From positions 1 to 57,647 of the forward strand of contig NZ_JAKGBZ010000022.1 of assembly GCF_021556475.1 (NCBI RefSeq): a stretch of 57,647 nucleotides of DNA, in the 5' to 3' direction. Made by a program: the position numbers and the translations under genes. Of this stretch, positions 1-57,647 are shown one piece after another (within the stretch, counting starts at the first letter, position 1; each line of letters opens with the position of its first letter). Source of the stretch: Acidiphilium iwatense. Lineage in GTDB: Bacteria; Pseudomonadota; Alphaproteobacteria; Acetobacterales; Acetobacteraceae. The notes under the pieces are model-generated. The model made no database searches, was not told the DNA's origin, and saw only the letters and a program-made list of their open reading frames with translations.

Positions 1-28
1 TCACCAAACCCCCCGCCACGTCCTGACA

Positions 29-140
29 TTATGTTGCGTGGAAGCCGTCGATCGCCTGCGGCACAAAGCCCAACCGCAGATCCGCAACATAACTTTCGCC
101 GCAACATGTTCGGTCTTATGTTGCATTCAACATAAGACCG
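29..140. repeat. Cluster of ATGTTG/CAACAT repeats with a perfect hairpin
   Basis: Five copies of ATGTTG or its complement lie in 112 bp. TTATGTTGCG at 29-38 is inverted at 83-92. Arms of 13 bp at 111-123 and 128-140 are perfect inverted repeats around the loop CATT. The cluster sits exactly where the conserved N-terminal part of the Toprim protein should be encoded. It looks like the end, resolution site or attachment site of an inserted element. No element was identified. Confidence 0.6.
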
Positions 141-988
141 ATGCGGCCACTGGCGAACATGGCGACCTGCTCGACATCATCCGCGCAAGCTGCGGACTGC
201 TGGACTTCAAGGACGTCGCCGACGAGGCTCGCGATTTCCTCAGCCTGCCGCGTCCTGAACCCGAGCCGACACCGTCCGGACGAAACCTGCCGCCAGCACC
301 ATCAGGATCGACCGAAGCGGCACGGCGATTGTTCGCCATGTCGCAACCAATCACGGGCACGCTCGTCGAGACGTATCTCCGCAACCGCGGCATTACGGTT
401 CTGCACGGAACCGGAAATCTGCGCTTCCATCCACGCTGCTATTACCGGCCCGATGAGCACAGCCCGACCGAGACATGGCCCGCGATGGTCGCCGCCGTCA
501 CCGATCTCGACGGACGGATCACCGGCGCACATCGTACATGGCTCGCACCGGACGGTTCCGACAAGGCGCCGATCGACACGCAGCGCAAGGCGATGGGTGA
601 TCTGCTCGGTCACGCGGTTCGTTTCGGCATACCGGGCGCCGTGATGGCGGCAGGCGAAGGCATAGAAACGATGCTCTCGCTCCGTCAGGTTCTGCCCGAC
701 ATGGCGATGGTGCCAGCACTCTCGGCAGCCCATCTCGCCGCCATCCTGTTCCCGGACACGCTCCGCCGGCTCTATATCGTGCGCGACAACGATCCCGCCG
801 GTGACGGTGCGCGTGACAGCTTGGTCGAACGGGCAAACGCGGACGGGATCGAGGCCATTCCCCTGTCGCCGGCACTCGGAGACTTCAACGAGGATCTCCG
901 GGTGCTCGGCATCGATGCGCTTCGGGCAGGGGTTCGGGTGCAACTTGCCCCCGAGGACGTCGCCCGCTTCATGGCCCTGGCGGCATAG
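38..988 (+). CDS. Toprim-domain ICE protein with replaced N-terminus
   Basis: Accessory Toprim protein of the kind found at the left of alphaproteobacterial ICE cores; its exact reaction is unknown. The Toprim fold covers about residues 200-270: a Glu in AAGEGIETML (E207) and the acidic pair in RDNDPAG (D250, D252), the expected metal-binding residues. From about residue 35 (TDAATGEHGDLLDIIR) the sequence follows the family. The first 34 residues are unrelated and coincide with the ATGTTG repeat cluster, so the family's normal N-terminal region is missing. The GTG start at 38 is only the first available start, and the true reading frame may begin left of the window. It may be a non-functional remnant. 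Confidence 0.6.
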   Translation: MEAVDRLRHKAQPQIRNITFAATCSVLCCIQHKTDAATGEHGDLLDIIRASCGLLDFKDVADEARDFLSLPRPEPEPTPSGRNLPPAPSGSTEAARRLFAMSQPITGTLVETYLRNRGITVLHGTGNLRFHPRCYYRPDEHSPTETWPAMVAAVTDLDGRITGAHRTWLAPDGSDKAPIDTQRKAMGDLLGHAVRFGIPGAVMAAGEGIETMLSLRQVLPDMAMVPALSAAHLAAILFPDTLRRLYIVRDNDPAGDGARDSLVERANADGIEAIPLSPALGDFNEDLRVLGIDALRAGVRVQLAPEDVARFMALAA

Positions 989-1119
989 CCGGAAGGGGAG
1001 GCAGATAGCGGCGCGCGGCCGCCATGCTCGCACGGATGCGTCCGACCATCGGCAGAGGACCGCGATCCGGCCTTCGAGAGGGCGATCGGCCCACAAGCGG
1101 GCCAGGCCGGCAATGGCGG

Positions 1120-1270
1120 CAGCCGACTATTTTCCGGCGCGGCCTTAAAGCCGCTTTCCATCGCGAGACAAAATAGCCGGCCTTAGCCATCAAGGCCCTC
1201 GCTTCGCTCGGCCTGCCGACCCGTCCCGCCCGTGGGCTTCGTCGCCATGAAGGCCGCGACGGTCGCGGTC
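1120..1270 (+). promoter_or_regulatory. Structured leader, copy 1 (candidate cis RNA)
   Basis: The outer stem CTATTTT (1127-1133) pairs with AAAATAG (1170-1176). The inner hairpin GCGGC (1139-1143) pairs with GCCGC (1150-1154). The unpaired 3' side carries TCGCGAGACA, followed by CCTTAGC and a GGCC-rich segment, then a block like TCGCCATGAAGGCCGC. The same architecture, with changed but still paired stem bases, precedes the DUF736 gene at 4140-4300. The element ends just upstream of the DUF2493 start. Positions 989-1119 show nothing else recognisable. Confidence 0.5.
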
Positions 1271-1288
1271 ACACCGATGGAGCATTCC

Positions 1289-2215
1289 ATGAGCGAGCAT
1301 GACGACCACGAACCGCACCATAGCTCATCCCCAACCGACCATGTCATTCAGGAACTTCAGCTTTATGGCTGGCGCCCCTTCGAGGACGAACCCGATCCTC
1401 GGCCCTTGCCTGAAGGCAGGATCGTCGCCGGCGCGATCACGGACATCTTCGACGCCCTGGCCTTCGCCTTGCAGGACAGCCGCCTCGAACCCGACCTCGA
1501 CGATCTCCTCTGGTCGACCGTCAACGTCTTCCACCGCGCCACCGACCGGATCGAACGCGACCTCGACAGCAACGAGCAGGCGCAGAAACGCGCCCAGCGC
1601 GAACAGGATGGCAGCGAGGTCAAATCCGTCGAGCTGGAGCAGTTGGTCGCTCAGGGCATCACGCTGATCGAGCGCCGAGATGCCTTCGAGTTCATGCGCG
1701 ACCAGGCTGCCGACCAATACGAACGTCAGGTCCGCAAGCCATGGAGACCGCGTTCGGGATCAATGGTCAACCATCGCAATCTCACCGCGACGATGATTGA
1801 CAGCCGCACCTTCATTAGGAACCGCGAGCTTGCCAAGAATCGCGTGCTGGTCCCGGCAGGAACCCGCATCGCTTTCACCGGCGGCGCCAACTACCAGAAC
1901 CATCGCCTGATCTGGGAGGTGCTCGATCGCATCCACGAGAAGCATCCCGACATGGTGCTCCTGCACGGAGGCTCCGACACCGGCGCGGACCTAATCGCCG
2001 ACAAATGGGCCTCCAACCGCAAGGTGCCTGTCGTCTCCTTCAAGCCCGACTTCGTGAAGTTCTCGAAGAAGGCCGCACCCTTCAAGCGCAACGACACCAT
2101 TCTCGAAGAAATGCCCGCGGGCGTCGTCCACTTTCCCGGTGGCGGCATCCAGGACAATCTCGCCGATAAGGCCAGGAAGCTCGGAATCCCGGTCTGGAAG
2201 CAGGGCGGCGCGTGA
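1289..2215 (+). CDS. DUF2493 (SLOG-family) protein
   Basis: A 308-residue protein with a C-terminal DUF2493/YspA-like Rossmann domain. Visible motifs are IAFTGGANYQNH, LLHGGSDTGADLIADKW and VHFPGGGIQDNLADKARKLGIPVW. The family is thought to bind nucleotides or nucleotide-derived signals; the role in ICEs is unknown. The N-terminal half is acidic and helical (LEPDLDDLLWSTVNVFHRA, then a charged coiled-coil-like stretch). The start at 1289 is chosen because GGAG lies 6-9 bases upstream; an in-frame ATG at 1277 and longer starts are possible. The gene follows structured leader copy 1. Confidence 0.8.
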   Translation: MSEHDDHEPHHSSSPTDHVIQELQLYGWRPFEDEPDPRPLPEGRIVAGAITDIFDALAFALQDSRLEPDLDDLLWSTVNVFHRATDRIERDLDSNEQAQKRAQREQDGSEVKSVELEQLVAQGITLIERRDAFEFMRDQAADQYERQVRKPWRPRSGSMVNHRNLTATMIDSRTFIRNRELAKNRVLVPAGTRIAFTGGANYQNHRLIWEVLDRIHEKHPDMVLLHGGSDTGADLIADKWASNRKVPVVSFKPDFVKFSKKAAPFKRNDTILEEMPAGVVHFPGGGIQDNLADKARKLGIPVWKQGGA

Positions 2216-2330
2216 GCGCCGTCGAATCCCGGTCGCCATCATAGCCGATGCGGCGCTTGTCTCCGGGCAGGCGCCGTACCGAGCCATGACTTCGTTCCGA
2301 CGTGCGAACGTCCCTAAGCCGACGCAACGT

Positions 2331-2459
2331 AAGGGACCGCCCGCTTTGCGTAATCAACCCGCAAGGGGTTCCCCTCGCAAGCTCGCTGATTGCGGCGGGC
2401 AGTCCCCTTCTCCCGAAGCGTCACGGGGCATCTCCCGCACAGACAGAACGGAGACTGAT
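2331..2459 (+). promoter_or_regulatory. Structured leader with long stem, type B
   Basis: The segment 2331-2344 (AAGGGACCGCCCGC) pairs with 2395-2409 to close a long stem over an internal region containing ATCAACCCG (2353-2361) and TGATTGCGG (2387-2395). Both words recur in the same order at 2853-2861 and 2914-2922, ahead of the next small gene. A GGAG ribosome site and the ATG at 2460 follow. The pairing and the recurrence suggest a cis-acting RNA or a repeated promoter module. Confidence 0.4.
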
Positions 2460-2648
2460 ATGACGTACAGCACCAAGCCCTATCATCCTGACGACATCGT
2501 GGTCTGGTCGGATGGCTTCTGGGCAACGGTCGAAGAAATCTACCGCGGCGACTTCTCGCACAGATCGGATGACTATGAGATCGTCCGGCTCGAAGACCAT
2601 GCCCGGCTCAAGGCACTCGGCCTCGCGGAGGATTTCGATATCCCGTGA
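2460..2648 (+). CDS. Small conserved-looking ICE protein, function unknown
   Basis: A 62-residue acidic, aromatic-rich protein beginning MTYSTKPYHPDDIVVWSDGF. The start is supported by GGAG ending seven bases before the ATG. The reading frame, good ribosome site and the structured leader argue that it is real. No family is recognised; the WSDGFWATVEEIYRGDF stretch reads like a small folded beta-rich protein. It lies in the accessory leader region between DUF2493 and small membrane proteins. Confidence 0.55.
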   Translation: MTYSTKPYHPDDIVVWSDGFWATVEEIYRGDFSHRSDDYEIVRLEDHARLKALGLAEDFDIP

Positions 2649-2665
2649 GGCCGATGGCCCGAAAC

Positions 2666-2753
2666 CATCGCCGTCATATTCGCTGGCAGGCGAGCTATTC
2701 CCGCCGAAGCCGTCTCCGGCCGCAAAGACGCGACCATGAGGGAGGTGGCGAGG
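2666..2753 (-). repeat. Degenerate inverted copy of the 2988-3158 gene
   Basis: On the minus strand this segment repeats the coding region at 3029-3117. A 25-bp word at 2729-2753 is perfectly inverted at 3029-3053, and a 26-bp word at 2666-2691 matches 3092-3117 with one mismatch. The translated copy retains CLATSLMVAS but is frame-broken downstream and has no clear start, so it is a decayed inverted duplicate. Together the arms form a large inverted repeat around the type-B leader copy. Nothing else is seen in 2649-2850. Confidence 0.7.
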
Positions 2754-2852
2754 CAGCATAATGCGAAGAGCGTCACGGACGCCCAACTCCTGCCGCGAGC
2801 ACCACTCCCGCTGTCCTGCGCTGATCCTTGGTCGGACTGATCGCCTGATGCC

Positions 2853-2987
2853 ATCAACCCGTGAAGGGTCGGCTACGCCTTGCGTGCCGCCGCTTCGGCT
2901 GCGCCGCGCGCGGTGATTGCGGCTCACAGCCCGACACGTCGGGCGCCTGTCAGCGGGGAATGGTCCCCGCTCTGAACAGGAGCCGGG
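2853..2987 (+). promoter_or_regulatory. Structured leader, second type-B copy
   Basis: This leader contains ATCAACCCG (2853-2861) and TGATTGCGG (2914-2922), as in 2331-2459. Two perfect hairpins follow: 2929-2944 (GCCCGAC, 2-base loop, GTCGGGC) and 2952-2971 (AGCGGGGA, loop ATGG, TCCCCGCT). A GGAG ribosome site then precedes the ATG at 2988. Hairpins this close to the ribosome site could control translation. Confidence 0.4.
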
Positions 2988-3158
2988 ATGATGTCCGCCA
3001 AAACCGCTCACGCCTATGCCTTTAGCCTCGCCACCTCCCTCATGGTCGCGATCATCATCTTCAAGGCCGGAGACGGCAGCTTCTCCGTCGTGCCTGCCAG
3101 TGAATATGACGGCGATGCTACCGCGATCGTCCACGAGATCGATCCCTTCGCCCGCTGA
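2988..3158 (+). CDS. Small single-span membrane protein
   Basis: A 56-residue protein beginning MMSAKTAHAYAFSLATSLMV. One predicted membrane helix lies at about residues 12-26 (FSLATSLMVAIIIF), followed by a short acidic outside or cytoplasmic tail ending HEIDPFAR. AGGAGCCGGG just before the ATG gives a good ribosome site. A broken inverted duplicate lies 240 bp upstream on the other strand. Its function is unknown; similarly sized membrane peptides are common in ICE leader regions. Confidence 0.55.
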   Translation: MMSAKTAHAYAFSLATSLMVAIIIFKAGDGSFSVVPASEYDGDATAIVHEIDPFAR

Positions 3159-3298
3159 CGCGGCCGACACGGCGCCGGGCGCGGGAATTTCCAATGATTC
3201 CCGCTCCCAGGTCCTGCAATTTCGGCTATTGTCATCTCGCGCCGTGGTGGTGGTGGAAGGCGCCCGTCTTCAGAAACTATTCTGCGGAGTACGCCACC

Positions 3299-3739
3299 AT
3301 GGTCTTCCTTAGCGTCATCCTCTCGATCGCAGCGATCGGCTTCTTCTGCTGGTTGCTGTTCACGCTCGCTGTTTTCGCGCTGCCGTTCTTCGCCGGCATT
3401 ACCGCCGCCACCTGGGCTTACCACACCGGCGCGGGCTGGCTTGGCGCCTTCATCGTCGGCATTGTCGGCGCGGGCCTGACCCTCGGCATCGGGCAAGTTC
3501 TGCTCGCGACCGTCCGCCCGCTTTGGGGACGGCTGCTGATCGCACTTGCCTTCGTCGCACCCGCCGCCATCGCCGGCTACTATGCCACGCATGGTATCGT
3601 GAAGCACACCATGCCGTCGGAAACTTGGCAGATTGCGTTCTCGATCATCGGCTCTGTCGCGGTCGGCGTCACGGCGTTCATCCGGGTCGCAGGCATGGCG
3701 GCCAACAGCCCGTCCGGCCAGGGACTTGCGCGAGCCTGA
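3299..3739 (+). CDS. Multi-span inner-membrane protein, function unknown
   Basis: A 146-residue hydrophobic protein starting MVFLSVILSIAAIGFFCWLL. At least four membrane helices are visible: about residues 2-30, 36-62, 70-92 and 105-125. GGAG about 11 bases upstream supports the ATG at 3299; the in-frame extension to 3194 is tryptophan-rich and unlike a real N-terminus. It belongs to the accessory leader block of the ICE. No catalytic motif is visible. Confidence 0.6.
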   Translation: MVFLSVILSIAAIGFFCWLLFTLAVFALPFFAGITAATWAYHTGAGWLGAFIVGIVGAGLTLGIGQVLLATVRPLWGRLLIALAFVAPAAIAGYYATHGIVKHTMPSETWQIAFSIIGSVAVGVTAFIRVAGMAANSPSGQGLARA

Positions 3740-4139
3740 TCCCCGAACCCATCATCGGACGGTCCAGACCGAAGAATAGACGCCGTCCCCACCTTCGTTC
3801 GATGGCACGGATAGAGCTGCCGAAGCTTGGATCACGCAGAGGCGGGTAGTACTGATTGCCCGCGGGAGCGCTTGGACCAGGTGGCGCCGTTCAACACGGG
3901 ACATGGCCGGCACGGGGCCGAAGGCGACGTCGTCAGTGGCAGCGCGGTGGACGATGGAGCGCAAGGCTCGCCTATTCGTTGAGAGGGAACGACGCCGGTA
4001 GAACGCCGGCCGGTTCTGCCTTGGAGGTTGCGCGACGGCCACCACCATCTTCCGTTTTTTCCGGTCAACGAGACCGCTCCATGCGGCCTCTTCAATGGCT
4101 TGATCTGGCCGAAGGATGGCTGCGCCTCGACCGCCTATG
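3740..4139. other. Gene-poor stretch
   Basis: This 400-bp stretch lies between the membrane protein and the structured leader of the DUF736 gene. Open frames exist on both strands but lack convincing ribosome sites, family motifs or coherent amino-acid use. I see no terminator or repeat in it. Confidence 0.4.
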
Positions 4140-4300
4140 CCGCAACAGCCGCGTCAAACTTTCTTCCCCTGGGCTGCGCCCATTCCTCGCGAGACAAGAA
4201 AGTCCTCCTTAGCTGTCAGGCCCCTTCGGGGTGCGTCGTCGGTCGCCTCCAGCCTGTCGATCGCCATCGAGGCCGCAATGGTGCGGGCTCGAAAACGAAA
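4140..4300 (+). promoter_or_regulatory. Structured leader, copy 2 (candidate cis RNA)
   Basis: The outer stem ACTTTCTT (4158-4165) pairs perfectly with AAGAAAGT (4196-4203). The inner hairpin TGGGC (4170-4174) pairs with GCCCA (4178-4182). TCGCGAGACAA lies between inner and outer stems, and CCTTAGC follows, exactly as in copy 1 at 1120-1270. The stem sequence differs between copies while pairing is kept. A block TCGCCATCGAGGCCGC is shared further downstream. It ends about 15 bases before the DUF736 start. Confidence 0.5.
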
Positions 4301-4314
4301 AACGGAGACTTACA

Positions 4315-4641
4315 ATGGCGACCATCGGCACCTTCAAGAAGACCGGCTCGAACGAGTTCACCGGCGACATCGTCACCCTCAGCGTCCAGGCCAAGAACGT
4401 GCGCATCGTTCCCGACACGCGCGCCACCGGCGAGAACGCTCCCAGCCACCGCGTGCTGGTCGGCCGCGCCGAGATCGGCGCCGCCTGGTCCAAGCGCTCC
4501 AACGAGGGCCGCAACTATCTGGGCCTCAAGCTCGACGATCCGAGCTTCAACAGCCCCATCTACGCCAACCTCTTCGACGACGAGGACGGCGAGGGCTTCT
4601 CCCTCATCTGGTCCCGCCCCAACGGTCGGCGGGGGGACTGA
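4315..4641 (+). CDS. DUF736 family protein (first copy)
   Basis: A 108-residue DUF736 protein of unknown function, typical of alphaproteobacterial plasmids and ICEs. Family landmarks are the opening MATIGTFKKTG, the ENAPSHRVL segment, GAAWSKRSNEGRNYLGLKLDDPSF and IYANLFDDEDG. GGAG seven bases upstream sets the start. A second, divergent copy lies inside the transfer operon at 10722. This copy is preceded by structured leader copy 2 and followed at once by a strong terminator, so it is probably a monocistronic, separately controlled gene. Confidence 0.85.
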   Translation: MATIGTFKKTGSNEFTGDIVTLSVQAKNVRIVPDTRATGENAPSHRVLVGRAEIGAAWSKRSNEGRNYLGLKLDDPSFNSPIYANLFDDEDGEGFSLIWSRPNGRRGD

Positions 4642-4650
4642 GGCTGGCGC

Positions 4651-4685
4651 AAGGCCCCGGCCGAAAGGCTGGGGCCTTTCATTTT
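4651..4685 (+). terminator. Rho-independent terminator after DUF736
   Basis: An eight-base-pair stem AAGGCCCC (4651-4658) / GGGGCCTT (4671-4678) continues inward to a GAAA tetraloop and is followed by TCATTTT. It isolates the leader block from the regulatory block. Confidence 0.85.
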
Positions 4686-4801
4686 ACCCGCGACCCCGAT
4701 GGGCACCACGGCGCACCTCCACACGACCGAATCACATCAGCCGGCTTCAGTCAGCCGGAACCCACAGCACCCGCCCGCAGCACTGGCATCTGTGGCGAAG
4801 A

Positions 4802-4818
4802 ACGACTATTATAGTCGT
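4802..4818. promoter_or_regulatory. Palindromic operator upstream of the XRE regulator
   Basis: ACGACTAT-T-ATAGTCGT is a perfect 8-bp inverted repeat with one central base, about 45 bp before the XRE start. A matching half site CGACTATT occurs at 5140-5147 ahead of the QseM-like gene. The position fits autoregulation by the downstream XRE protein. Confidence 0.55.
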
Positions 4819-4860
4819 AGTTTTGGCGCGCGCATAGGTCCGTATGGGAGGTGATCATGG

Positions 4861-5112
4861 ATGATCACCGCCCGACAATCACGGGCCGCACGCGCGTTGC
4901 TGGGTTGGACACAGGAAACGCTTGCCGACGAGGCCCGGGTATCACTCACCGCGCTCAAACGCCTTGAATCGGAAAATGGCTTCGAGGTGTATGAATCCAC
5001 GCGCGATCAGGTCCGCAGGGCGTTCGAGGCCGCCGGCATCGTCCTCTTGTCCACCGACAAGGGCGAAGGTGTGCTTCTTCTCCACGAGCGGATTGCGCCT
5101 CCAAGGCGATGA
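4861..5112 (+). CDS. XRE-family HTH repressor (QseC-like)
   Basis: An 83-residue DNA-binding protein with one HTH_3 fold: MITARQSRAARALLGWTQETLADEARVSLTALKRLESENG, the recognition helix being about residues 29-37. The short C-terminal part resembles the usual dimerisation strand of small XRE regulators. The frame of the ATG at 4861 is the one encoding the HTH; another ATG at 4857 is out of frame. GGAGG lies about ten bases upstream. By position, directly before a lone DUF2285 gene and an FseA-like pair, it matches QseC, the small XRE regulator of qseM expression in ICEMlSymR7A. That orthology is inferred from context. Confidence 0.75.
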   Translation: MITARQSRAARALLGWTQETLADEARVSLTALKRLESENGFEVYESTRDQVRRAFEAAGIVLLSTDKGEGVLLLHERIAPPRR

Positions 5113-5215
5113 GGGCCATCTGGCGCGACGCACCAAACCCGACTATTTTCGTTCCATCATGCTGCGGTGTGGCGCCAGGGATCGAGATGGTGAACGAGAA
5201 GGACATGGTGCCGAT

Positions 5216-5497
5216 ATGGGACAGCAGCCCCAAGAATTTTTCGATGAACCGCCCCCGAGCGAGACGCTCACGCCCTATGACCGTGAGCACATGGTGCTCT
5301 ATTTGCGCCTGCTCGATTCCGCGCGGGATCATGCGGATTGGCGCGAAGCCGTGCAAATCCTGTTCGGCCTCGATCCTGACGGCGATCCCGCACGCTGCCG
5401 CCGCGTTCATGACGCCCACCTGGCACGCGCCCGCTGGATGAGCGAGCACGGCTATCGCGAACTGGTCCGAGAGAGCCAACGCTCGTCGTTGTCGTGA
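5216..5497 (+). CDS. Single-domain DUF2285 protein (QseM-like antiactivator)
   Basis: A 93-residue protein whose core YLRLLDSARDHADWREAVQI continues to DPARCRRVHDAHLARARWMS and ends EHGYRELVRE. This is the compact DUF2285 helix-turn-helix variant, as in QseM, which in ICEMlSymR7A binds and blocks FseA and the quorum-sensing activator. The C-terminal part of the FseA-like gene at 5808 has the same pattern (GGYRKLL against HGYRELV). The ATG at 5216 is the only start in frame; AAGGA lies 13 bases upstream, a weak ribosome site, so low translation is expected. Antiactivator function is inferred. Confidence 0.65.
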   Translation: MGQQPQEFFDEPPPSETLTPYDREHMVLYLRLLDSARDHADWREAVQILFGLDPDGDPARCRRVHDAHLARARWMSEHGYRELVRESQRSSLS

Positions 5498-5608
5498 TGC
5501 TTCCGGCGCATCACCTGTTGCGCCAACCGATATTCCAAAAAGCAACCTGACCGGGAAAGCTGGCTCTCCTGCAAGTCGTTGACATGACAAAGACGACGGG
5601 AGGAGAGC

Positions 5609-5926
5609 GTGACACCCGATGCAACAAGGTGGCGCTCCTCGGCACGCTACGATCACGTCGAGGGGTTGACCGCATCCGATCTCGCCTGGGAATGGCTCCG
5701 CCGCAACGACGCCTATGACGAGGATTTCGAGGCGTTGAAGCAGGCAGAGGCGGACCCGCAATCGCTGACCGACAAGATCCGGCAGCGATGGGGGTTGCGA
5801 TTTCCCGGTGGACCCGCTCCAACCGCCACCCACCGCACCGATCTTCTGGCTGCCGCAGGAAGACACGAGCGTTGTCGTCCTCGCATCCGCGCCTGGCGTC
5901 CTCACTCCGGACGCCGAAAACCGTAA
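5609..5926 (+). CDS. DUF6499 domain; 5' part of FseA-like frameshift gene
   Basis: A 105-residue zero-frame product. Residues 1-66 are a DUF6499 domain (TPDATRWRSSARYDHVEGL, then DLAWEWLRRNDAYDEDFEAL, ending RQRWGLRFP). After RFP the frame turns into an arginine-rich tail (PRIRAWRPHSGRRKP) with no family signal. The domain continues in the +1 frame as VDPLQPPPTAPIFW, the 5' end of the DUF2285 gene. This is the arrangement of msi172/msi171 in ICEMlSymR7A, where a +1 ribosomal frameshift makes the excision activator FseA. Start GTG 5609 has a strong GGAGGAG site. A 255-residue fusion is predicted by shifting at TTT CCC G (5801-5807). Confidence 0.8.
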   Translation: MTPDATRWRSSARYDHVEGLTASDLAWEWLRRNDAYDEDFEALKQAEADPQSLTDKIRQRWGLRFPGGPAPTATHRTDLLAAAGRHERCRPRIRAWRPHSGRRKP

Positions 5927-6377
5927 GCTTTTTGCCGCAGTTTCGCATGTCGATGAGCAAGGCGCTCACAGCATCTTCGACCTGGGCGCCCTCCAGTCTC
6001 TCCAACTCCTGAGCCTTGACCCGGACAGCGGCGACGCGCTCACCGCCATCGTTCCGCTCGACATCACCGGCTTCGATCGCGTGGAGGCAATCGTGCGCCT
6101 GCTCTCCGCGCTGCATGGCCGCGTCGTTCCGCCGGATACGCGCCTGACGTGGCAGCAGCGCGCCCGCGCACGCCGAATGCTGCAGGCTTTCGACGGCGCG
6201 CGTGACGGCGCGACCCAGATGGAGATCGCGCGCGTCGTCCTGCACATCGATCGCGTCAGCCGCGACGAATGGCAAGCGTCCTCGGCCCGCCACGCCGTCA
6301 TGGCCCTGTTGCGCGACGCCCGGGTCATGATCGCGGGCGGCTATCGCAAGCTTCTCCGGCATCGCCACCGCCGCTGA
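5808..6377 (+). CDS. DUF2285 protein; 3' part of FseA-like frameshift gene
   Basis: A 189-residue frame in +1 relative to the DUF6499 gene. The N-terminal half is a beta-rich region (APIFWLPQEDTSVVVLASAP to TAIVPLDITGFDRVEAI). The C-terminal half is DUF2285 (LTWQQRARARRMLQAFDGAR to IAGGYRKLLRHRHRR). The GTG at 5808 has no ribosome site of its own, which favours production by frameshift from 5609. In ICEMlSymR7A the fused protein activates rdfS and so excision and transfer. The next gene here is an RdfS/AlpA-like HTH, consistent with a local target. A plain frameshift mutation or a sequencing error cannot be excluded from one sequence. Confidence 0.75.
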   Translation: MDPLQPPPTAPIFWLPQEDTSVVVLASAPGVLTPDAENRKLFAAVSHVDEQGAHSIFDLGALQSLQLLSLDPDSGDALTAIVPLDITGFDRVEAIVRLLSALHGRVVPPDTRLTWQQRARARRMLQAFDGARDGATQMEIARVVLHIDRVSRDEWQASSARHAVMALLRDARVMIAGGYRKLLRHRHRR

Positions 6378-6516
6378 TCCCCGCCGACCTCCGGCGGTGT
6401 GGAATTTTGGCTCCCCCCAACTTCGCGCTGCATCTCGTCGGTTTTGCTCCGCCATCGTGACCGTCATCCGCCGCTGCCCGGCAGCGGCCGCCCGCGATCC
6501 CACGGAGCCCCGATCC

Positions 6517-6798
6517 ATGCATCCCGATCCCGTCGTTCTTCCTCCGCGCTTCCTCCGCACCAAGGAGGCCGCCGAGTTCCTCAGCCTTTCCTCACGCACG
6601 CTCGAAAAGCACCGGACCTACGGAACCGGCCCGGCTTATCGCAAGCTCGGCGGGCGCGTCGTCTACGCCATCGACGATCTCGAAGCCTGGGCGGCGCGCG
6701 GCGTCGTCACCTCGACCTCCGATCCGCGCGGGCAGGTGCTGCCGGCGAAGCCGCAGGCGCTGCCCGACCGTCCGCAGCCCGGCCGCTACGCGCGCTGA
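6517..6798 (+). CDS. AlpA/excisionase-like HTH protein (RdfS-like)
   Basis: A 93-residue winged-helix DNA-binding protein of the MerR/AlpA excisionase type: RFLRTKEAAEFLSLSSRTLE then YGTGPAYRKLGGRVVYAIDD. The C-terminal tail is Pro/Gln-rich and disordered. CGGAG ten bases upstream of ATG 6517 supports the start. The gene stands at the head of the replication/transfer operon, directly after the FseA-like genes, as rdfS does in ICEMlSymR7A. The probable roles are recombination directionality factor for excision, transcription factor, or both. Only 14 bp separate it from repA. Confidence 0.75.
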   Translation: MHPDPVVLPPRFLRTKEAAEFLSLSSRTLEKHRTYGTGPAYRKLGGRVVYAIDDLEAWAARGVVTSTSDPRGQVLPAKPQALPDRPQPGRYAR

Positions 6799-6812
6799 CC
6801 GCGGAATCCCGA

Positions 6813-7970
6813 ATGGCGGCGCGGCATCGGTCCCTCTCGGAGCGCGGGCAACTCGACCTGTTTCGGGCGCTCCCCGGCGACTTCGCGCCACGAGACGCGC
6901 AGGGTCTCATGGCCTATCCCTTCTTCTCCCTTTCCAAAACCCATCGCATCGCGCCAATCGACTTCGCCGCCGGCGATGTCGCGATCCGCGTCGAAGCCGT
7001 GCCCGATCACGGCATGGCGACGATCTGGGATGCGGACATCCTGATCTGGGCGGCGAGCCAGATCGTCGAGGCGCGCGATGCCGGCTTGCGCACTTCGCGC
7101 CTGATGGCCGCCACGCCCTACGAAGTCCTCACCTATATCGGCCGTGGCACCAGTTTGCGCGACTATCAGCGCCTCAAGGCAGCGTTGGACCGGCTGCAAT
7201 CGACCACCGTCTCCACCTCGATCCGCCAGCCGGCGGAAAGCCGCCGCCATCGCTTCTCCTGGATCAACGAATGGCAGGAGCGCACAGACCGCGCCGGAAA
7301 GCCCGCCGGCATCGAACTGATCGTACCCGACTGGTTCTACCAGGCTGTCCTCGACAATGCTCTCGTTCTCACCATCGACCGCGCCTATTTCGACCTGACC
7401 GGGGGCCTTGATCGCTGGCTCTATCGGCTGGTGCGCAAGCATGGCGGTCGCCAGCGCAATGGCTGGCGCTTCGACTTCCGCCATCTCCATCAGAAATCCG
7501 GCAGCCTCTCGCCGTTCAAGCGCTTCGCCTTCGAGCTGCGCGACATCATTCGCCGCCAGCCATTGCCCGGCTACACGCTGTTCATCGAGGTCGAGATCGG
7601 CGGGCGCACGCTGCTCGCATTCGAGCCTGCGCCGCCCTGTGGACAAGCTGTGAATGACCTCGTGCTATCGGGAACCGGCGCTATCGTGCCATCAGGAACC
7701 CGACTATCGTGCTATCGGGAACCCAAACCGGGCATAACCCGCGACAGCAAAAGCGAAAATCGCGCCCTTAACTTAGAATCTAACCAAGAACCTAACTTTG
7801 AAGAGGGCGCACGCGATGTGGACAACATCGCTTCAGGAGCTTCGATCCCATCCCGAATAGTTCCGAAAGATAGCAGCGAAGGCACGTCTTTCCGTAAAGA
7901 CGGTTTTACGGATCGCGATGTGACCGCCACTTCGCAGCTTCCTCTCGATACTTCGGGAGGCGCGCAATGA
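6813..7970 (+). CDS. repA: Replication initiator protein A (RPA family)
   Basis: A 385-residue RPA (PF10134-type) plasmid/ICE replication initiator. The conserved core runs from about residue 30 (GLMAYPFFSLSKTHRIAPID) through WDADILIWAASQIVEA, YEVLTYIGRGTSLRDYQRL and ERTDRAGKPAGIELIVPDWF to FELRDIIRRQPLPGYTLF. The last 100 residues are low-complexity because the DNA there carries iteron-like repeats, DnaA-box-like words and 12-mers. Its stop overlaps the parA start (ATGA). Such initiators allow the excised circle to replicate and stay in the population. The start ATG 6813 is the first after the HTH gene. Confidence 0.85.
   Translation: MAARHRSLSERGQLDLFRALPGDFAPRDAQGLMAYPFFSLSKTHRIAPIDFAAGDVAIRVEAVPDHGMATIWDADILIWAASQIVEARDAGLRTSRLMAATPYEVLTYIGRGTSLRDYQRLKAALDRLQSTTVSTSIRQPAESRRHRFSWINEWQERTDRAGKPAGIELIVPDWFYQAVLDNALVLTIDRAYFDLTGGLDRWLYRLVRKHGGRQRNGWRFDFRHLHQKSGSLSPFKRFAFELRDIIRRQPLPGYTLFIEVEIGGRTLLAFEPAPPCGQAVNDLVLSGTGAIVPSGTRLSCYREPKPGITRDSKSENRALNLESNQEPNFEEGARDVDNIASGASIPSRIVPKDSSEGTSFRKDGFTDRDVTATSQLPLDTSGGAQ
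7639..7827. other. Origin-like array inside repA
   Basis: Two identical TGTGGACAA words (7639-7647, 7819-7827), one base from the DnaA box TGTGGATAA, flank two repeat sets. Set one has three 23-24 bp repeats beginning TCGTGCYATCRGGAACC at 7660, 7684 and 7707. Set two has three 12-mers of the form YYTAACYWWGAA at 7767-7778, 7779-7790 and 7791-7802, in a locally AT-rich stretch. The order iterons, AT-rich short repeats, DnaA-like boxes is that of a theta-type plasmid origin. Confidence 0.6.
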
Positions 7971-8620
7971 TCGTTGCCTTTCTCAACCAGAAGGGTGGCG
8001 TCGGCAAGACGACGCTGGCGCTCAACCTCGCCGGCGAATGGGCCGGAAGGGGAAAGCGCGTCACGCTGGTCGATGCCGATCCGCAAGGTTCGGCGCTCGA
8101 TTGGTCGCAGCAGCGCGCGCGAGAGGGCGTCCCCCGACGGTTCGGTGTCGTCGGCCTGGCCCGCGATACGTTGCATCGGGAAGCACCTGAGCTGGCGCGG
8201 GATGCCGATCATGTCGTCATCGACGGCCCGCCGCGCATCGCCGGGCTCATGCGCTCGGCGCTGCTCGCGGCCGACCTGGTGCTGATCCCCGTGCAGCCGT
8301 CGCCGTTCGACGGTTGGGCCTCGGCCGAGATGCTGGCGCTCGTCGCCGAGGCGCGCATCTATCGGCCTGTGCTGGTCGCGCGGTTCGTGCTGAATCGCTG
8401 CGGCGCGCGCACCATCATCGCCCGCGAGACCGCCGAGACGCTGGCCGATCACGATCCGCCGGTGCTCACCTGCATGATCGGCCAGCGCGTCGCCTTCGCG
8501 GCCGCGGCGCAATCGGGCCGGCTCGTTTCCGAACTCGATGAGTCGGATTTCGCCGCGCGCGAGATCGCCGCGCTCGCGACCGCCATCGAGCGCCTCGGCA
8601 TCGGGAGGATCGCCCCATGA
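7967..8620 (+). CDS. parA: ParA-family partition ATPase
   Basis: A 217-residue small ParA. The deviant Walker A motif is KGGVGKTT at residues 9-16, motif A' is VDADPQGSALDW, and the Walker B-like segment is HVVIDGPPRIAGLMRSALL. It lacks an N-terminal HTH, as in type Ib ParA proteins. It overlaps repA and the methyltransferase by ATGA, so all three are translationally coupled. No parB with a ParB/Spo0J fold follows; the RHH-like protein at 9366 may be the partner. Its role is probably stabilising the excised ICE. Confidence 0.9.
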   Translation: MIVAFLNQKGGVGKTTLALNLAGEWAGRGKRVTLVDADPQGSALDWSQQRAREGVPRRFGVVGLARDTLHREAPELARDADHVVIDGPPRIAGLMRSALLAADLVLIPVQPSPFDGWASAEMLALVAEARIYRPVLVARFVLNRCGARTIIARETAETLADHDPPVLTCMIGQRVAFAAAAQSGRLVSELDESDFAAREIAALATAIERLGIGRIAP

Positions 8621-9369
8621 CGATCGCCGCCGTGTTGACCGGCGATTGCCGCGAACTGATGCCGCCGCGCGGCCCGTTCGACATGATCCTCGCTGACCCG
8701 CCCTATGGTGACACGTCGCTGGCCTGGGAGCGGCGCGTGACCGGCTGGCTGCCGCTCGCCCGCCGATTGCTTGCACTGACGGGTTCAATGTGGCTGTTCG
8801 GTTCGCTGCGCGCCTTCATGGCCGTGGCGTCCGAACTGCACGAAGCGGGCTTCCGCTACGCGCAGGAAATCATCTGGGAGAAGCAGAACGGCTCCGGCTT
8901 TTATGCCGATCGCTTCAAGCGCGTGCATGAGCTGGTCGCGCAGTTCTATCGCGACGACGCGGCATGGAGTGCGGTCTATAACGCTGTGCAGACGACGCCG
9001 GACGCCACCACACGTACCGTCCGGCGCAAGCGCCGACCGCCGCATACCGGGCATATCGAGGCCGGCCATTATGTCAGCGAGGACGGCGGCCCGCGTCTGA
9101 CGCGCTCCGTCATCTATGCGCGCAACGCGCACGGCCGCGCCATCCATCCGACCGAGAAGCCTGCGGCGATTTTGGAAATCTTGATCCGAACGAGTTGCCC
9201 GGAGGGCGGGCTGGTAGCCGACTGGTTCGCCGGCTCGGGTGCTACCGGCGAAGCCTGCCGGCTCACCGGGCGCCGTTATCTCGGCTGCGAGATCGACGCG
9301 GCGATGGCGGAGAAAGCCCGCGCCCGGATCGGCACCGTGCTGCCGTTCGACGGGAGGGCGGCACCATGA
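8617..9369 (+). CDS. DNA amino-methyltransferase (beta class)
   Basis: A 250-residue N6-adenine or N4-cytosine DNA methyltransferase. Motif IV DPPYGD lies at residues 27-32 and motif I WFAGSGATGEA at about 203-213; this order with the C-terminal SAM site marks the beta group. No restriction gene accompanies it, so it is an orphan methylase carried in the ICE replication operon. Possible roles are protection from host restriction after transfer or control of element genes. The target sequence cannot be read from the protein. Confidence 0.88.
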   Translation: MTIAAVLTGDCRELMPPRGPFDMILADPPYGDTSLAWERRVTGWLPLARRLLALTGSMWLFGSLRAFMAVASELHEAGFRYAQEIIWEKQNGSGFYADRFKRVHELVAQFYRDDAAWSAVYNAVQTTPDATTRTVRRKRRPPHTGHIEAGHYVSEDGGPRLTRSVIYARNAHGRAIHPTEKPAAILEILIRTSCPEGGLVADWFAGSGATGEACRLTGRRYLGCEIDAAMAEKARARIGTVLPFDGRAAP

Positions 9370-9617
9370 GCGAACGCCCGACCCGGCGCGGTTTCGCGGC
9401 GCGGCCAACCGATCCCGAGCACTGGATCAAGGCCGCCGATACGCCGCCGCGCGCCGAGGCGGCGGCTGGCTTCACCGCTCGGCTGACCATCGACGTGGCG
9501 CCCGAGCTGCGTGGCCGGATCAAGGTCGCCGCGTTTCGGCGCGGGATCACGGTCGCAGACATGCTGCGCGAGCTGCTCGCGCGCGAATTTCCTCCAACTG
9601 ACGGAGAGTCTTCATGA
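9366..9617 (+). CDS. Small RHH-like protein, possible ParB-like partner
   Basis: An 83-residue protein whose C-terminal half (ARLTIDVAPELRGRIKVAAF then GITVADMLRELLAREF) has the strand-helix-helix pattern of ribbon-helix-helix DNA-binding proteins. The N-terminus is polar and disordered. It overlaps the methyltransferase upstream and the DUF2840 gene downstream by ATGA. Its position after parA suggests a centromere-binding or autoregulatory role. The start ATG 9366 is set by coupling. Confidence 0.7.
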   Translation: MSERPTRRGFAARPTDPEHWIKAADTPPRAEAAAGFTARLTIDVAPELRGRIKVAAFRRGITVADMLRELLAREFPPTDGESS

Positions 9618-10132
9618 GCGGCACAGCGACATCCCGCGTGCTCGGCCCCATGTCGGTCGCGCGCCATACCGAAAGCCTCACCCATGTCGAGCTGACCTGG
9701 ATCGAGAAGCGCATCGAGAACTGGATCAGGTTCGGCCGCGAGGCGCACGACCAGGTCCTCGATCGCCGGCGGCGCGTCCTGTCCTTCCGTCCCGGCAGCA
9801 CCTTCGCCTTCATCCGCTGGGCGGCCAACGACTTCGGCACGATCCTTTCGCGCATCGACATCGTGCGCGCCGTCGAGCCGGGCGCGTCCTTTCAGACGCT
9901 GCCTTTCGTGCGCCCCGGCGGCGACATTCTGCTCAAGATCGAAGGCTGGCCGAAGGTCGAGCAGGTGCTCCGCCACATCGACGCGGTGGAAGCCGCCGGC
10001 CTCGATGCTTGCGACGTCGCACCCGATCACTGGCGGCATGTCAACAACCGGATGAGCGCCGGCGAGGAGCCGCGCGCCTACACGGTCGAGCGCCATCAGG
10101 CCTGGCTCAAGCGACGGGAGATCGAAGGATGA
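9614..10132 (+). CDS. DUF2840 family protein
   Basis: A 172-residue DUF2840 protein of unknown function, found almost only in conjugative elements between parA and traF. Recognisable parts are ESLTHVELTWIEKRIENWIR, FGREAHDQVLDRRRRVLSF and FAFIRWAANDFGTILSRIDI. It has no signal peptide or membrane helix, so it is probably cytoplasmic. ATGA overlaps join it to both neighbours. Confidence 0.8.
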   Translation: MSGTATSRVLGPMSVARHTESLTHVELTWIEKRIENWIRFGREAHDQVLDRRRRVLSFRPGSTFAFIRWAANDFGTILSRIDIVRAVEPGASFQTLPFVRPGGDILLKIEGWPKVEQVLRHIDAVEAAGLDACDVAPDHWRHVNNRMSAGEEPRAYTVERHQAWLKRREIEG

Positions 10133-10731
10133 CCCGCTTCGGCTATGTCATAGTGACGTATTTCGCGTGCGTCGGCGTCGCCATCGCATCCTTCGTGTCC
10201 CTGCCGGTCAAGCTGGTGTGGAACGCCTCGGCCAGCGTGCCGATCGGCTTCTACGAAATCGTGCCGGTTCGCCATCCCGCCGTCACCGACCTGCTGGCGG
10301 TCATGCCGCCTAAGCCGCTCGCCGACTTCATGGTCGCGCGCCGCTACATCGGCCGCGACGTGCCGCTGATGAAGCGCGTCATGGCGCTGCCAGGGCAAAC
10401 GGTCTGCCGCATCGGCCTTCACATCACGGTCGACGGCGTGCCGGTCGGCGATGCGCTCGACCGCGATCGCAAGGGCCGCCCGTTGCCGGTCTGGCAGGGC
10501 TGCCAGCGCGTCCCGGCCGGCGATCTCTTCCTGATGAATCCGAACGTCCGCGACAGCTTCGACGGACGCTATTTCGGGCCGCTCCCTGCGCGCGACGTCA
10601 TCGGGCGGGCGATCCCTCTCTACACCGACGAGGCCGGCGATGGCCGTTTCGTCTGGCGCGCGCCGGTCGCGGTGGCGACGCCCGCCAGTTCCATCCCCAC
10701 CGCATCCTCACGGAGAACATCATGTCCATGA
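10129..10731 (+). CDS. traF: TraF, S26-family conjugal pilin peptidase
   Basis: A 200-residue signal-peptidase-like protein. One N-terminal membrane helix (about residues 5-27) precedes the catalytic serine in NASASVPIGFY (S36), and the general-base lysine is in PLMKRVMALPG (K82). RP4 TraF cleaves and cyclises the TrbC pilin; the trbC gene is present at 17408, so the same job is likely. The gene overlaps DUF2840 by four bases, and its last ten bases overlap the second DUF736 gene. Confidence 0.9.
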   Translation: MTRFGYVIVTYFACVGVAIASFVSLPVKLVWNASASVPIGFYEIVPVRHPAVTDLLAVMPPKPLADFMVARRYIGRDVPLMKRVMALPGQTVCRIGLHITVDGVPVGDALDRDRKGRPLPVWQGCQRVPAGDLFLMNPNVRDSFDGRYFGPLPARDVIGRAIPLYTDEAGDGRFVWRAPVAVATPASSIPTASSRRTSCP

Positions 10732-11069
10732 TCGGTCAATTCACGCGCGACGAGAAAGGCTATATCGGCAACCTGGATACGCTCCTGCTCCAGCAGGACA
10801 TCATCATCGTTCCGGCCGAGCCGTCGGACGCCGAAAACGCACCGGATTATCGCGTTCACGTCTTCGACGCGGTGAACAACGAAACCGGATCGGAGATCGG
10901 CGCCGGCTGGAAGCGCACCGGCGAGAAAGCCGGCAATTACGTTGCGCTCCAGATCGACGATCCGAGCTTCGCCCAGCCGATCCGCGCCAATCTGTTCCAG
11001 TCCACCAATGACAAAGCCTCCTGGGGCCTGCACTGGACCCGTCCGCCTAAGCGTGGCGATCGGGACTGA
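10722..11069 (+). CDS. DUF736 family protein (second copy)
   Basis: A 115-residue DUF736 protein with the family pattern MSMIGQFTRDEKGYIG, GWKRTGEKAGNYVALQIDDP and RANLFQSTNDKASW. It resembles the 4315 gene in the GW/SKR-N/DDPSF core but differs elsewhere. CGGAGAA lies upstream of the ATG at 10722. It sits inside the transfer operon between traF and the transglycosylase, the usual location in ICEMlSymR7A-type elements. Function unknown. Confidence 0.85.
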   Translation: MSMIGQFTRDEKGYIGNLDTLLLQQDIIIVPAEPSDAENAPDYRVHVFDAVNNETGSEIGAGWKRTGEKAGNYVALQIDDPSFAQPIRANLFQSTNDKASWGLHWTRPPKRGDRD

Positions 11070-11072
11070 ACG

Positions 11073-11834
11073 ATGCGCGGGTTACGTCATCGTGCGGCCG
11101 TCGGGAGGGTTCGCGCCCTCCGGCGGCCTGTCGTCCTTCTCCTTTCCGGCCTGATGGCCTTTGCCGCGATACCGGCGATCGCCCGTGCGCAGACCGTGCC
11201 GCCGCCCGTCGTTACGGCCTCGCCCTACGTGGCCTTCGTCACGCAGGCGGCGCGGCGTTTCGGCATCCCAGAAGCATGGATATGGGCGGTCATGCACATC
11301 GAGAGCCACGGCCACGCGCGCGCGACCTCGCCCAAGGGCGCCATGGGCCTGATGCAGATCATGCCTGACACCTGGGCGGGTTTGCGCGCGCGTTACGGCC
11401 TCGGCAGCGATCCCTATGATCCGCGCGACAACATACTGGCGGGCTCGGCCTATCTGCGCGAGATGCACGACCGCTACGGTGCGCCGGGCTTCCTCGCGGC
11501 CTATAATGCCGGGCCAAACCGCTACGATGATTACGTCGCCGATGGTCGACCTCTGCCGGCCGAGACCGTCGCCTATGTCACCGCCATGGCACCTCTGATC
11601 GGCGCCGATCCGCTCCCCGGCAGCACCGCCATCGCGATCGCCGATCCGCTGGCCTGGACGCGCGCGCCGCTCTTCATCGCGCAGCTCGAGCGCATTGCCC
11701 GCGCCAACCCCATGCAGGCCGACGCGCATTTGAACGGCGCTCCGGCTGCACCGTCGGCGCAAGATTTCGCCGCCGATCCACCGCGCTCGGACGGGCTTTT
11801 CGTCGGTCGCAGCGACGCCGCGAGGCCTAAATGA
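11073..11834 (+). CDS. VirB1-like lytic transglycosylase
   Basis: A 253-residue secreted SLT-domain protein. An N-terminal arginine-rich segment and hydrophobic helix (residues 17-38, ending IARAQ) form a signal peptide. The catalytic glutamate is E77 in MHIESHG, followed by the GAMGLMQIMPDTW core and AYNAGPNRYDDY, all SLT landmarks. It should cut peptidoglycan locally so the mating channel can cross the wall. The C-terminal 70 residues are low-complexity. Its TGA overlaps the next ATG. Confidence 0.9.
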   Translation: MRGLRHRAAVGRVRALRRPVVLLLSGLMAFAAIPAIARAQTVPPPVVTASPYVAFVTQAARRFGIPEAWIWAVMHIESHGHARATSPKGAMGLMQIMPDTWAGLRARYGLGSDPYDPRDNILAGSAYLREMHDRYGAPGFLAAYNAGPNRYDDYVADGRPLPAETVAYVTAMAPLIGADPLPGSTAIAIADPLAWTRAPLFIAQLERIARANPMQADAHLNGAPAAPSAQDFAADPPRSDGLFVGRSDAARPK

Positions 11835-12082
11835 CGTCCGTGGCCCTCAATCGCGCTCTGGCGCAGCATGGCGTGCCGTGGAGTGCCGACAGGAGAAGAG
11901 CGGGAACCACGACAGACCGATGGCAGGATAAAAGGGCGCGAGGTGCGCGCTCGGACGGTTGTGGTTTTTCAAAGGGTTATCATACGATTTCGCGAGGTGC
12001 GCCCTCTGGGAGCAGCCTCCGGCGCACCCGCTTTTCCAGCTATTTCAATGCCGTTGCGCGATGTGCGGAGTCCGGCCGATGA
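11831..12082 (+). CDS. Small basic protein bridging transglycosylase and relaxase
   Basis: An 83-residue frame rich in Arg, Ser and Gly, with no family signal. It is supported mainly by coupling: its ATG overlaps the transglycosylase stop and its TGA overlaps the relaxase ATG, both as ATGA. The underlying DNA also holds a 12-bp direct repeat and a 7-bp inverted repeat that look like an oriT, so the frame may exist mostly to carry translation through a cis-acting site. Confidence 0.35.
   Translation: MTSVALNRALAQHGVPWSADRRRAGTTTDRWQDKRARGARSDGCGFSKGYHTISRGAPSGSSLRRTRFSSYFNAVARCAESGR
11931..12010. other. Candidate origin of transfer
   Basis: The direct repeat CGCGAGGTGCGC occurs at 11937-11948 and 11991-12002. 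AGGGCGC (11933-11939) and GCGCCCT (11999-12005) form an inverted repeat enclosing the region. The interior is relatively AT-rich (GGTTTTTCAAAGGGTTATCA). The site lies 70-150 bp before the relaxase start, where oriT is expected. The nick site was not identified. Confidence 0.35.
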
Positions 12083-13818
12083 CCGGCGACGACAATTTCC
12101 GCATCCGCCCTGGCCGCATCCGCTCGACCCGCGCGCAGGCGTCGCGGCCCTTCATCGCGCAAGCACTCGCTGCCGCCAAACGTGCCGGCGGAGCAACCTC
12201 CCGCAGCGGCGCGATCAGCCACGGCCATCGCTCGCGCTTCGGCAAGGGCCAGCGTGCGTCTGTCCAGGCCAACCGGCTCATCACCGCGCGCTCACGCGGC
12301 ACCGTCGTGAAGGCGCGCGTTGTCCGCCACGGCGGACGCGGCGCGCCGCTTGGCACCCATCTCAACTATCTGCGCCGCGAGGGCGTCACCCGGGATGGGG
12401 AAAAGGCCAGGCTGTTCGGACCGGACACCGATGACGCGGATGCGCGGGACTTCGCCGAACGCACCGAGGACGATCGCCACCATTTCCGCTTCATCGTCTC
12501 GCCGGACGACGCCGCGGAGATGTCCGACCTCAAGACCTTCACCCGCGATCTGGTCAGCCAGATGGAGAAGGATTTGGACACCCGCCTTGAATGGGTCGGC
12601 GTCGCGCACTGGAACACCGAGCATCCCCATGTCCATCTGATCGCGCGGGGTGTCCGAGAGGACGGCGCGGATCTCGTCATCTCGCGCGACTATATCAAGG
12701 AAGGGATGCGCGACCGGGCGCGCGATCTCATCACCCAGGAACTCGGCCCACGCACCGATCACGACATCCGCCACGCGATCGAGCGCCAGGTCGAGGCCGA
12801 GCGCTGGACCGATCTCGACCGCCAGCTCGCGCGCGACGGCTATCGCACCGGCGTCATCGACATGGCACCGTCGCCCGATCGCCAGCCCGACGGATTCCAT
12901 GCCCTCAAGGTTGGCCGGCTGCGCAAGCTCGAATCCCTCGGCCTTGCCGATCAGGTCGGCCCCGGCCAGTGGGTGCTCTCGGATAAGGCCGAAGCGACGC
13001 TGCGCGAGCTGGGTGAGCGTAGTGACATCATCAAGCGCATCCATGGGGGTCTCACCGATCGCGGCATCAAGCGCGGCGCGGCGAACTATGTGCTGGCCGG
13101 CGAGAGTCTGGACGATCCGATCGTCGGCCGGCTGGTCGCGCGCGGGCTCGACGACGAATTGAAGGGCACCGCCTATGCAGTGGTCGATGGCGTCGATGGC
13201 CGCACCCATCACATCAAGCTGCCCGACCTCGATGCCACCGGCGACAGCCGGCGCGGCTCGATCGTTGAGCTACGCAAGTTCGATGATGCGCGAGGACAAA
13301 GGCGCGTGGCGCTCGCCGTCCGCTCCGACCTCGACGTCGAGGCGCAGGTCACAGCGTCGGGCGCCACTTGGCTCGACCGGCAGGCGATCGCGCGCGAGCC
13401 TGCGGCACTCGGCGAAGCCGGTTTCGGCGCCGAGGTCCGCGCGGCAATGGAGCTTCGTGCCGAACGCCTGATCGCCGAGGGGCTCGCCGAGCGGCAGGGC
13501 CAGACCGTCATCTTCCAGCGCAAGCTGATCGACACGCTGCGCCATCGCGAGGTCGAGGCGCTTGGGCAGAAGCTCGCGGCCGAGACGGGCCGCTCCTTCA
13601 CCCGATCCGCCGCCGGTGAATTTGTCGCCGGCACCTATAGCCGGCGCTTCGCGCTCAGTTCCGGCCGCTTCGCCATGATCGACGACGGCTTGGGCTTCCA
13701 GCTCGTGCCCTGGACCCCCTCGATCGAAAAGCAGCTTGGCCGCCACGTCTCCGGCATCGCGCGCGGCGATGGCGGTGTCGATTGGGGCTTCGGCCGCAAG
13801 CGCGGACTCGGCCTCTAA
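12079..13818 (+). CDS. rlxS: Relaxase with DUF3363 (RlxS-like)
   Basis: A 580-residue mobilisation nuclease. The metal-binding histidine triad is in NTEHPHVHLIARG (H182, H184, H186). The likely nicking tyrosine is in GTHLNYLRREG (Y97). The remaining 390 residues match DUF3363, typical of relaxases next to VirD4 proteins in alphaproteobacterial ICEs. It should cut one strand at oriT and pilot it into the recipient. The start at 12079 (MTGDDNFRIRPGRIRSTRAQ) is chosen from the ATGA overlap; an in-frame extension to 11959 crosses the oriT-like repeats and is unlikely. Confidence 0.88.
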   Translation: MTGDDNFRIRPGRIRSTRAQASRPFIAQALAAAKRAGGATSRSGAISHGHRSRFGKGQRASVQANRLITARSRGTVVKARVVRHGGRGAPLGTHLNYLRREGVTRDGEKARLFGPDTDDADARDFAERTEDDRHHFRFIVSPDDAAEMSDLKTFTRDLVSQMEKDLDTRLEWVGVAHWNTEHPHVHLIARGVREDGADLVISRDYIKEGMRDRARDLITQELGPRTDHDIRHAIERQVEAERWTDLDRQLARDGYRTGVIDMAPSPDRQPDGFHALKVGRLRKLESLGLADQVGPGQWVLSDKAEATLRELGERSDIIKRIHGGLTDRGIKRGAANYVLAGESLDDPIVGRLVARGLDDELKGTAYAVVDGVDGRTHHIKLPDLDATGDSRRGSIVELRKFDDARGQRRVALAVRSDLDVEAQVTASGATWLDRQAIAREPAALGEAGFGAEVRAAMELRAERLIAEGLAERQGQTVIFQRKLIDTLRHREVEALGQKLAAETGRSFTRSAAGEFVAGTYSRRFALSSGRFAMIDDGLGFQLVPWTPSIEKQLGRHVSGIARGDGGVDWGFGRKRGLGL

Positions 13819-13836
13819 TCGAAAGGACTTGTTTCC

Positions 13837-15825
13837 ATGCCTGCCACGAAAATTCTTTGGGGTCCGATCATCGTCGTTTCGCTGATCGTGCTGTTCACGA
13901 CCTGGGGCGCAACGCAATTGACGGCGTGGGAACTCGGTTTCCAGCCGCAGCTCGGCGCACCCTGGTTCCGGCTGCTCGGGATGCCGGTCTATTACCCGCC
14001 AGCCTTCTTCTGGTGGTGGTATTTCTACGATGCCTATGCACCGTCGATCTTCGTCCACGGTGCTTATATCGCGGCGTCGGGCGGCTTCCTGTCCGCCGCC
14101 GCCGCGATCGCCATGTCGGTATGGCGGGCGCGCGAGGCGAAGAACGTCGAGACTTATGGCTCGGCGCGCTGGGCACGGCCCGACGAGGTGAAGGATGCCG
14201 GACTGCTCGACCCGGATGGCGTCCTGCTCGGCAAGTTCGATCGCAGCTATCTCCGGCATGACGGCGTCGAGCATGTCTTGTGTTTTGCCCCCACGCGCTC
14301 GGGCAAGGGCGTCGGTCTCGTGGTGCCCACGCTCCTGACCTGGCCCGGTTCCGGCATCGTGCATGACATCAAAGGGGAGAATTGGCAGCTCACGGCCGGT
14401 TTCCGGTCGCAGCATGGAAAGGTGCTGCTGTTCGATCCGACCAACCCCAAATCGGCGGCCTACAATCCGCTGCTCGAGGTGCGCCGCGGCGAATGGGAGG
14501 TCCGCGACGTGCAGAATATCGCCGACGTACTCGTCGACCCGGAGGGCAGCCTTGAGAAGCGGAACCATTGGGAAAAGACGTCCCATGCGTTGCTCGTGGG
14601 CGCGATCCTCCATGTGCTCTATGCCGAGGAGGACAAAACGCTGGCCGGCGTCGCAGCCTTCCTCTCCGATCCGAAGCGCCCGATCGAGTCCACGCTCGCG
14701 GCAATGATGAAGACCGCCCATCTCGGCAAGGCCGGCGTTCATCCCGTCGTCGCATCGGCCGCCCGCGAGCTGCTCAACAAATCCGACAATGAACGGTCGG
14801 GCGTGCTGTCGACCGCCATGTCGTTCCTCGGTCTCTATCGTGATCCCGTCGTCGCCGAGGTGACGCGTCGCTGCGATTGGCGCGTCGCCGATCTCGTCAG
14901 CGGCCCGCGGCCGACGACGCTCTACCTGGTCGTGCCGCCGAGCGACATCTCGCGGACCAAGCCGCTCATCCGGCTGATCCTGAACCAGGCGGGTCGCAGG
15001 CTCACCGAGGATCTGCAGGCTAAGGCGAAGCGGCATCGCCTGCTGCTGATGCTCGACGAGTTCCCCGCGCTCGGCCGGCTCGACTTCTTCGAGAGCGCGC
15101 TCGCCTTCATGGCGGGATACGGGATCAAGTCCTTCTTGATCGCGCAGTCGCTGAACCAGATCGAGAAGGCATACGGGCCGAACAACTCGATCCTCGACAA
15201 CTGCCATGTGCGCGTCAGCTTTGCGACGAATGACGAGCGCACAGCCAAGCGTGTCTCCGACGCACTCGGCACCGCGACCGAGATGAAAGCGATGAAGAAC
15301 TATGCCGGCAGCCGGTTGTCGCCCTGGTTAGGGCACCTCATGGTCTCCAGATCGGAAACCGCCCGGCCGCTGCTCACCCCTGGCGAAGTCATGCAGCTCC
15401 CGCCCGCCGACGAGGTCGTCATGGTGGCGGGCATCCCGCCGATCCGCGCGAAGAAGGCGCGCTATTATGAAGATCGCCGATTTCAGGAACGTATCCTGCC
15501 GCCCCCGGCGCTGACCAAGCCCGACAAGCCGAGATCCGATGATTGGAGCACGCTGCCGCAGCCGGAAAAGCCCAACCTGGCGACCGACGGCGCGGACGAT
15601 GCGGTCGAGGAGGATGAAGACCCGACCGGATCGGAGCGCCGCCGGCAACCCGAGTTGGACCGGACCGCGCCTGTCGAGAACAAGGAGCCGATCGCCAACG
15701 AGTTCGAACTCGATCTCGATGACGATACGCAGGACGACGCGGCCCGCGCCAGCCGGATGCACGATATGATGCAGGGCGTTGCGCGTCAGGTTTCGCTCGA
15801 TCCCGGCGATGATATGGACCTCTGA
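13837..15825 (+). CDS. traG: Conjugal coupling protein TraG/VirD4
   Basis: A 662-residue type IV coupling protein. Two to three N-terminal membrane helices (about residues 5-27, 52-72, 78-96) anchor it. Walker A is PTRSGKGV (152-159) and Walker B LLLMLDEFPAL (about 402-412), followed by AGYGIKSFLIAQSLNQIEKA, a T4CP signature. The C-terminal 100 residues are acidic and probably contact relaxase or substrates. It links the relaxosome to the Trb channel. AAAGGA stands before the ATG at 13837. Confidence 0.95.
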   Translation: MPATKILWGPIIVVSLIVLFTTWGATQLTAWELGFQPQLGAPWFRLLGMPVYYPPAFFWWWYFYDAYAPSIFVHGAYIAASGGFLSAAAAIAMSVWRAREAKNVETYGSARWARPDEVKDAGLLDPDGVLLGKFDRSYLRHDGVEHVLCFAPTRSGKGVGLVVPTLLTWPGSGIVHDIKGENWQLTAGFRSQHGKVLLFDPTNPKSAAYNPLLEVRRGEWEVRDVQNIADVLVDPEGSLEKRNHWEKTSHALLVGAILHVLYAEEDKTLAGVAAFLSDPKRPIESTLAAMMKTAHLGKAGVHPVVASAARELLNKSDNERSGVLSTAMSFLGLYRDPVVAEVTRRCDWRVADLVSGPRPTTLYLVVPPSDISRTKPLIRLILNQAGRRLTEDLQAKAKRHRLLLMLDEFPALGRLDFFESALAFMAGYGIKSFLIAQSLNQIEKAYGPNNSILDNCHVRVSFATNDERTAKRVSDALGTATEMKAMKNYAGSRLSPWLGHLMVSRSETARPLLTPGEVMQLPPADEVVMVAGIPPIRAKKARYYEDRRFQERILPPPALTKPDKPRSDDWSTLPQPEKPNLATDGADDAVEEDEDPTGSERRRQPELDRTAPVENKEPIANEFELDLDDDTQDDAARASRMHDMMQGVARQVSLDPGDDMDL

Positions 15826-15835
15826 GGCGCCATCG

Positions 15836-16258
15836 ATGAAGAAACAGCGCGTATCGGTCTATCTCGACCCCGACGTCATGAAGGCCCTCGCGGATTTCGC
15901 CGCGCGGCGTGGGCAGTCGCGTTCGCTGATCGCCGAAGCGGCCATCGCGTCCTTTCTGTCGCCCGACGCGACCGAACGGCAGGAGGCCGTGACCGCCAAG
16001 CGCCTCGACCAGCTCGACCGTCGTATGGCCCGGATGGAACGCGATCTCGGCATCTCGGTCGAAACGCTTGCCGTCTTCGTGCGCTTCTGGCTGACGACCA
16101 GCCCGCCGCTGCCCGAGCCCGCCCAGGCCGCGGCACGCGCCAAGGCCGGCGAGCGCTATGACGCCTTCGTCGCTGCGCTTGGCCGTCGACTCGCCAAGGG
16201 GCCGAAGCTGCGACAGGAGATTTCCGAGGACGTCGACCGCGCGCGTGACGCAGAATAG
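15836..16258 (+). CDS. CopG-like RHH protein
   Basis: A 140-residue protein beginning MKKQRVSVYLDPDVMKALAD, with a ribbon-helix-helix domain in residues 1-45 (RRGQSRSLIAEAAIASFL). A helical C-terminal part follows (RMARMERDLGISVETLAVFV, then RFWLTTSPPLPEPAQ). It lies 10 bp after traG and 170 bp before trbB. Proteins of this class next to coupling-protein genes either regulate the trb operon or assist the relaxosome; which applies is unknown. The start ATG 15836 follows the end of traG with a weak ribosome site (GAGG). Confidence 0.8.
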   Translation: MKKQRVSVYLDPDVMKALADFAARRGQSRSLIAEAAIASFLSPDATERQEAVTAKRLDQLDRRMARMERDLGISVETLAVFVRFWLTTSPPLPEPAQAAARAKAGERYDAFVAALGRRLAKGPKLRQEISEDVDRARDAE

Positions 16259-16430
16259 TGCGCGAAGCACCTTCCGCAAGTAGATCGCCGTTCCGCCGAT
16301 TTCCTGTATTTGCACGCTACACTACGACGGCCCCTTGAGGGCTGTTGCCATGCCCTGATTTCTGTCTCTTCTACTTGTCCCCGGTCCAGGGCCGTCCTTC
16401 GCACGGCCCCGAGAAAGGAACGGGGACGAG

Positions 16431-17411
16431 ATGGTTTCTTACCAGAATACGGAGGCGATGAATCGGGGCGCGCGCATGTTGCGCACAGCCCTCGGCCCCG
16501 CCATCGCCCGGTTTCTGGAAGACGCCAGCGTCGTCGAGGTGATGCTCAACCCCGATGGACGGCTCTGGATCGACCGGCTTTCCGAAGGGCTCGCCGACAC
16601 CGGCGAGCGGCTATCGCCGGCCGATGGCGAGCGCATCATCCGCCTGGTCGCGCACCATGTCGGCGCCGAGGTTCACGCCGGCAACCCGCGCGTGTCGGCC
16701 GAGTTGCCGGGAACAGGAGAGCGGTTCGAGGGTTTGCTGCCGCCCGTCGTCGCGGCGGCTGCCTTCGCCATCCGCAAGCCCGCCGTCGCGGTGTTCACCC
16801 TGGTGGATTACGTCACGGCCGGCATCATGTCCGCGGAGCAATCCGATATCCTCCGCCGCGCCGTCACGGCCCGCGCCAACATTCTCGTCGGGGGCGGCAC
16901 ATCGACCGGCAAGACCACGCTCACCAATGCCCTGCTGGCGGAAGTGGCGACGACCGGCGATCGCGTCGTCATCATCGAGGATACGCGCGAGTTGCAATGC
17001 GTTGCGCCCAACCTCGTCGCCATGCGGACCAAGGATGGCGTTGCCACGCTCTCCGATCTCGTCCGCTCGTCGCTTCGCCTTCGGCCTGATCGCATTCCGA
17101 TTGGCGAAGTGCGCGGCGCCGAAGCCCTCGACCTCCTGAAAGCCTGGGGCACCGGCCATCCCGGCGGCATCGGCACAATCCACGCCGGCAGCGCCATCGG
17201 CGCGCTGCGCCGTCTTGAACAACTCATCCAGGAGGCGGTCGTCACCGTCCCGCGCGCGCTGATCGCGGAGACGATCGACCTCGTGGCCGTTCTCGCCGGC
17301 CGTGGCGCCTCGCGTCGCCTCGTCGAACTCGCCCGCGTCGAAGGTCTCGGCGCCGATGGCGACTATCGCTTCTTCCCCGCAGTCCCAAACCCGCCAGGAG
17401 AGTCCGAATGA
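16431..17411 (+). CDS. trbB: TrbB, VirB11-type secretion ATPase
   Basis: A 326-residue hexameric motor ATPase of the mating channel. Walker A is [16 protein letters not shown] (about 155-170), the Asp box is [11 protein letters not shown] and the His box [10 protein letters not shown]. The N-terminal domain is short, as in TrbB of RP4. It energises pilus assembly and substrate transfer at the inner membrane. The 172-bp gap upstream could hold a trb promoter. Its stop overlaps trbC. Confidence 0.95.
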
Positions 17412-17740
17412 TCCACCGTCTGTCCCCTCTGTGCCGCAGGATCGCGAGCGCAGCATCTGCCTTCGCTCTCAGCATCATGCTTGCGCCGGCCGCCTACGCC
17501 TCCGGCTCGTCCATGCCGTGGGAACAGCCGCTCCAGCAGATCGAGCAATCGATCGAAGGGCCGGTCGCCAAGGTCGTCGCGGTCATCATCATCATCGTCA
17601 CGGGCCTGACGCTCGCGTTCGGGGACACCAGCGGCGGTTTCCGCCGGCTGATCCAGATCGTGTTCGGGCTGTCGATCGCATTCGCCGCCAGTTCCTTCTT
17701 CCTCTCCTTCTTCAGCTTCGGCGGCGGAGCACTGGTGTAA
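17408..17740 (+). CDS. trbC: TrbC, VirB2-like pilin
   Basis: A 110-residue pilin precursor. A signal peptide ends at about residue 32 (LAPAAYASGSS). Two hydrophobic helices follow (VAKVVAVIIIIVTGLTLAFG and LIQIVFGLSIAFAASSFFLS) joined by a polar loop DTSGGFRR, the VirB2/TrbC layout. TraF at 10129 is the expected processing enzyme. The start overlaps trbB by ATGA, and the stop overlaps trbD as TAATG. Confidence 0.93.
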   Translation: MIHRLSPLCRRIASAASAFALSIMLAPAAYASGSSMPWEQPLQQIEQSIEGPVAKVVAVIIIIVTGLTLAFGDTSGGFRRLIQIVFGLSIAFAASSFFLSFFSFGGGALV

Positions 17741-18015
17741 TGGCCGGCGCGATCGACGAGACCATCCCCGGCTTCACCGTGCCGGTGCACCGCGCGCTGA
17801 CCGAGCACATTCTGCTCGGCGGCGTTCCGCGCTCCGTCGCCATCCTGAACGGCACGGTCGCCGCGGCGCTCGGTCTCGGCCTGCGCCTGTGGCTGGTCGG
17901 AATCGGCATCGGCGCGATCGGGCATTTCGCGGCGGTGTGGGCGGCCAAGCGCGATCCGCAATTCGTCGATGTCGTGCGCCGGCATCTGCGCCTCCCCAGC
18001 CACCTCTCGGTCTGA
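17740..18015 (+). CDS. trbD: TrbD, VirB3-like channel protein
   Basis: A 91-residue inner-membrane protein of the VirB3 family: an N-terminal polar segment (ETIPGFTVPVHRALTEHILL), a hydrophobic hairpin (about residues 30-68) and a basic tail. GVPRSVAILNGTVAAALGLG is the family's helix-turn region. VirB3 proteins act with the VirB4/TrbE ATPase, encoded next. The start is fixed by overlap with the trbC stop. Confidence 0.92.
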   Translation: MAGAIDETIPGFTVPVHRALTEHILLGGVPRSVAILNGTVAAALGLGLRLWLVGIGIGAIGHFAAVWAAKRDPQFVDVVRRHLRLPSHLSV

Positions 18016-18025
18016 GGGTACGGCC

Positions 18026-20464
18026 ATGATGAACCTCGCCGAATATCGCCGCACCTCGGCCCGCCTCGCCGACTTCCTGCCCTGGGCCGCTCTCGTCGGC
18101 GAGGGCGTCGTGCTCAACAAGGAAGGCTCGCTGCAAAGGACGGCGCGCTTTCGCGGCCCCGATCTCGACAGCGCCGTGGCGGCCGAGCTGATCGCCGTCG
18201 CCGGCCGCGTCAACAACGCCTTTCGTAGATTGGGAAGTGGCTGGGCGATCTTCGTGGAGGCGCAGCGCGAGGGCGTCGGCGCTTATCCCGCGAGCCGTTT
18301 CCCCGACGCGGCCTCCGCCCTGGTCGATGCCGAGCGCAAGGCCGATTTCGAGGAAGAAGGGGCGCATTTCGAGTCGCGCTATTTCCTCACCTTTACCTAT
18401 CTGCCGCCGGCCGAGGACGCGGCCCGCGCCGAAAGCTGGCTCTACGAGGGCAAGGCATCGCAGGGCGTCGATGCCCACGAGATTCTGCACGGCTTCGTTG
18501 ATCGCACCGGTCGCATCCTCCAGCTCGTCGAAGCCTTCATGCCGGAATGCCGCTGGCTCAATGACGGCGAGACGCTGACCTATTTGCATTCGACCGTCTC
18601 GACCAATCGGCAGCACGTGCGCGTCCCCGAGACGCCGATGTATCTCGACGCGCTGCTCGCCGACCAGGCGCTCACGGGCGGCCTCGAACCGCGCCTCGGC
18701 AACGCGCATCTGCGCATCCTCACCATCGTCGGCTTCCCGACCATGACGACGCCGGGCCTGCTCGACGACCTCAACCGGCTCGCCTTTCCCTATCGCTGGA
18801 GCACGCGAGCGATCCTGCTCGACAAGACGGACGCGATCCGGCTGCTCACGAAGATCAGGCGGCAATGGTTCGCCAAGCGCAAGTCGATCGCCGCGATCTT
18901 GAAGGAGGTGATGACCAACGAGGCGTCGGTGCTGGTCGATTCCGATGCCTCCAACAAGGCAGCCGATGCCGACCTCGCATTGCAGGAATTGGGCGCGGAC
19001 TATGCCGGGCAAGCCTATGTGACCGCGACCGTCACCGTATGGGACGACGACCCGCGCGTCGCGGCCGAGAAGCTGCGGATGGCCGAGAAGGTCGTCCAGG
19101 GCCGCGACTTCACCGCCATGCCGGAGACGGTCAACGCGGCAGACGCCTGGCTCGGCAGCTTGCCGGGGCATGTCTACGCCAATGTCCGGCAGCCGCCGAT
19201 CTCGACACTCAATCTCGCCCACATGATCCCGCTCTCGGCGGTGTGGGCGGGGCCGGAACGGGACGAGCATTTCGGTGAACCCCCTTTGCTCTATGGCAAG
19301 GCCGAAGGCTCGACCCCGTTCCGGTTTTCCCTTCACGTCGGCGATGTCGGGCATACGCTCGTCGTCGGCCCGACCGGCGCCGGCAAATCCGTGCTGCTGG
19401 CGCTCATGGCGCTCCAGTTCCGCCGCTATCCCCGCCCCCAGATCTTCGCGTTCGATTTCGGCGGCTCGATCCGCGCCGCGGCGCTGGCGATGGGCGGCGA
19501 CTGGCATGATCTCGGGGGCGGGCTGACCGAGGGCGCGGAATCCTCGGTGTCGCTCCAGCCGCTCGCGCGCATCCACGACACCTATGAGCGCGCCTGGGCG
19601 GCCGACTGGATCGTAGCAATCCTGATGCGCGAGGGCGTGACGATCACGCCCGAGGTGAAAGAGCATGTCTGGACGGGGTTGACCTCGCTCGCCAGCGCGC
19701 CCATGGGCGAACGCACCATCACCGGCTTCACCGTCCTGCTCCAGTCGAACGACCTGAAGCAGGCGCTCCGGCCCTATTGCGTCGGCGGCCCCTACGGGCG
19801 GTTGCTCGATGCCGAGGACGAACATCTCGGCCAGGCGCCCGTCCAGGCGTTCGAGATCGAGGGCCTTGTCGGCACCGGCGCCGCGCCCGCCGTGCTGGCC
19901 TACCTCTTCCATCGCATCGACGACCGGCTCGACGGCTCGCCCACCTTGCTTATCATCGACGAGGGATGGCTGGCGCTCGACGACGAGGGTTTCGCCGGCC
20001 AGCTCCGCGAATGGCTGAAGACGCTCAGAAAGAAGAACGCCAGCGTCATCTTCGCCACCCAAAGCCTGTCGGACATCGAGGGCAGCCCGATCGCGCCCGC
20101 GATCATCGAGAGCTGCCAGACCCGCGTTCTGCTCCCGAACGAACGGGCGATCGAGCCGCAGATCACCCGCATCTATCAGCAGTTCGGCCTCAACGACCAC
20201 CAGATCGAGATCATCGCGCGCGCCATGCCCAAACGCGATTATTACTGCCAGAGCCGCCGGGGCAATCGCCTGTTCGAGCTGGGGCTGTCGGACGTGGCGC
20301 TGGCGCTGTGTGCTGCATCGTCGAAGACCGACCAGGCCGACATCGCGCGCATTCTTGCCGGGCATGGCCGCGACGGATTCCTCGCCGCCTGGCTGCGGCA
20401 CCGGCAGGTCGATTGGGCCGCCGACCTCATTCCCGACCTCACCAACCTGGAGTCACCGTCATGA
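18026..20464 (+). CDS. trbE: TrbE, VirB4-type ATPase
   Basis: An 812-residue VirB4/CagE ATPase. Walker A is GPTGAGKS (about residues 449-456), Walker B LLIIDEGWLALDD (about 641-653), and the downstream ATQSLSDIEGS is characteristic. The N-terminal 430 residues carry the CagE/TrbE domain that binds the channel. ATGATG at 18026/18029 follows GAGGG; an upstream in-frame extension overlaps trbD and is rejected. The stop overlaps trbJ by ATGA. It drives assembly of the secretion channel. Confidence 0.95.
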   Translation: MMNLAEYRRTSARLADFLPWAALVGEGVVLNKEGSLQRTARFRGPDLDSAVAAELIAVAGRVNNAFRRLGSGWAIFVEAQREGVGAYPASRFPDAASALVDAERKADFEEEGAHFESRYFLTFTYLPPAEDAARAESWLYEGKASQGVDAHEILHGFVDRTGRILQLVEAFMPECRWLNDGETLTYLHSTVSTNRQHVRVPETPMYLDALLADQALTGGLEPRLGNAHLRILTIVGFPTMTTPGLLDDLNRLAFPYRWSTRAILLDKTDAIRLLTKIRRQWFAKRKSIAAILKEVMTNEASVLVDSDASNKAADADLALQELGADYAGQAYVTATVTVWDDDPRVAAEKLRMAEKVVQGRDFTAMPETVNAADAWLGSLPGHVYANVRQPPISTLNLAHMIPLSAVWAGPERDEHFGEPPLLYGKAEGSTPFRFSLHVGDVGHTLVVGPTGAGKSVLLALMALQFRRYPRPQIFAFDFGGSIRAAALAMGGDWHDLGGGLTEGAESSVSLQPLARIHDTYERAWAADWIVAILMREGVTITPEVKEHVWTGLTSLASAPMGERTITGFTVLLQSNDLKQALRPYCVGGPYGRLLDAEDEHLGQAPVQAFEIEGLVGTGAAPAVLAYLFHRIDDRLDGSPTLLIIDEGWLALDDEGFAGQLREWLKTLRKKNASVIFATQSLSDIEGSPIAPAIIESCQTRVLLPNERAIEPQITRIYQQFGLNDHQIEIIARAMPKRDYYCQSRRGNRLFELGLSDVALALCAASSKTDQADIARILAGHGRDGFLAAWLRHRQVDWAADLIPDLTNLESPS

Positions 20465-21219
20465 TCATCCGTCGCTCGCGCGCGGCGTTACTCGCCGCAT
20501 CCATCCTCGCCGGTCCCGTCGCGCTGTCACCGATGCTGGCGACGCCAGCCGATGCGCAATGGGTCGTCTTCGATCCGAACAATTACGCGCAGAACGTGAT
20601 GACGGCGGCGCGCGAGCTACAGCAGATCAACAATCAGATTCAGCAGATCAAGAATCAGACCCAATCCCTGATCAATCAGGCGAAGAACCTTGCGAATATG
20701 CCGTATTCGCTGGTCTCGACCATCACCAGCCAAATTCAGCGCACAGAACAGCTCATCAACCAGGCCCAACGCATCGCCTACAGCGTCTCGTCTATCGATC
20801 AGGCTTTCACCAGCAACTACGGCGCGGTGAACCTGAACAAGAGCCAGCAGCAGATGGTCGCCCAGGCGCAGCAGCGCTGGCAGACCTCGGTTGCGGGCTT
20901 GCAGGATGCCATGCGGATGCAGGCCACCGTGGTCGGCAATATCCCGACCTCGCGCGCCAACGTGACGACGCTTGGCGCGTCCAGCCAGTCGGCGAGTGGG
21001 GCGCTGCAAGCCGCCCAGGTCAATAACCAGCTCCTGGTCCAGATTTCCCAGCAGCTCGCCGACCTCATTGCCCTGGAGGCGGCGGACGGGCGGGCGCAGG
21101 CGCTGATCGCTGCCGACAAGGCGACCAACCAGAACCAGGGCGCGACCCAGCTCTCGACCTTCCTGACGCCCGGCGCCGGCTACCAGCCGACGAGCGTCCA
21201 GATGTTCCACGGCAACTGA
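20461..21219 (+). CDS. trbJ: TrbJ, periplasmic VirB5-like protein
   Basis: A 252-residue secreted protein. The signal peptide ends at TPADAQWVVFD (about residue 33). The mature part is helical and strikingly Gln/Asn-rich (ELQQINNQIQQIKNQTQSLI), as in TrbJ proteins, and the C-terminus includes AGYQPTSVQMFHGN. It is expected in the periplasm as a minor pilus or channel subunit. It is coupled to trbE. Confidence 0.92.
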   Translation: MIIRRSRAALLAASILAGPVALSPMLATPADAQWVVFDPNNYAQNVMTAARELQQINNQIQQIKNQTQSLINQAKNLANMPYSLVSTITSQIQRTEQLINQAQRIAYSVSSIDQAFTSNYGAVNLNKSQQQMVAQAQQRWQTSVAGLQDAMRMQATVVGNIPTSRANVTTLGASSQSASGALQAAQVNNQLLVQISQQLADLIALEAADGRAQALIAADKATNQNQGATQLSTFLTPGAGYQPTSVQMFHGN

Positions 21220-21229
21220 GGCGGCGGCG

Positions 21230-21499
21230 ATGGACGAGAAGATGCTCGCCCGGCTCGGCGCCATCGTGTTCGTGGCGCTGGCGATCACCGCGACGGTGAT
21301 CGAGATGACCCGCCCGAAGCCGGCGCCGGTCGATACGAGCGTCTCGTCCGCCGTCGCGCCTGCCGCCGATCCGCTGCGCGCCGAGCTGAGCCGCTGCCAG
21401 CTTCTCGGCGAAGCCGCCGAGCACGATTCCGACTGCCTGCGCGCTTGGGCGGAAAACCGCCGACGCTTCCTGGCACCGGCCACGTCGGAGGCGCGATAG
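21230..21499 (+). CDS. trbK: TrbK-type entry exclusion protein
   Basis: An 89-residue protein with one N-terminal helix (KMLARLGAIVFVALAITATV) and a small periplasmic domain with two cysteines (SRCQLLGEAAEHDSDCLRAW) that may form a disulphide. The C-x(14)-C pattern and location between trbJ and trbL mark the alternative TrbK family. These proteins block redundant transfer into cells already carrying the element. The start ATG 21230 is preceded by GGCGGCG only, a weak site. Confidence 0.85.
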   Translation: MDEKMLARLGAIVFVALAITATVIEMTRPKPAPVDTSVSSAVAPAADPLRAELSRCQLLGEAAEHDSDCLRAWAENRRRFLAPATSEAR

Positions 21500-21502
21500 A
21501 TA

Positions 21503-22837
21503 ATGCACGGCACCGGCGTCATCGACCAGTTCCTCAACACCTTCACGACCTACATCGACAGCGGGTTCGGGCTGCTGAAGCCCGAGGTGGCGTTCATCGC
21601 CACCACCCTGATCGTCATCGACGTGACGCTCGCGGCGCTGTTCTGGTCATGGGGCGCGGACGACGACATCATCGCCCGCCTGGTCAAGAAAACCCTGTTC
21701 GTCGGCGTCTTCGCCTACCTGATCGGCAACTGGAACAACCTCGCCCAGATCATCTTCAACTCCTTTTCCGGACTCGGCCTGAAAGCATCGGGAGCGAGCC
21801 TCTCGGCCGCAGATTTCCTCCAGCCCGGCCGCATCGCGCAGGTCGGGCTCGACGCCGGCCGGCCGCTGCTCGCTTCCATCTCTGGGCTGATGGGCTATGT
21901 CTCGTTCTTCGAGAATTTCATCCAGATCGCGGTGCTGCTGTTCGCCTGGGTGATGGTGCTGCTCGCCTTCTTCATCCTGGCGATCCAGCTTTTCGTGACG
22001 CTCATCGAATTCAAGCTGAGCACGCTCGCGGGCTTCGTCCTCATTCCCTTCGGCCTGTTCGGCAAATCCGCCTTCATGGCCGAGCGCGTGTTGGGCAACG
22101 TCATCTCGTCCGGCATCAAGGTGCTGGTCCTCGCGGTGATCGTCGGCATCGGCTCGACGCTGTTCTCGCAGTTCACCGCCGCGAGCGGCACATCGCCGAG
22201 CATCGACGATGCGATGGCGATCGTGTTGGCCGCGCTGTCGCTGCTCGGCCTCGGCATCTTCGGCCCCGGCATCGCCAACGGCCTCGTTTCCGGCGGCCCG
22301 CAGCTCGGCGCGGGTGCCGCCGTGGGCGTTGGCCTCGCAGCGGGCGGCACGGTTGCGGCGGGAGCCGCCGCTGTCGGGGCGGCGGCCTCCGGTGGCGCGG
22401 CTCTTGCCGGTGGCGCAGCCGCCGCAGCACGAGGCGGTGCTTCTCTGGCAGGCGGCGTCTCCACCGCCTACAGCCTGGGCGCGGCTGGTCAGTCGGGTGC
22501 GGCCGGTGTCGCCTCCGGCCTTGGCGGCGTCGCTCGCGCCGGTTTCAGCGCCGCCACGTCGCCGCTGCGCCGCGCGGCGGCCAGCATGAAATTGAGCTTC
22601 GCCGAAGGCGCCAAATCCGCCTTCGAGGCGACCAGCGGTGCGTCGACCGGGGGAACGGCCGGCGGTGTGGCCGAAACCGCCGATGCTTCCGCTGCCGGCG
22701 GCGTACCCGCCTGGGCGAAGCGCATGAAGCGCTCCCAGCAGATGACGCATGGCGTCCAGACCGCCGCACACGCCGTCCGTTCCGGTGACGGACATGGCGG
22801 TGGCTCTTCTGTCAACCTTTCCGAAGGCGACCGCTGA
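21503..22837 (+). CDS. trbL: TrbL, VirB6-like channel protein
   Basis: A 444-residue polytopic inner-membrane protein with at least six membrane helices between residues 30 and 285. LKPEVAFIATTLIVIDVTLA and SFFENFIQIAVLLFAWVMVL are TrbL/VirB6 landmarks. The C-terminal 160 residues are Gly/Ala-rich and then polar, the usual disordered cytoplasmic or periplasmic tail. Its stop overlaps the start of trbF (TGATG). Confidence 0.93.
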   Translation: MHGTGVIDQFLNTFTTYIDSGFGLLKPEVAFIATTLIVIDVTLAALFWSWGADDDIIARLVKKTLFVGVFAYLIGNWNNLAQIIFNSFSGLGLKASGASLSAADFLQPGRIAQVGLDAGRPLLASISGLMGYVSFFENFIQIAVLLFAWVMVLLAFFILAIQLFVTLIEFKLSTLAGFVLIPFGLFGKSAFMAERVLGNVISSGIKVLVLAVIVGIGSTLFSQFTAASGTSPSIDDAMAIVLAALSLLGLGIFGPGIANGLVSGGPQLGAGAAVGVGLAAGGTVAAGAAAVGAAASGGAALAGGAAAAARGGASLAGGVSTAYSLGAAGQSGAAGVASGLGGVARAGFSAATSPLRRAAASMKLSFAEGAKSAFEATSGASTGGTAGGVAETADASAAGGVPAWAKRMKRSQQMTHGVQTAAHAVRSGDGHGGGSSVNLSEGDR

Positions 22838-23520
22838 TGTTCAAACGACCCGCCGCGCATTACGGCAAAGCACCTGAGCCCGAGACGCCCTATCAGCGCG
22901 CCGCGCAAGCCTGGGACGACCGCATCGGCTCGGCCCGTGTGCAGGCCCGCAACTGGCGCCTCATGGCATTCGGCTCGCTCGCGCTCTCGGCCGGCTTCGC
23001 CGCCGCGCTCGTATGGGAAACGACGCGCGGCACCGTGGTGCCATGGGTGGTGCAGGTCGATCACCTCGGCCAGGCGCAGGCCGTGGCGCCTGCCGTTGCC
23101 GGATACACGCCGAGCGATCCGCAAATCGCCTGGTATCTGGCCCGCTTCATAGAGGAAGTCCGCAGCATCCCTGACGATCCGATCGTCGTGCGGCAGAACT
23201 GGCTGCGCGCCTATGATTTCACGACATCGGCCGGCGCCGTCGCGCTCAACGAATATGCTCGCGCCAACGACCCTTTCGCCAAGATCGGCAAGCAGCAGAT
23301 CGCGGTCGATGTCTCCAGCGTCATCCGTGCATCGCCCCGTTCCTTTCGCGTGGAATGGGTCGAGCACCGCTATCAGGACGGCGCGCTCGCCGGCACCGAA
23401 CGCTGGGCCGCAATCCTCACCGTCGTCGTCCAGACGCCGACCAGCGCCGACGCGCTGCGGAAGAACCCCCTCGGAATCTACGTCAACGCCATCAACTGGT
23501 CACGGGAGCTTGGGCAATGA
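22837..23520 (+). CDS. trbF: TrbF, VirB8-like channel protein
   Basis: A 227-residue bitopic protein: a cytoplasmic N-terminus (residues 1-43), one membrane helix (LMAFGSLALSAGFAAALVWE) and a periplasmic NTF2-like VirB8 domain ending NPLGIYVNAINWSRELGQ, the conserved TrbF C-terminus. It nucleates assembly of the channel core. The start overlaps trbL, and the stop overlaps trbG by ATGA. Confidence 0.94.
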   Translation: MFKRPAAHYGKAPEPETPYQRAAQAWDDRIGSARVQARNWRLMAFGSLALSAGFAAALVWETTRGTVVPWVVQVDHLGQAQAVAPAVAGYTPSDPQIAWYLARFIEEVRSIPDDPIVVRQNWLRAYDFTTSAGAVALNEYARANDPFAKIGKQQIAVDVSSVIRASPRSFRVEWVEHRYQDGALAGTERWAAILTVVVQTPTSADALRKNPLGIYVNAINWSRELGQ

Positions 23521-24566
23521 AGCCGTCTTTCCGTAAAGCCGGAAGCCCGGCTTTGCTCGCAATCGTAAACCTGCGTTTCCGCGCATTCGCGCTGCCGATC
23601 GCGCTGCTTCTCGCATCGGCCCTTGGCGGCTGCGCCACAACCTTCAAGCCACCTGAGATCTCCTACGATAATGCAACGCCGGCCGTGCTCACCCCCGATC
23701 CACCAGCGCCGGTGAAGGTGGTGGAATTGCCGAAGCCGCTTCCGCTTCCCGGCCAGTTGAAGCCGATTGAGCACGGCAAGCTGCCGCCGGAACCGGCCGA
23801 TCCCGCCGCGCGCATCAGGCAGGCCAACGCCGCCGCGCGCGTGCAGCCCAAGCGCGACGGCTTTATCAACGCCATGCAGGTCTATCCCTTCGCCGATGGC
23901 GCGCTCTATCAGGTCTATTGCGCCGTGGGCGAGATCACCGACATCGCGCTCCAGCCGGGCGAGCAGCTTGTTGGCTCCGGCCCGGTCGCGGCCGGCGACA
24001 CGGTGCGGTGGATCATCGGCGACACCCAGAGCGGAGCCGGAGCGACCGCCCAGGTCCATATTCTCGTCAAGCCGACGCGGCCCGAGCTGGTGACGAACCT
24101 CATCATCAACACCGATCGCCGCACCTATCACATGGAGCTGCGTTCGGATGAGAAAACCTACATGGCCTCGGTCTCCTGGCAATATCCGCAGGACCAGCTC
24201 ATCGCGCTGCGCCGGCAGAACGCAGAAGTCCAAGCCGCGCAGCCCGTCGCCACGGGTGTCGATCTCGCCCGCATCAACTTCCGCTATACGATCGAGGGCG
24301 ACCGTGTGCCCTGGCGTCCGCTACGCGCCTTCGACGACGGGCGGCAGGTCTACATCGAATTCCCGTCCGGCATCGCTCAGGGCGAGATGCCGCCGCTGTT
24401 CGTCGTCGGCCCTGCCGGCAAGACCTCCGAACTGGTGAACTACCGCGTCCGCGACAACTACATGATCGTCGATCGGCTGTTCGCCGCCGCCGAACTCCGC
24501 TTCGGCGACAAGAACTCCGAGAAGCGCGTCCGCATCGTGCGTACCGACGGGAGGCCGGCGTCGTGA
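23517..24566 (+). CDS. trbG: TrbG, VirB9-like outer-ring lipoprotein
   Basis: A 349-residue protein with a lipoprotein signal (LLASALGGCATT, lipidated Cys39). A proline-rich linker leads to the VirB9 beta domain: VYPFADGALYQVYCAVGEIT, VHILVKPTRPELVTNLIINT, DRRTYHMELRS, then FRYTIEGD. With TrbI it forms the outer-membrane core of the channel. It is coupled to both neighbours by ATGA. Confidence 0.94.
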   Translation: MKPSFRKAGSPALLAIVNLRFRAFALPIALLLASALGGCATTFKPPEISYDNATPAVLTPDPPAPVKVVELPKPLPLPGQLKPIEHGKLPPEPADPAARIRQANAAARVQPKRDGFINAMQVYPFADGALYQVYCAVGEITDIALQPGEQLVGSGPVAAGDTVRWIIGDTQSGAGATAQVHILVKPTRPELVTNLIINTDRRTYHMELRSDEKTYMASVSWQYPQDQLIALRRQNAEVQAAQPVATGVDLARINFRYTIEGDRVPWRPLRAFDDGRQVYIEFPSGIAQGEMPPLFVVGPAGKTSELVNYRVRDNYMIVDRLFAAAELRFGDKNSEKRVRIVRTDGRPAS

Positions 24567-25759
24567 GCGAACCCGATCCCCGGAATGAGGAGGAGCCAGC
24601 TCCTGCGGTGACGGTCGGTGATGCGGCTACGCCGATGCGCCTGCGTGGCGAGGCGCCGCGCGTCACGCGCCTGTCGCGCAAGGCGCTCACGGCGATGGGA
24701 GTTATCGCCAGTGTCGGCATCGGCGGGGCGCTGGTCTACGCGCTTCAGACCAACCACACCGGCAAGACGGGGCAGGAACTCTATTCGACCGACAACCGCG
24801 CGACGGCGGATGGTCTCGCGGCCCTGCCGCACGACTATACCGGCGTGCCGCAGCTTGGGCCGCCGCTTCCCGGCGATCTCGGCCGGCCGATCCTCAGCGC
24901 ACAGAACCGGGGCCAGGCCGCGCCTACGCCCGTCCCCGGCCCGAGCGCCGAAGAACAGCGTCGGCTTCAGGAGATCGAGGCCGCGCGAACCAGCAAGCTC
25001 TTCTCCGGCGTCGAGGGACGCAATGCAACGGCGGGCGCCAGCGTCACCCCCAATCCCCAGCCGGCGCCAACGCTCGCCAATCTTGGCCTCGCGCCGCCGG
25101 CCACAACCTCCACCGCGCAGGATCGGCAAACCGCTTTCCTCACCGCCGATGCCGATCGCAAGACCGTTGCGCCCGATCGCGTTCAGGCGCCCGCCTCTCC
25201 GAACATCCTGCAGGCCGGCGCGGTCATCCCGGCCGCGATGATCACCGGCATCCGCTCCGACCTTCCCGGCCAGATCACGGCCCAGGTGACGGAGAACGTC
25301 TATGACAGCCCGACCGGCCGCATACTCCTTATCCCGCAAGGCACGCGCGTTATCGGCCAATATGACGACAATGTCGGTTTCGGGCAGAGCCGCGTGCTGC
25401 TTGTCTGGAACCGGCTGATCTTCCCGAACGGGCGCTCGATCGTTCTCGAGCGCCAGCCCGGCGCGGACACCGAAGGCTATGCCGGCCTTCAGGATGGCGT
25501 CGATTACCATTGGGGGGAGCTGTTCAAGGCGGGGTTGCTCTCCACCATCCTCAGCGTTGGTTCTGAAGCCGGCTATTCCGGCAATGAGAGCGACATCGCC
25601 CGCGCGCTGCAACAGGGCGCGTCCAACAGCACCAGCCAGATCGGACAGCAGCTCGTCGGGCGCCAGCTCAACATCGCGCCAACGTTGACGATCCGGCCGG
25701 GCTTCCCAGTGCGGATTGTTGTGACCCACGATTTGGTGCTTGAACCCTATGGAGGCTGA
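24563..25759 (+). CDS. trbI: TrbI, VirB10-like channel protein
   Basis: A 398-residue protein with a short cytoplasmic N-terminus, one membrane helix (about residues 46-66), a long proline-rich periplasmic linker and a C-terminal VirB10 barrel domain. Landmarks are VIPAAMITGIRSDLPGQITA, GRILLIPQGTRVIGQYD, DGVDYHWGELFKAGLLSTIL and RPGFPVRIVVTHDLVLEPY. It spans both membranes and transmits energy to the outer ring. It ends one base before the DUF2274 start. Confidence 0.95.
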   Translation: MSEPDPRNEEEPAPAVTVGDAATPMRLRGEAPRVTRLSRKALTAMGVIASVGIGGALVYALQTNHTGKTGQELYSTDNRATADGLAALPHDYTGVPQLGPPLPGDLGRPILSAQNRGQAAPTPVPGPSAEEQRRLQEIEAARTSKLFSGVEGRNATAGASVTPNPQPAPTLANLGLAPPATTSTAQDRQTAFLTADADRKTVAPDRVQAPASPNILQAGAVIPAAMITGIRSDLPGQITAQVTENVYDSPTGRILLIPQGTRVIGQYDDNVGFGQSRVLLVWNRLIFPNGRSIVLERQPGADTEGYAGLQDGVDYHWGELFKAGLLSTILSVGSEAGYSGNESDIARALQQGASNSTSQIGQQLVGRQLNIAPTLTIRPGFPVRIVVTHDLVLEPYGG

Positions 25760-25760
25760 T

Positions 25761-26018
25761 ATGGGAAAGCTGAAACTTGGGCCGATCGCCGATCAGAAGC
25801 CGGTAAAGGTTTCGCTGGAGCTGCCGGCGGCGCTCCATCGCGATCTGGTTGCCTATGGCGAGGCGCTCGGCCGTGAAACAGACCAGGCACCCATTGATCC
25901 AATCCGCTTGATCGTGCCCATGCTGGAGCGGTTCGTCGCGACAGACCGGGGATTTGCCAAAGCCAGACGCAGGAATTGTGGCCTCGGAAGCAAGACCGGC
26001 CCTACGGCAGTGGTGTAG
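25761..26018 (+). CDS. DUF2274 family protein
   Basis: An 85-residue DUF2274 protein, the usual last gene of this trb operon (MGKLKLGPIADQKPVKVSLE then LPAALHRDLVAYGEAL). The pattern resembles a ribbon-helix-helix protein. GGAGG six bases upstream of ATG 25761 sets the start, inside the end of trbI. Its last 17 bases overlap the convergent LysR gene on the other strand. Function unknown; it may control transfer genes. Confidence 0.85.
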   Translation: MGKLKLGPIADQKPVKVSLELPAALHRDLVAYGEALGRETDQAPIDPIRLIVPMLERFVATDRGFAKARRRNCGLGSKTGPTAVV

Positions 26019-26952
26019 AGGCGATTTGCGAAACGCCGGCAGCCATCCGCTTCGAAAGTGTCCGCGCCGTGCTGAGGAGCCGCCGGAAGGCGGGATTGTC
26101 GTTGCGCAGCGACCATATCGCCCTGAAGGGCAGCCTTTCGCCCAGGATCGGCCGATAGACGACACCGGGAAATGCGGCGCCGGTAGTCGCCTCGCTGGTC
26201 AAGGTAAGCCCCCGACCGAGGGTGACAAGCCTCATGAGGTTGTCTCGACCGACGCCGCATTGCTCCACGGTCGGATGATGGCCCAGCTCCGCCAGATGCT
26301 TCACGAGATAATCGTGGATCTCCGGACCCGGATTGGTCTCGCTGACGATGAAGTGCTCATCTCGAAGATCGTCCCAACCGATCTCTTCACGCTCGGCCAA
26401 GCCGTGATCTCGGGGGACGACCACGAAAACACGCTCATCCCAAAGACGGGCCGTGTCGCAGCCATAGGCAGCAGGTTCGCCCGTGAGAAAGGCGACATCC
26501 ATGCGGTGATGCTGAACGGCAGCAACGTGTTCCGCCGGGCCACCTTCGACAAAATCTAGGTGAACGAACGGATTGTCCGCCTGATAAGCTTGCAGCAGAT
26601 CGGCGAGGAAGCCCGAGGCCAGCGACGAGAAGATGCCGATCCGCACCATGCCGGCCTCGCCGCGCCCCGCCGCGCCAGCATCTTTCAAGGCATATTCGAT
26701 GCGGCCTACGGCTTGTCGTGCGTGGTTCAGGAATCTCGTGCCCGCATTGGTAAGCTTTACGCCACCGGGGTGACGGATAAACAGCGCGACACCGATCTCA
26801 TCTTCCAGTTCCCGGATGCCACGGCTGATCGTCGATTCCCACAAGCCCAGTTCTGCGGCTGCTTGCCGGAAACTACGTTTCTCCGCCGCCGCCAGCACGT
26901 AGTGCAAATATTGCAAAACGATTTTGGAGGAAAGGGTCGTCGCGCTTTGCAT
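26002..26952 (-). CDS. LysR-family regulator
   Basis: A 316-residue LysR regulator. The N-terminal winged helix spans residues 10-70 (YLHYVLAAAEKRSFRQAAAE, WESTISRGIRELEDEIG), followed by the effector domain (GMVRIGIFSSLASGFLADLL to the C-terminus). LysR genes commonly follow trbI-DUF2274 in related ICEs. The final 167 bp of coding sequence recurs as a degenerate copy at 30600-30766. The 204-bp region upstream shows no other gene. Its target is unknown. Confidence 0.9.
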   Translation of the reverse strand: MQSATTLSSKIVLQYLHYVLAAAEKRSFRQAAAELGLWESTISRGIRELEDEIGVALFIRHPGGVKLTNAGTRFLNHARQAVGRIEYALKDAGAAGRGEAGMVRIGIFSSLASGFLADLLQAYQADNPFVHLDFVEGGPAEHVAAVQHHRMDVAFLTGEPAAYGCDTARLWDERVFVVVPRDHGLAEREEIGWDDLRDEHFIVSETNPGPEIHDYLVKHLAELGHHPTVEQCGVGRDNLMRLVTLGRGLTLTSEATTGAAFPGVVYRPILGERLPFRAIWSLRNDNPAFRRLLSTARTLSKRMAAGVSQIASTPLP

Positions 26953-27156
26953 CTAGCGTCGATCATATTTCACGGGTCGCCCTTGTGCGCTGATTAACCC
27001 GAGTTTCTCGAAACGGAATAATGACAAGCACAACCGTTGGATCAAGGACGAGCGGCACCTCATGCCAACGAACGGAGAAGTCAGCGAGCACCGCCGCCTC
27101 GCCGAGCCGGCCCCTATGTCTCGCAGCTAAATCCACTATCTGTCCGCCCCGCGCTT

Positions 27157-28227
27157 TCATTCGAGCAGTCTTCTGGCCCCGGCCCAGACCTGCTGCGTAG
27201 TTTCAAATGCCGGTAGGTCGAGCGCCAAAGACGCAGCCTGTCCGGCCCAAGCTTGCATGCGATCAACGTCTCCGGCTGCCGCCGCCGCGGCGCGCATCGG
27301 TTCAGTCAGGCCCCGCTGCACTGGATATGGCGCTGGCGGTGGTGCCTCCGATTTGGCTGCGGCGCGAACATACGATCCTGCTATGGCGCGCCCGGAGCGG
27401 CCGGAGAACGCGCGGGTGAGCACCGTTTCTTCGGGTTCTATCTTTGTGAGAGCGTCGGCCCAGGCTGGGCTGATCTTAGCCTCTGGGCTGCGAAGGAAGC
27501 CGGTCCCGATTTGCACTGCGCTCGCGCCAAGCAGTAAAGCTGCCGCCACGCCCCGACCATCGGCGATCCCACCCGTTGCTACGAGCGGCACCGTTAGACG
27601 GTCAGCGAGCCGAGGTAGCAGAGCAAATAAGCCAACCGCGTGCGACTCGGCCTGTGCTGCATCGAATGCACCGCGATGTCCCCCAGCCTCGGCTCCTTGC
27701 GCGACGACAGCATCAGCACCAGCCGCTTCGGCAGCCAGCGCCTCGGAGAGAGTCGTCGCGCAGGCAAACCATGCGATTCCGCGATCCTTTAGCGCCGCCA
27801 CGAATGCTGGTGGATAGAGGCCCATGATGGAGGACACTACGTGGGGCCGCACTTCCAGCAGCGCCGCGCATTGCGCCGTAAAGTCTGGCGGCGTCGCGTC
27901 TCCCGCTTCGGCGGGCACCGTGGGTCCCCAAGTTTCGAGGAATGTGCGCTGTCGCGCCTCCAAGGCAGGGTCGCGGACGGGAGCGGGGTCTGGAATCCAC
28001 AGGTTGACCTGAAACGCACCGTTGCTTTGGGCACGAAATTCGGTAGCCCATTCGGCAATACCCGCCGGCGATGTCAGGAGTGCCCCCATGCCGCCCATCC
28101 CGCCGGCATTTGCAACGGCGGCTGCGAGGCCCGGCGGGCAGGCACCCGCCATAGGCGCCTGCAGGATCGGCATGGTCAGACCGAAGCGGCTGCAGAATGC
28201 ATCCGCACGTTCGAGGGTTGTCGTCAT
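27157..28227 (-). CDS. Nitronate monooxygenase family flavoprotein
   Basis: A 356-residue NAD(P)H-dependent flavin oxidoreductase of the 2-nitropropane dioxygenase/NMO family. The TIM-barrel FMN motifs are [40 protein letters not shown] and [20 protein letters not shown] then QIGTGFL. The His in GGHRG is the usual catalytic base. Members oxidise nitronates or related toxic nitro compounds. The start at 28227 overlaps the stop of the MFS gene by ATGA, so they form one operon. The divergent LysR at 29515 is the likely regulator. Confidence 0.88.
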
Positions 28228-29414
28228 GAAGACGGTCTCCTTTGGATCAGCACCAAGGCCGCTGCAACGGCGAGCGCAATTGCAGCGACGATTGAAGGGA
28301 CTATGAAGCTGCCCGTTCGGTCGAAGACCAGGCCGGCGAAGCTTGGTCCCAGGATTTGCCCCACACCGAAGGCGCTCGTCATCAGTCCGAGCACTTGCCG
28401 CGCATTGCCTCGGGCAAGCTCCCGGCCGCGCATCAAGCCGAGAGCGGTCAGTCCCATGAACGTTCCGCCCACGCAGACGCTGGCCGCAAAGACCCCCGTT
28501 GTCGTAGACCAGCCGACACTTGCGAGAACGCCCACAGCCTCGACCAGAGCAGCCAGGGCGAAAGCACCGGGAATGGTGAGGCGCGTAGCGAGCCAGTTCC
28601 ACAGCGCGACGGAGGGTGCGGCCGAGAGACCGAAAATGACCCACACCAGCGGCTCCAGTTCCCGGATGGCGGGATTGCCGCGAACGATGGCGACGAGGAA
28701 AGTCGCCGTTATGACGTATCCGAAGCCGAAGAATCCGTAAGCCAGGACAAGGCCGAGCAGAGGGCGTCCGGGGGGAGGTGCGCACTCAGCCGTCTCGCTG
28801 ACAGGCACCGCCGTCCTGGTGGGAATCATCTGCCCGGCGGCGAATGCTCCAACGACCGATAGCAATCCGCTCGCGAGCCAAAGCGTCTGCCAACTTTGTC
28901 CCGTCGCGCGCAGCGACGAGACCAGCACGGCGGATACCGCGATGCCGGCGCCGACGCCGGCAAATAGAATCGCGCTGAAGCCGGCGCGTCCTCTATGCGC
29001 CATGAAGTCCAGCAAGAGGGCGGATGTGAAGACCAGCACCAGCGCGCTCGCAATGCCCCCCAGGAAACGCAGGGCTACGAAAGCCCACATCGACTGCACA
29101 AGCCCCATCGCGGCGGTGGTGGCGGCACTTCCCCCCAAGCCAATGAGCAGCCAGAGCCGTCGCGTCCCCGGCAGGCTGGTCCTGGAGGCGAGCAGCGCGC
29201 CGACGAGATAGCCCGCGAAATTGGCCGATGCGATAAGACCAATGCTGAATTTGGAAAGACCAAGCCCGGCAGCCATGACTGGAAGGATCGGCGTATAGAC
29301 GAATCGGCCAATACCGATTCCGACTGCGAGCGCGATCAAACCGCCGAGGGCTGGCACGAATATATCGCGCCCCGACGTCACATCGAACGGCATTTCGCGT
29401 GCGCGGTGCATCAT
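28224..29414 (-). CDS. MFS transporter, YbfB/YjiJ type
   Basis: A 396-residue major facilitator protein of the YbfB/YjiJ group: [52 protein letters not shown], and about 12 membrane helices in two bundles. Substrate unknown; partnering with the nitronate monooxygenase suggests uptake or export of a related compound. GGGGAG directly before the ATG pair at 29414/29411 suggests the start there; an in-frame start at 29465 is possible. Confidence 0.85.
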
Positions 29415-29514
29415 TCTCCCCGCTGGGTGTCTTTGGTCTCGACAATGGCCCGGCTTGCCCAGCATTGGAAATGAGAGTTAAAGATGATGGCGATCACTTT
29501 TGGAGATGGCCATC

Positions 29515-30471
29515 ATGGAATCGGGAGATCTTCGCTTTTTTGAAGCGGTAGCCCGCCATGGCGCCATGACGCGCGCCGCGGAAGAACTACACACCGTCCA
29601 GTCCAATGTTACCGCGCGCATCAGGGCACTGGAGCAGGCCGTGGGCGCCTCGCTGTTCGAGCGTCATTCTGTGGGCGTGACCCTGACGGACGCCGGCCGC
29701 AGGCTGCTGCCCTATGCGCAGCGCGTGTCGAGACTGCTGGAGGAAGCGAAGCGCGCAGTCCAAGACGACGGCACCCCTCGCGGCAGGCTGATTATCGGCT
29801 CGCTGGAGACGACTGCCGCGATGCGCCTTGCGCCGTTGTTGACCGGCTATGCGAAGGCTTACCCGCAAGTCGAACTCGCCATTCATCCCGGTACGACTTG
29901 CGAGCTGATAGCCGCCGTGAAGCAAGGTTCGGTCGATGGCGCATTCGTCTGCGGCCCTGTCCTGGACCCGGAGCTTGACCAACGGCCGATGTTCCAAGAG
30001 GAACTGTCGGTGCTCGCCTCGATGGCCGTGCATTCCCTCGACCACTTGATCGGCGCAGGCAACATCCGGTTAGCGGTGCTCCGCGCCGGATGCTCGTATC
30101 GTCAGCGGCTGGAAGAATTGCTGGCGCGGCGCGGCATCCCGGCGCCTCGCTTGATGGAGTTCGGGACATTGGAAACCATCTTGGCCTGCGTGGCCGCCGG
30201 CCTCGGCATTACGCTCTTGCCGCGCAGGATTTTGAGTAGCTCGCAATTCTCGGACAGCGTGGCTGTGTTCGGGCTGCCGCCATCGGAGGCCCAGGTCGAA
30301 ACCGTTTTCGTCTCCCGCCGCGATGCCACACCATCCAGTGCTCTGACTGCCTTCCTGGCGCTGGCCGAACAGGCTTTTCGGCCCGGAATGGAAGCGTCAG
30401 AAGGCACCGTCCTAAATGGCTCATTGCTACGGCAGGTCGGGAAAACCGTGCTTGCCCATCAGAACATCTGA
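29515..30471 (+). CDS. LysR-family regulator, divergent to MFS-NMO operon
   Basis: A 318-residue LysR regulator: winged helix LRFFEAVARHGAMTRAAEEL then QSNVTARIRALEQAVGASLF, and effector domain RGRLIIGSLETTAAMRLAPL through GLGITLLPRRIL. GGAG nine bases upstream favours ATG 29515 over upstream TTG/ATG starts. It is divergent from the MFS gene with about 100 bp between starts, the classic LysR control layout. It is unrelated in detail to the 26002 LysR. Confidence 0.9.
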   Translation: MESGDLRFFEAVARHGAMTRAAEELHTVQSNVTARIRALEQAVGASLFERHSVGVTLTDAGRRLLPYAQRVSRLLEEAKRAVQDDGTPRGRLIIGSLETTAAMRLAPLLTGYAKAYPQVELAIHPGTTCELIAAVKQGSVDGAFVCGPVLDPELDQRPMFQEELSVLASMAVHSLDHLIGAGNIRLAVLRAGCSYRQRLEELLARRGIPAPRLMEFGTLETILACVAAGLGITLLPRRILSSSQFSDSVAVFGLPPSEAQVETVFVSRRDATPSSALTAFLALAEQAFRPGMEASEGTVLNGSLLRQVGKTVLAHQNI

Positions 30472-30599
30472 ATCGGCGTGCGGTACTTCAACCAGCCACT
30501 TCCATTTCAACTCGCGAGCAGCCTGTCACGAGAAATGTCGGGGCGCAAATTTAGGTGTTTAATATAGAATAGTGCCCGGACCCGCTCGCCGTCCATTTT
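30472..30599. other. Spacer near ICE end
   Basis: This 128-bp stretch between the LysR gene and the LysR fragment is locally AT-rich (around 30550-30572). No gene, terminator or repeat is recognised. Confidence 0.4.
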
Positions 30600-30766
30600 G
30601 AGAGTGTCCGCGCCATGCTCAGGAGACGGCGGAAGGTGGGGTTGTCGTTGCGCAGCGACCATACGGCACCGAAGGGCAACCGTTCACCGTCGATAGGTCG
30701 ATAGACGACGCCGGGGAAGGCCGCGCCGGTTGTCGCCTCGCTGGTCAGGGTCAGACCTCGGCCGAG
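30600..30766 (-). pseudogene. LysR C-terminal fragment, copy of 26054-26220
   Basis: The minus strand encodes LGRGLTLTSEATTGAAFPGV and RLPFGAVWSLRNDNPTFRRL, nearly the same as the C-terminal part of the 26002 LysR gene. The two 167-bp segments have equal length with no gaps and are about 83 percent identical by hand count. The match stops abruptly at 30766, next to a tRNA-3'-end-like sequence. No N-terminal HTH is present, so it is a remnant. It is oriented as the full gene, so the two copies are direct repeats flanking the cargo. Confidence 0.85.
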
Positions 30767-30947
30767 CCACCTAAGGGGATTCGAACGCGGGGCCAGCACG
30801 CTTGAGGGCGACGACCCTCAGAGCACCCGAAACACTACATGCGACCGGCCCCAGCTATGCGGTGGTATCTCGGTGGTATCTTTCCCAAAAATCAAGGGCG
30901 ACGACCCGAAGGTCGCCGTGCCATCCCATTGATTTCTCGATGGAATT
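30767..30947. other. ICE end region with short repeats
   Basis: The minus strand at 30770-30790 reads GTTCGAATCCCCTTAGG, like the T-arm and acceptor side of a tRNA. AGGGCGACGACCC occurs at 30805-30817 and 30895-30907. GGTGGTATCT occurs twice within 30861-30881. Such short direct repeats next to a tRNA attachment site resemble integrase arm-binding sites. Open frames running from here across the tRNA are not coding. Confidence 0.45.
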
Positions 30948-31022
30948 TGGAGCGGGCGAAGGGATTCGAACCCTCGACCCCAACCTTGGCAAGGTTGTGC
31001 TCTACCCCTGAGCTACGCCCGC
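30948..31022 (-). tRNA. tRNA-Gly (GCC), ICE boundary
   Basis: The minus strand folds as a full cloverleaf. The acceptor GCGGGCG pairs with CGCCCGC, the D arm is GCTC/GAGC, the anticodon loop TTGCCAA gives GCC (glycine), the T arm contains GGTTCGAATCC, and CCA is encoded. The 3' end faces the ICE genes, the usual geometry for integration into a tRNA 3' end that leaves the gene intact. Confidence 0.95.
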
Positions 31023-31034
31023 TCGGCGAGCACG

Positions 31035-31063
31035 CTGATACCCAGCTTCGATGGCGATTGCAA
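31035..31063 (-). promoter_or_regulatory. Likely tRNA-Gly promoter
   Basis: On the minus strand TTGCAA (31063-31058) and TATCAG (31040-31035) are separated by 17 bp, and the -10 box ends about 12 bases before the mature 5' end. Spacing and position fit a sigma-70 promoter. Confidence 0.5.
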
Positions 31064-31182
31064 GCCACCGGACGATCCCGTAATCCGCTTGCAACGAGGC
31101 CATGACAGCCCGATTGCTCGCCACGGCTTGCGCCTCGGCAGCGAGCCATCATGTAAACCATCAAATGAACGGATTGCTTGCC

Positions 31183-32127
31183 ATGGATCATCCATTGGGA
31201 CCGAAAACCGCATCCTCCGGCCAAACCACGGCGGATGACACCATGATCGTCGAGGGAAATCAGGCCAACTTCATGAAGGACGTGGTCGATGCGTCCCGTG
31301 AACGGCCGGTTCTGGTGGATTTCTGGGCGACCTGGTGCGGACCGTGCAAGACCTTGACACCCGCGCTCGAGAAGGCGGTCCGCGCGGCTGGCGGGCGCGT
31401 GAAGCTGGTCAAAATCGACATCGACCAGAACAAGGCCCTGGTGCAGCAGCTCGCTGGCCTCGGCTTGCCCCTGCAGTCGGTGCCCACCGTGGCCGCGTTC
31501 TGGCAGGGCCAGATCGCCGATCTGTTCCAGGGCGCGCTGCCTGAAAGCGAAATCCGCCGCTTCATCGAGGCGTTGCTCAAACTCGCCGGATTGTCCGCGC
31601 CGTCGGCCGATCTGATCGCCGACGCGCGCAAGGCGCTCGATGCGAACGACTCCGCCCAGGCGGCGGAATTGTTCGGCGCCGCCCTGAACGAGGACCCGGA
31701 GCGTCCGGAAGCCTGGGCCGGCCTGGCGCGCGCATTGCTTGCCCTGGGCGACGATGCGCAGGCCGAGGCAATACTCGCGGATGTTCCCACCAAACTGGCT
31801 GATCATGCGGACATCGTCGGTGCCCGCGCCGCGATCGCCGTGGCCCGCGAAGGACGCGAGGCCGCCAGTGCAAGGAATACGCTCGAAACCAAGCTCGCGG
31901 CCGATCCGAACGACCATGAGGCGCGCTATGCTCTCGCAAATGCGCTGAATTCGGTCGGCGAACGTCAGGCGGCGGCCGATGCCCTGCTCGAAATCATGCG
32001 CCGGGATCGGAGCTGGAATGACGACGCCGCGCGGCTTCAACTTTTGAAATTCTTCGAGGCTTGGGGGTTCGACGATCCCGACACCATGACGGCACGCCGG
32101 AAATTGTCGGCCTTTCTGTTCAGTTGA
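31183..32127 (+). CDS. Thioredoxin-TPR protein (CnoX/YbbN-like)
   Basis: A 314-residue protein: a thioredoxin fold in residues 20-125 with the full active site WATWCGPC (C52, C55) and the cis-proline region QSVPTVAAFW, followed by TPR-like helices (DANDSAQAAELFGAALNEDP onward). The layout is that of CnoX/YbbN, a chaperedoxin that protects proteins under hypochlorite or oxidative stress. E. coli YbbN lacks one cysteine; this one keeps both. The start is uncertain: ATG 31183 or 31165 are in frame, without a strong ribosome site. Confidence 0.88.
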   Translation: MDHPLGPKTASSGQTTADDTMIVEGNQANFMKDVVDASRERPVLVDFWATWCGPCKTLTPALEKAVRAAGGRVKLVKIDIDQNKALVQQLAGLGLPLQSVPTVAAFWQGQIADLFQGALPESEIRRFIEALLKLAGLSAPSADLIADARKALDANDSAQAAELFGAALNEDPERPEAWAGLARALLALGDDAQAEAILADVPTKLADHADIVGARAAIAVAREGREAASARNTLETKLAADPNDHEARYALANALNSVGERQAAADALLEIMRRDRSWNDDAARLQLLKFFEAWGFDDPDTMTARRKLSAFLFS

Positions 32128-32141
32128 CCGTCGAGCCTGGC

Positions 32142-32801
32142 ATGACAGGGGCTGCCGCACGGATCGAGGGACTCCCGGAAATCTTCCCGGTTTTCCCCTT
32201 GACCGGCGCCTTGCTATTGCCAGGCGGCCGGTTGCCGCTGAACATTTTCGAACCGCGCTATCTCGCCATGGTTGACGACGCCCTCGGCGCGGGTCGGGTT
32301 TTCGGGATGATCCAGCCCGATCCGCAACGGCCCGAGGGCCCGGTGGGGCCGAATTTATATCGTATCGGTTGTCTCGGACGGATTTCTGCATTCAGCGAAA
32401 CCGATGACGGCCGTTACCTGATTACTCTCACGGGTCTGATCCGATTTTGCGTCGTCGAAGAGGCCGAGATGCGGCGCGGTTATCGCCGCGCTCATGGCGA
32501 TGTGTCGGAATTCCGCCATGACCTGGTGGTAGCGGCAGGCGGCGAGGGGATGGCCGATCGAACGGTGTCCCGGTCGCGATTGATGGCATCGCTTCGACGC
32601 TATTTCCACGCGACCGGCGTGGATGCCAACTGGGACGCCATCGAGGCGATTTCGGACCAGGCTCTGGTCATCACCTTGTGCATGGCCTGCCCATTCAGTC
32701 CGGTGGAAAAACAGGCCTTGCTCGAAGCGCCGACCGAGGCCGAACGCGCTTCTGCGTTGCTGGCGCTCCTGGAAATCAACGCACACAGGCATCACGAATA
32801 G
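32142..32801 (+). CDS. LON substrate-binding-domain protein
   Basis: A 219-residue stand-alone LON N-terminal (PUA-like) domain protein: FPVFPLTGALLLPGGRLPLN, IFEPRYLAMVDDAL, GRVFGMIQ, IGCLGRISAFSETDDGRYLI. There is no ATPase or protease domain, as is usual for this family, which is often encoded next to the YbbN-like gene in alphaproteobacteria. Its role is unknown, possibly substrate recognition. It starts 14 bp after the thioredoxin gene and overlaps the end of flhB by 10 bp, convergently. Confidence 0.88.
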   Translation: MTGAAARIEGLPEIFPVFPLTGALLLPGGRLPLNIFEPRYLAMVDDALGAGRVFGMIQPDPQRPEGPVGPNLYRIGCLGRISAFSETDDGRYLITLTGLIRFCVVEEAEMRRGYRRAHGDVSEFRHDLVVAAGGEGMADRTVSRSRLMASLRRYFHATGVDANWDAIEAISDQALVITLCMACPFSPVEKQALLEAPTEAERASALLALLEINAHRHHE

Positions 32802-33853
32802 GCTCGCTGCCGCTCGACATCGGCGAGTTTCCAGATATAGGCGATGATTTCCGCGACGGCCTTATAGTGTTCCGGCGCGATTTCGGACTCGACATCCAGG
32901 CGGAATAGAGCACGTGCGAGAGGCGGATTCGCGACGATCGGTATCCGGTTGTCGCGGGCCAGTTCGCGGATATATCCGGCCAGCCGATCTGCCCCCTTGG
33001 CGACGATTTTCGGCGCCTCCGCTTGGCCCTGCCGGTATTCGAGAGCCACGGCGTAATGGGTCGGATTGGTGACGACGACGCTCGCGCGCCCCATCGCCGC
33101 CTTCATCGTCTGTTTCGTGCGGCGTGCCCGCAACGCGCGGAGCCGGGCCTTGATCGCGGGGTTGCCGTCGAGCTCTTTCTGCTCATCCTTGACCTCGGCG
33201 TGAGACATGCGCAGCCGGATCGCGAATTGAGTACGCGTCCAGACGAAATCGGCGGCGGCGATCGCCCCATGTGTGACCATGGCGGCAATGACGACGGCAA
33301 CGGCCAGACGCAAAATCATCGCGGGAAGGGCCGGCACAGGCAGCACCAGCGCATCGATGACGTGGCCGGCATGAACAATGAGCACAAGGTAAATCGCAGC
33401 GCCGAGACCGCAAAGCTTGCCGACCGACTGCAACGTTTCAATCGCGTGCTGGGCACTGAATAAAGACGAAAGGCCACCCAACGGGATCAGGCGATTGAAC
33501 CGCAGGGTGATGGCGGTGATTCGAAGCCGAAACCTAGTCTGAACCAAGGTGGCGAACAACGTTCCCAGGGTCGCCGCGCCAGCGATCGGGAGAACGATCG
33601 TGAGGGCAGCGTGAAACGCCAATCTGATCGTCGGGCCGGGTTCTCCCACCGAACCGGCATGGCTCAGAATGCCAGAGAAAATTCTGGATAATCGCAGCGC
33701 CGCAGCAGGCAGAAGCGATCCAAGAACCAGCAGGGCCGCGCCAAGCCCCGCCATTGTGGAGACCTCGCGCGATATCGGTGCTTCGCCATCGTTGTGCGCC
33801 TTGACCAGTCGCGTCGGCGTCGCGGCTTCGGTGCGGCTTTCCGGTTCGGCCAT
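32792..33853 (-). CDS. flhB: Flagellar export switch protein FlhB
   Basis: A 353-residue FlhB. Four membrane helices lie in residues 35-215, and the cytoplasmic domain carries the autocleavage site NPTH (263-266) in VVTNPTHYAVALEY. It controls the switch from rod/hook to filament export. It is the last gene of the flgB-flgC-fliE-fliQ-fliR-flhB operon. The N-terminal tail is shorter than in E. coli (353 against about 380 residues). Confidence 0.95.
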   Translation of the reverse strand: MAEPESRTEAATPTRLVKAHNDGEAPISREVSTMAGLGAALLVLGSLLPAAALRLSRIFSGILSHAGSVGEPGPTIRLAFHAALTIVLPIAGAATLGTLFATLVQTRFRLRITAITLRFNRLIPLGGLSSLFSAQHAIETLQSVGKLCGLGAAIYLVLIVHAGHVIDALVLPVPALPAMILRLAVAVVIAAMVTHGAIAAADFVWTRTQFAIRLRMSHAEVKDEQKELDGNPAIKARLRALRARRTKQTMKAAMGRASVVVTNPTHYAVALEYRQGQAEAPKIVAKGADRLAGYIRELARDNRIPIVANPPLARALFRLDVESEIAPEHYKAVAEIIAYIWKLADVERQRAYS

Positions 33854-33873
33854 GGTTTATCGGCCCGGTCCGG

Positions 33874-34653
33874 TCATAGGCTGAAACCGTTGGTCAGCAA
33901 CCGGTCGGTCACGTGGCTCCAGACCTCGATCATCGGAATCAGGGCAGCGCCGAGAAGAATCAGCCCGCCAAGGATCTGCAGCGGCGAGGCCACGAAGAAC
34001 ACCTGCAATTGCGGCGCCGCCTTGGCCATGAAACCGATGCCCACCTGCCAGATCAGCCCCACGACCAGAAACGGAGCCGCGAGTTGGATGGCAAGGAGGA
34101 ATTCATCCGCGACGCAGGCGACAATCCCGCGCAGGACACTGCCATAATCAAGGGCGTGTGCCGCTCCGCTCGCGATGCCGGGCGGCAGCCAATGAAACGA
34201 ATTGAGCAATCCGAGCAGCGGGGCGACGAACAGTCCGGTGCCGAGCATGAGCGCGGGCAACCCGACGCTCAGCCCGGTCGAAATCAAGGTGTTGCTAGCC
34301 CCCATTTCAGTGCTCGGTAGCAACACGCTTGCGAGCCCGATCTGATAGGAAATGATTTGCCCCGCCACGGGCAGGGCGACCACGATGGTTTGGGTCAGCC
34401 AGCCGAGCGTCAATCCGATCACCGCCTCCTTCGCCAGGGTCGCCGCGAGAATGATCGGTGCCGCCGGGATATGCGGCAGCGTCCCGCCGACGAGCGGCGC
34501 GATGATGATTGTGAGGGTGAGCGCCAGCCCGATTCGGATGGTCGGCGGGACGGTGGCATCCGCGAAACCGGGCAGCAGCATGACGGCACCGCCGATGCGA
34601 ATGAAAACCAGCAGCGCACCGAACATCATATCGGCGACGCCCGGTCCCGTCAT
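33874..34653 (-). CDS. fliR: Flagellar export protein FliR
   Basis: A 259-residue polytopic FliR: FGALLVFIRIGGAVMLLPGF, then VPPTIRIGLALTLTIIIAPL, GQIISYQIGLASVLLPS and a C-terminal helix bundle. It is part of the FliPQR export gate in the basal-body membrane ring. It overlaps fliQ by four bases and precedes flhB by 20 bp. Confidence 0.94.
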   Translation of the reverse strand: MTGPGVADMMFGALLVFIRIGGAVMLLPGFADATVPPTIRIGLALTLTIIIAPLVGGTLPHIPAAPIILAATLAKEAVIGLTLGWLTQTIVVALPVAGQIISYQIGLASVLLPSTEMGASNTLISTGLSVGLPALMLGTGLFVAPLLGLLNSFHWLPPGIASGAAHALDYGSVLRGIVACVADEFLLAIQLAAPFLVVGLIWQVGIGFMAKAAPQLQVFFVASPLQILGGLILLGAALIPMIEVWSHVTDRLLTNGFSL

Positions 34654-34922
34654 GACCTTCCGACCCCGATCATCGAGGTGAACAACGCATGGGCGAATTG
34701 CAGCAAGGCGCTTTGCATGAACCCGCCCATCACCAGGATCACCCCGACGATTGCGGCAACCTTCGGCAGAAAGACCAGGCTCGCCTCGTTGATCTGGGTA
34801 ACCGCCTGCAAAAGCGAGATGACAAGCCCGGTCGCGAGCGATGCGATCAGCGGCGGCCCGGCCAAACGGGCGGCAAGATACAACGCCTCATGAAGCATCA
34901 CGGCAATCGACGGATCGGTCAT
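34650..34922 (-). CDS. fliQ: Flagellar export protein FliQ
   Basis: A 90-residue protein with two membrane helices, landmarks LATGLVISLLQAVTQINEAS and LVFLPKVAAIVGVILVMGGF. The start at MTDPSIAVML (34922) gives the family's usual length; an in-frame start at 34940 is possible. It forms the export gate with FliP and FliR, both encoded nearby. Confidence 0.93.
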   Translation of the reverse strand: MTDPSIAVMLHEALYLAARLAGPPLIASLATGLVISLLQAVTQINEASLVFLPKVAAIVGVILVMGGFMQSALLQFAHALFTSMIGVGRS

Positions 34923-34959
34923 GGGGGCTCGTTCTGGCAAGGCATCGCTTCGCTTCGGA

Positions 34960-35262
34960 TCAGATCGGCATATTCATGATCGACTGGTATGCCTGGATCA
35001 GCCGGTCGCGAATTGCCACGGTGGTTTGCAAGGCGAGTTGGGCCTGCGCCACCGAGGTGACGATTCCGGTCAGATCGCCCTGGCCTTGAAGCCCGTTTCG
35101 CGCCGCTATCTCTGCCGATGCACTTTGATCGACCGCCGTGCCGATGGCATGGGTCAGAAAGCCGGCGAAGCCGCTTCCAGCGGTTCCGGCGCCGGAGGCG
35201 ACATGATCGTAAGTGGCGGCGGCCGAGGCGGGATGCAGCGCCGATGCGGAAATGCCGAACAT
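34960..35262 (-). CDS. fliE: Flagellar hook-basal body adaptor FliE
   Basis: A 100-residue protein with an Ala/Gly-rich N-terminus and the FliE C-terminal signature DLTGIVTSVAQAQLALQTTV then AIRDRLIQAYQSIMNMPI. FliE joins the MS ring/export gate to the rod. It is coupled to flgC by an ATGA overlap. Confidence 0.93.
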   Translation of the reverse strand: MFGISASALHPASAAATYDHVASGAGTAGSGFAGFLTHAIGTAVDQSASAEIAARNGLQGQGDLTGIVTSVAQAQLALQTTVAIRDRLIQAYQSIMNMPI

Positions 35263-35666
35263 CAGATCAGACTCAGCGTGCGCGTCAGCATGCCGCGCGT
35301 TGCGTTCATCACCGACAGATTGGCGTCATAGGATCGTTGCGCCTGCTGCATGTCCATCAATTCCACGAAACTGTTGACATTGGGCAGCTTGACGTAGCCC
35401 TGCGCGTTTGCCGCCGGGTTGGACGGATCGTATTTGACCGGAAACGGGCTCCGATCGTGCCCAATCTGGTCGACCGAGACGAGCTGCGTCTTCAACGTCC
35501 GGTCGAACCGGTCGCCGAAGGTGATGGTCTGCCGCCGATAGGGATTGCTGCCGGGCGCCCCACCGGTGCTTGCGGCATTCGCGAGATTTTCCGCGATCAC
35601 CTGCAGCCGTGCGCTCTGAGCCGACAGGCCGGACGCGGAAATTGCGAGAGTCGTGCCGAAATTCAT
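35262..35666 (-). CDS. flgC: Flagellar proximal rod protein FlgC
   Basis: A 134-residue FlgC. The N-terminal rod motif is TLAISASGLSAQSARLQVIA then ENLANA, the middle contains GSNPYRRQTITFGD, and the C-terminal motif is VNSFVELMDMQQAQRSYDAN. It is polymerised in the periplasmic rod. The start at 35666 is the family start; longer frames run into flgB. Confidence 0.94.
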   Translation of the reverse strand: MNFGTTLAISASGLSAQSARLQVIAENLANAASTGGAPGSNPYRRQTITFGDRFDRTLKTQLVSVDQIGHDRSPFPVKYDPSNPAANAQGYVKLPNVNSFVELMDMQQAQRSYDANLSVMNATRGMLTRTLSLI

Positions 35667-35679
35667 TTTGCCCTCTTTG

Positions 35680-36060
35680 CTAAAGCGTGTTGCCCAAGGC
35701 GGTGCGAAACATGCCGAGATAGGATTTGTAGATATTGACGGCGTATTGCTGCGATATTTGGGTCCGCGCGATCGCGACGAGCTGCTGGCTGAGCGAAACC
35801 GCATTGCCGTCCGGCGCACGGGCGGCAATCCGGGCCGCCGTCGCGATTGTGCCGCCCGCCGGCGTAGCATTCAGATCGTCGGCATGCGTGGTCATGAGCG
35901 GCAAAACACCGCCGCCGCGCAGAAGGACGGAGAATGGAACAGCGGTTTTCGGCATGAAACCCGGCGTATCGAGATTGGCGACATCCCGCGCGTACAGCCT
36001 CTGGGACTGATCGAGATACGCGACGCGTGTTACGGCAAGCCCTAGCAAATCTGCGATCAT
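35680..36060 (-). CDS. flgB: Flagellar proximal rod protein FlgB
   Basis: A 126-residue FlgB, first gene of the minus-strand operon. RLYARDVANLDTPGFMPKTA is the rod-protein N-terminal motif and QQYAVNIYKSYLGMFRTALG the C-terminal helix. It forms the base of the rod with FlgC and FliE. Confidence 0.92.
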   Translation of the reverse strand: MIADLLGLAVTRVAYLDQSQRLYARDVANLDTPGFMPKTAVPFSVLLRGGGVLPLMTTHADDLNATPAGGTIATAARIAARAPDGNAVSLSQQLVAIARTQISQQYAVNIYKSYLGMFRTALGNTL

Positions 36061-36269
36061 GGCACCCTCGGAACGATGACGCGATCATGCCGGAGAATGC
36101 TTAACAAATGATGAATGGTATCGGCCGCGCCATTTTAATTTTCTGCGGCAAAAACGCGATGTGGAAACGAAATATTAATCAATCTGCGTTCTCATGCGGC
36201 CATGGTACCGAATCGACAATCTACCTTTCGCCGCCCGCCGATTTGTCGCGCCGGCGCGGGCGCAAGACC

Positions 36270-36554
36270 ATGATCGGCCTGCCGATGCTGGGTTCCGTGG
36301 CCGGCGCCTTGATCCTGGTGATCGTCTTGCTTCTAGGGCTCGCTGCCGCGGCACGGCGGTTCGATCTGCCGCGTCGCTTGGGCCAAAACCTTCAAGGCGC
36401 CGTTCCATCCAGGGCGCGGCAATCATGCCGGATCGACCGGGCCCGGACCCTGTCGGTCGTTGAACTGGGCGGATTCCGCTTCGCCGTTCTGAGCGGCGGC
36501 GGGTCGGACCAGTTGCTGATCCTTCCGGCGTCCGGTGGGAGGCACGCACCATGA
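36270..36554 (+). CDS. fliO: FliO-like flagellar protein
   Basis: A 94-residue protein with one N-terminal membrane helix (GSVAGALILVIVLLLGLAAA) and a small cytoplasmic beta domain (RARTLSVVELGGFRFAVLSG then SDQLLILPASGG). This is the layout of FliO, the FliP-assembly scaffold. It overlaps fliP by four bases, supporting the assignment. The 209 bp upstream is shared with flgB in opposite direction and should hold both flagellar promoters; no certain sigma site was recognised there. Confidence 0.75.
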   Translation: MIGLPMLGSVAGALILVIVLLLGLAAAARRFDLPRRLGQNLQGAVPSRARQSCRIDRARTLSVVELGGFRFAVLSGGGSDQLLILPASGGRHAP

Positions 36555-37306
36555 CGGTTTTCGGCCGGGCGAGCGCCACGATCACCTTGTTGCTGCTTGT
36601 CGCCGGCGCACCCGCTGCGGCGCATGCACAGTCGGTCACGCTCGATCTCGGCCACGGCGGCGCGCCCGAAACGGCGAAGCTGGTTCAACTCGTCGTCATG
36701 ATCGGCGTGATCGCGCTCGCGCCGAGTCTCCTGGTCATGCTGACCGCGTTCACCCGCATCATCATCGTGCTTGGCATTCTGCGCACCGCTCTGGGCACGC
36801 AGACGATCCCGCCCAACACGGTGCTGATCGGGCTCGCGCTGTTCCTGACCTATTTCGTCATGCAGCCCGTCTTCGAACAGGCCTGGCACGCCGGATTGTT
36901 GCCGATGAGCCAGGGAACCGTCGGCACGATTGACGGGTTGCGTCATGCGGCGGCGCCGTTCCGCGCCTTTCTCGCCGACAATGTCCGCGCCTCGGATATC
37001 AGACTGTTTCTCGCGATCGCCCATATCAAGCCACCCGCCGACATGCTGCACGTTCCCTGGCGCGTCCTTGTGCCGGGCTTCGTCGTGGGCGAACTGCGCA
37101 GGGGCTTCGAAATGGGCTTCATGATCTATCTGCCGTTCATGGTCATCGATCTGGTGGTGTCGTCGATCCTGATGAGCCTCGGCATGATGATGCTGCCGCC
37201 GACCACGGTTTCCCTGCCGTTCAAGTTGATTTTTTTCGTCCTGGTGAATGGATGGCAATTGGTGTGCGGCAGCCTGGTCCGCAGCTTTCCGCCGATCCAC
37301 CCGTAG
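36551..37306 (+). CDS. fliP: Flagellar export protein FliP
   Basis: A 251-residue FliP with a cleavable signal peptide (ending AAAHAQ). Landmarks are PSLLVMLTAFTRIIIVLGIL, LGTQTIPPNTVLIGLALFLT, IYLPFMVIDLVVSSILMSLG and GMMMLPPTTVSLPFKLIFFV. It forms the core of the export gate. Confidence 0.95.
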   Translation: MTVFGRASATITLLLLVAGAPAAAHAQSVTLDLGHGGAPETAKLVQLVVMIGVIALAPSLLVMLTAFTRIIIVLGILRTALGTQTIPPNTVLIGLALFLTYFVMQPVFEQAWHAGLLPMSQGTVGTIDGLRHAAAPFRAFLADNVRASDIRLFLAIAHIKPPADMLHVPWRVLVPGFVVGELRRGFEMGFMIYLPFMVIDLVVSSILMSLGMMMLPPTTVSLPFKLIFFVLVNGWQLVCGSLVRSFPPIHP

Positions 37307-37315
37307 CCGGCCGGC

Positions 37316-37343
37316 TTGACGGAAACCGCACCGGGCGATAAGG
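37316..37343 (+). promoter_or_regulatory. Possible rpsT promoter
   Basis: TTGACG (37316-37321) and ATAAGG (37338-37343) are separated by 16 bp, about 90 bp before rpsT. The -35 box is good and the -10 box weak. Confidence 0.35.
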
Positions 37344-37431
37344 ACGGCCCCGAAAAAGACCGGGTCTCGGAACAACCAGCCGAGCCCTGGTTTAGCTATT
37401 GCCAACGACCTGAAGAGATAAGCAACACATT

Positions 37432-37698
37432 ATGGCCAACATCGCCTCCGCGCAGAAGCGCATTCGTCAGACCGAGCGCCGCACCGCCCGCAACAAGGCG
37501 CGCCGCTCGCGCGTTCACAGCTTTGTCCGCAAGGTCGAAGAGGCGATTTCGGGCGGCGATCATGCCAATGCCGTCGCGGCCTTCGTCGCCGCCCAGCCGG
37601 AACTGCAGCGGGCCGTGACCAAGGGCGTTCTGAAGGCCAATACGGTGTCCCGGAAGCTCTCGCGCCTGTCGGCGCGGGTCAAGGCGCTCGCCGCCTGA
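37432..37698 (+). CDS. rpsT: Ribosomal protein S20
   Basis: An 88-residue S20, basic and helical: [39 protein letters not shown], then [20 protein letters not shown]. It binds 16S rRNA early in 30S assembly. It stands alone before dnaA, an arrangement common in alphaproteobacteria, and is followed by a terminator. Confidence 0.97.
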
Positions 37699-38134
37699 TT
37701 GCCCCTAAGCCGCCACAGCATGGTCATTTGGCCAGTAAAGCCGGTGGCGGCGCACGCGGTTCCTGAAGTTTAAGCTTCAGGATTTTTCACGGTTTTTGCG
37801 ACAACGGATTGATCCCGCAACACTTTACCGTGTTGCGGTGTTGTTGCTTTGCAACCAAACGCGACTTGCGGTAACGCGATCTTTTCCCGCTTGAAAAGAA
37901 GCGATCAATCGCCTGATTTCATGAAGGGATTTGAAAAGTTCAATGATTTTTCTTGATTTTTCGGAACATATCCGGCTTGCGCGCCGCCCCGGATTTGGCC
38001 TAACCTAGGTGCTTCGATCGGCAAACCAAGCTCTTGGCGTGTAGCTTTATCGAGATATTTCAACCATTGGTTGTAGAGTGCGATAGGACTGCGCCACGGA
38101 ACAGTTTGGCCGGGCGGACGGGGATTGCGGCAGA
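37699..38134. other. rpsT-dnaA intergenic region
   Basis: This 436-bp region is relatively AT-rich. It contains the rpsT terminator, a second perfect hairpin at 37815-37838 (CCGCAACAC, loop TTTACC, GTGTTGCGG), and several T-tracts. I see no consensus DnaA box (TTATCCACA), so there is no clear case for oriC here. The dnaA promoter should be inside. Confidence 0.5.
37761..37787 (+). terminator. rpsT terminator
   Basis: An eight-base-pair stem TCCTGAAG / CTTCAGGA with loop TTTAAG is followed directly by TTTTT, 62 bp after the rpsT stop. Confidence 0.85.
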
Positions 38135-39601
38135 ATGAGGGAGGCGATGCGATTGGAAGCCCAGGTTTTGCAGGATCAGGCAACCGAGGCCGCCATGCCG
38201 GCGAGCGTCCTTCCCGATGGCACGGATGGCGACCTGCTGACGCGCCAGTGGGCGCGGGTACGGGCGCGCCTGCAGGATGAAATTGGCGAGGTCGAATATC
38301 GTCACTGGCTCCGCCAGGCGGTGCTGCACGGGCTCGACGGCGATGAAGTGACCGTGATGCTGCCGACCCGTTTTCTGCGCGACTGGGTCAACAAGGAATA
38401 TGGCGCGCTGCTGACGGTGCTCTGGCAATCCGAAAACAAATCGGTGCGCCGGGTCGATATCCGTACCCGGCCCGCCGGCAATGCGAGCGCCGCGCCCGAT
38501 CTTGCGGAACCCTTGCCGGTCCTGGCCCATGGCAAAACCACCGCAAGGCGCGATGCCGAGGATCGTTCGGAAACCGCCGCCCCGCTTGATCCGCGCTTCA
38601 CCTTCGAAACCTTCGTGGTGGGCAAGCCCAATGAATTCGCCTATGCCTGCGCCCGTCGCGTGGCCGACGGCCATGCGGCGCCCGGCTTCAACCCGTTATT
38701 CCTCTACGGCGGAGTCGGGCTCGGCAAGACCCATCTGATGCACGCCATCGCCTGGGAGCTGTCGCATCGCGAGGGCCGCGATGTGGTGGTCGCCTATATG
38801 TCGGCGGAAAAATTCATGCACCGCTTCATCAGCGCACTGCGCCGGCAATCGACCATCGAATTCAAGAACGAGCTGCGCAGCGTCGATGTATTGATGATCG
38901 ACGATCTGCAATTCCTGATCGGCAAGGACGGCACCCAGGAGGAATTTTTCCACACCTTCAACGCGCTCGTCGATGCCGGCAAGCAGATCATCGTCTCGGC
39001 CGACAAATCGCCGTCCGACCTGTCCGGTATCGAGGACCGGCTGCGCACCCGGCTCGGCTGCGGCATGGTCGCCGATGTCCACGCCACCACCTACGAGCTT
39101 CGGCTTGCGATTCTCGAGGCGAAGGCCGCCCGCGCCGGCGTTCCGGTGCCGGGCCGGGTGATGGAGTTCCTCGCCCAGAAGATCACCTCCAATGTGCGTG
39201 AGCTGGAGGGCGCGTTGAACCGGCTGGTTGCCCACGCTCATCTGTTCGAGCGGCCGGTCACGCTGGAAACCGCGCATGAGGTGCTGCACGACGTGCTGCG
39301 CGCCTATGACCGCAAGATCACGATCGAGGAAATCCAGAAACGCGTCGCGGAACACTACAATATCCGGGTCAGCGAAATGTCGTCGGCCCGGCGCGCCCGC
39401 AACATCGCGCGGCCCCGGCAGATCGCGATGTATCTCGCCAAGCAGCTCACCAGCCGCAGCCTGCCGGAGATCGGCCGCAAATTCGGCAACCGCGACCACA
39501 CCACCGTGATGCACGCGGTCGCCAAGGTGAACCAGTTGATCGGCGCCGATCCCGGTTTCGCCGAGGATGTCGAGCTTCTGCGCCGTACTTTGATGATCTG
39601 A
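38135..39601 (+). CDS. dnaA: Chromosomal replication initiator DnaA
   Basis: A 488-residue DnaA. Domain I is about residues 36-105 and the linker 106-150. The AAA+ domain carries Walker A GGVGLGKTH (192-200) and Walker B MIDDLQF (254-260). The C-terminal DnaA box-binding HTH contains SSARRARNIARPRQIAMYLA then FGNRDHTTVMHAVAKV. It opens oriC. The start ATG 38135 is the longest; ATG 38147 is also possible. Confidence 0.96.
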   Translation: MREAMRLEAQVLQDQATEAAMPASVLPDGTDGDLLTRQWARVRARLQDEIGEVEYRHWLRQAVLHGLDGDEVTVMLPTRFLRDWVNKEYGALLTVLWQSENKSVRRVDIRTRPAGNASAAPDLAEPLPVLAHGKTTARRDAEDRSETAAPLDPRFTFETFVVGKPNEFAYACARRVADGHAAPGFNPLFLYGGVGLGKTHLMHAIAWELSHREGRDVVVAYMSAEKFMHRFISALRRQSTIEFKNELRSVDVLMIDDLQFLIGKDGTQEEFFHTFNALVDAGKQIIVSADKSPSDLSGIEDRLRTRLGCGMVADVHATTYELRLAILEAKAARAGVPVPGRVMEFLAQKITSNVRELEGALNRLVAHAHLFERPVTLETAHEVLHDVLRAYDRKITIEEIQKRVAEHYNIRVSEMSSARRARNIARPRQIAMYLAKQLTSRSLPEIGRKFGNRDHTTVMHAVAKVNQLIGADPGFAEDVELLRRTLMI

Positions 39602-39610
39602 CCTTGCCGA

Positions 39611-40276
39611 TTACGGGGTGACGATTTTCGGCAGGGCGCCGCGCGCCACGACGAGCCGGATCACATAAGGATCGGCCGGCGCTGGGGTGCTGCCGCCATG
39701 CCAGGCCGCGCGCACCAGCCGGGCATAGGGGGTGCTCAGCGTGGGCGTCGCCGAATGATAGGCGCCGATCGCCGCCTTCCAGGAACCGAGCCGCGCGTGC
39801 AGCCTGACGAGAAATCGCGCTGCGTAATCCGCATTGGCGGCAGGGTCGAAGGCGGCGCGCACCGACCCGAACGCATCGGGATGGTCTTCGAGATCGATCT
39901 GAAAACAGCCGACATCCACCGCCCGCGCTCCCGACGCCAAGGCTTTACGCACGAAATCCGCCGCCTCGGCTTCATTGCCGAACCAATGGCCGGCACCATC
40001 GGCATCGACCGCGTAGGGCGAGGGCGTGGCCAAGCCGGCTGCCCCGCTCATCCGTCCGCTCTCGACGTTCCCGATCGCCTCCAGCAAGCCATTCGGTAGC
40101 CCGGTTCGCGCCGTCGCCGCCTGGGCCGCCGCGACGCAATCCTGGGGTAGCCTGGCTCCGGCGGCAGCGATGCCTCCAAAGCCGCAAAGGACGAGAATGG
40201 CGCCGACAATCGCGCCGCACCGGCACCAGCGCCTGCCGGACAGCCAAAACGCGCCGGGTGCGATCGAACCGGGCAT
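39611..40276 (-). CDS. Secreted SLT-domain lytic transglycosylase
   Basis: A 221-residue protein. A basic N-terminus and hydrophobic helix (about residues 20-40) form a signal peptide or anchor. The SLT domain shows the catalytic Glu in AIGNVESGR (E72), VDVGCFQIDLEDHPDAF and GSWKAAIGAYHSATP. Two mature-domain cysteines (CVAAA, VGCFQ) could pair. It converges on dnaA with a 9-bp gap and no terminator between. It is probably a housekeeping or flagellum-related peptidoglycan lyase. Confidence 0.82.
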   Translation of the reverse strand: MPGSIAPGAFWLSGRRWCRCGAIVGAILVLCGFGGIAAAGARLPQDCVAAAQAATARTGLPNGLLEAIGNVESGRMSGAAGLATPSPYAVDADGAGHWFGNEAEAADFVRKALASGARAVDVGCFQIDLEDHPDAFGSVRAAFDPAANADYAARFLVRLHARLGSWKAAIGAYHSATPTLSTPYARLVRAAWHGGSTPAPADPYVIRLVVARGALPKIVTP

Positions 40277-40437
40277 CGGTTTTCTGACTCCAGTTTAATT
40301 GCGCGGTCAAACACAACCGCTTGTTTTGGGCGGTCGTTACACCCAACTCGCTAAGGTCTGATTAATCCAGGGACCGGTTCGGCCCGTGCCGATTCACGCG
40401 GTCAAGGCCCCGGTCGCAATTTGGGAAGGAGCTAACC

Positions 40438-41034
40438 ATGCGGACTCTTCTTATGGCCGGAACGGCGCTGATGCTCATGGGCGGGGTTGCCCTGGCGCAG
40501 AGCGCAACCGGCGGCACGTCGGCGGCCGGCGGCCAGACGGGTAGCGCGGCGTCGGGATCCATGAACTCCTCGATGTCCCATTCCAGCCACGCCATGATGT
40601 GGCATCAGGGGATGGGCAATGGCAACGCCGCCTACATCTCGCATCACATGGGCGGCAACATGCCGGTCGGCGCCTCGGCCGAGACCTATCTGCACATCGC
40701 CCAGCGGGCGGTGATGGCGCATGACAAGGCGCACGCGCAGGTCGCCCTCGGCCGAGCCGAGACCGATCTGCTGACCAATTCCTATGTCCAGGGTACGGTC
40801 AATGGCCCGATCAGCTCCCCGGCCATTTCCGCCGTCCGCGATGCGCGTCGGGCAGTCCAGAGCGGCCAATATCAGAATGCATCGATGATGATTCACAAGG
40901 CAATGACGGAGATGCATGGCGGCATGATGAGCAAACCCGGCGGCATGATGCGGAATCCGGGCATGGCGCCTTCGAACGACGGCATGGCCCCGCCGAACGG
41001 CATGGCGCCCCCGAAGCCCAGTTCGTCAATGTAA
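40438..41034 (+). CDS. Secreted Met/His-rich protein
   Basis: A 198-residue protein with a signal peptide (MRTLLMAGTALMLMGGVALA). A Ser/Met/His-rich segment follows (SMSHSSHAMMWHQGMGNGNA, SHHMGGNM), then a helical hairpin (AETYLHIAQRAVMAHDKAHA to HKAMTEMHG), and a C-terminal tail of repeated GGMM and NGMAP units. Dense Met and His suggest periplasmic copper or silver binding; this is inference. GGAG is close to the ATG. A terminator follows. Confidence 0.7.
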   Translation: MRTLLMAGTALMLMGGVALAQSATGGTSAAGGQTGSAASGSMNSSMSHSSHAMMWHQGMGNGNAAYISHHMGGNMPVGASAETYLHIAQRAVMAHDKAHAQVALGRAETDLLTNSYVQGTVNGPISSPAISAVRDARRAVQSGQYQNASMMIHKAMTEMHGGMMSKPGGMMRNPGMAPSNDGMAPPNGMAPPKPSSSM

Positions 41035-41057
41035 AACCGCTCGCATATCCAATACCG

Positions 41058-41083
41058 AAGGGCGGCCATGCGCCGCCCTTTTT
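41058..41083 (+). terminator. Terminator before typA
   Basis: The nine-base-pair stem AAGGGCGGC / GCCGCCCTT with loop CATGC runs into a T-tract 23 bp after the preceding gene. Confidence 0.85.
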
Positions 41084-41151
41084 GAGTCGCGCTCGCTTTT
41101 GCACTGCAAAACGTGTAGGACGGCCGCGATTACTCCCGAAAGACCCGCATC

Positions 41152-42984
<1,833 letters not shown>

Positions 42985-43024
42985 TACGGCGCGCCGGTCA
43001 AAACGTCGGTCATTGCGACCCCGA

Positions 43025-43056
43025 GCGTCACGCGAAAGCACGCATTCGCACGACGC
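43025..43056. repeat. Single palindromic repeat related to the 47113 array
   Basis: A 32-bp imperfect palindrome: outer arms GCGTC and GACGC, inner arms GCGAA and TTCGC, centre AGCACGCA. The same arms bound the tandem array at 47113-47242. It lies between typA and the convergent mscS-like gene. Confidence 0.7.
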
Positions 43057-43098
43057 GAGACGGAAGCAATCCATACGCGGTTGCGGAAGCCGAGGACA

Positions 43099-44253
43099 CT
43101 ACGCCATTTCTGCGTCCGCGCGCGAGCGGCTGGATGCCTGATCCGGCACCGGCTGGCCCTCGATCTCCAGCCGCTGCTTCGGCAGCGCGTGCGGATACTC
43201 CGCCTGCAGGAACGCGATCATCTGTTCGCGCACATAGCAGCGCAAATCCCATGCCTCGCCGGAATTGCGCGCGGAGACCAGGGCGCGCAGCTCGATCGTG
43301 TTCACCAGCGCGTGGGTCACCTGCAGCACCACCACCTTGCCGCTCCACAGCTTGGTGGAATGCACGATCTCATCGAGTTTCTTGCGCAGGATATCGACCG
43401 GCACGGTGTAATCGACGTTCCAGTGAACCGTGCCGATCAGTTCCGATGAATCCCGCGTCCAGTTCTGGAACGGCTGCTCCAGCAACCATGCCAGCGGCAC
43501 GATCATCCGCTGCCAGTTCCAGATCCGCACCACCACATAGGTGCTGGTGATTTCCTCGATCCAGCCCCATTGTCCGTTGATCACCACCGCGTCTTCCACG
43601 CGCAGAGGCTGGGTGATCGCGATCTGGATGCCGGCGATCAGGTTGGACAGGACCGGCCGCGCGGCCAGCCCGACCACCAGGCCAGCCGCACCGGCCGAGG
43701 CCAGCAGCGAGACGCCATAGGCACGCACCGCCGGAAACACCATCAGCGCGGCGGCGAGGGTAATCAGGATGGTCAGCACATGGCTGGCCCGCCGCAACAC
43801 CTGCCATTGGGTCACATGCTTGCGTGCCATCACATCGGCCTGGATGTTGTCGGGCCGGCGTGAGAGTTTGTAGACGGTCAGCGTATCGACCACGACCATC
43901 ACGGTCCAGCCGATCAGCACGATGAACCCGGCGCTCAGGATATGCAGCAGCACGAACCGGGCCGCGGCATTGACCGGTGCCGCCGGCACTACAGCGGCGA
44001 GCAGGATCACGGCGAGCCCGAGAAACAGGATGCGCCGCGTGCGCTGCACCAGCATGCCGAGAACCGGCCGCCGGTCAAGGAGTCGCTTCGGGATGATGCG
44101 CACCAGAACGAAATGCAGGATCGCCGCCACCACCACCGCGCCCGCCAGCAGGATCGCGGTGGTGATCGCAGGCGGCCAGCCATGCAGCGCGACCGTCACA
44201 TTGCCGGCGGCATGGGCGATGGGATTTGCCGGCGGGACCGTATTCTGGGCCAT
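43099..44253 (-). CDS. MscS-family mechanosensitive channel
   Basis: A 384-residue protein with about five membrane helices. The MscS core is visible: pore-lining helix GVSLLASAGAAGLVVGLAAR then PVLSNLIAGIQIAITQPLRV, and the beta domain DAVVINGQWGWIEEITSTYV, IVPLAWLLEQPFQNWT. It has a longer N-terminus than E. coli MscS (286 residues). It releases solutes on hypo-osmotic shock. Confidence 0.9.
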   Translation of the reverse strand: MAQNTVPPANPIAHAAGNVTVALHGWPPAITTAILLAGAVVVAAILHFVLVRIIPKRLLDRRPVLGMLVQRTRRILFLGLAVILLAAVVPAAPVNAAARFVLLHILSAGFIVLIGWTVMVVVDTLTVYKLSRRPDNIQADVMARKHVTQWQVLRRASHVLTILITLAAALMVFPAVRAYGVSLLASAGAAGLVVGLAARPVLSNLIAGIQIAITQPLRVEDAVVINGQWGWIEEITSTYVVVRIWNWQRMIVPLAWLLEQPFQNWTRDSSELIGTVHWNVDYTVPVDILRKKLDEIVHSTKLWSGKVVVLQVTHALVNTIELRALVSARNSGEAWDLRCYVREQMIAFLQAEYPHALPKQRLEIEGQPVPDQASSRSRADAEMA

Positions 44254-44399
44254 ACTGTCTCCTCTGTGTCTGCAAACAGATCACAGAAGGCCAGTTAGAA
44301 CCCGGCGGCGAGGTTGCAAGCTTTTGAAAATTACGTGAGTTCGATGGATTTTTCGGCAGCCTGTGCGCGCGGGCGATGGTTTCCGCTCGATTCCGCCGC

Positions 44400-44677
44400 A
44401 TGGCCACCCTCCAGAAGCGCAAGGGCCTGGCGGCGCGCCGCGATCCGCCGCTACTGGAAAGAGGGGGGCGCGTGACGCCCCGCGGAATGCCCACTTCGGC
44501 TACGAGATTTACACGGCCGAAGCGGATACCGGCATCTGCCGCTGGTTCTGCACGTTCGAGCGCGTGCCATCGGGCGAGCGCGTGGAATTCGACGGGATAT
44601 TCCGGTGCATATTCGCGTCAGACGGCAAATACCGCCATTTTCGGGAATGGTGGCACCGGCGCACCCTGTCGGCCTGA
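44400..44677 (+). pseudogene. NTF2-like (SnoaL) gene fragment, frameshifted
   Basis: The last 61 residues (HFGYEIYTAEADTGICRWFC then FERVPSGERVEFDGIF, ending FREWWHRR) read like the C-terminus of an NTF2-like polyketide-cyclase-fold protein. The preceding AIRRYWKEGG, expected just upstream in the family, is in another frame and meets a stop at 44473. A run of six Gs at 44462-44467 is the probable frameshift site. No intact N-terminus was found in 44254-44400. Confidence 0.45.
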
Positions 44678-44710
44678 AATCCTGTCTGAAAAGCGCTGGC
44701 GGCGGCCGGT

Positions 44711-45232
44711 CTAGCCGCCGAAATAGCCCGGCAGGATCTTTTCCGAGGCGGTTTTCGGGTTCTCGGCGAGCAGTTTCGGGTCGGTCGTCACGATGATGGC
44801 ACCGGACATCGGGTCGCCGAACCCGTGCACGCCGGGCCGCACCTTCGCTACCGTCCAGCCGCCCGGCTCCTTGGCCAGCACGGCATGGACCGAGCAGTAG
44901 TAATGCACGATGCCCTGGTGCTTGAAACTGATCGTGTAGGTGTGAACCTTGTCTCCAACCACCCCCTTGGTGCCGGCCACCGCGCCGTCGAAGCGCTTGC
45001 TCGTCTTGCCGGTCGCCGGGTTGTAGCCGACGATGGTATGCGGTCCGGTATCCTCGTTGACGAATACCACTTGCTGGCCGGGCCGCACCGCGATCAGATT
45101 TTCCAGAAATTCGTTTGCCCCGTTCATATGAATGTAAACCGGTTTCGGACTTGCCGCCTGCGCGCCCGCCCAGCCGCACGTCAAAACGCCGGCCGCCAGC
45201 GCGACCGCGAGAGAACGAGATGCCATACGCAA
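44711..45232 (-). CDS. Periplasmic cupredoxin-like protein
   Basis: A 173-residue secreted protein with a signal peptide ending at about residue 26 (GAQAAS). The cupredoxin beta-barrel includes the first His ligand in NEDTGPHTIVGYN and the Cys-x2-His pair in GIVHYYCSVHAVL. The usual downstream Pro-x-Met is replaced by AVL, so the axial methionine ligand is not in its normal place. A probable electron carrier or copper-binding protein. AAGGAAA precedes the start. Confidence 0.78.
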   Translation of the reverse strand: MRMASRSLAVALAAGVLTCGWAGAQAASPKPVYIHMNGANEFLENLIAVRPGQQVVFVNEDTGPHTIVGYNPATGKTSKRFDGAVAGTKGVVGDKVHTYTISFKHQGIVHYYCSVHAVLAKEPGGWTVAKVRPGVHGFGDPMSGAIIVTTDPKLLAENPKTASEKILPGYFGG

Positions 45233-45261
45233 TTTCCTTTCGGGATTTTGGACGTTTCAGG

Positions 45262-45279
45262 ATTATATTATGTATACAT
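45262..45279 (-). promoter_or_regulatory. Promoter and palindrome upstream of cupredoxin
   Basis: On the minus strand TATAAT lies at 45267-45262, 30 bp before the cupredoxin start. Just upstream is a perfect 10-bp palindrome ATGTATACAT (45270-45279), well placed for a repressor over the promoter. No clear -35 box was found, which would suit an activated promoter. Confidence 0.4.
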
Positions 45280-45317
45280 TATCACGGAACAGCATGGATA
45301 GGAAGCGCGTGGTGCGT

Positions 45318-46103
45318 TCAACCCACCGTGACCGACGCCTTCGTGATCGTCTCGCGCTGTGCGTCGAACGCGCGGTCGAGATCGATCCAGGTACCGCCGA
45401 TCAGCACCTCGGCGGGGCGAAACCGCGCCTTGTAGGTCATTTTGGCGCTCTCCGGCACCCAGTAGCCGAGATAGACGAAGGGCAGTCCCAGCTCGCGCGA
45501 TCGTTCGATCAGCCATAATATCGCGTGGGTGCCGAGCGAATTCCGCGCCAGTTCCGGCGCGAAAAATGAATAGACCGCCGAAAGCCCGTCGCCGAGCCGG
45601 TCGGTCAGGCAGGCGCCGACCAGAAGGTCCGTCTCGTCGCGGAATTCCACCATCCAGGTCTCGATCGGCGTGTCCTCGACCATCGCGCGATAGTCGTAGA
45701 AGCTCATGCCGGCCATGTCGCCGTCGCCGTGGCGGGCCTGCTGATAGCGCTGGAAGAGCTGGAACTGCTCGGTGGTGGCGCGCGGCGGCATCTCGTAGGC
45801 GCGCAAGCCCTGGTTCAGCGCGGCGATCCGGCGTTGCGTGCGGTTCGGCATGAAATCGCCCGCGACGATGCGGATCGGAATGCAGGACCGGCAGCCCTGG
45901 CAGACCGGCGCATAGGCGATGTTGTGGCTGCGCCGGAACCCGCCGCGCGACAGCCGGTCGTGCATTGCCTCGGCATGGGCGCCCATCAATTCGGTCACCA
46001 CCTTGCGCTCGGTTCGTCCCGGCACATAGGGGCAGGGCAGGGGCGCGGTGGCGTAGAAAAATTGCGGCGGCTTGGTCATCCCGGTCTTGATGTCGCGGGT
46101 CAT
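45318..46103 (-). CDS. bpt: Aspartate/glutamate leucyltransferase
   Basis: A 261-residue Bpt. Landmarks are QFFYATAPLPCPYVPGRTER, the Cys-rich segment APVCQGCRSCIPIRI, and YSFFAPELARNSLGTHAILW then LGYWVPESAKMTYKARFRP. It transfers leucine from Leu-tRNA to N-terminal Asp or Glu, marking proteins for ClpS-ClpAP degradation. The next gene (RDD) is 13 bp upstream on the same strand, so they probably form one operon. Confidence 0.95.
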   Translation of the reverse strand: MTRDIKTGMTKPPQFFYATAPLPCPYVPGRTERKVVTELMGAHAEAMHDRLSRGGFRRSHNIAYAPVCQGCRSCIPIRIVAGDFMPNRTQRRIAALNQGLRAYEMPPRATTEQFQLFQRYQQARHGDGDMAGMSFYDYRAMVEDTPIETWMVEFRDETDLLVGACLTDRLGDGLSAVYSFFAPELARNSLGTHAILWLIERSRELGLPFVYLGYWVPESAKMTYKARFRPAEVLIGGTWIDLDRAFDAQRETITKASVTVG

Positions 46104-46116
46104 GGCGTCGCTCGCA

Positions 46117-46614
46117 TCATGGCATCGCCGGCGCCCGGTTCAGCGCGGTGGCATGAACCACGGTCAGGCCCGAGAGCAGGTCATGCGCCGCGCGGCGCCG
46201 CCTGGTCGCGAACATCACCAGGAAAGGCAACATGCTGAGCGCGAAGCTCAGGCCGAGCAGCACGGTCCAGGCGATCGACTGCGCCAGGCTGGGCCGCACC
46301 GGATCGGCGAGGATCAGCGTATCGTCCTGTCGCACGGTCAGGCCGAGCAGGCGCTGCCCCGGCGTCGCCGCGCCGCGCGTCTGCAGCCAGAGCACGTAAT
46401 ACACCGGCGGGATCAGCGGCGTCAGGTGCAGCAGCAGGAAACCGAGCCCGAGGGTGAGAAACCCGAGCACCACGATCACCCAGCCGATCGCCGCCGCCAG
46501 GATCGCGATCGCGATGACATCGACCAGGAACGCCAGGATCCGCCGTGGCCAGACATCGCGGGTCAGCCACGCATCCAGCACGAATCCGGTATCGAGCGAC
46601 AGGCGTTGGCTCAT
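46117..46614 (-). CDS. RDD-family membrane protein
   Basis: A 165-residue RDD-domain protein: three membrane helices (RRILAFLVDVIAIAILAAAI, VIVVLGFLTLGLGFLLL, SLAQSIAWTVLLGLSFALSM) and RGAATPGQRLLGLTV with the RDD arginine/aspartate pattern. Function unknown, possibly transport. The start MSQRLSLDTGF (46614) is favoured; an in-frame extension to 46650 exists. Confidence 0.8.
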   Translation of the reverse strand: MSQRLSLDTGFVLDAWLTRDVWPRRILAFLVDVIAIAILAAAIGWVIVVLGFLTLGLGFLLLHLTPLIPPVYYVLWLQTRGAATPGQRLLGLTVRQDDTLILADPVRPSLAQSIAWTVLLGLSFALSMLPFLVMFATRRRRAAHDLLSGLTVVHATALNRAPAMP

Positions 46615-46752
46615 AGGGAACAGAATATGACCGCGCCCCCGCCAAGGCAATGGCGCACGTCGTCGCGCGCCAAATGACCTTTCTTCCGGCCGGTTTTCGC
46701 CACACTGACCTTCTATCTCGTGAGCATCGGCATCAGACGCCGATGGAAGGTC

Positions 46753-47085
46753 ATGAAAATGCGCTTCTATTCAACGCTTTTGGCTTCGGGAGCCGTCGCC
46801 CTCGGGCTGGCCGCCGCAACCATCCCCGCCCATGCCGACTGGCATCGGGGAGACGGCTGGCAGGGCGGATGGCAACGGCAAAACGACAACCGCTATTATG
46901 GCGGATGGCGGCGCCAGGATTATAATCGCGGCGGGTACGGATGGCGGCGCCGGGGCGATAATCAAGGCGATAACGGGTGGCAGCGCGATAGCTGGCGCGG
47001 CATCGGCGCCTACGCGTCTCCCCCGCCGGCCTACTACGCCCAGCCCCAGATGTCGTTCGGGATCACCCTGCCGATCGGCCGCTGA
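46753..47085 (+). CDS. Secreted Gly/Trp/Arg/Asn-rich protein
   Basis: A 110-residue protein. The signal peptide is MKMRFYSTLLASGAVALGLA ending IPAHAD. The mature part is built of GGWRRQDYNRGG-like imperfect repeats rich in Trp, Arg, Asn and Gly, and it ends PQMSFGITLPIGR, a strand-like tail. GGAAGG nine bases before ATG 46753 sets the start. No family recognised; it could be a cell-surface or periplasmic low-complexity protein. Confidence 0.6.
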   Translation: MKMRFYSTLLASGAVALGLAAATIPAHADWHRGDGWQGGWQRQNDNRYYGGWRRQDYNRGGYGWRRRGDNQGDNGWQRDSWRGIGAYASPPPAYYAQPQMSFGITLPIGR

Positions 47086-47112
47086 TATGTCCTGATTCGT
47101 CATCACGAGCCG

Positions 47113-47242
47113 CGTCACGCGAAGGCGTGCATTCGCACCGTCACGCGAAGGCGTGCATTCGCACCGTCACGCGAAGGCGTGCATTCGCACCGTCACGCGA
47201 AGGCGTGCATTCGCACCGTCACGCGAAGGCGTGCATTCGCAC
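47113..47242. repeat. Perfect tandem array, 5 x 26 bp
   Basis: Five identical 26-bp units start at 47113, 47139, 47165, 47191 and 47217. Each contains inverted arms GCGAA and TTCGC around GGCGTGCA, so each can fold into a hairpin. The array is bounded by GCGTC on the left and GACGC on the right, the outer arms of the single palindrome at 43025-43056. It lies 122 bp before prs. There are no spacers, so it is not CRISPR. The frames read through it are not genes. Confidence 0.9.
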
Positions 47243-47364
47243 GACGCGGCGATGCGATCCATCTATCGCCGCAACCCCGATGTCCTGCTCCATCATGGAC
47301 ACGCCGTAACGCCATTGCTACACGGCGCGGCGCGGACCGCCCCTCAGCAAGCTGGAAGTCTCGG

Positions 47365-48297
47365 ATGAAAATCGTCGCCTGCAACAGCAATCCACCGCTC
47401 GCCCAGGCGGTCGCCGCCACCCTCGACCTCCCACTCACCCAGGCCCTGATCCGCCGCTTCGCCGATATGGAAATCCATATCGAAATCCAGGAAAACGTGC
47501 GCGGCGAGGATGTATTCGTCATCCAGTCCACCTCGTTTCCGGCCAACGACAACCTGATGGAGCTGCTCATCACGCTCGATGCGCTCCGGCGCGGCTCGGC
47601 GCGGCGCGTCACAGCCGTCATCCCTTATTTCGGCTATGCGCGGCAGGACCGCAAAACCGGCCCACGCACCCCCATCTCCGCCAAGCTGGTCGCCAACCTG
47701 ATCACCGAGGCCGGCGCCAACCGCGTCCTCACGGTCGATCTCCATGCCGGGCAGATCCAGGGTTTCTTCGACATTCCGGTCGACAATCTCTACGGCGCGC
47801 CGCTGTTCGCCCGCGACGTCAAGGAGCGCTACGCCGGACGCGACGTCATGATGGTCTCGCCCGATGTCGGCGGCGTCGCCCGCGCCCGCGCCATCGCCAC
47901 CCGCCTCAACTGCGACCTCGCGATCATCGACAAGCGCCGCGAGCGCGCCGGCATCTCCGAGGTGATGAACGTGATCGGCGATGTCGAAGGCCGCGACTGC
48001 ATCCTGATCGACGACATCGTCGATTCCGGCGGCTCGCTGGCCAACGCGGCGGAAGCACTGATGCGCCACGGCGCGCGCTCGGCCTCGGCCTACGTCACCC
48101 ATGGTGTACTGTCGGGCAGCGCGCTCGACCGGATCGAGGCCAGCCCGATCGAGACGCTGACCGTCACGGACAGCATCATGCTGACCAATTCCCGCGAATG
48201 CCCGGCCAATCTGCGGGTGCTGACCATCGCCCCCTTGCTCGCCGAGGCGATGCGGCGCATTTCCGACGAAACCTCGGTTAGTTCCCTGTTCGATTGA
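47365..48297 (+). CDS. prs: Ribose-phosphate pyrophosphokinase
   Basis: A 310-residue PRPP synthase. Landmarks are [20 protein letters not shown] (catalytic flexible loop region), [20 protein letters not shown] and the PRPP-binding loop [20 protein letters not shown]. It makes PRPP from ribose-5-phosphate and ATP for nucleotide, His and Trp synthesis. GGAAG before ATG 47365 sets the start; in-frame extension upstream would translate the tandem array and is rejected. Confidence 0.96.
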
Positions 48298-48314
48298 AAC
48301 GTAAAGGAAACACC

Positions 48315-48932
48315 ATGAAGCTCTATTACGGCCCCGGCGCCTGCTCGCTCGGGATCCACGTCATCCTCGAGGAAATCGGCAAGCCTTACGAAACGAAGGC
48401 GATCAATCTGCGCGAGGGCGAGCAGAACACGCCCGAATACAAGGCGATCAACCCGAAATCCAAGGTGCCCGCGCTCGCGCTGGACGACGGCAAGATCCTG
48501 ACCGAATGGCCCGCCATCGCGGGCTATCTCGCCGCGACCAATCCCGAGGCGAAACTGGTCCCCGAGGACAAGCTCGAATGGGCGCGTTCAACCGAGATCA
48601 TCGCCTATATCAACAGCCAGATGCACGGCCAGGGCTTCACCCGCATCTTCCGCCCGGAACGGTTCAGCCCGAACCCGGAAGAGAAGGACGCGGTGCGCGC
48701 CGAAGGCAAGCGGCTGTTCGCCGAAGGCTTCGCGATCATGGACAAGGCGCTCGGCGACAAGGACTATCTGCTCGGCCATTATTCGATCGCCGACGCGGCT
48801 TTGTTCTATGTTTCGTTCTGGGCGGAGGGGCGCAAGACGCTCGACCTGCCGCCCCGGATCGCGGCGCACTACGCGCGGATGCAGGCGCGCCCCGCCGTGC
48901 AGCGGGCGATGGCGGCGGAGGGTTTGTCCTGA
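48315..48932 (+). CDS. Glutathione S-transferase (beta-like)
   Basis: A 205-residue GST. The N-terminal thioredoxin fold is MKLYYGPGACSLGIHVILEE with Cys10 at the beta-class position, the cis-proline motif is KSKVPALALDDGKILTEWPA, and the C-terminal helical domain is GHYSIADAALFYVSFW. The start ATG 48315 has AAGGAAA upstream. It lies 17 bp after prs and is likely co-transcribed. Confidence 0.92.
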   Translation: MKLYYGPGACSLGIHVILEEIGKPYETKAINLREGEQNTPEYKAINPKSKVPALALDDGKILTEWPAIAGYLAATNPEAKLVPEDKLEWARSTEIIAYINSQMHGQGFTRIFRPERFSPNPEEKDAVRAEGKRLFAEGFAIMDKALGDKDYLLGHYSIADAALFYVSFWAEGRKTLDLPPRIAAHYARMQARPAVQRAMAAEGLS

Positions 48933-48937
48933 CCGGA

Positions 48938-49483
48938 TTGCCGCGCGTCAAATTCTGGTTTCTCCGCCACGGCCAGACCGACTACAACGCGCGCGGCCTC
49001 TCGCAGGGTGCTGCCGATATTCCGCTGAACGACACCGGCCGGGCGCAGGCGCGCGATGCAGCTCCCTTGCTCGCGGGGCGCGGCATCGCCGGCATCGCCA
49101 CCTCGCCGATGCAGCGCGCCCGCGAAACCGCCGATATCGTCAACGAAACGATCGGCGTGCCGATCCTCGTTGAGCCCGACCTGCGCGAGGTGGTGTTCGG
49201 CGGCATGGAAGGCCAGCCCTTGCATCCATGGTTCGGCGAATGGCTGGATGGCCGCTTCACCCCCGACGGTGCGGAAAGCTTCGCCGATATCACCCGCCGC
49301 GCCGCCGAAGCGATGGGCCGCGTGCTCGCCCATCCTGGTCCGCTGCTCGTCGTCTCGCATGGCGCGTTCTTCCGCGCGCTGCGTGGCCTGATGCGGCTCG
49401 ACCTCGATGGGCGTACCGAAAACGCGCGGCCGATCCTCTGCGAACCGATCGGCCAGGACTGGCGCGCCACGCCTGTCGGCTAA
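48938..49483 (+). CDS. Histidine phosphatase superfamily protein
   Basis: A 181-residue phosphoglycerate-mutase-like phosphatase. The catalytic motif is FWFLRHGQTDYNARG, followed by ATSPMQRARETADIV and the second His in LLVVSHGAFFRALRG. It resembles GpmB/CobC-type broad phosphatases. No ATG is available; TTG 48938 or CTG 48929 (overlapping the GST stop) are candidate starts after GGAGGG. Probably in one transcript with prs and GST. Confidence 0.85.
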   Translation: MPRVKFWFLRHGQTDYNARGLSQGAADIPLNDTGRAQARDAAPLLAGRGIAGIATSPMQRARETADIVNETIGVPILVEPDLREVVFGGMEGQPLHPWFGEWLDGRFTPDGAESFADITRRAAEAMGRVLAHPGPLLVVSHGAFFRALRGLMRLDLDGRTENARPILCEPIGQDWRATPVG

Positions 49484-49560
49484 TCGGGTCGTGTCTCGGT
49501 TCGGATTTGGCTTAACAGTTCCTGATCGAGAACGCGTTCCCCTTCATCCCCGTTCACCAA

Positions 49561-50514
49561 TCACGGTTGCACATCATCAAGGAAAGAAGCGGACGGCACG
49601 AAAAACAGACAGCCCGATACGGCGCGGCTGAAATCCAGCAGGCGGTCGTAATTTCCGTGCGGTTTGCCGACAAACATGTTCTCAAGCATCTCTTCGGTTA
49701 TCGAAGGAGAGCGCGCGTAGCCGATGAAATACGTTCCAAACTCGCCTTTGCCGATCTCACCAAAAGGCATGTTATCGCGCAGAATGTCGACCTGCTTACC
49801 ATCTCGGGTGACCGTGTTCAGCGCATTATGGGCATGGCTCGGCTTGGTCGCGTCGTCGAGTTCGACGTTGGAAAGTTTTTTACGGCCGATGATTTTCTCC
49901 TGTGTTTCGACGGGAAGCCTGTTCCAGGCATCGAGATCATGGAAGTATTTCTGGGTGATCACATAGCTTCCACCCCTGAAATCCGGATCTTCGGAGCCGA
50001 TAAGCGCAGCTTCGACGGCAGCATCGTTTTCCGGATTTTCAGTCCCGTCGACGAAGCCGATCAAATCGCGATCGTCGAAATATTTGAAGCCGTGCACCTC
50101 GTCCACAACGGTCGAGACCGCGCGAAGGCGATCCATGATGAGCGCCGCCATTTCGAAACACATATCCATGCGAACGGCGCGGATGTGGAAGAGCAGGTCA
50201 CCGGGGGTGGAGACTGCATGATGGACGCCTCTGATTTCCCTGAACGGATGCAACTCCTTTGGTCGCGGGCCGGGAAAGAGGCGGTCCCATGCCGCGGAGC
50301 CTATGCCCAGTACGCAGGAGAGTTGCCCGTTGAGGTCGCGAAATCCCACAGTGCGACGCAGGGATGCGAGGTCGGCGCAGAGAGCCTTGAAGGTGCTTTC
50401 GGCTTCGTTGCCGGGGTTGATGGTCAACACGAGGAAGATCGCGGCCCTTGTAAGGGACGCGACAACTGGCTGAGGTGTCTGATTGGGCAAAGCTGTGTCA
50501 TCTCCTTGGGCCAT
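49561..50514 (-). CDS. Dye-decolorizing (DyP-type) haem peroxidase
   Basis: A 317-residue DyP peroxidase. The signature GFVDGTENP carries the catalytic Asp, followed by GSYVITQKYFHDLDAWNRLP. The proximal His is probably in ATKPSHAHNALN, and FGTYFIGYARSPSITEEMLE near the C-terminus is family-typical. No Tat signal is visible, so it is cytoplasmic and YfeX-like. The start ATG 50514 is family-like; an in-frame extension to 50616 exists without a better ribosome site. Confidence 0.92.
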   Translation of the reverse strand: MAQGDDTALPNQTPQPVVASLTRAAIFLVLTINPGNEAESTFKALCADLASLRRTVGFRDLNGQLSCVLGIGSAAWDRLFPGPRPKELHPFREIRGVHHAVSTPGDLLFHIRAVRMDMCFEMAALIMDRLRAVSTVVDEVHGFKYFDDRDLIGFVDGTENPENDAAVEAALIGSEDPDFRGGSYVITQKYFHDLDAWNRLPVETQEKIIGRKKLSNVELDDATKPSHAHNALNTVTRDGKQVDILRDNMPFGEIGKGEFGTYFIGYARSPSITEEMLENMFVGKPHGNYDRLLDFSRAVSGCLFFVPSASFLDDVQP

Positions 50515-50847
50515 GAGTTGCGTGCAATTCGAGCATAGCCCGATAGGCTTCAGAGATACAGTTTCAGAAACTGCTGATATTTTCTTTTTTGCAGAGCGGG
50601 ATTCGAGACGTTGCATCTCGTGGTGGCCCTTCCGACTATCTTCCGGAACGCAGACCGTGTCCGATTTTGCGCGTCAGACAAAAGCTGACCCTCGGAGAGC
50701 GGAATGGCGGCTTCCGAGAAAAGAAAAGTGGATAATTGCCGCTCACGCCCTCGACCGGCCGCCTGCTTTCGAAGCCGAATAACCAGATCCAGGAAGGGAC
50801 TTCGAAGATCGCCCTTTCAAATTGGCGTCGGGCGGATGTCCTCCGCG
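50515..50847. other. Intergenic region between DyP and DUF899 genes
   Basis: This 333-bp region should contain the DyP promoter on the minus strand (T/A-rich around 50570-50600). A possible 34-residue N-terminal extension of DyP covers 50515-50616. No separate gene or terminator is recognised. Confidence 0.4.
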
Positions 50848-51540
50848 TCAATATCTGTCATGCAGCCGGACCCAGCTCATGGTGCCACCGGTTTCGTTAC
50901 GGCCCTTGGGAGCGAGGTCGAGCCAGTTGAACGCACCCATCAGCAGCTCGGTGCCGCGGTGATAGGTCGAGTAGGTGTGGAAGATGTCTCCATTCTCGTC
51001 CTTCACGAAGATACTGGTGCCGAACATCTCCTGGCTGTTGCGGATCACCGTGCCGTAATTGTAGATCGCGCGGCCGGCGGCGAGGTCTTCAGGCGTGAAC
51101 GACACGGCGAAATCGAAGTTGAAGTCGCTGCCGTGCGAGGAGACCCAGTGGAAGGTCCAGCCCATCCGCTCCTTGACCTCCTCGATCCGCGGGAGCGGCG
51201 CGCGCGAGACTGCGGCGAACGCCAGGTCCGCCTGCTCGAAATGCTGCCGCGCCGCATCGATATGGTCGGCGATGAACGAGCAGCCAGGGCAGATATGGTC
51301 CGAGCCCGGCGCCAGCATGAAGTGATAGATGGCGAGCTGGCTGCGGCCGCGGAACAGGTCGCCAAGCGTGCATCCGCCCTCGGGGCCTTCGAAGACATAG
51401 GGCTTCTCGATCCTGACCCAGGGCAGTTGCCGACGCTCGGCGCGGAGCGCGTCGAGTTCGTGGGTCATGGCGCGCTCCTTGGCGAGCAGCGCCTTGCGGG
51501 CGCCAAGCCACTCTTCGCGCGAAACGATAGTATGGTTCAT
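50848..51540 (-). CDS. DUF899 thioredoxin-like protein
   Basis: A 230-residue DUF899 protein: LLAKERAMTHELDALRAERR, ELPW-like QLPWVRIEKPYVFEGPEG, and the redox-type segment HICPGCSFIADHIDAARQHF with a CPGC motif. DFNFDFAVSFTPEDLAAG and SYxx-like FHTYSTYHRGTELLMGAFNW are family landmarks. The fold is AhpC/thioredoxin-like; substrate unknown. GGAG close to the start on the minus strand. A small membrane protein gene lies just upstream. Confidence 0.88.
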   Translation of the reverse strand: MNHTIVSREEWLGARKALLAKERAMTHELDALRAERRQLPWVRIEKPYVFEGPEGGCTLGDLFRGRSQLAIYHFMLAPGSDHICPGCSFIADHIDAARQHFEQADLAFAAVSRAPLPRIEEVKERMGWTFHWVSSHGSDFNFDFAVSFTPEDLAAGRAIYNYGTVIRNSQEMFGTSIFVKDENGDIFHTYSTYHRGTELLMGAFNWLDLAPKGRNETGGTMSWVRLHDRY

Positions 51541-51564
51541 GGTCAGTCTCCTTTGGTTATCGGG

Positions 51565-51828
51565 TCAGGTACGCGCCCACGGGCGGCTGGAAGCGAGCTT
51601 CAGCCAGGGCGAGAGGTGGAAGAGGCTCATCAGCAAGTACATCGCGGTCATGCCGTCGATCGGCAGGATGCTCGAACCCGAGGAGCAGAGGGCGATCGGC
51701 GGCGCATCCTTCGCCGCGATCCACGCCATGAACGCGAAGGTCGGCGACGCCGCGAGACCGAGCCAACCGGCGGTGGGGGCGCGCCAGGCTAATCCACTGC
51801 CTTTGTTTGCCGCTGAGAGAATCGTCAT
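51565..51828 (-). CDS. Small membrane protein upstream of DUF899
   Basis: An 87-residue protein with two hydrophobic segments (GWLGLAASPTFAFMAWIAA and GMTAMYLLMSLFHLSPWLKL). It is 24 bp before the DUF899 gene on the same strand, so likely co-transcribed. No family name is known to me; the sequence reads as a conserved two-helix protein. The start at MTILSAANKG is the only reasonable one. Confidence 0.6.
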   Translation of the reverse strand: MTILSAANKGSGLAWRAPTAGWLGLAASPTFAFMAWIAAKDAPPIALCSSGSSILPIDGMTAMYLLMSLFHLSPWLKLASSRPWART

Positions 51829-51935
51829 TTTCCGGCTCCCGATCGATTGTCGCCGTTTCCGGCCGTTGTAGGATAGAGTGAGGATGTAGGGCGGACAGAA
51901 AGACGGGTGAGAGTGACAAGTGTGACGGGATTCCG

Positions 51936-53156
51936 ATGGACTCGCTGATTACGACCGCGGCCCGAGCGCTCGCGGCGGGCGATCCGCTGGCCGCGTTCAA
52001 GCAGGTCGCGCTGCGCGACGATCCGCCGGCGCTCGCGCTGCGCGGCATCGCGATGGCGCAGCTCGGCAACCTCGCGCGCGCGAAGGAACTGCTGCGGAGC
52101 GCCGCGCGTGCCTTCGGCCCGAAGGAGGCGACAGCCCGTGCACGGTGCGTGGTCGCCGAGGCCGAGATCGCGCTCGTCTCGCGCGACCTGGGCGGCCCCA
52201 TGCAGACGCTCGGCGCGGCGCGGGCGACGCTCGAAACGAATGGCGATCGGGCGAACGCCGCGCATGCCGGCTATCTCGAGGCGCGGCGGCTTCTCCTGAT
52301 CGGGCGTCTCGACGAATCCGAGCGGTCGCTCGACGAACTCGATCTCGATACGCTGCCGCTGGCGTCGCGGACCGGCTACTGGCTAGTCGCCGCCGGCATC
52401 GCGATACGGCGCATTCGAGCAGAGTCGGTACGCGCCGCGCTCGATCGGGCCCGCCACGCCGCGCACAAGGCGGGGATCCCGGCGCTTGTGGCCGAGGTCG
52501 ACCGGGCGTCACGCGCATTCGATGCACCCGCCGCACGCCTGATCGCGCGCGAGGGGGCAAGGCTGCTCGGGTTCGGCGAAGTCGAGGCACTGATGGCTTC
52601 GGACGCGCTCCTGGTCGACGCCTGCCGCAATGTGGTGCGCGCGGGGACGTCGGCGGTTCCGCTTGCCGGTCGCCCGGTGCTGTTCGCGCTCACCCGCGCG
52701 CTCGCCGAGGCGTGGCCGGAGGACGTGACGCGCGAAACGCTGCTCACGCGCGCCTTTCGAGCACGGGAAGCCGATGAATCGCATCGCGCGCGGCTTCGCG
52801 TCGAGATCGGGCGGCTCCGCAAGACGCTCAAGCCGCTGGCCGGACTGAACGCGACCAGGCGGGGCTTCGTGCTGAAACCGCACGGGGCGACGACGGTCGC
52901 CGTTCTGGCGCCGCCCGTCGAGGAAGACCATGCCGAGGTGCTGGCCCTGCTCGCCGATGGTGAGGCATGGTCGAGTTCGGCGCTGGCGCTGGCGCTCGAC
53001 GTGAGCGCGCGCACCGCCCAGCGCGCGCTCGAAGCACTGGCGGAGGACGGCAAGGTCGAATCCTTCGGCCGCGGGCGGGCTTGCCGCTGGCTGACGCCGA
53101 ACGTGCCGGGTTTCCCGACAAGCTTGTTACTCCCGGCACCGCTGACGCGTGGGTAG
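51936..53156 (+). CDS. HTH regulator with TPR-like N-terminal region
   Basis: A 406-residue, Ala/Arg-rich protein. The first 200 residues are helical repeats of TPR type (AMAQLGNLARAKELLRSAAR, AGYLEARRLLLIGRLDESER). A winged-helix region follows at about 245-310 (RARLRVEIGRLRKTLKPLAG), and the C-terminus has a second HTH (GEAWSSSALALALDVSARTA then QRALEALAEDGKVESFGRGR). It is divergent from the DUF899 operon and 9 bp before the propeller gene, so it probably regulates one or both. Confidence 0.75.
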   Translation: MDSLITTAARALAAGDPLAAFKQVALRDDPPALALRGIAMAQLGNLARAKELLRSAARAFGPKEATARARCVVAEAEIALVSRDLGGPMQTLGAARATLETNGDRANAAHAGYLEARRLLLIGRLDESERSLDELDLDTLPLASRTGYWLVAAGIAIRRIRAESVRAALDRARHAAHKAGIPALVAEVDRASRAFDAPAARLIAREGARLLGFGEVEALMASDALLVDACRNVVRAGTSAVPLAGRPVLFALTRALAEAWPEDVTRETLLTRAFRAREADESHRARLRVEIGRLRKTLKPLAGLNATRRGFVLKPHGATTVAVLAPPVEEDHAEVLALLADGEAWSSSALALALDVSARTAQRALEALAEDGKVESFGRGRACRWLTPNVPGFPTSLLLPAPLTRG

Positions 53157-53165
53157 ATTGAAACC

Positions 53166-53819
53166 ATGAAACACACGCCCGCCGAGATCCTTCGCGAATA
53201 TGGCCCCTTTCCGGAAGTCGACGGCGTGCACGGAGTCAGCTTCGATGGGGAACGGGTCTGGTTCGCCTCCGGCGACAGGCTGAACGCACTTGATCCCGAG
53301 AGTGGGGAAATAGTCGGCGTGCTCGATGTCGCTGCGCATGCGGGAACGGCGTTCGACGGAAAGTATCTGTTCCAGATCGCCGAGGCCGTGATCCGGAAGA
53401 TCGATCCCAAGACCGGCGAGGTGCTCAGCACGATTCCGGCGCCCGGCAATGGCGGGGATTCGGGGCTCGCCTGGGCTGAAGGAACGCTCTGGGTCGGCCA
53501 GAACCGTGACCGCAAGATCCATCAGGTCGATCCGGACACCGGGGCCGTGCTCCGCACCATCGAATCCGATCGCTTCGTCACGGGTGTCACCTGGGTCGAT
53601 GGCGAGTTCTGGCACGGCACCTGGCAGGACGAGGCGAGCGATGTCCGGCGCATCGATCCCGAGACAGGAGAGGTGCTCGAGCGCCTTGAAATGCCGGCCG
53701 GAACCAGTGTCTCGGGACTTGAATCGGACAGGGGCGACCGATTTTTCTGTGGCGGAGGAACCAGCGGAAAGGTGAGAGCCATCCGCCGACCAAGGAGCGT
53801 CGATGCGGCAGTGTCTTGA
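53166..53819 (+). CDS. Beta-propeller protein (YncE/glutamine-cyclotransferase-like)
   Basis: A 217-residue protein of repeated propeller blades: VWFASGDRLNALDPESGEIV, IRKIDPKTGEVLSTIPAPG, RKIHQVDPDTGAVLRTIES and VRRIDPETGEVLERLEMPAG. No signal peptide, so cytoplasmic. Only about four to five blades fit, short for a closed propeller. Function unknown. It begins 9 bp after the regulator gene and is probably co-transcribed. GGAG is not seen; the start ATG follows TTGAAACC. Confidence 0.75.
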   Translation: MKHTPAEILREYGPFPEVDGVHGVSFDGERVWFASGDRLNALDPESGEIVGVLDVAAHAGTAFDGKYLFQIAEAVIRKIDPKTGEVLSTIPAPGNGGDSGLAWAEGTLWVGQNRDRKIHQVDPDTGAVLRTIESDRFVTGVTWVDGEFWHGTWQDEASDVRRIDPETGEVLERLEMPAGTSVSGLESDRGDRFFCGGGTSGKVRAIRRPRSVDAAVS

Positions 53820-53942
53820 ATGACCGCTGCCGAGCACTCCGAAACGTGTCTTGGACGGCCGGGATGCAGTGCAAAGCGGCCCCGTGCAGCGATGCTGGCA
53901 GCTGGCCGCTCACCCCCCCTTACAGAATTTCAAACGGCCCCG

Positions 53943-55298
53943 CTATCCCTGACCGCGACGGCTGGCGATCGCCGCGCCGCCAAGCTGCACCAGCCCGCCC
54001 AGCAGCATCGCGCCCCGCAGCCCTTCGGTATCACCATGCAGTGCTGCGAACACCGCGCCCAGCAATGCTACCCCCATGGTCGCCCCGGCCATCCGCGCGA
54101 CATTGATCAGCGACGCAGCTGTGCCCGACCGCGCGGCGGGAACCGCGCCGACCGCGACTCCGAGCAGCGGCCCGGTCGCCAGCCCCATGCCGAGGCCAGT
54201 CAGAACCAGGCCGATTTCGGCGAAGCCGGCCTGCCGCAGCCCCGCTGTCGCCGCCAGGGCCAGAAGTCCGCAGCCGATGATCGCGACGCCGCCGCTGGTC
54301 ATGAACCGCGTTCCGACCTTATGCGACAGCGCGCCGGACCATGGCGAAACCAGCACGAAAACCAGCGCCATCGGCATCAGTGCCAGCCCGGCGCCGATCG
54401 GCCCCAGCCCGCCGGTGCTCTGCCAGACCAGCGGCTGGAGGAACAGCACGCCGTACATGCCGAAGGTCATCGCCATGGTCGCCAGCATCGCCCCGCGAAA
54501 TGCCGGAATCCGAAACAGGCCGAGCGGCACCAGCGCTTCGGCGCCGCGCCGTCGTTCGGCGACGACGAACCACACGATAGCGATGCAAGCGGCAGCCAGC
54601 GCGATGAGGGCGGCGTGGGCGTTGCCATCGGCCATGATAGCCGCGAACACGGCCCCGCCCAGTCCCAGCGCACCGAGGATCTGCCCCGCCGCGTCGAAAG
54701 CGCGGTCGCCCCGGTCGGCGGATTCGGCCAGCGCGCGGAACGCCAGCGCCATGGTCGCGATCCCGACCGGAATCACCACGAGGAAAATGCTGCGCCAGCC
54801 GAACCAGCCGATCAGAACTCCGCCGAGCGTCGGCCCGATGACGAAGGACAGCCCGTTGCACGCCGCCCAGATGCCCAGGGCATGGCCGCGCATGGCCGGA
54901 TCGGGCCAGATCACCCGGATCAGCGACAGCGAGGCCGGGATCATCAAAGCGGCGCCGACCCCGGCAAGTGCTCGGCCGCCGATCAGGATCGGCATGTCCG
55001 GTGCGGCGGCGCAGAGCAGCGACGCCAGGGTGAATACCAGGATTCCGGCGATGAAGACGCGCCGCCTGCCGTAGAGATCGGCGATCAGGCCGCCGGTCAG
55101 CAGCAGGGCGGCATAGACGAGGTTATAGGCGTCCACCACCCATTGCAGGGTCGCCACATCCGCCTTGAAATAGGCCCCGATCGGATGGGTCGCAAGATTG
55201 ACCACCGAGGTGTCGAGCTGGGCGACCAGAACCGCCCCGCATAGAGTCGCCAAGGCGAGCGGCCGGTTGGTGTTTCGGGTTGCGAGGGTGGTCTGCAT
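53943..55298 (-). CDS. MFS drug exporter, DHA2 type
   Basis: A 451-residue EmrB/QacA-like exporter. The N-terminal motif is AVLVAQLDTSVVNLATHPIG, motif A GGLIADLYGRRRVFIAGILV, and motif C-like GIWAACNGLSFVIGPTLGGV then LIGWFGWRSIFLV. There are about 12-14 membrane helices. The start MQTTLATRN at 55298 is preceded by many in-frame codons that lack family similarity. It is divergent from an ArsR regulator with a strong palindrome between, so probably repressed by it. Confidence 0.9.
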   Translation of the reverse strand: MQTTLATRNTNRPLALATLCGAVLVAQLDTSVVNLATHPIGAYFKADVATLQWVVDAYNLVYAALLLTGGLIADLYGRRRVFIAGILVFTLASLLCAAAPDMPILIGGRALAGVGAALMIPASLSLIRVIWPDPAMRGHALGIWAACNGLSFVIGPTLGGVLIGWFGWRSIFLVVIPVGIATMALAFRALAESADRGDRAFDAAGQILGALGLGGAVFAAIMADGNAHAALIALAAACIAIVWFVVAERRRGAEALVPLGLFRIPAFRGAMLATMAMTFGMYGVLFLQPLVWQSTGGLGPIGAGLALMPMALVFVLVSPWSGALSHKVGTRFMTSGGVAIIGCGLLALAATAGLRQAGFAEIGLVLTGLGMGLATGPLLGVAVGAVPAARSGTAASLINVARMAGATMGVALLGAVFAALHGDTEGLRGAMLLGGLVQLGGAAIASRRGQG

Positions 55299-55454
55299 AG
55301 GCGTCTGCTCCTGCGATTCAGAGCAATCTGGCATTAAGCGGAATCGCAAGGCGATCCGTTTATTGCGCTGGAATTGCTCGCAAAACAAAGAGAAGAACGG
55401 AATCGATTTAAAGCCGTCACGCTCTCTGTCGGCAGGGGTGTAGCGCATGGCTTC

Positions 55455-55490
55455 GGCACAATGCTTCGATGACGGCCGAAGCATTGTGCC
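55455..55490. promoter_or_regulatory. Operator: 14-bp perfect inverted repeat
   Basis: GGCACAATGCTTCG (55455-55468) and CGAAGCATTGTGCC (55477-55490) are perfect inverted repeats with an 8-bp spacer. The word ATGCTTCGATG inside it recurs at 55512-55522, nearer the regulator start. The site lies between the divergent MFS and ArsR genes. Confidence 0.7.
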
Positions 55491-55533
55491 CGAAACCGTG
55501 ATAGAGTGTTCATGCTTCGATGGAGGTTGCCCT

Positions 55534-56232
55534 GTGGTTTTGTGGCCCAATATCGCCGCGATCGCGGCGCTCATCGCCGATCCGGCGCGCGCGACGATGC
55601 TTGCTGCGTTGATCGACGGCAAGGCATTGCCCGCCGGCGAACTTGCCTATGCCGGCGGCGTCACCGCGCAAACCGCGAGTTCGCATCTGGCCAGAATGCT
55701 CGATGGCGGGTTGCTCGCCTGCGAGACCGAAGGCCGCCACCGCTATTACCGGCTCGCCGGCCCGCTGGTGGCGGAGGCGCTGGAAAGCCTCGCGGCGATC
55801 AGCGCGATCGATACCATCCGGCGCAAGCCGATCAGCCGCGAAATGGAGCGCCTGCGAACCGCGCGGCGCTGCTACGATCATCTGGCCGGGCGCCTGGGCG
55901 TCGCGGTGGCGCAGAGCCTGCAAACCAAGGGCTTCATCGTACCGGCACAAGCCAAAAAATTCGAGATCACGCCGGGCGGCGTCTCATGGTTCGGCGGCAT
56001 CGGCATCGACGTGTTGACGTTGAAACCAACGCGCCACGGCCTCGCGCGGCAATGCCTGGATTGCACCGAACGGACCCATCATCTGGCCGGCCCGCTCGGC
56101 GTGCAAATGCTGACCCGGCTATGCGCCACGAACTGGCTGCGCCGCTCCACCGATTCGCGCGCCATCCTGATCACGCCGAAAGGCATGACGATGTTCCGGT
56201 CCGAACTCGGCATCGACGCCTCGGCGCTGTGA
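55534..56232 (+). CDS. ArsR-family winged-helix regulator
   Basis: A 232-residue regulator. The N-terminal ArsR HTH is NIAAIAALIADPARATMLAA, ELAYAGGVTAQTASSHLARM, LDGGLLACETEGRHRYYRLA. The C-terminal 110 residues contain two cysteines (QCLDCTERTHH) that might sense a ligand or redox state. The start GTG 55534 is chosen because GGAGG ends seven bases upstream; an in-frame ATG at 55447 would translate the operator. Likely repressor of the divergent MFS gene. Confidence 0.85.
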   Translation: MVLWPNIAAIAALIADPARATMLAALIDGKALPAGELAYAGGVTAQTASSHLARMLDGGLLACETEGRHRYYRLAGPLVAEALESLAAISAIDTIRRKPISREMERLRTARRCYDHLAGRLGVAVAQSLQTKGFIVPAQAKKFEITPGGVSWFGGIGIDVLTLKPTRHGLARQCLDCTERTHHLAGPLGVQMLTRLCATNWLRRSTDSRAILITPKGMTMFRSELGIDASAL

Positions 56233-56352
56233 TTTCCGCTCCGCCCGTCTTAGCGGAGTGGACTTTGCCGGACACGTGACCAGAATGTCCGGTTTTGACG
56301 TATCTGAATGCCATACCGGGATCGCCACGATTTTTGAATGAATGGAGACGGT

Positions 56353-56727
56353 ATGGATCATCCCATTGAGCGGCACAAAGCGATCCAGCTCGTGTCAGGC
56401 GACACATCGGAAAAACCGGCCATGGAGCAAGCCCGGCGGCTTGCCGAACTGGCGGAGGCTCTGGACGAACTTCACAGCTTTCGCAAAGGGCAATTCGTCA
56501 GGTGGAAATCCGGCCTCAGGAACAAGGCGGTGCCTGCCTATAACGAGATCGCAATCGTGCGTGAGGTTCTCGCCACCCCCGTGTTCGATACGTGCGAGCA
56601 GGCGATGTGTGCCGGCAGCCCCTATTTCGGCGAGCCGCTGACTCTGGTTCTGGCCATTCTCGATCCGGATTGCGATTTTCTCGAATTTCGTTATGATGGC
56701 AGGCGGTTTGAGCCGGTCGAGCCATAA
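56353..56727 (+). CDS. Hypothetical protein, 124 aa
   Basis: A cytoplasmic protein with a helical N-terminal half (EQARRLAELAEALDELHSFR) and a beta-rich C-terminal half: KGQFVRWKSGLRNKAVPAYN, VREVL, LVLAILDPDCDFLEFRYDGR, FEPVE. The second half looks like a small SH3-like barrel. GGAG five bases before ATG 56353 sets the start. No family recognised. The next gene is 95 bp downstream. Confidence 0.6.
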   Translation: MDHPIERHKAIQLVSGDTSEKPAMEQARRLAELAEALDELHSFRKGQFVRWKSGLRNKAVPAYNEIAIVREVLATPVFDTCEQAMCAGSPYFGEPLTLVLAILDPDCDFLEFRYDGRRFEPVEP

Positions 56728-56822
56728 GGGGTTCTGGGACGCTCGAACCGCCCGAATACTGTGCGCGGAGCCGCCGCGTGTAACCGTCCAGAATAGAAAA
56801 AACTTGATAACGAGGTTCAGGC

Positions 56823-57581
56823 ATGAGCGATAACTCTGCACCAGCCCAACCCGATGGAATTCAGCGTCTCCTTGATAGGGTTAGCGGCATTGTCAATGCA
56901 CACCAGTCTTCAAAAAAACTATACGATCGCAGATTCGCCCCCGACTTCAATGTGTCTGATTTCATCGCGCCAGACGAGGCGAAGCTATCGGAAATTCTCG
57001 CCTGGTTTCTTGATCCTCTCGGCACTCACGGGCAGGGCAGCCATTTTCTTCGGCTTTTTCTCGGTATGATCGGCGAAAATTTTCAGGACGAGGAGTGCGG
57101 CTCCGCATCAGTCCAGAGAGAAGTCAGTGTAGCGCAAGGTTGTTTGGATATTCTGATCAGTACGGGTCATCTCCGCGTGATCATTGAGAACAAGCCATGG
57201 GCAGGCGATCAGAATCAGCAGCTCGCGCGCTATTTTTCTTATTTAGACCATAATGGCGCTGGCAATGGTATCGTAATCTACCTCACGCCCAAAGGGATGG
57301 CTCCATCCGGGTACAGCCTTCCTGAACCAGAACAGCAACGTCGAATCGAAGCACAGCAGCTTCGTCAGTGGGGTTACGGCAGAGAAATTCTGGAATGGTT
57401 GGCGAGATGCCGTGCCGGTTGCCAGGCGGAACGCATCCGGATGTTTATCGACGATTTTTCCCGCTACATCAGCGCGGAATTTCAAGGGATAAGGGATAAT
57501 ACCATGAGCGATCATATCATCGATCTCATGTCTCCCCTCATTTTGAGGCCGCAGGCGCCATTTAGCCGAAGAATCGATTGA
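56823..57581 (+). CDS. PD-(D/E)XK nuclease-family protein, possibly truncated
   Basis: A 252-residue protein of the PDDEXK_4-like group. The active-site pattern is LDILIS (Asp), then VIIENKPWAGDQNQQLARYF (E-x-K and Gln), in residues 108-145; FNVSDFIAPDEAKLSEILAW then FLDPLGTHGQGSHFL is the usual N-terminal region. Homologues continue well past this length, but here the frame stops at 57581 after an abrupt change near MSDHIIDL, so the gene may be frameshifted or truncated. The 66 bases to the window edge show no new gene. Role unknown; such genes often lie in defence or mobile regions. Confidence 0.65.
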   Translation: MSDNSAPAQPDGIQRLLDRVSGIVNAHQSSKKLYDRRFAPDFNVSDFIAPDEAKLSEILAWFLDPLGTHGQGSHFLRLFLGMIGENFQDEECGSASVQREVSVAQGCLDILISTGHLRVIIENKPWAGDQNQQLARYFSYLDHNGAGNGIVIYLTPKGMAPSGYSLPEPEQQRRIEAQQLRQWGYGREILEWLARCRAGCQAERIRMFIDDFSRYISAEFQGIRDNTMSDHIIDLMSPLILRPQAPFSRRID

Positions 57582-57647
57582 GGCCTGTCGGCATTCCGGA
57601 AGGAATCCTGGCGGCCCGGTTCCGATTCCGATTGTTGCGCGCCGCCG

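What the first reader, a model, noticed from the sequence alone, without database searches (positions are those of the whole stretch)
5609..6377. Predicted +1 ribosomal frameshift making an FseA-like ICE activator
The DUF6499 frame ends its conserved part at RWGLRFP and then becomes an Arg-rich tail. The DUF2285 frame overlaps it in +1 and continues as VDPLQPPPTAPIFW, with no ribosome site of its own. A shift at TTT CCC G (5801-5807) would give a 255-residue protein. In ICEMlSymR7A (Mesorhizobium) the same two-gene arrangement is fused by a low-frequency +1 frameshift to make FseA, which turns on excision. Seeing it in what looks like an acidophile ICE would extend that control system.
Basis: partly seen in the sequence, partly recalled or inferred. 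Interest (0 to 1): 0.8.

Follow-up and report, generated by a model that had tools for sequence, protein, structure and literature searches.

The report
Known frameshift switch for mobile DNA
Two overlapping genes in a mobile DNA element are very probably joined by a ribosome that skips one base, making a switch protein for the element's transfer; this kind of switch is already known from thousands of bacteria, but the comparison shows which codon probably slips, and it is not the one first proposed.

Summary
DUF6499 (5609-5926) and DUF2285 (to 6377) lie in frames 0 and +1; skipping one base at 5801-5804 gives 255 residues. It is an FseA homologue: a QseM homologue lies upstream, an RdfS homologue downstream, and relaxase, TraG and Trb genes follow. 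The system is published: about 61% of 4709 FseA homologues carry the +1 frameshift (PMC10359603), so this is a new member, not an extension.

The proposed slip codon is probably wrong. Of 187 +1 sites, 181 keep TTT at the fifth codon from Trp, followed by C (173) or T (8); the next codon is CCC in only 92 of these. CGC and others there cannot re-pair after a +1 move, so the likeliest event is tRNA-Phe slipping UUU to UUC. GGGGG or GGAGG lies six bases upstream in 152, one codon further than published for prfB; rare CGA usually precedes UUU. All 66 distinct named loci are +1, so mutation or sequencing error is very unlikely.

Not shown: that the shift occurs here, its frequency, or a functional FseA box (the window's is degenerate).

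The parts
5609..5926 (+). 0-frame ORF with DUF6499 (PF20109), the start of fseA; GTG start behind GGGAGGAG
5790..5794 (+). Shine-Dalgarno-like GGGGG (in the TGG GGG codons of WGL), 6 nt before the slip codon
   Evidence: median predicted duplex energy with the anti-SD -9.1 kcal/mol at 181 sites against 0.1 for 20228 other positions in the same genes
5798..5800 (+). CGA codon, in the E site when UUU is in the P site
   Evidence: CGA is 121 of 147 Arg codons at this place against 10% in the rest of these genes; 4% of Arg codons in ten window genes
5801..5804 (+). slip site TTT_C: P-site tRNA-Phe proposed to move from UUU to UUC
   Evidence: TTT in 181 of 187 sites; base after it C 173, T 8 in those 181
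5805..6377 (+). +1-frame part of fseA; DUF2285 (PF10074) at 6048-6359
5216..5497 (+). qseM-like lone DUF2285 gene (antiactivator homologue)
   Evidence: (searched from 5213): 7uqt QseM, E 4e-18; PF10074 E 8e-7
4861..5112 (+). HTH_3 protein, possibly qseC-like (tentative, by position only)
6517..6798 (+). rdfS-like gene (HTH_17), 139 nt after fseA
   Evidence: 8dgl RdfS, E 5e-10
6400..6427 (+). region aligned with the FseA-box-like inverted repeat of relatives (TGGAAT-N16-TTCGCG); not a good repeat in the window
   Evidence: 69 of 114 loci (the window is one of the 114, not of the 69) have a 6-16-6 repeat with at most 1 mismatch here
10096..10695 (+). TraF-like signal peptidase S26
11959..13818 (+). 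relaxase (Relaxase/DUF3363)
13837..15825 (+). TraG coupling protein
16431..25759 (+). Trb-type T4SS genes (three tested: ATPase, CagX/TrbG, TrbI)
30947..30996 (-). 3' part of tRNA-Gly (30948-31022), a 50-nt core repeated at two other places of the genome; presumed att site

Best explanation
5609-6377 is fseA of a conjugative, probably integrative element. Ribosomes translate DUF6499 in frame 0. At TGG GGG TTG CGA UUU C the anti-Shine-Dalgarno of 16S rRNA pairs with GGGGG and pauses the ribosome with UUU in the P site. In a minority of passes peptidyl-tRNA-Phe (GAA) slips one base from UUU to UUC, and translation goes on into DUF2285, giving a 255-residue activator. Most ribosomes stay in frame and end further on (here at 5926) with an inactive DUF6499 stub. 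FseA would switch on the downstream rdfS-like gene and hence excision and transfer, and the upstream QseM-like protein would hold it in check. Shown here: gene identity, frames, and conservation of the site. Inferred from the homologous published system: that the shift occurs, its low rate, and the regulatory targets. Inferred from conservation: which codon slips and the roles of GGGGG and CGA.
For: Domains and frames. RovC aligned through the junction without a gap. 189 of 191 out-of-frame homologues are +1. At the 181 TTT sites the stretches in which both frames are open overlap only at positions 10-18 from the Trp codon. TTT is 181 of 181 Phe codons there against 28% of 1240 Phe codons elsewhere in the same genes; GGG 141 of 169 Gly against 14%; CGA 121 of 147 Arg against 10%. 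14 sites change Gly to Arg and read TGGAGG, which keeps or improves the anti-SD pairing. 35 single-frame homologues: TTT at this codon in 0 of the 25 with a WG site. Pro is the ninth fused residue in 163 of 181. The 16-mer TGGGGGTTGCGATTTC occurs in 4 of 289 genomes, once each, always inside an fseA locus (against the places). 66 of 66 distinct named loci and 70 of 73 distinct loci of the host and its family are +1. QseM and RdfS homologues flank it. PMC10359603 describes the system.
Against: No protein or reporter data for this locus. The window's FseA box is degenerate, and in the relatives the repeat lies about 93-95 nt before the assigned rdfS start, where the published one lies at 62-67. 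The only LuxR/TraR-type gene of the genome is beside another fseA (C86), so upstream control differs from R7A or acts in trans. Six of 187 sites lack TTT at the standard codon; two of these (L085, L229) have it one codon later, and L078 is probably mis-anchored. One TTT row (L173) has a stop in the +1 frame before DUF2285. In the window itself slips at CGA, UUU or CCC all give the same protein, so the slip codon rests on comparison alone. The loci are related, so simple odds overstate independence.
Confidence: 0.87

Rival explanations
1. The shift happens at CCC (tRNA-Pro moves CCC to CCG).
For: CCC is the commonest codon after TTT (92 of 181), and the product in the window would be the same.
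Against: 89 of 181 TTT sites have another codon there: CGC 53, CCT 16, CGA 9, TGT 4, TGC 3, CGT 2, TCC 1, CAC 1; by pairing rules none of these re-pairs after a +1 move. In the paralogue C68 this slip would give RFR, not the family's usual RF[AP] (Pro 93 and Ala 56 of 181). A tRNA-Pro(GGG) gene exists, so CCC has a cognate tRNA.
Confidence: 0.06
2. An out-of-frame skip while CGA is in the P site, pushed by the Shine-Dalgarno duplex at prfB-like 3-nt spacing, with UUC read next.
For: GGGGG to CGA spacing is 3 nt, as published for prfB (PMC12421855); CGA is strongly enriched.
Against: The skipped base would be free, yet it is T as part of TTT in 181 of 187; CGA cannot re-pair with GAU; CGA is absent in 66 of 187 sites.
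Confidence: 0.08
3. DUF2285 is translated alone from an internal start and meets DUF6499 as a second protein (reinitiation at the GGGGG).
For: GGGGG resembles a ribosome site; a GTG exists in the +1 frame at 5808; some start codon lies in the +1 frame before DUF2285 in 178 of 181 loci.
Against: 0 of 181 sites have ATG/GTG/TTG 4-11 nt after the GGGGG in the +1 frame. Starts with a 4-base SD match occur in 32 of 181, close to 25 of 181 in the third frame. The GTG at 5808 lies 13 nt behind the GGGGG. TTT conservation would be unexplained.
Confidence: 0.03
4. A pseudogene or sequencing error: one base inserted near 5801-5805.
For: A single-base change would give one open frame.
Against: The same arrangement in 66 of 66 distinct named loci and 70 of 73 distinct loci of the host and its family; the window's tree clade of 35 rows is all +1; the site is more conserved than codon use elsewhere in the genes.
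Confidence: 0.01

Closest known systems
FseA (msi172-msi171) of ICEMlSymR7A, Mesorhizobium japonicum
   Same: DUF6499 and DUF2285 overlap in +1; WGL coded by UGGGGG; QseM and RdfS homologues nearby; relaxase/TraG/Trb transfer genes (PMC10359603 and calls here)
   Different: Here fseA lies directly upstream of the rdfS-like gene; the genome's only LuxR/TraR-type gene is on another contig; FseA box degenerate in the window and further from the rdfS start in relatives; activity not tested
RovC of Yersinia (6xz5)
   Same: DUF6499 plus DUF2285; gapless alignment through the junction
   Different: One continuous frame; regulator of a T6SS
prfB (RF2) +1 frameshift
   Same: GGGGG Shine-Dalgarno-like stimulator and a run of four pyrimidines; +1 P-site slip
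   Different: prfB: 3 nt between SD and CTTT and an in-frame UGA (PMC12421855 passages). Here: 6 nt, TTTC or TTTT, a sense codon in the A site
UUU_CGN +1 motif of plant amalgaviruses and the UCC_UUU_CGU site of influenza PA-X
   Same: P-site UUU followed by C; 64 of 181 fseA TTT sites read TTT CGN
   Different: Eukaryotic ribosomes; no stimulator is evident for PA-X (PMC5009743 passage; amalgavirus motif from the abstract of PMC5052127 in a listing); unrelated genes, so convergence at most

Membership tests
FseA-like +1 PRF activators | N-terminal DUF6499 with the AWEFLRRN-type motif | tested here: met
   PF20109 E 5e-24; AWEWLRRN
FseA-like +1 PRF activators | C-terminal DUF2285 | tested here: met
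   PF10074 E 6e-31
FseA-like +1 PRF activators | two overlapping frames in +1 with a conserved site (WGL coded by UGGGGG) | tested here: met
FseA-like +1 PRF activators | fused protein actually made at low frequency | not testable with these tools
   needs mass spectrometry or a reporter
FseA-like +1 PRF activators | rdfS target gene nearby | tested here: met
   6517-6798 against RdfS 8dgl, E 5e-10
FseA-like +1 PRF activators | FseA box (two inverted hexamers 15-16 bp apart) upstream of rdfS | tested here: inconclusive
   69 of 114 loci have it with at most 1 mismatch; the window aligns at the place but its two hexamers do not match each other well
FseA-like +1 PRF activators | QseM antiactivator | tested here: met
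   7uqt, E 4e-18; binding not tested
FseA-like +1 PRF activators | transcription driven by TraR quorum sensing (a feature of the R7A paradigm) | tested here: inconclusive
   the only Autoind_bind match in the genome is on contig C86; the element is not closed and control in trans is not excluded
Integrative and conjugative element | T4SS, coupling protein, relaxase | tested here: met
Integrative and conjugative element | integrase and two att sites bounding the element | tested here: inconclusive
   50-nt tRNA-Gly repeat at three places, tyrosine integrases beside two of them; the element runs off the contig start
prfB-type +1 frameshift | SD 3 nt before CTTT and an in-frame UGA | tested here: not met
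   6 nt, TTTC, no stop in the A site

The most novel reading that the evidence does not exclude
fseA carries a class of bacterial +1 frameshift that is mechanically distinct from prfB: tRNA-Phe slips from UUU to UUY with a sense codon in the A site, helped by a Shine-Dalgarno duplex at initiation-like distance (6 nt, a holding rather than a pushing geometry) and by a weakly paired CGA in the E site. One design kept across hundreds of mobile elements would then set transfer rates by P-site tRNA slippage alone.
Probability: 0.4. Interest if true: 0.5.

Novelty: new member of a known kind. Interest (0 to 1): 0.3.

Why it matters
The locus itself adds one more case to a published family. The useful gain is a sharper, testable site: the comparison points to UUU, GGGGG/GGAGG and CGA, and suggests that the CCC-G emphasis would send a mutagenesis study to the wrong codon. 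If the geometry is right, fseA is a natural sense-codon +1 frameshift that can be set against prfB to separate the pausing and the pushing roles of an internal Shine-Dalgarno duplex.

Tried and rejected
CCC-G as the slip site, internal initiation, pseudogene or sequencing error: rejected as told under rivals. Downstream RNA structure as a stimulator: 66 nt downstream of 82 representative sites folded hardly better than codon shuffles (mean z -0.25, 13% under -1.5). Lack of a cognate tRNA for CCC: rejected, tRNA-Pro(GGG) is present. Viral contigs: of 33 pattern matches one distant locus was confirmed, and it is single-frame. Covariation between FseA-box hexamers and DUF2285 residues was only looked at. 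GeneTack paper PMC3711429: searched for six terms, nothing found. PMC9601964 (two passages) states that the Azorhizobium caulinodans homologue has no frameshift; I did not test that.

Rows dropped: identical DUF6499 DNA was counted once (262 hits to 236). Of 189 +1 rows two (L230, L088) had no Trp codon found; ten rows had no DUF2285 hit in reach; the 181-row tests leave out the six non-TTT rows. L173 (a stop in the fusion) was left out of the tree, which used 108 representatives of 215 rows. The FseA-box test used the 114 of 187 loci in which the script found an rdfS-like start; its shuffle control covers perfect repeats only. Four DUF6499 places listed were not fetched (G109, G677, G664:C10, G644:C2:991935). 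The 80 named loci are the best of 527 confirmed and so lean to close relatives; 66 are distinct.

Full report
Observation. DUF6499 is open in frame 0 from 5609 to 5926 and DUF2285 lies in +1 up to 6377. Skipping one base at 5801-5804 gives 255 residues.

Is it FseA? Both domains match their Pfam models. The profile of eight fused homologues finds RovC (6xz5, E 4e-15) and, weakly, QseM (7uqt, E 0.04) among solved structures. The window fusion alone aligns with RovC at WGLRFPVDP/WGVMKYIDP with no gap, though the match is weak (E 0.0025). The gene upstream is a QseM homologue and the gene downstream an RdfS homologue. A TraF-like peptidase, relaxase, TraG and Trb genes follow. The host has five DUF6499 loci, and in all five DUF2285 is in +1. 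A lone DUF2285/QseM-like gene lies close to each: upstream on the same strand in the window, C68 (below the Pfam cut-off), C71 and C87, and on the opposite strand just downstream in C86.

Known background. PMC10359603 (abstract, introduction, first results section, discussion and passages) describes FseA made by a low-frequency +1 frameshift, a curated set of 4709 homologues of which about 61% carry the conserved +1 site, the UGGGGG coding of WGL, QseM binding to DUF6499, and the FseA box. The original 2015 PNAS report was not held, so I cannot say how much of the site's anatomy it gives. Searches for FseA, msi172/msi171, DUF2285 or DUF6499 led to a few papers of which I saw passages; in these passages none names the slip codon.

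Conservation of the site. From 261 loci I took 236 distinct DUF6499 hits: 189 with DUF2285 in +1, 2 in +2, 35 in the same frame, 10 with none in reach. At 187 of the +1 sites I counted codons from the conserved Trp: the fifth codon is TTT in 181. In these 181 the base after it is C in 173 and T in 8, and the next codon is CCC 92, CGC 53, CCT 16, CGA 9, others 11. In the remainder of the same genes TTT is 28% of 1240 Phe codons. GGG is 141 of 169 Gly codons at the second place (14% elsewhere) and CGA 121 of 147 Arg codons at the fourth (10% elsewhere). In ten window genes TTT is 12% of Phe and CGA 4% of Arg codons. Where Gly is replaced by Arg (14 sites) the codon is AGG, giving the better Shine-Dalgarno TGGAGG. 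TGG[GA]GG-N6-TTTY is present in 152 of 187. The exact window 16-mer occurs in 4 of 289 genomes, once each, always in an fseA locus, and the reversed control has none.

Which codon slips. At the 181 TTT sites the stretches where both frames are open overlap only at 10-18 bases after the start of the Trp codon, that is CGA, UUU and the next codon. Only UUU is conserved beyond its coding need in nearly all sites, and only tRNA-Phe re-pairs after +1 in nearly all (UUU to UUC or UUU). At the next codon re-pairing is possible for CCC only, 92 of 181. Single-frame homologues do not keep the site: TTT 0 of 25. I therefore place the slip at UUU by inference. The predicted anti-SD pairing is strong (median -9.1 against 0.1 kcal/mol). 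Its distance to the slip codon is 6 nt, whereas PMC12421855 (passages) gives 3 nt for prfB. PMC6321510 (passages) reports that E-site pairing stability goes inversely with +1 shifting at the prfB site, though its own limited E-site mutants did not single this out; weak pairing of CGA is recalled. No downstream structure stands out.

Against error. All 66 distinct named loci are +1 (TTT in 65 of them) and so are 70 of 73 distinct loci of the host and its family; of the other three, two have no DUF2285 hit in reach and one is +2. On a tree of 108 representatives (quick method) the label changes at least 8 times, 5 forced by starred branches, and the window sits in a group of 35 rows, all +1 (SH-aLRT 97).

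Target. Upstream of the rdfS-like gene, 69 of 114 loci have two inverted hexamers 16 bp apart near -95 with at most one mismatch, about half of them with TTCGCC as the right half; perfect repeats with 15-17 bp spacing occur in 35 of 114 against a mean of 6.5 (largest 12) in 50 shuffles. The 6-16-6 geometry is that of the published FseA box, but the published right hexamer lies 62-67 nt before the rdfS start and here it starts 93-95 nt before the start I assigned. The window aligns there but reads TGGAAT-N16-TTCGCG, a poor repeat. This is a result against full conservation of the circuit in the window.

Element. The 3' end of tRNA-Gly at 30948-31022 carries a 50-nt core found at two other places of the genome, with tyrosine integrases next to both. 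The arrangement suggests several elements at one tRNA, but contigs end too early to prove it. The only LuxR-type receptor lies beside a different fseA.

Verdict. An ordinary, well-preserved member of the FseA family.

Noticed in passing
intergenic regions upstream of rdfS-like genes, for example L162, L198, L280, L104: FseA-box hexamers fall into classes (TTCGCC, TTGTCA, TCGACA, ATCCCA, TTCACC) that go with different DUF2285 recognition segments; a possible DNA-binding code of this helix-turn-helix variant, or only shared descent.
   Followed up: partly
L321 (C57:81458-81507) and L322 (C68 near 33437): Two further copies of the tRNA-Gly 3'-end core, each with a tyrosine integrase on one side and a Fic protein on the other: probably a tandem array of integrated elements.
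   Followed up: partly
L328 (C86:14617-15048): The genome's only LuxR/TraR-type autoinducer receptor lies about 2 kb upstream of the C86 fseA copy.
   Followed up: no
L252, L250, L242: Single-frame fseA homologues that fall among +1 rows in the tree (L252 reads WGLRFGADP in one frame): likely separate losses or gains of the frameshift.
   Followed up: partly
L176 and L314: DUF2285 lies in +2 although a TTT site is present: probably a second indel (decayed copies).
   Followed up: no
window 4300-4641 and 10722-11069: Two similar small ORFs (DUF736-like by recall) flank the regulatory and transfer blocks.
   Followed up: no
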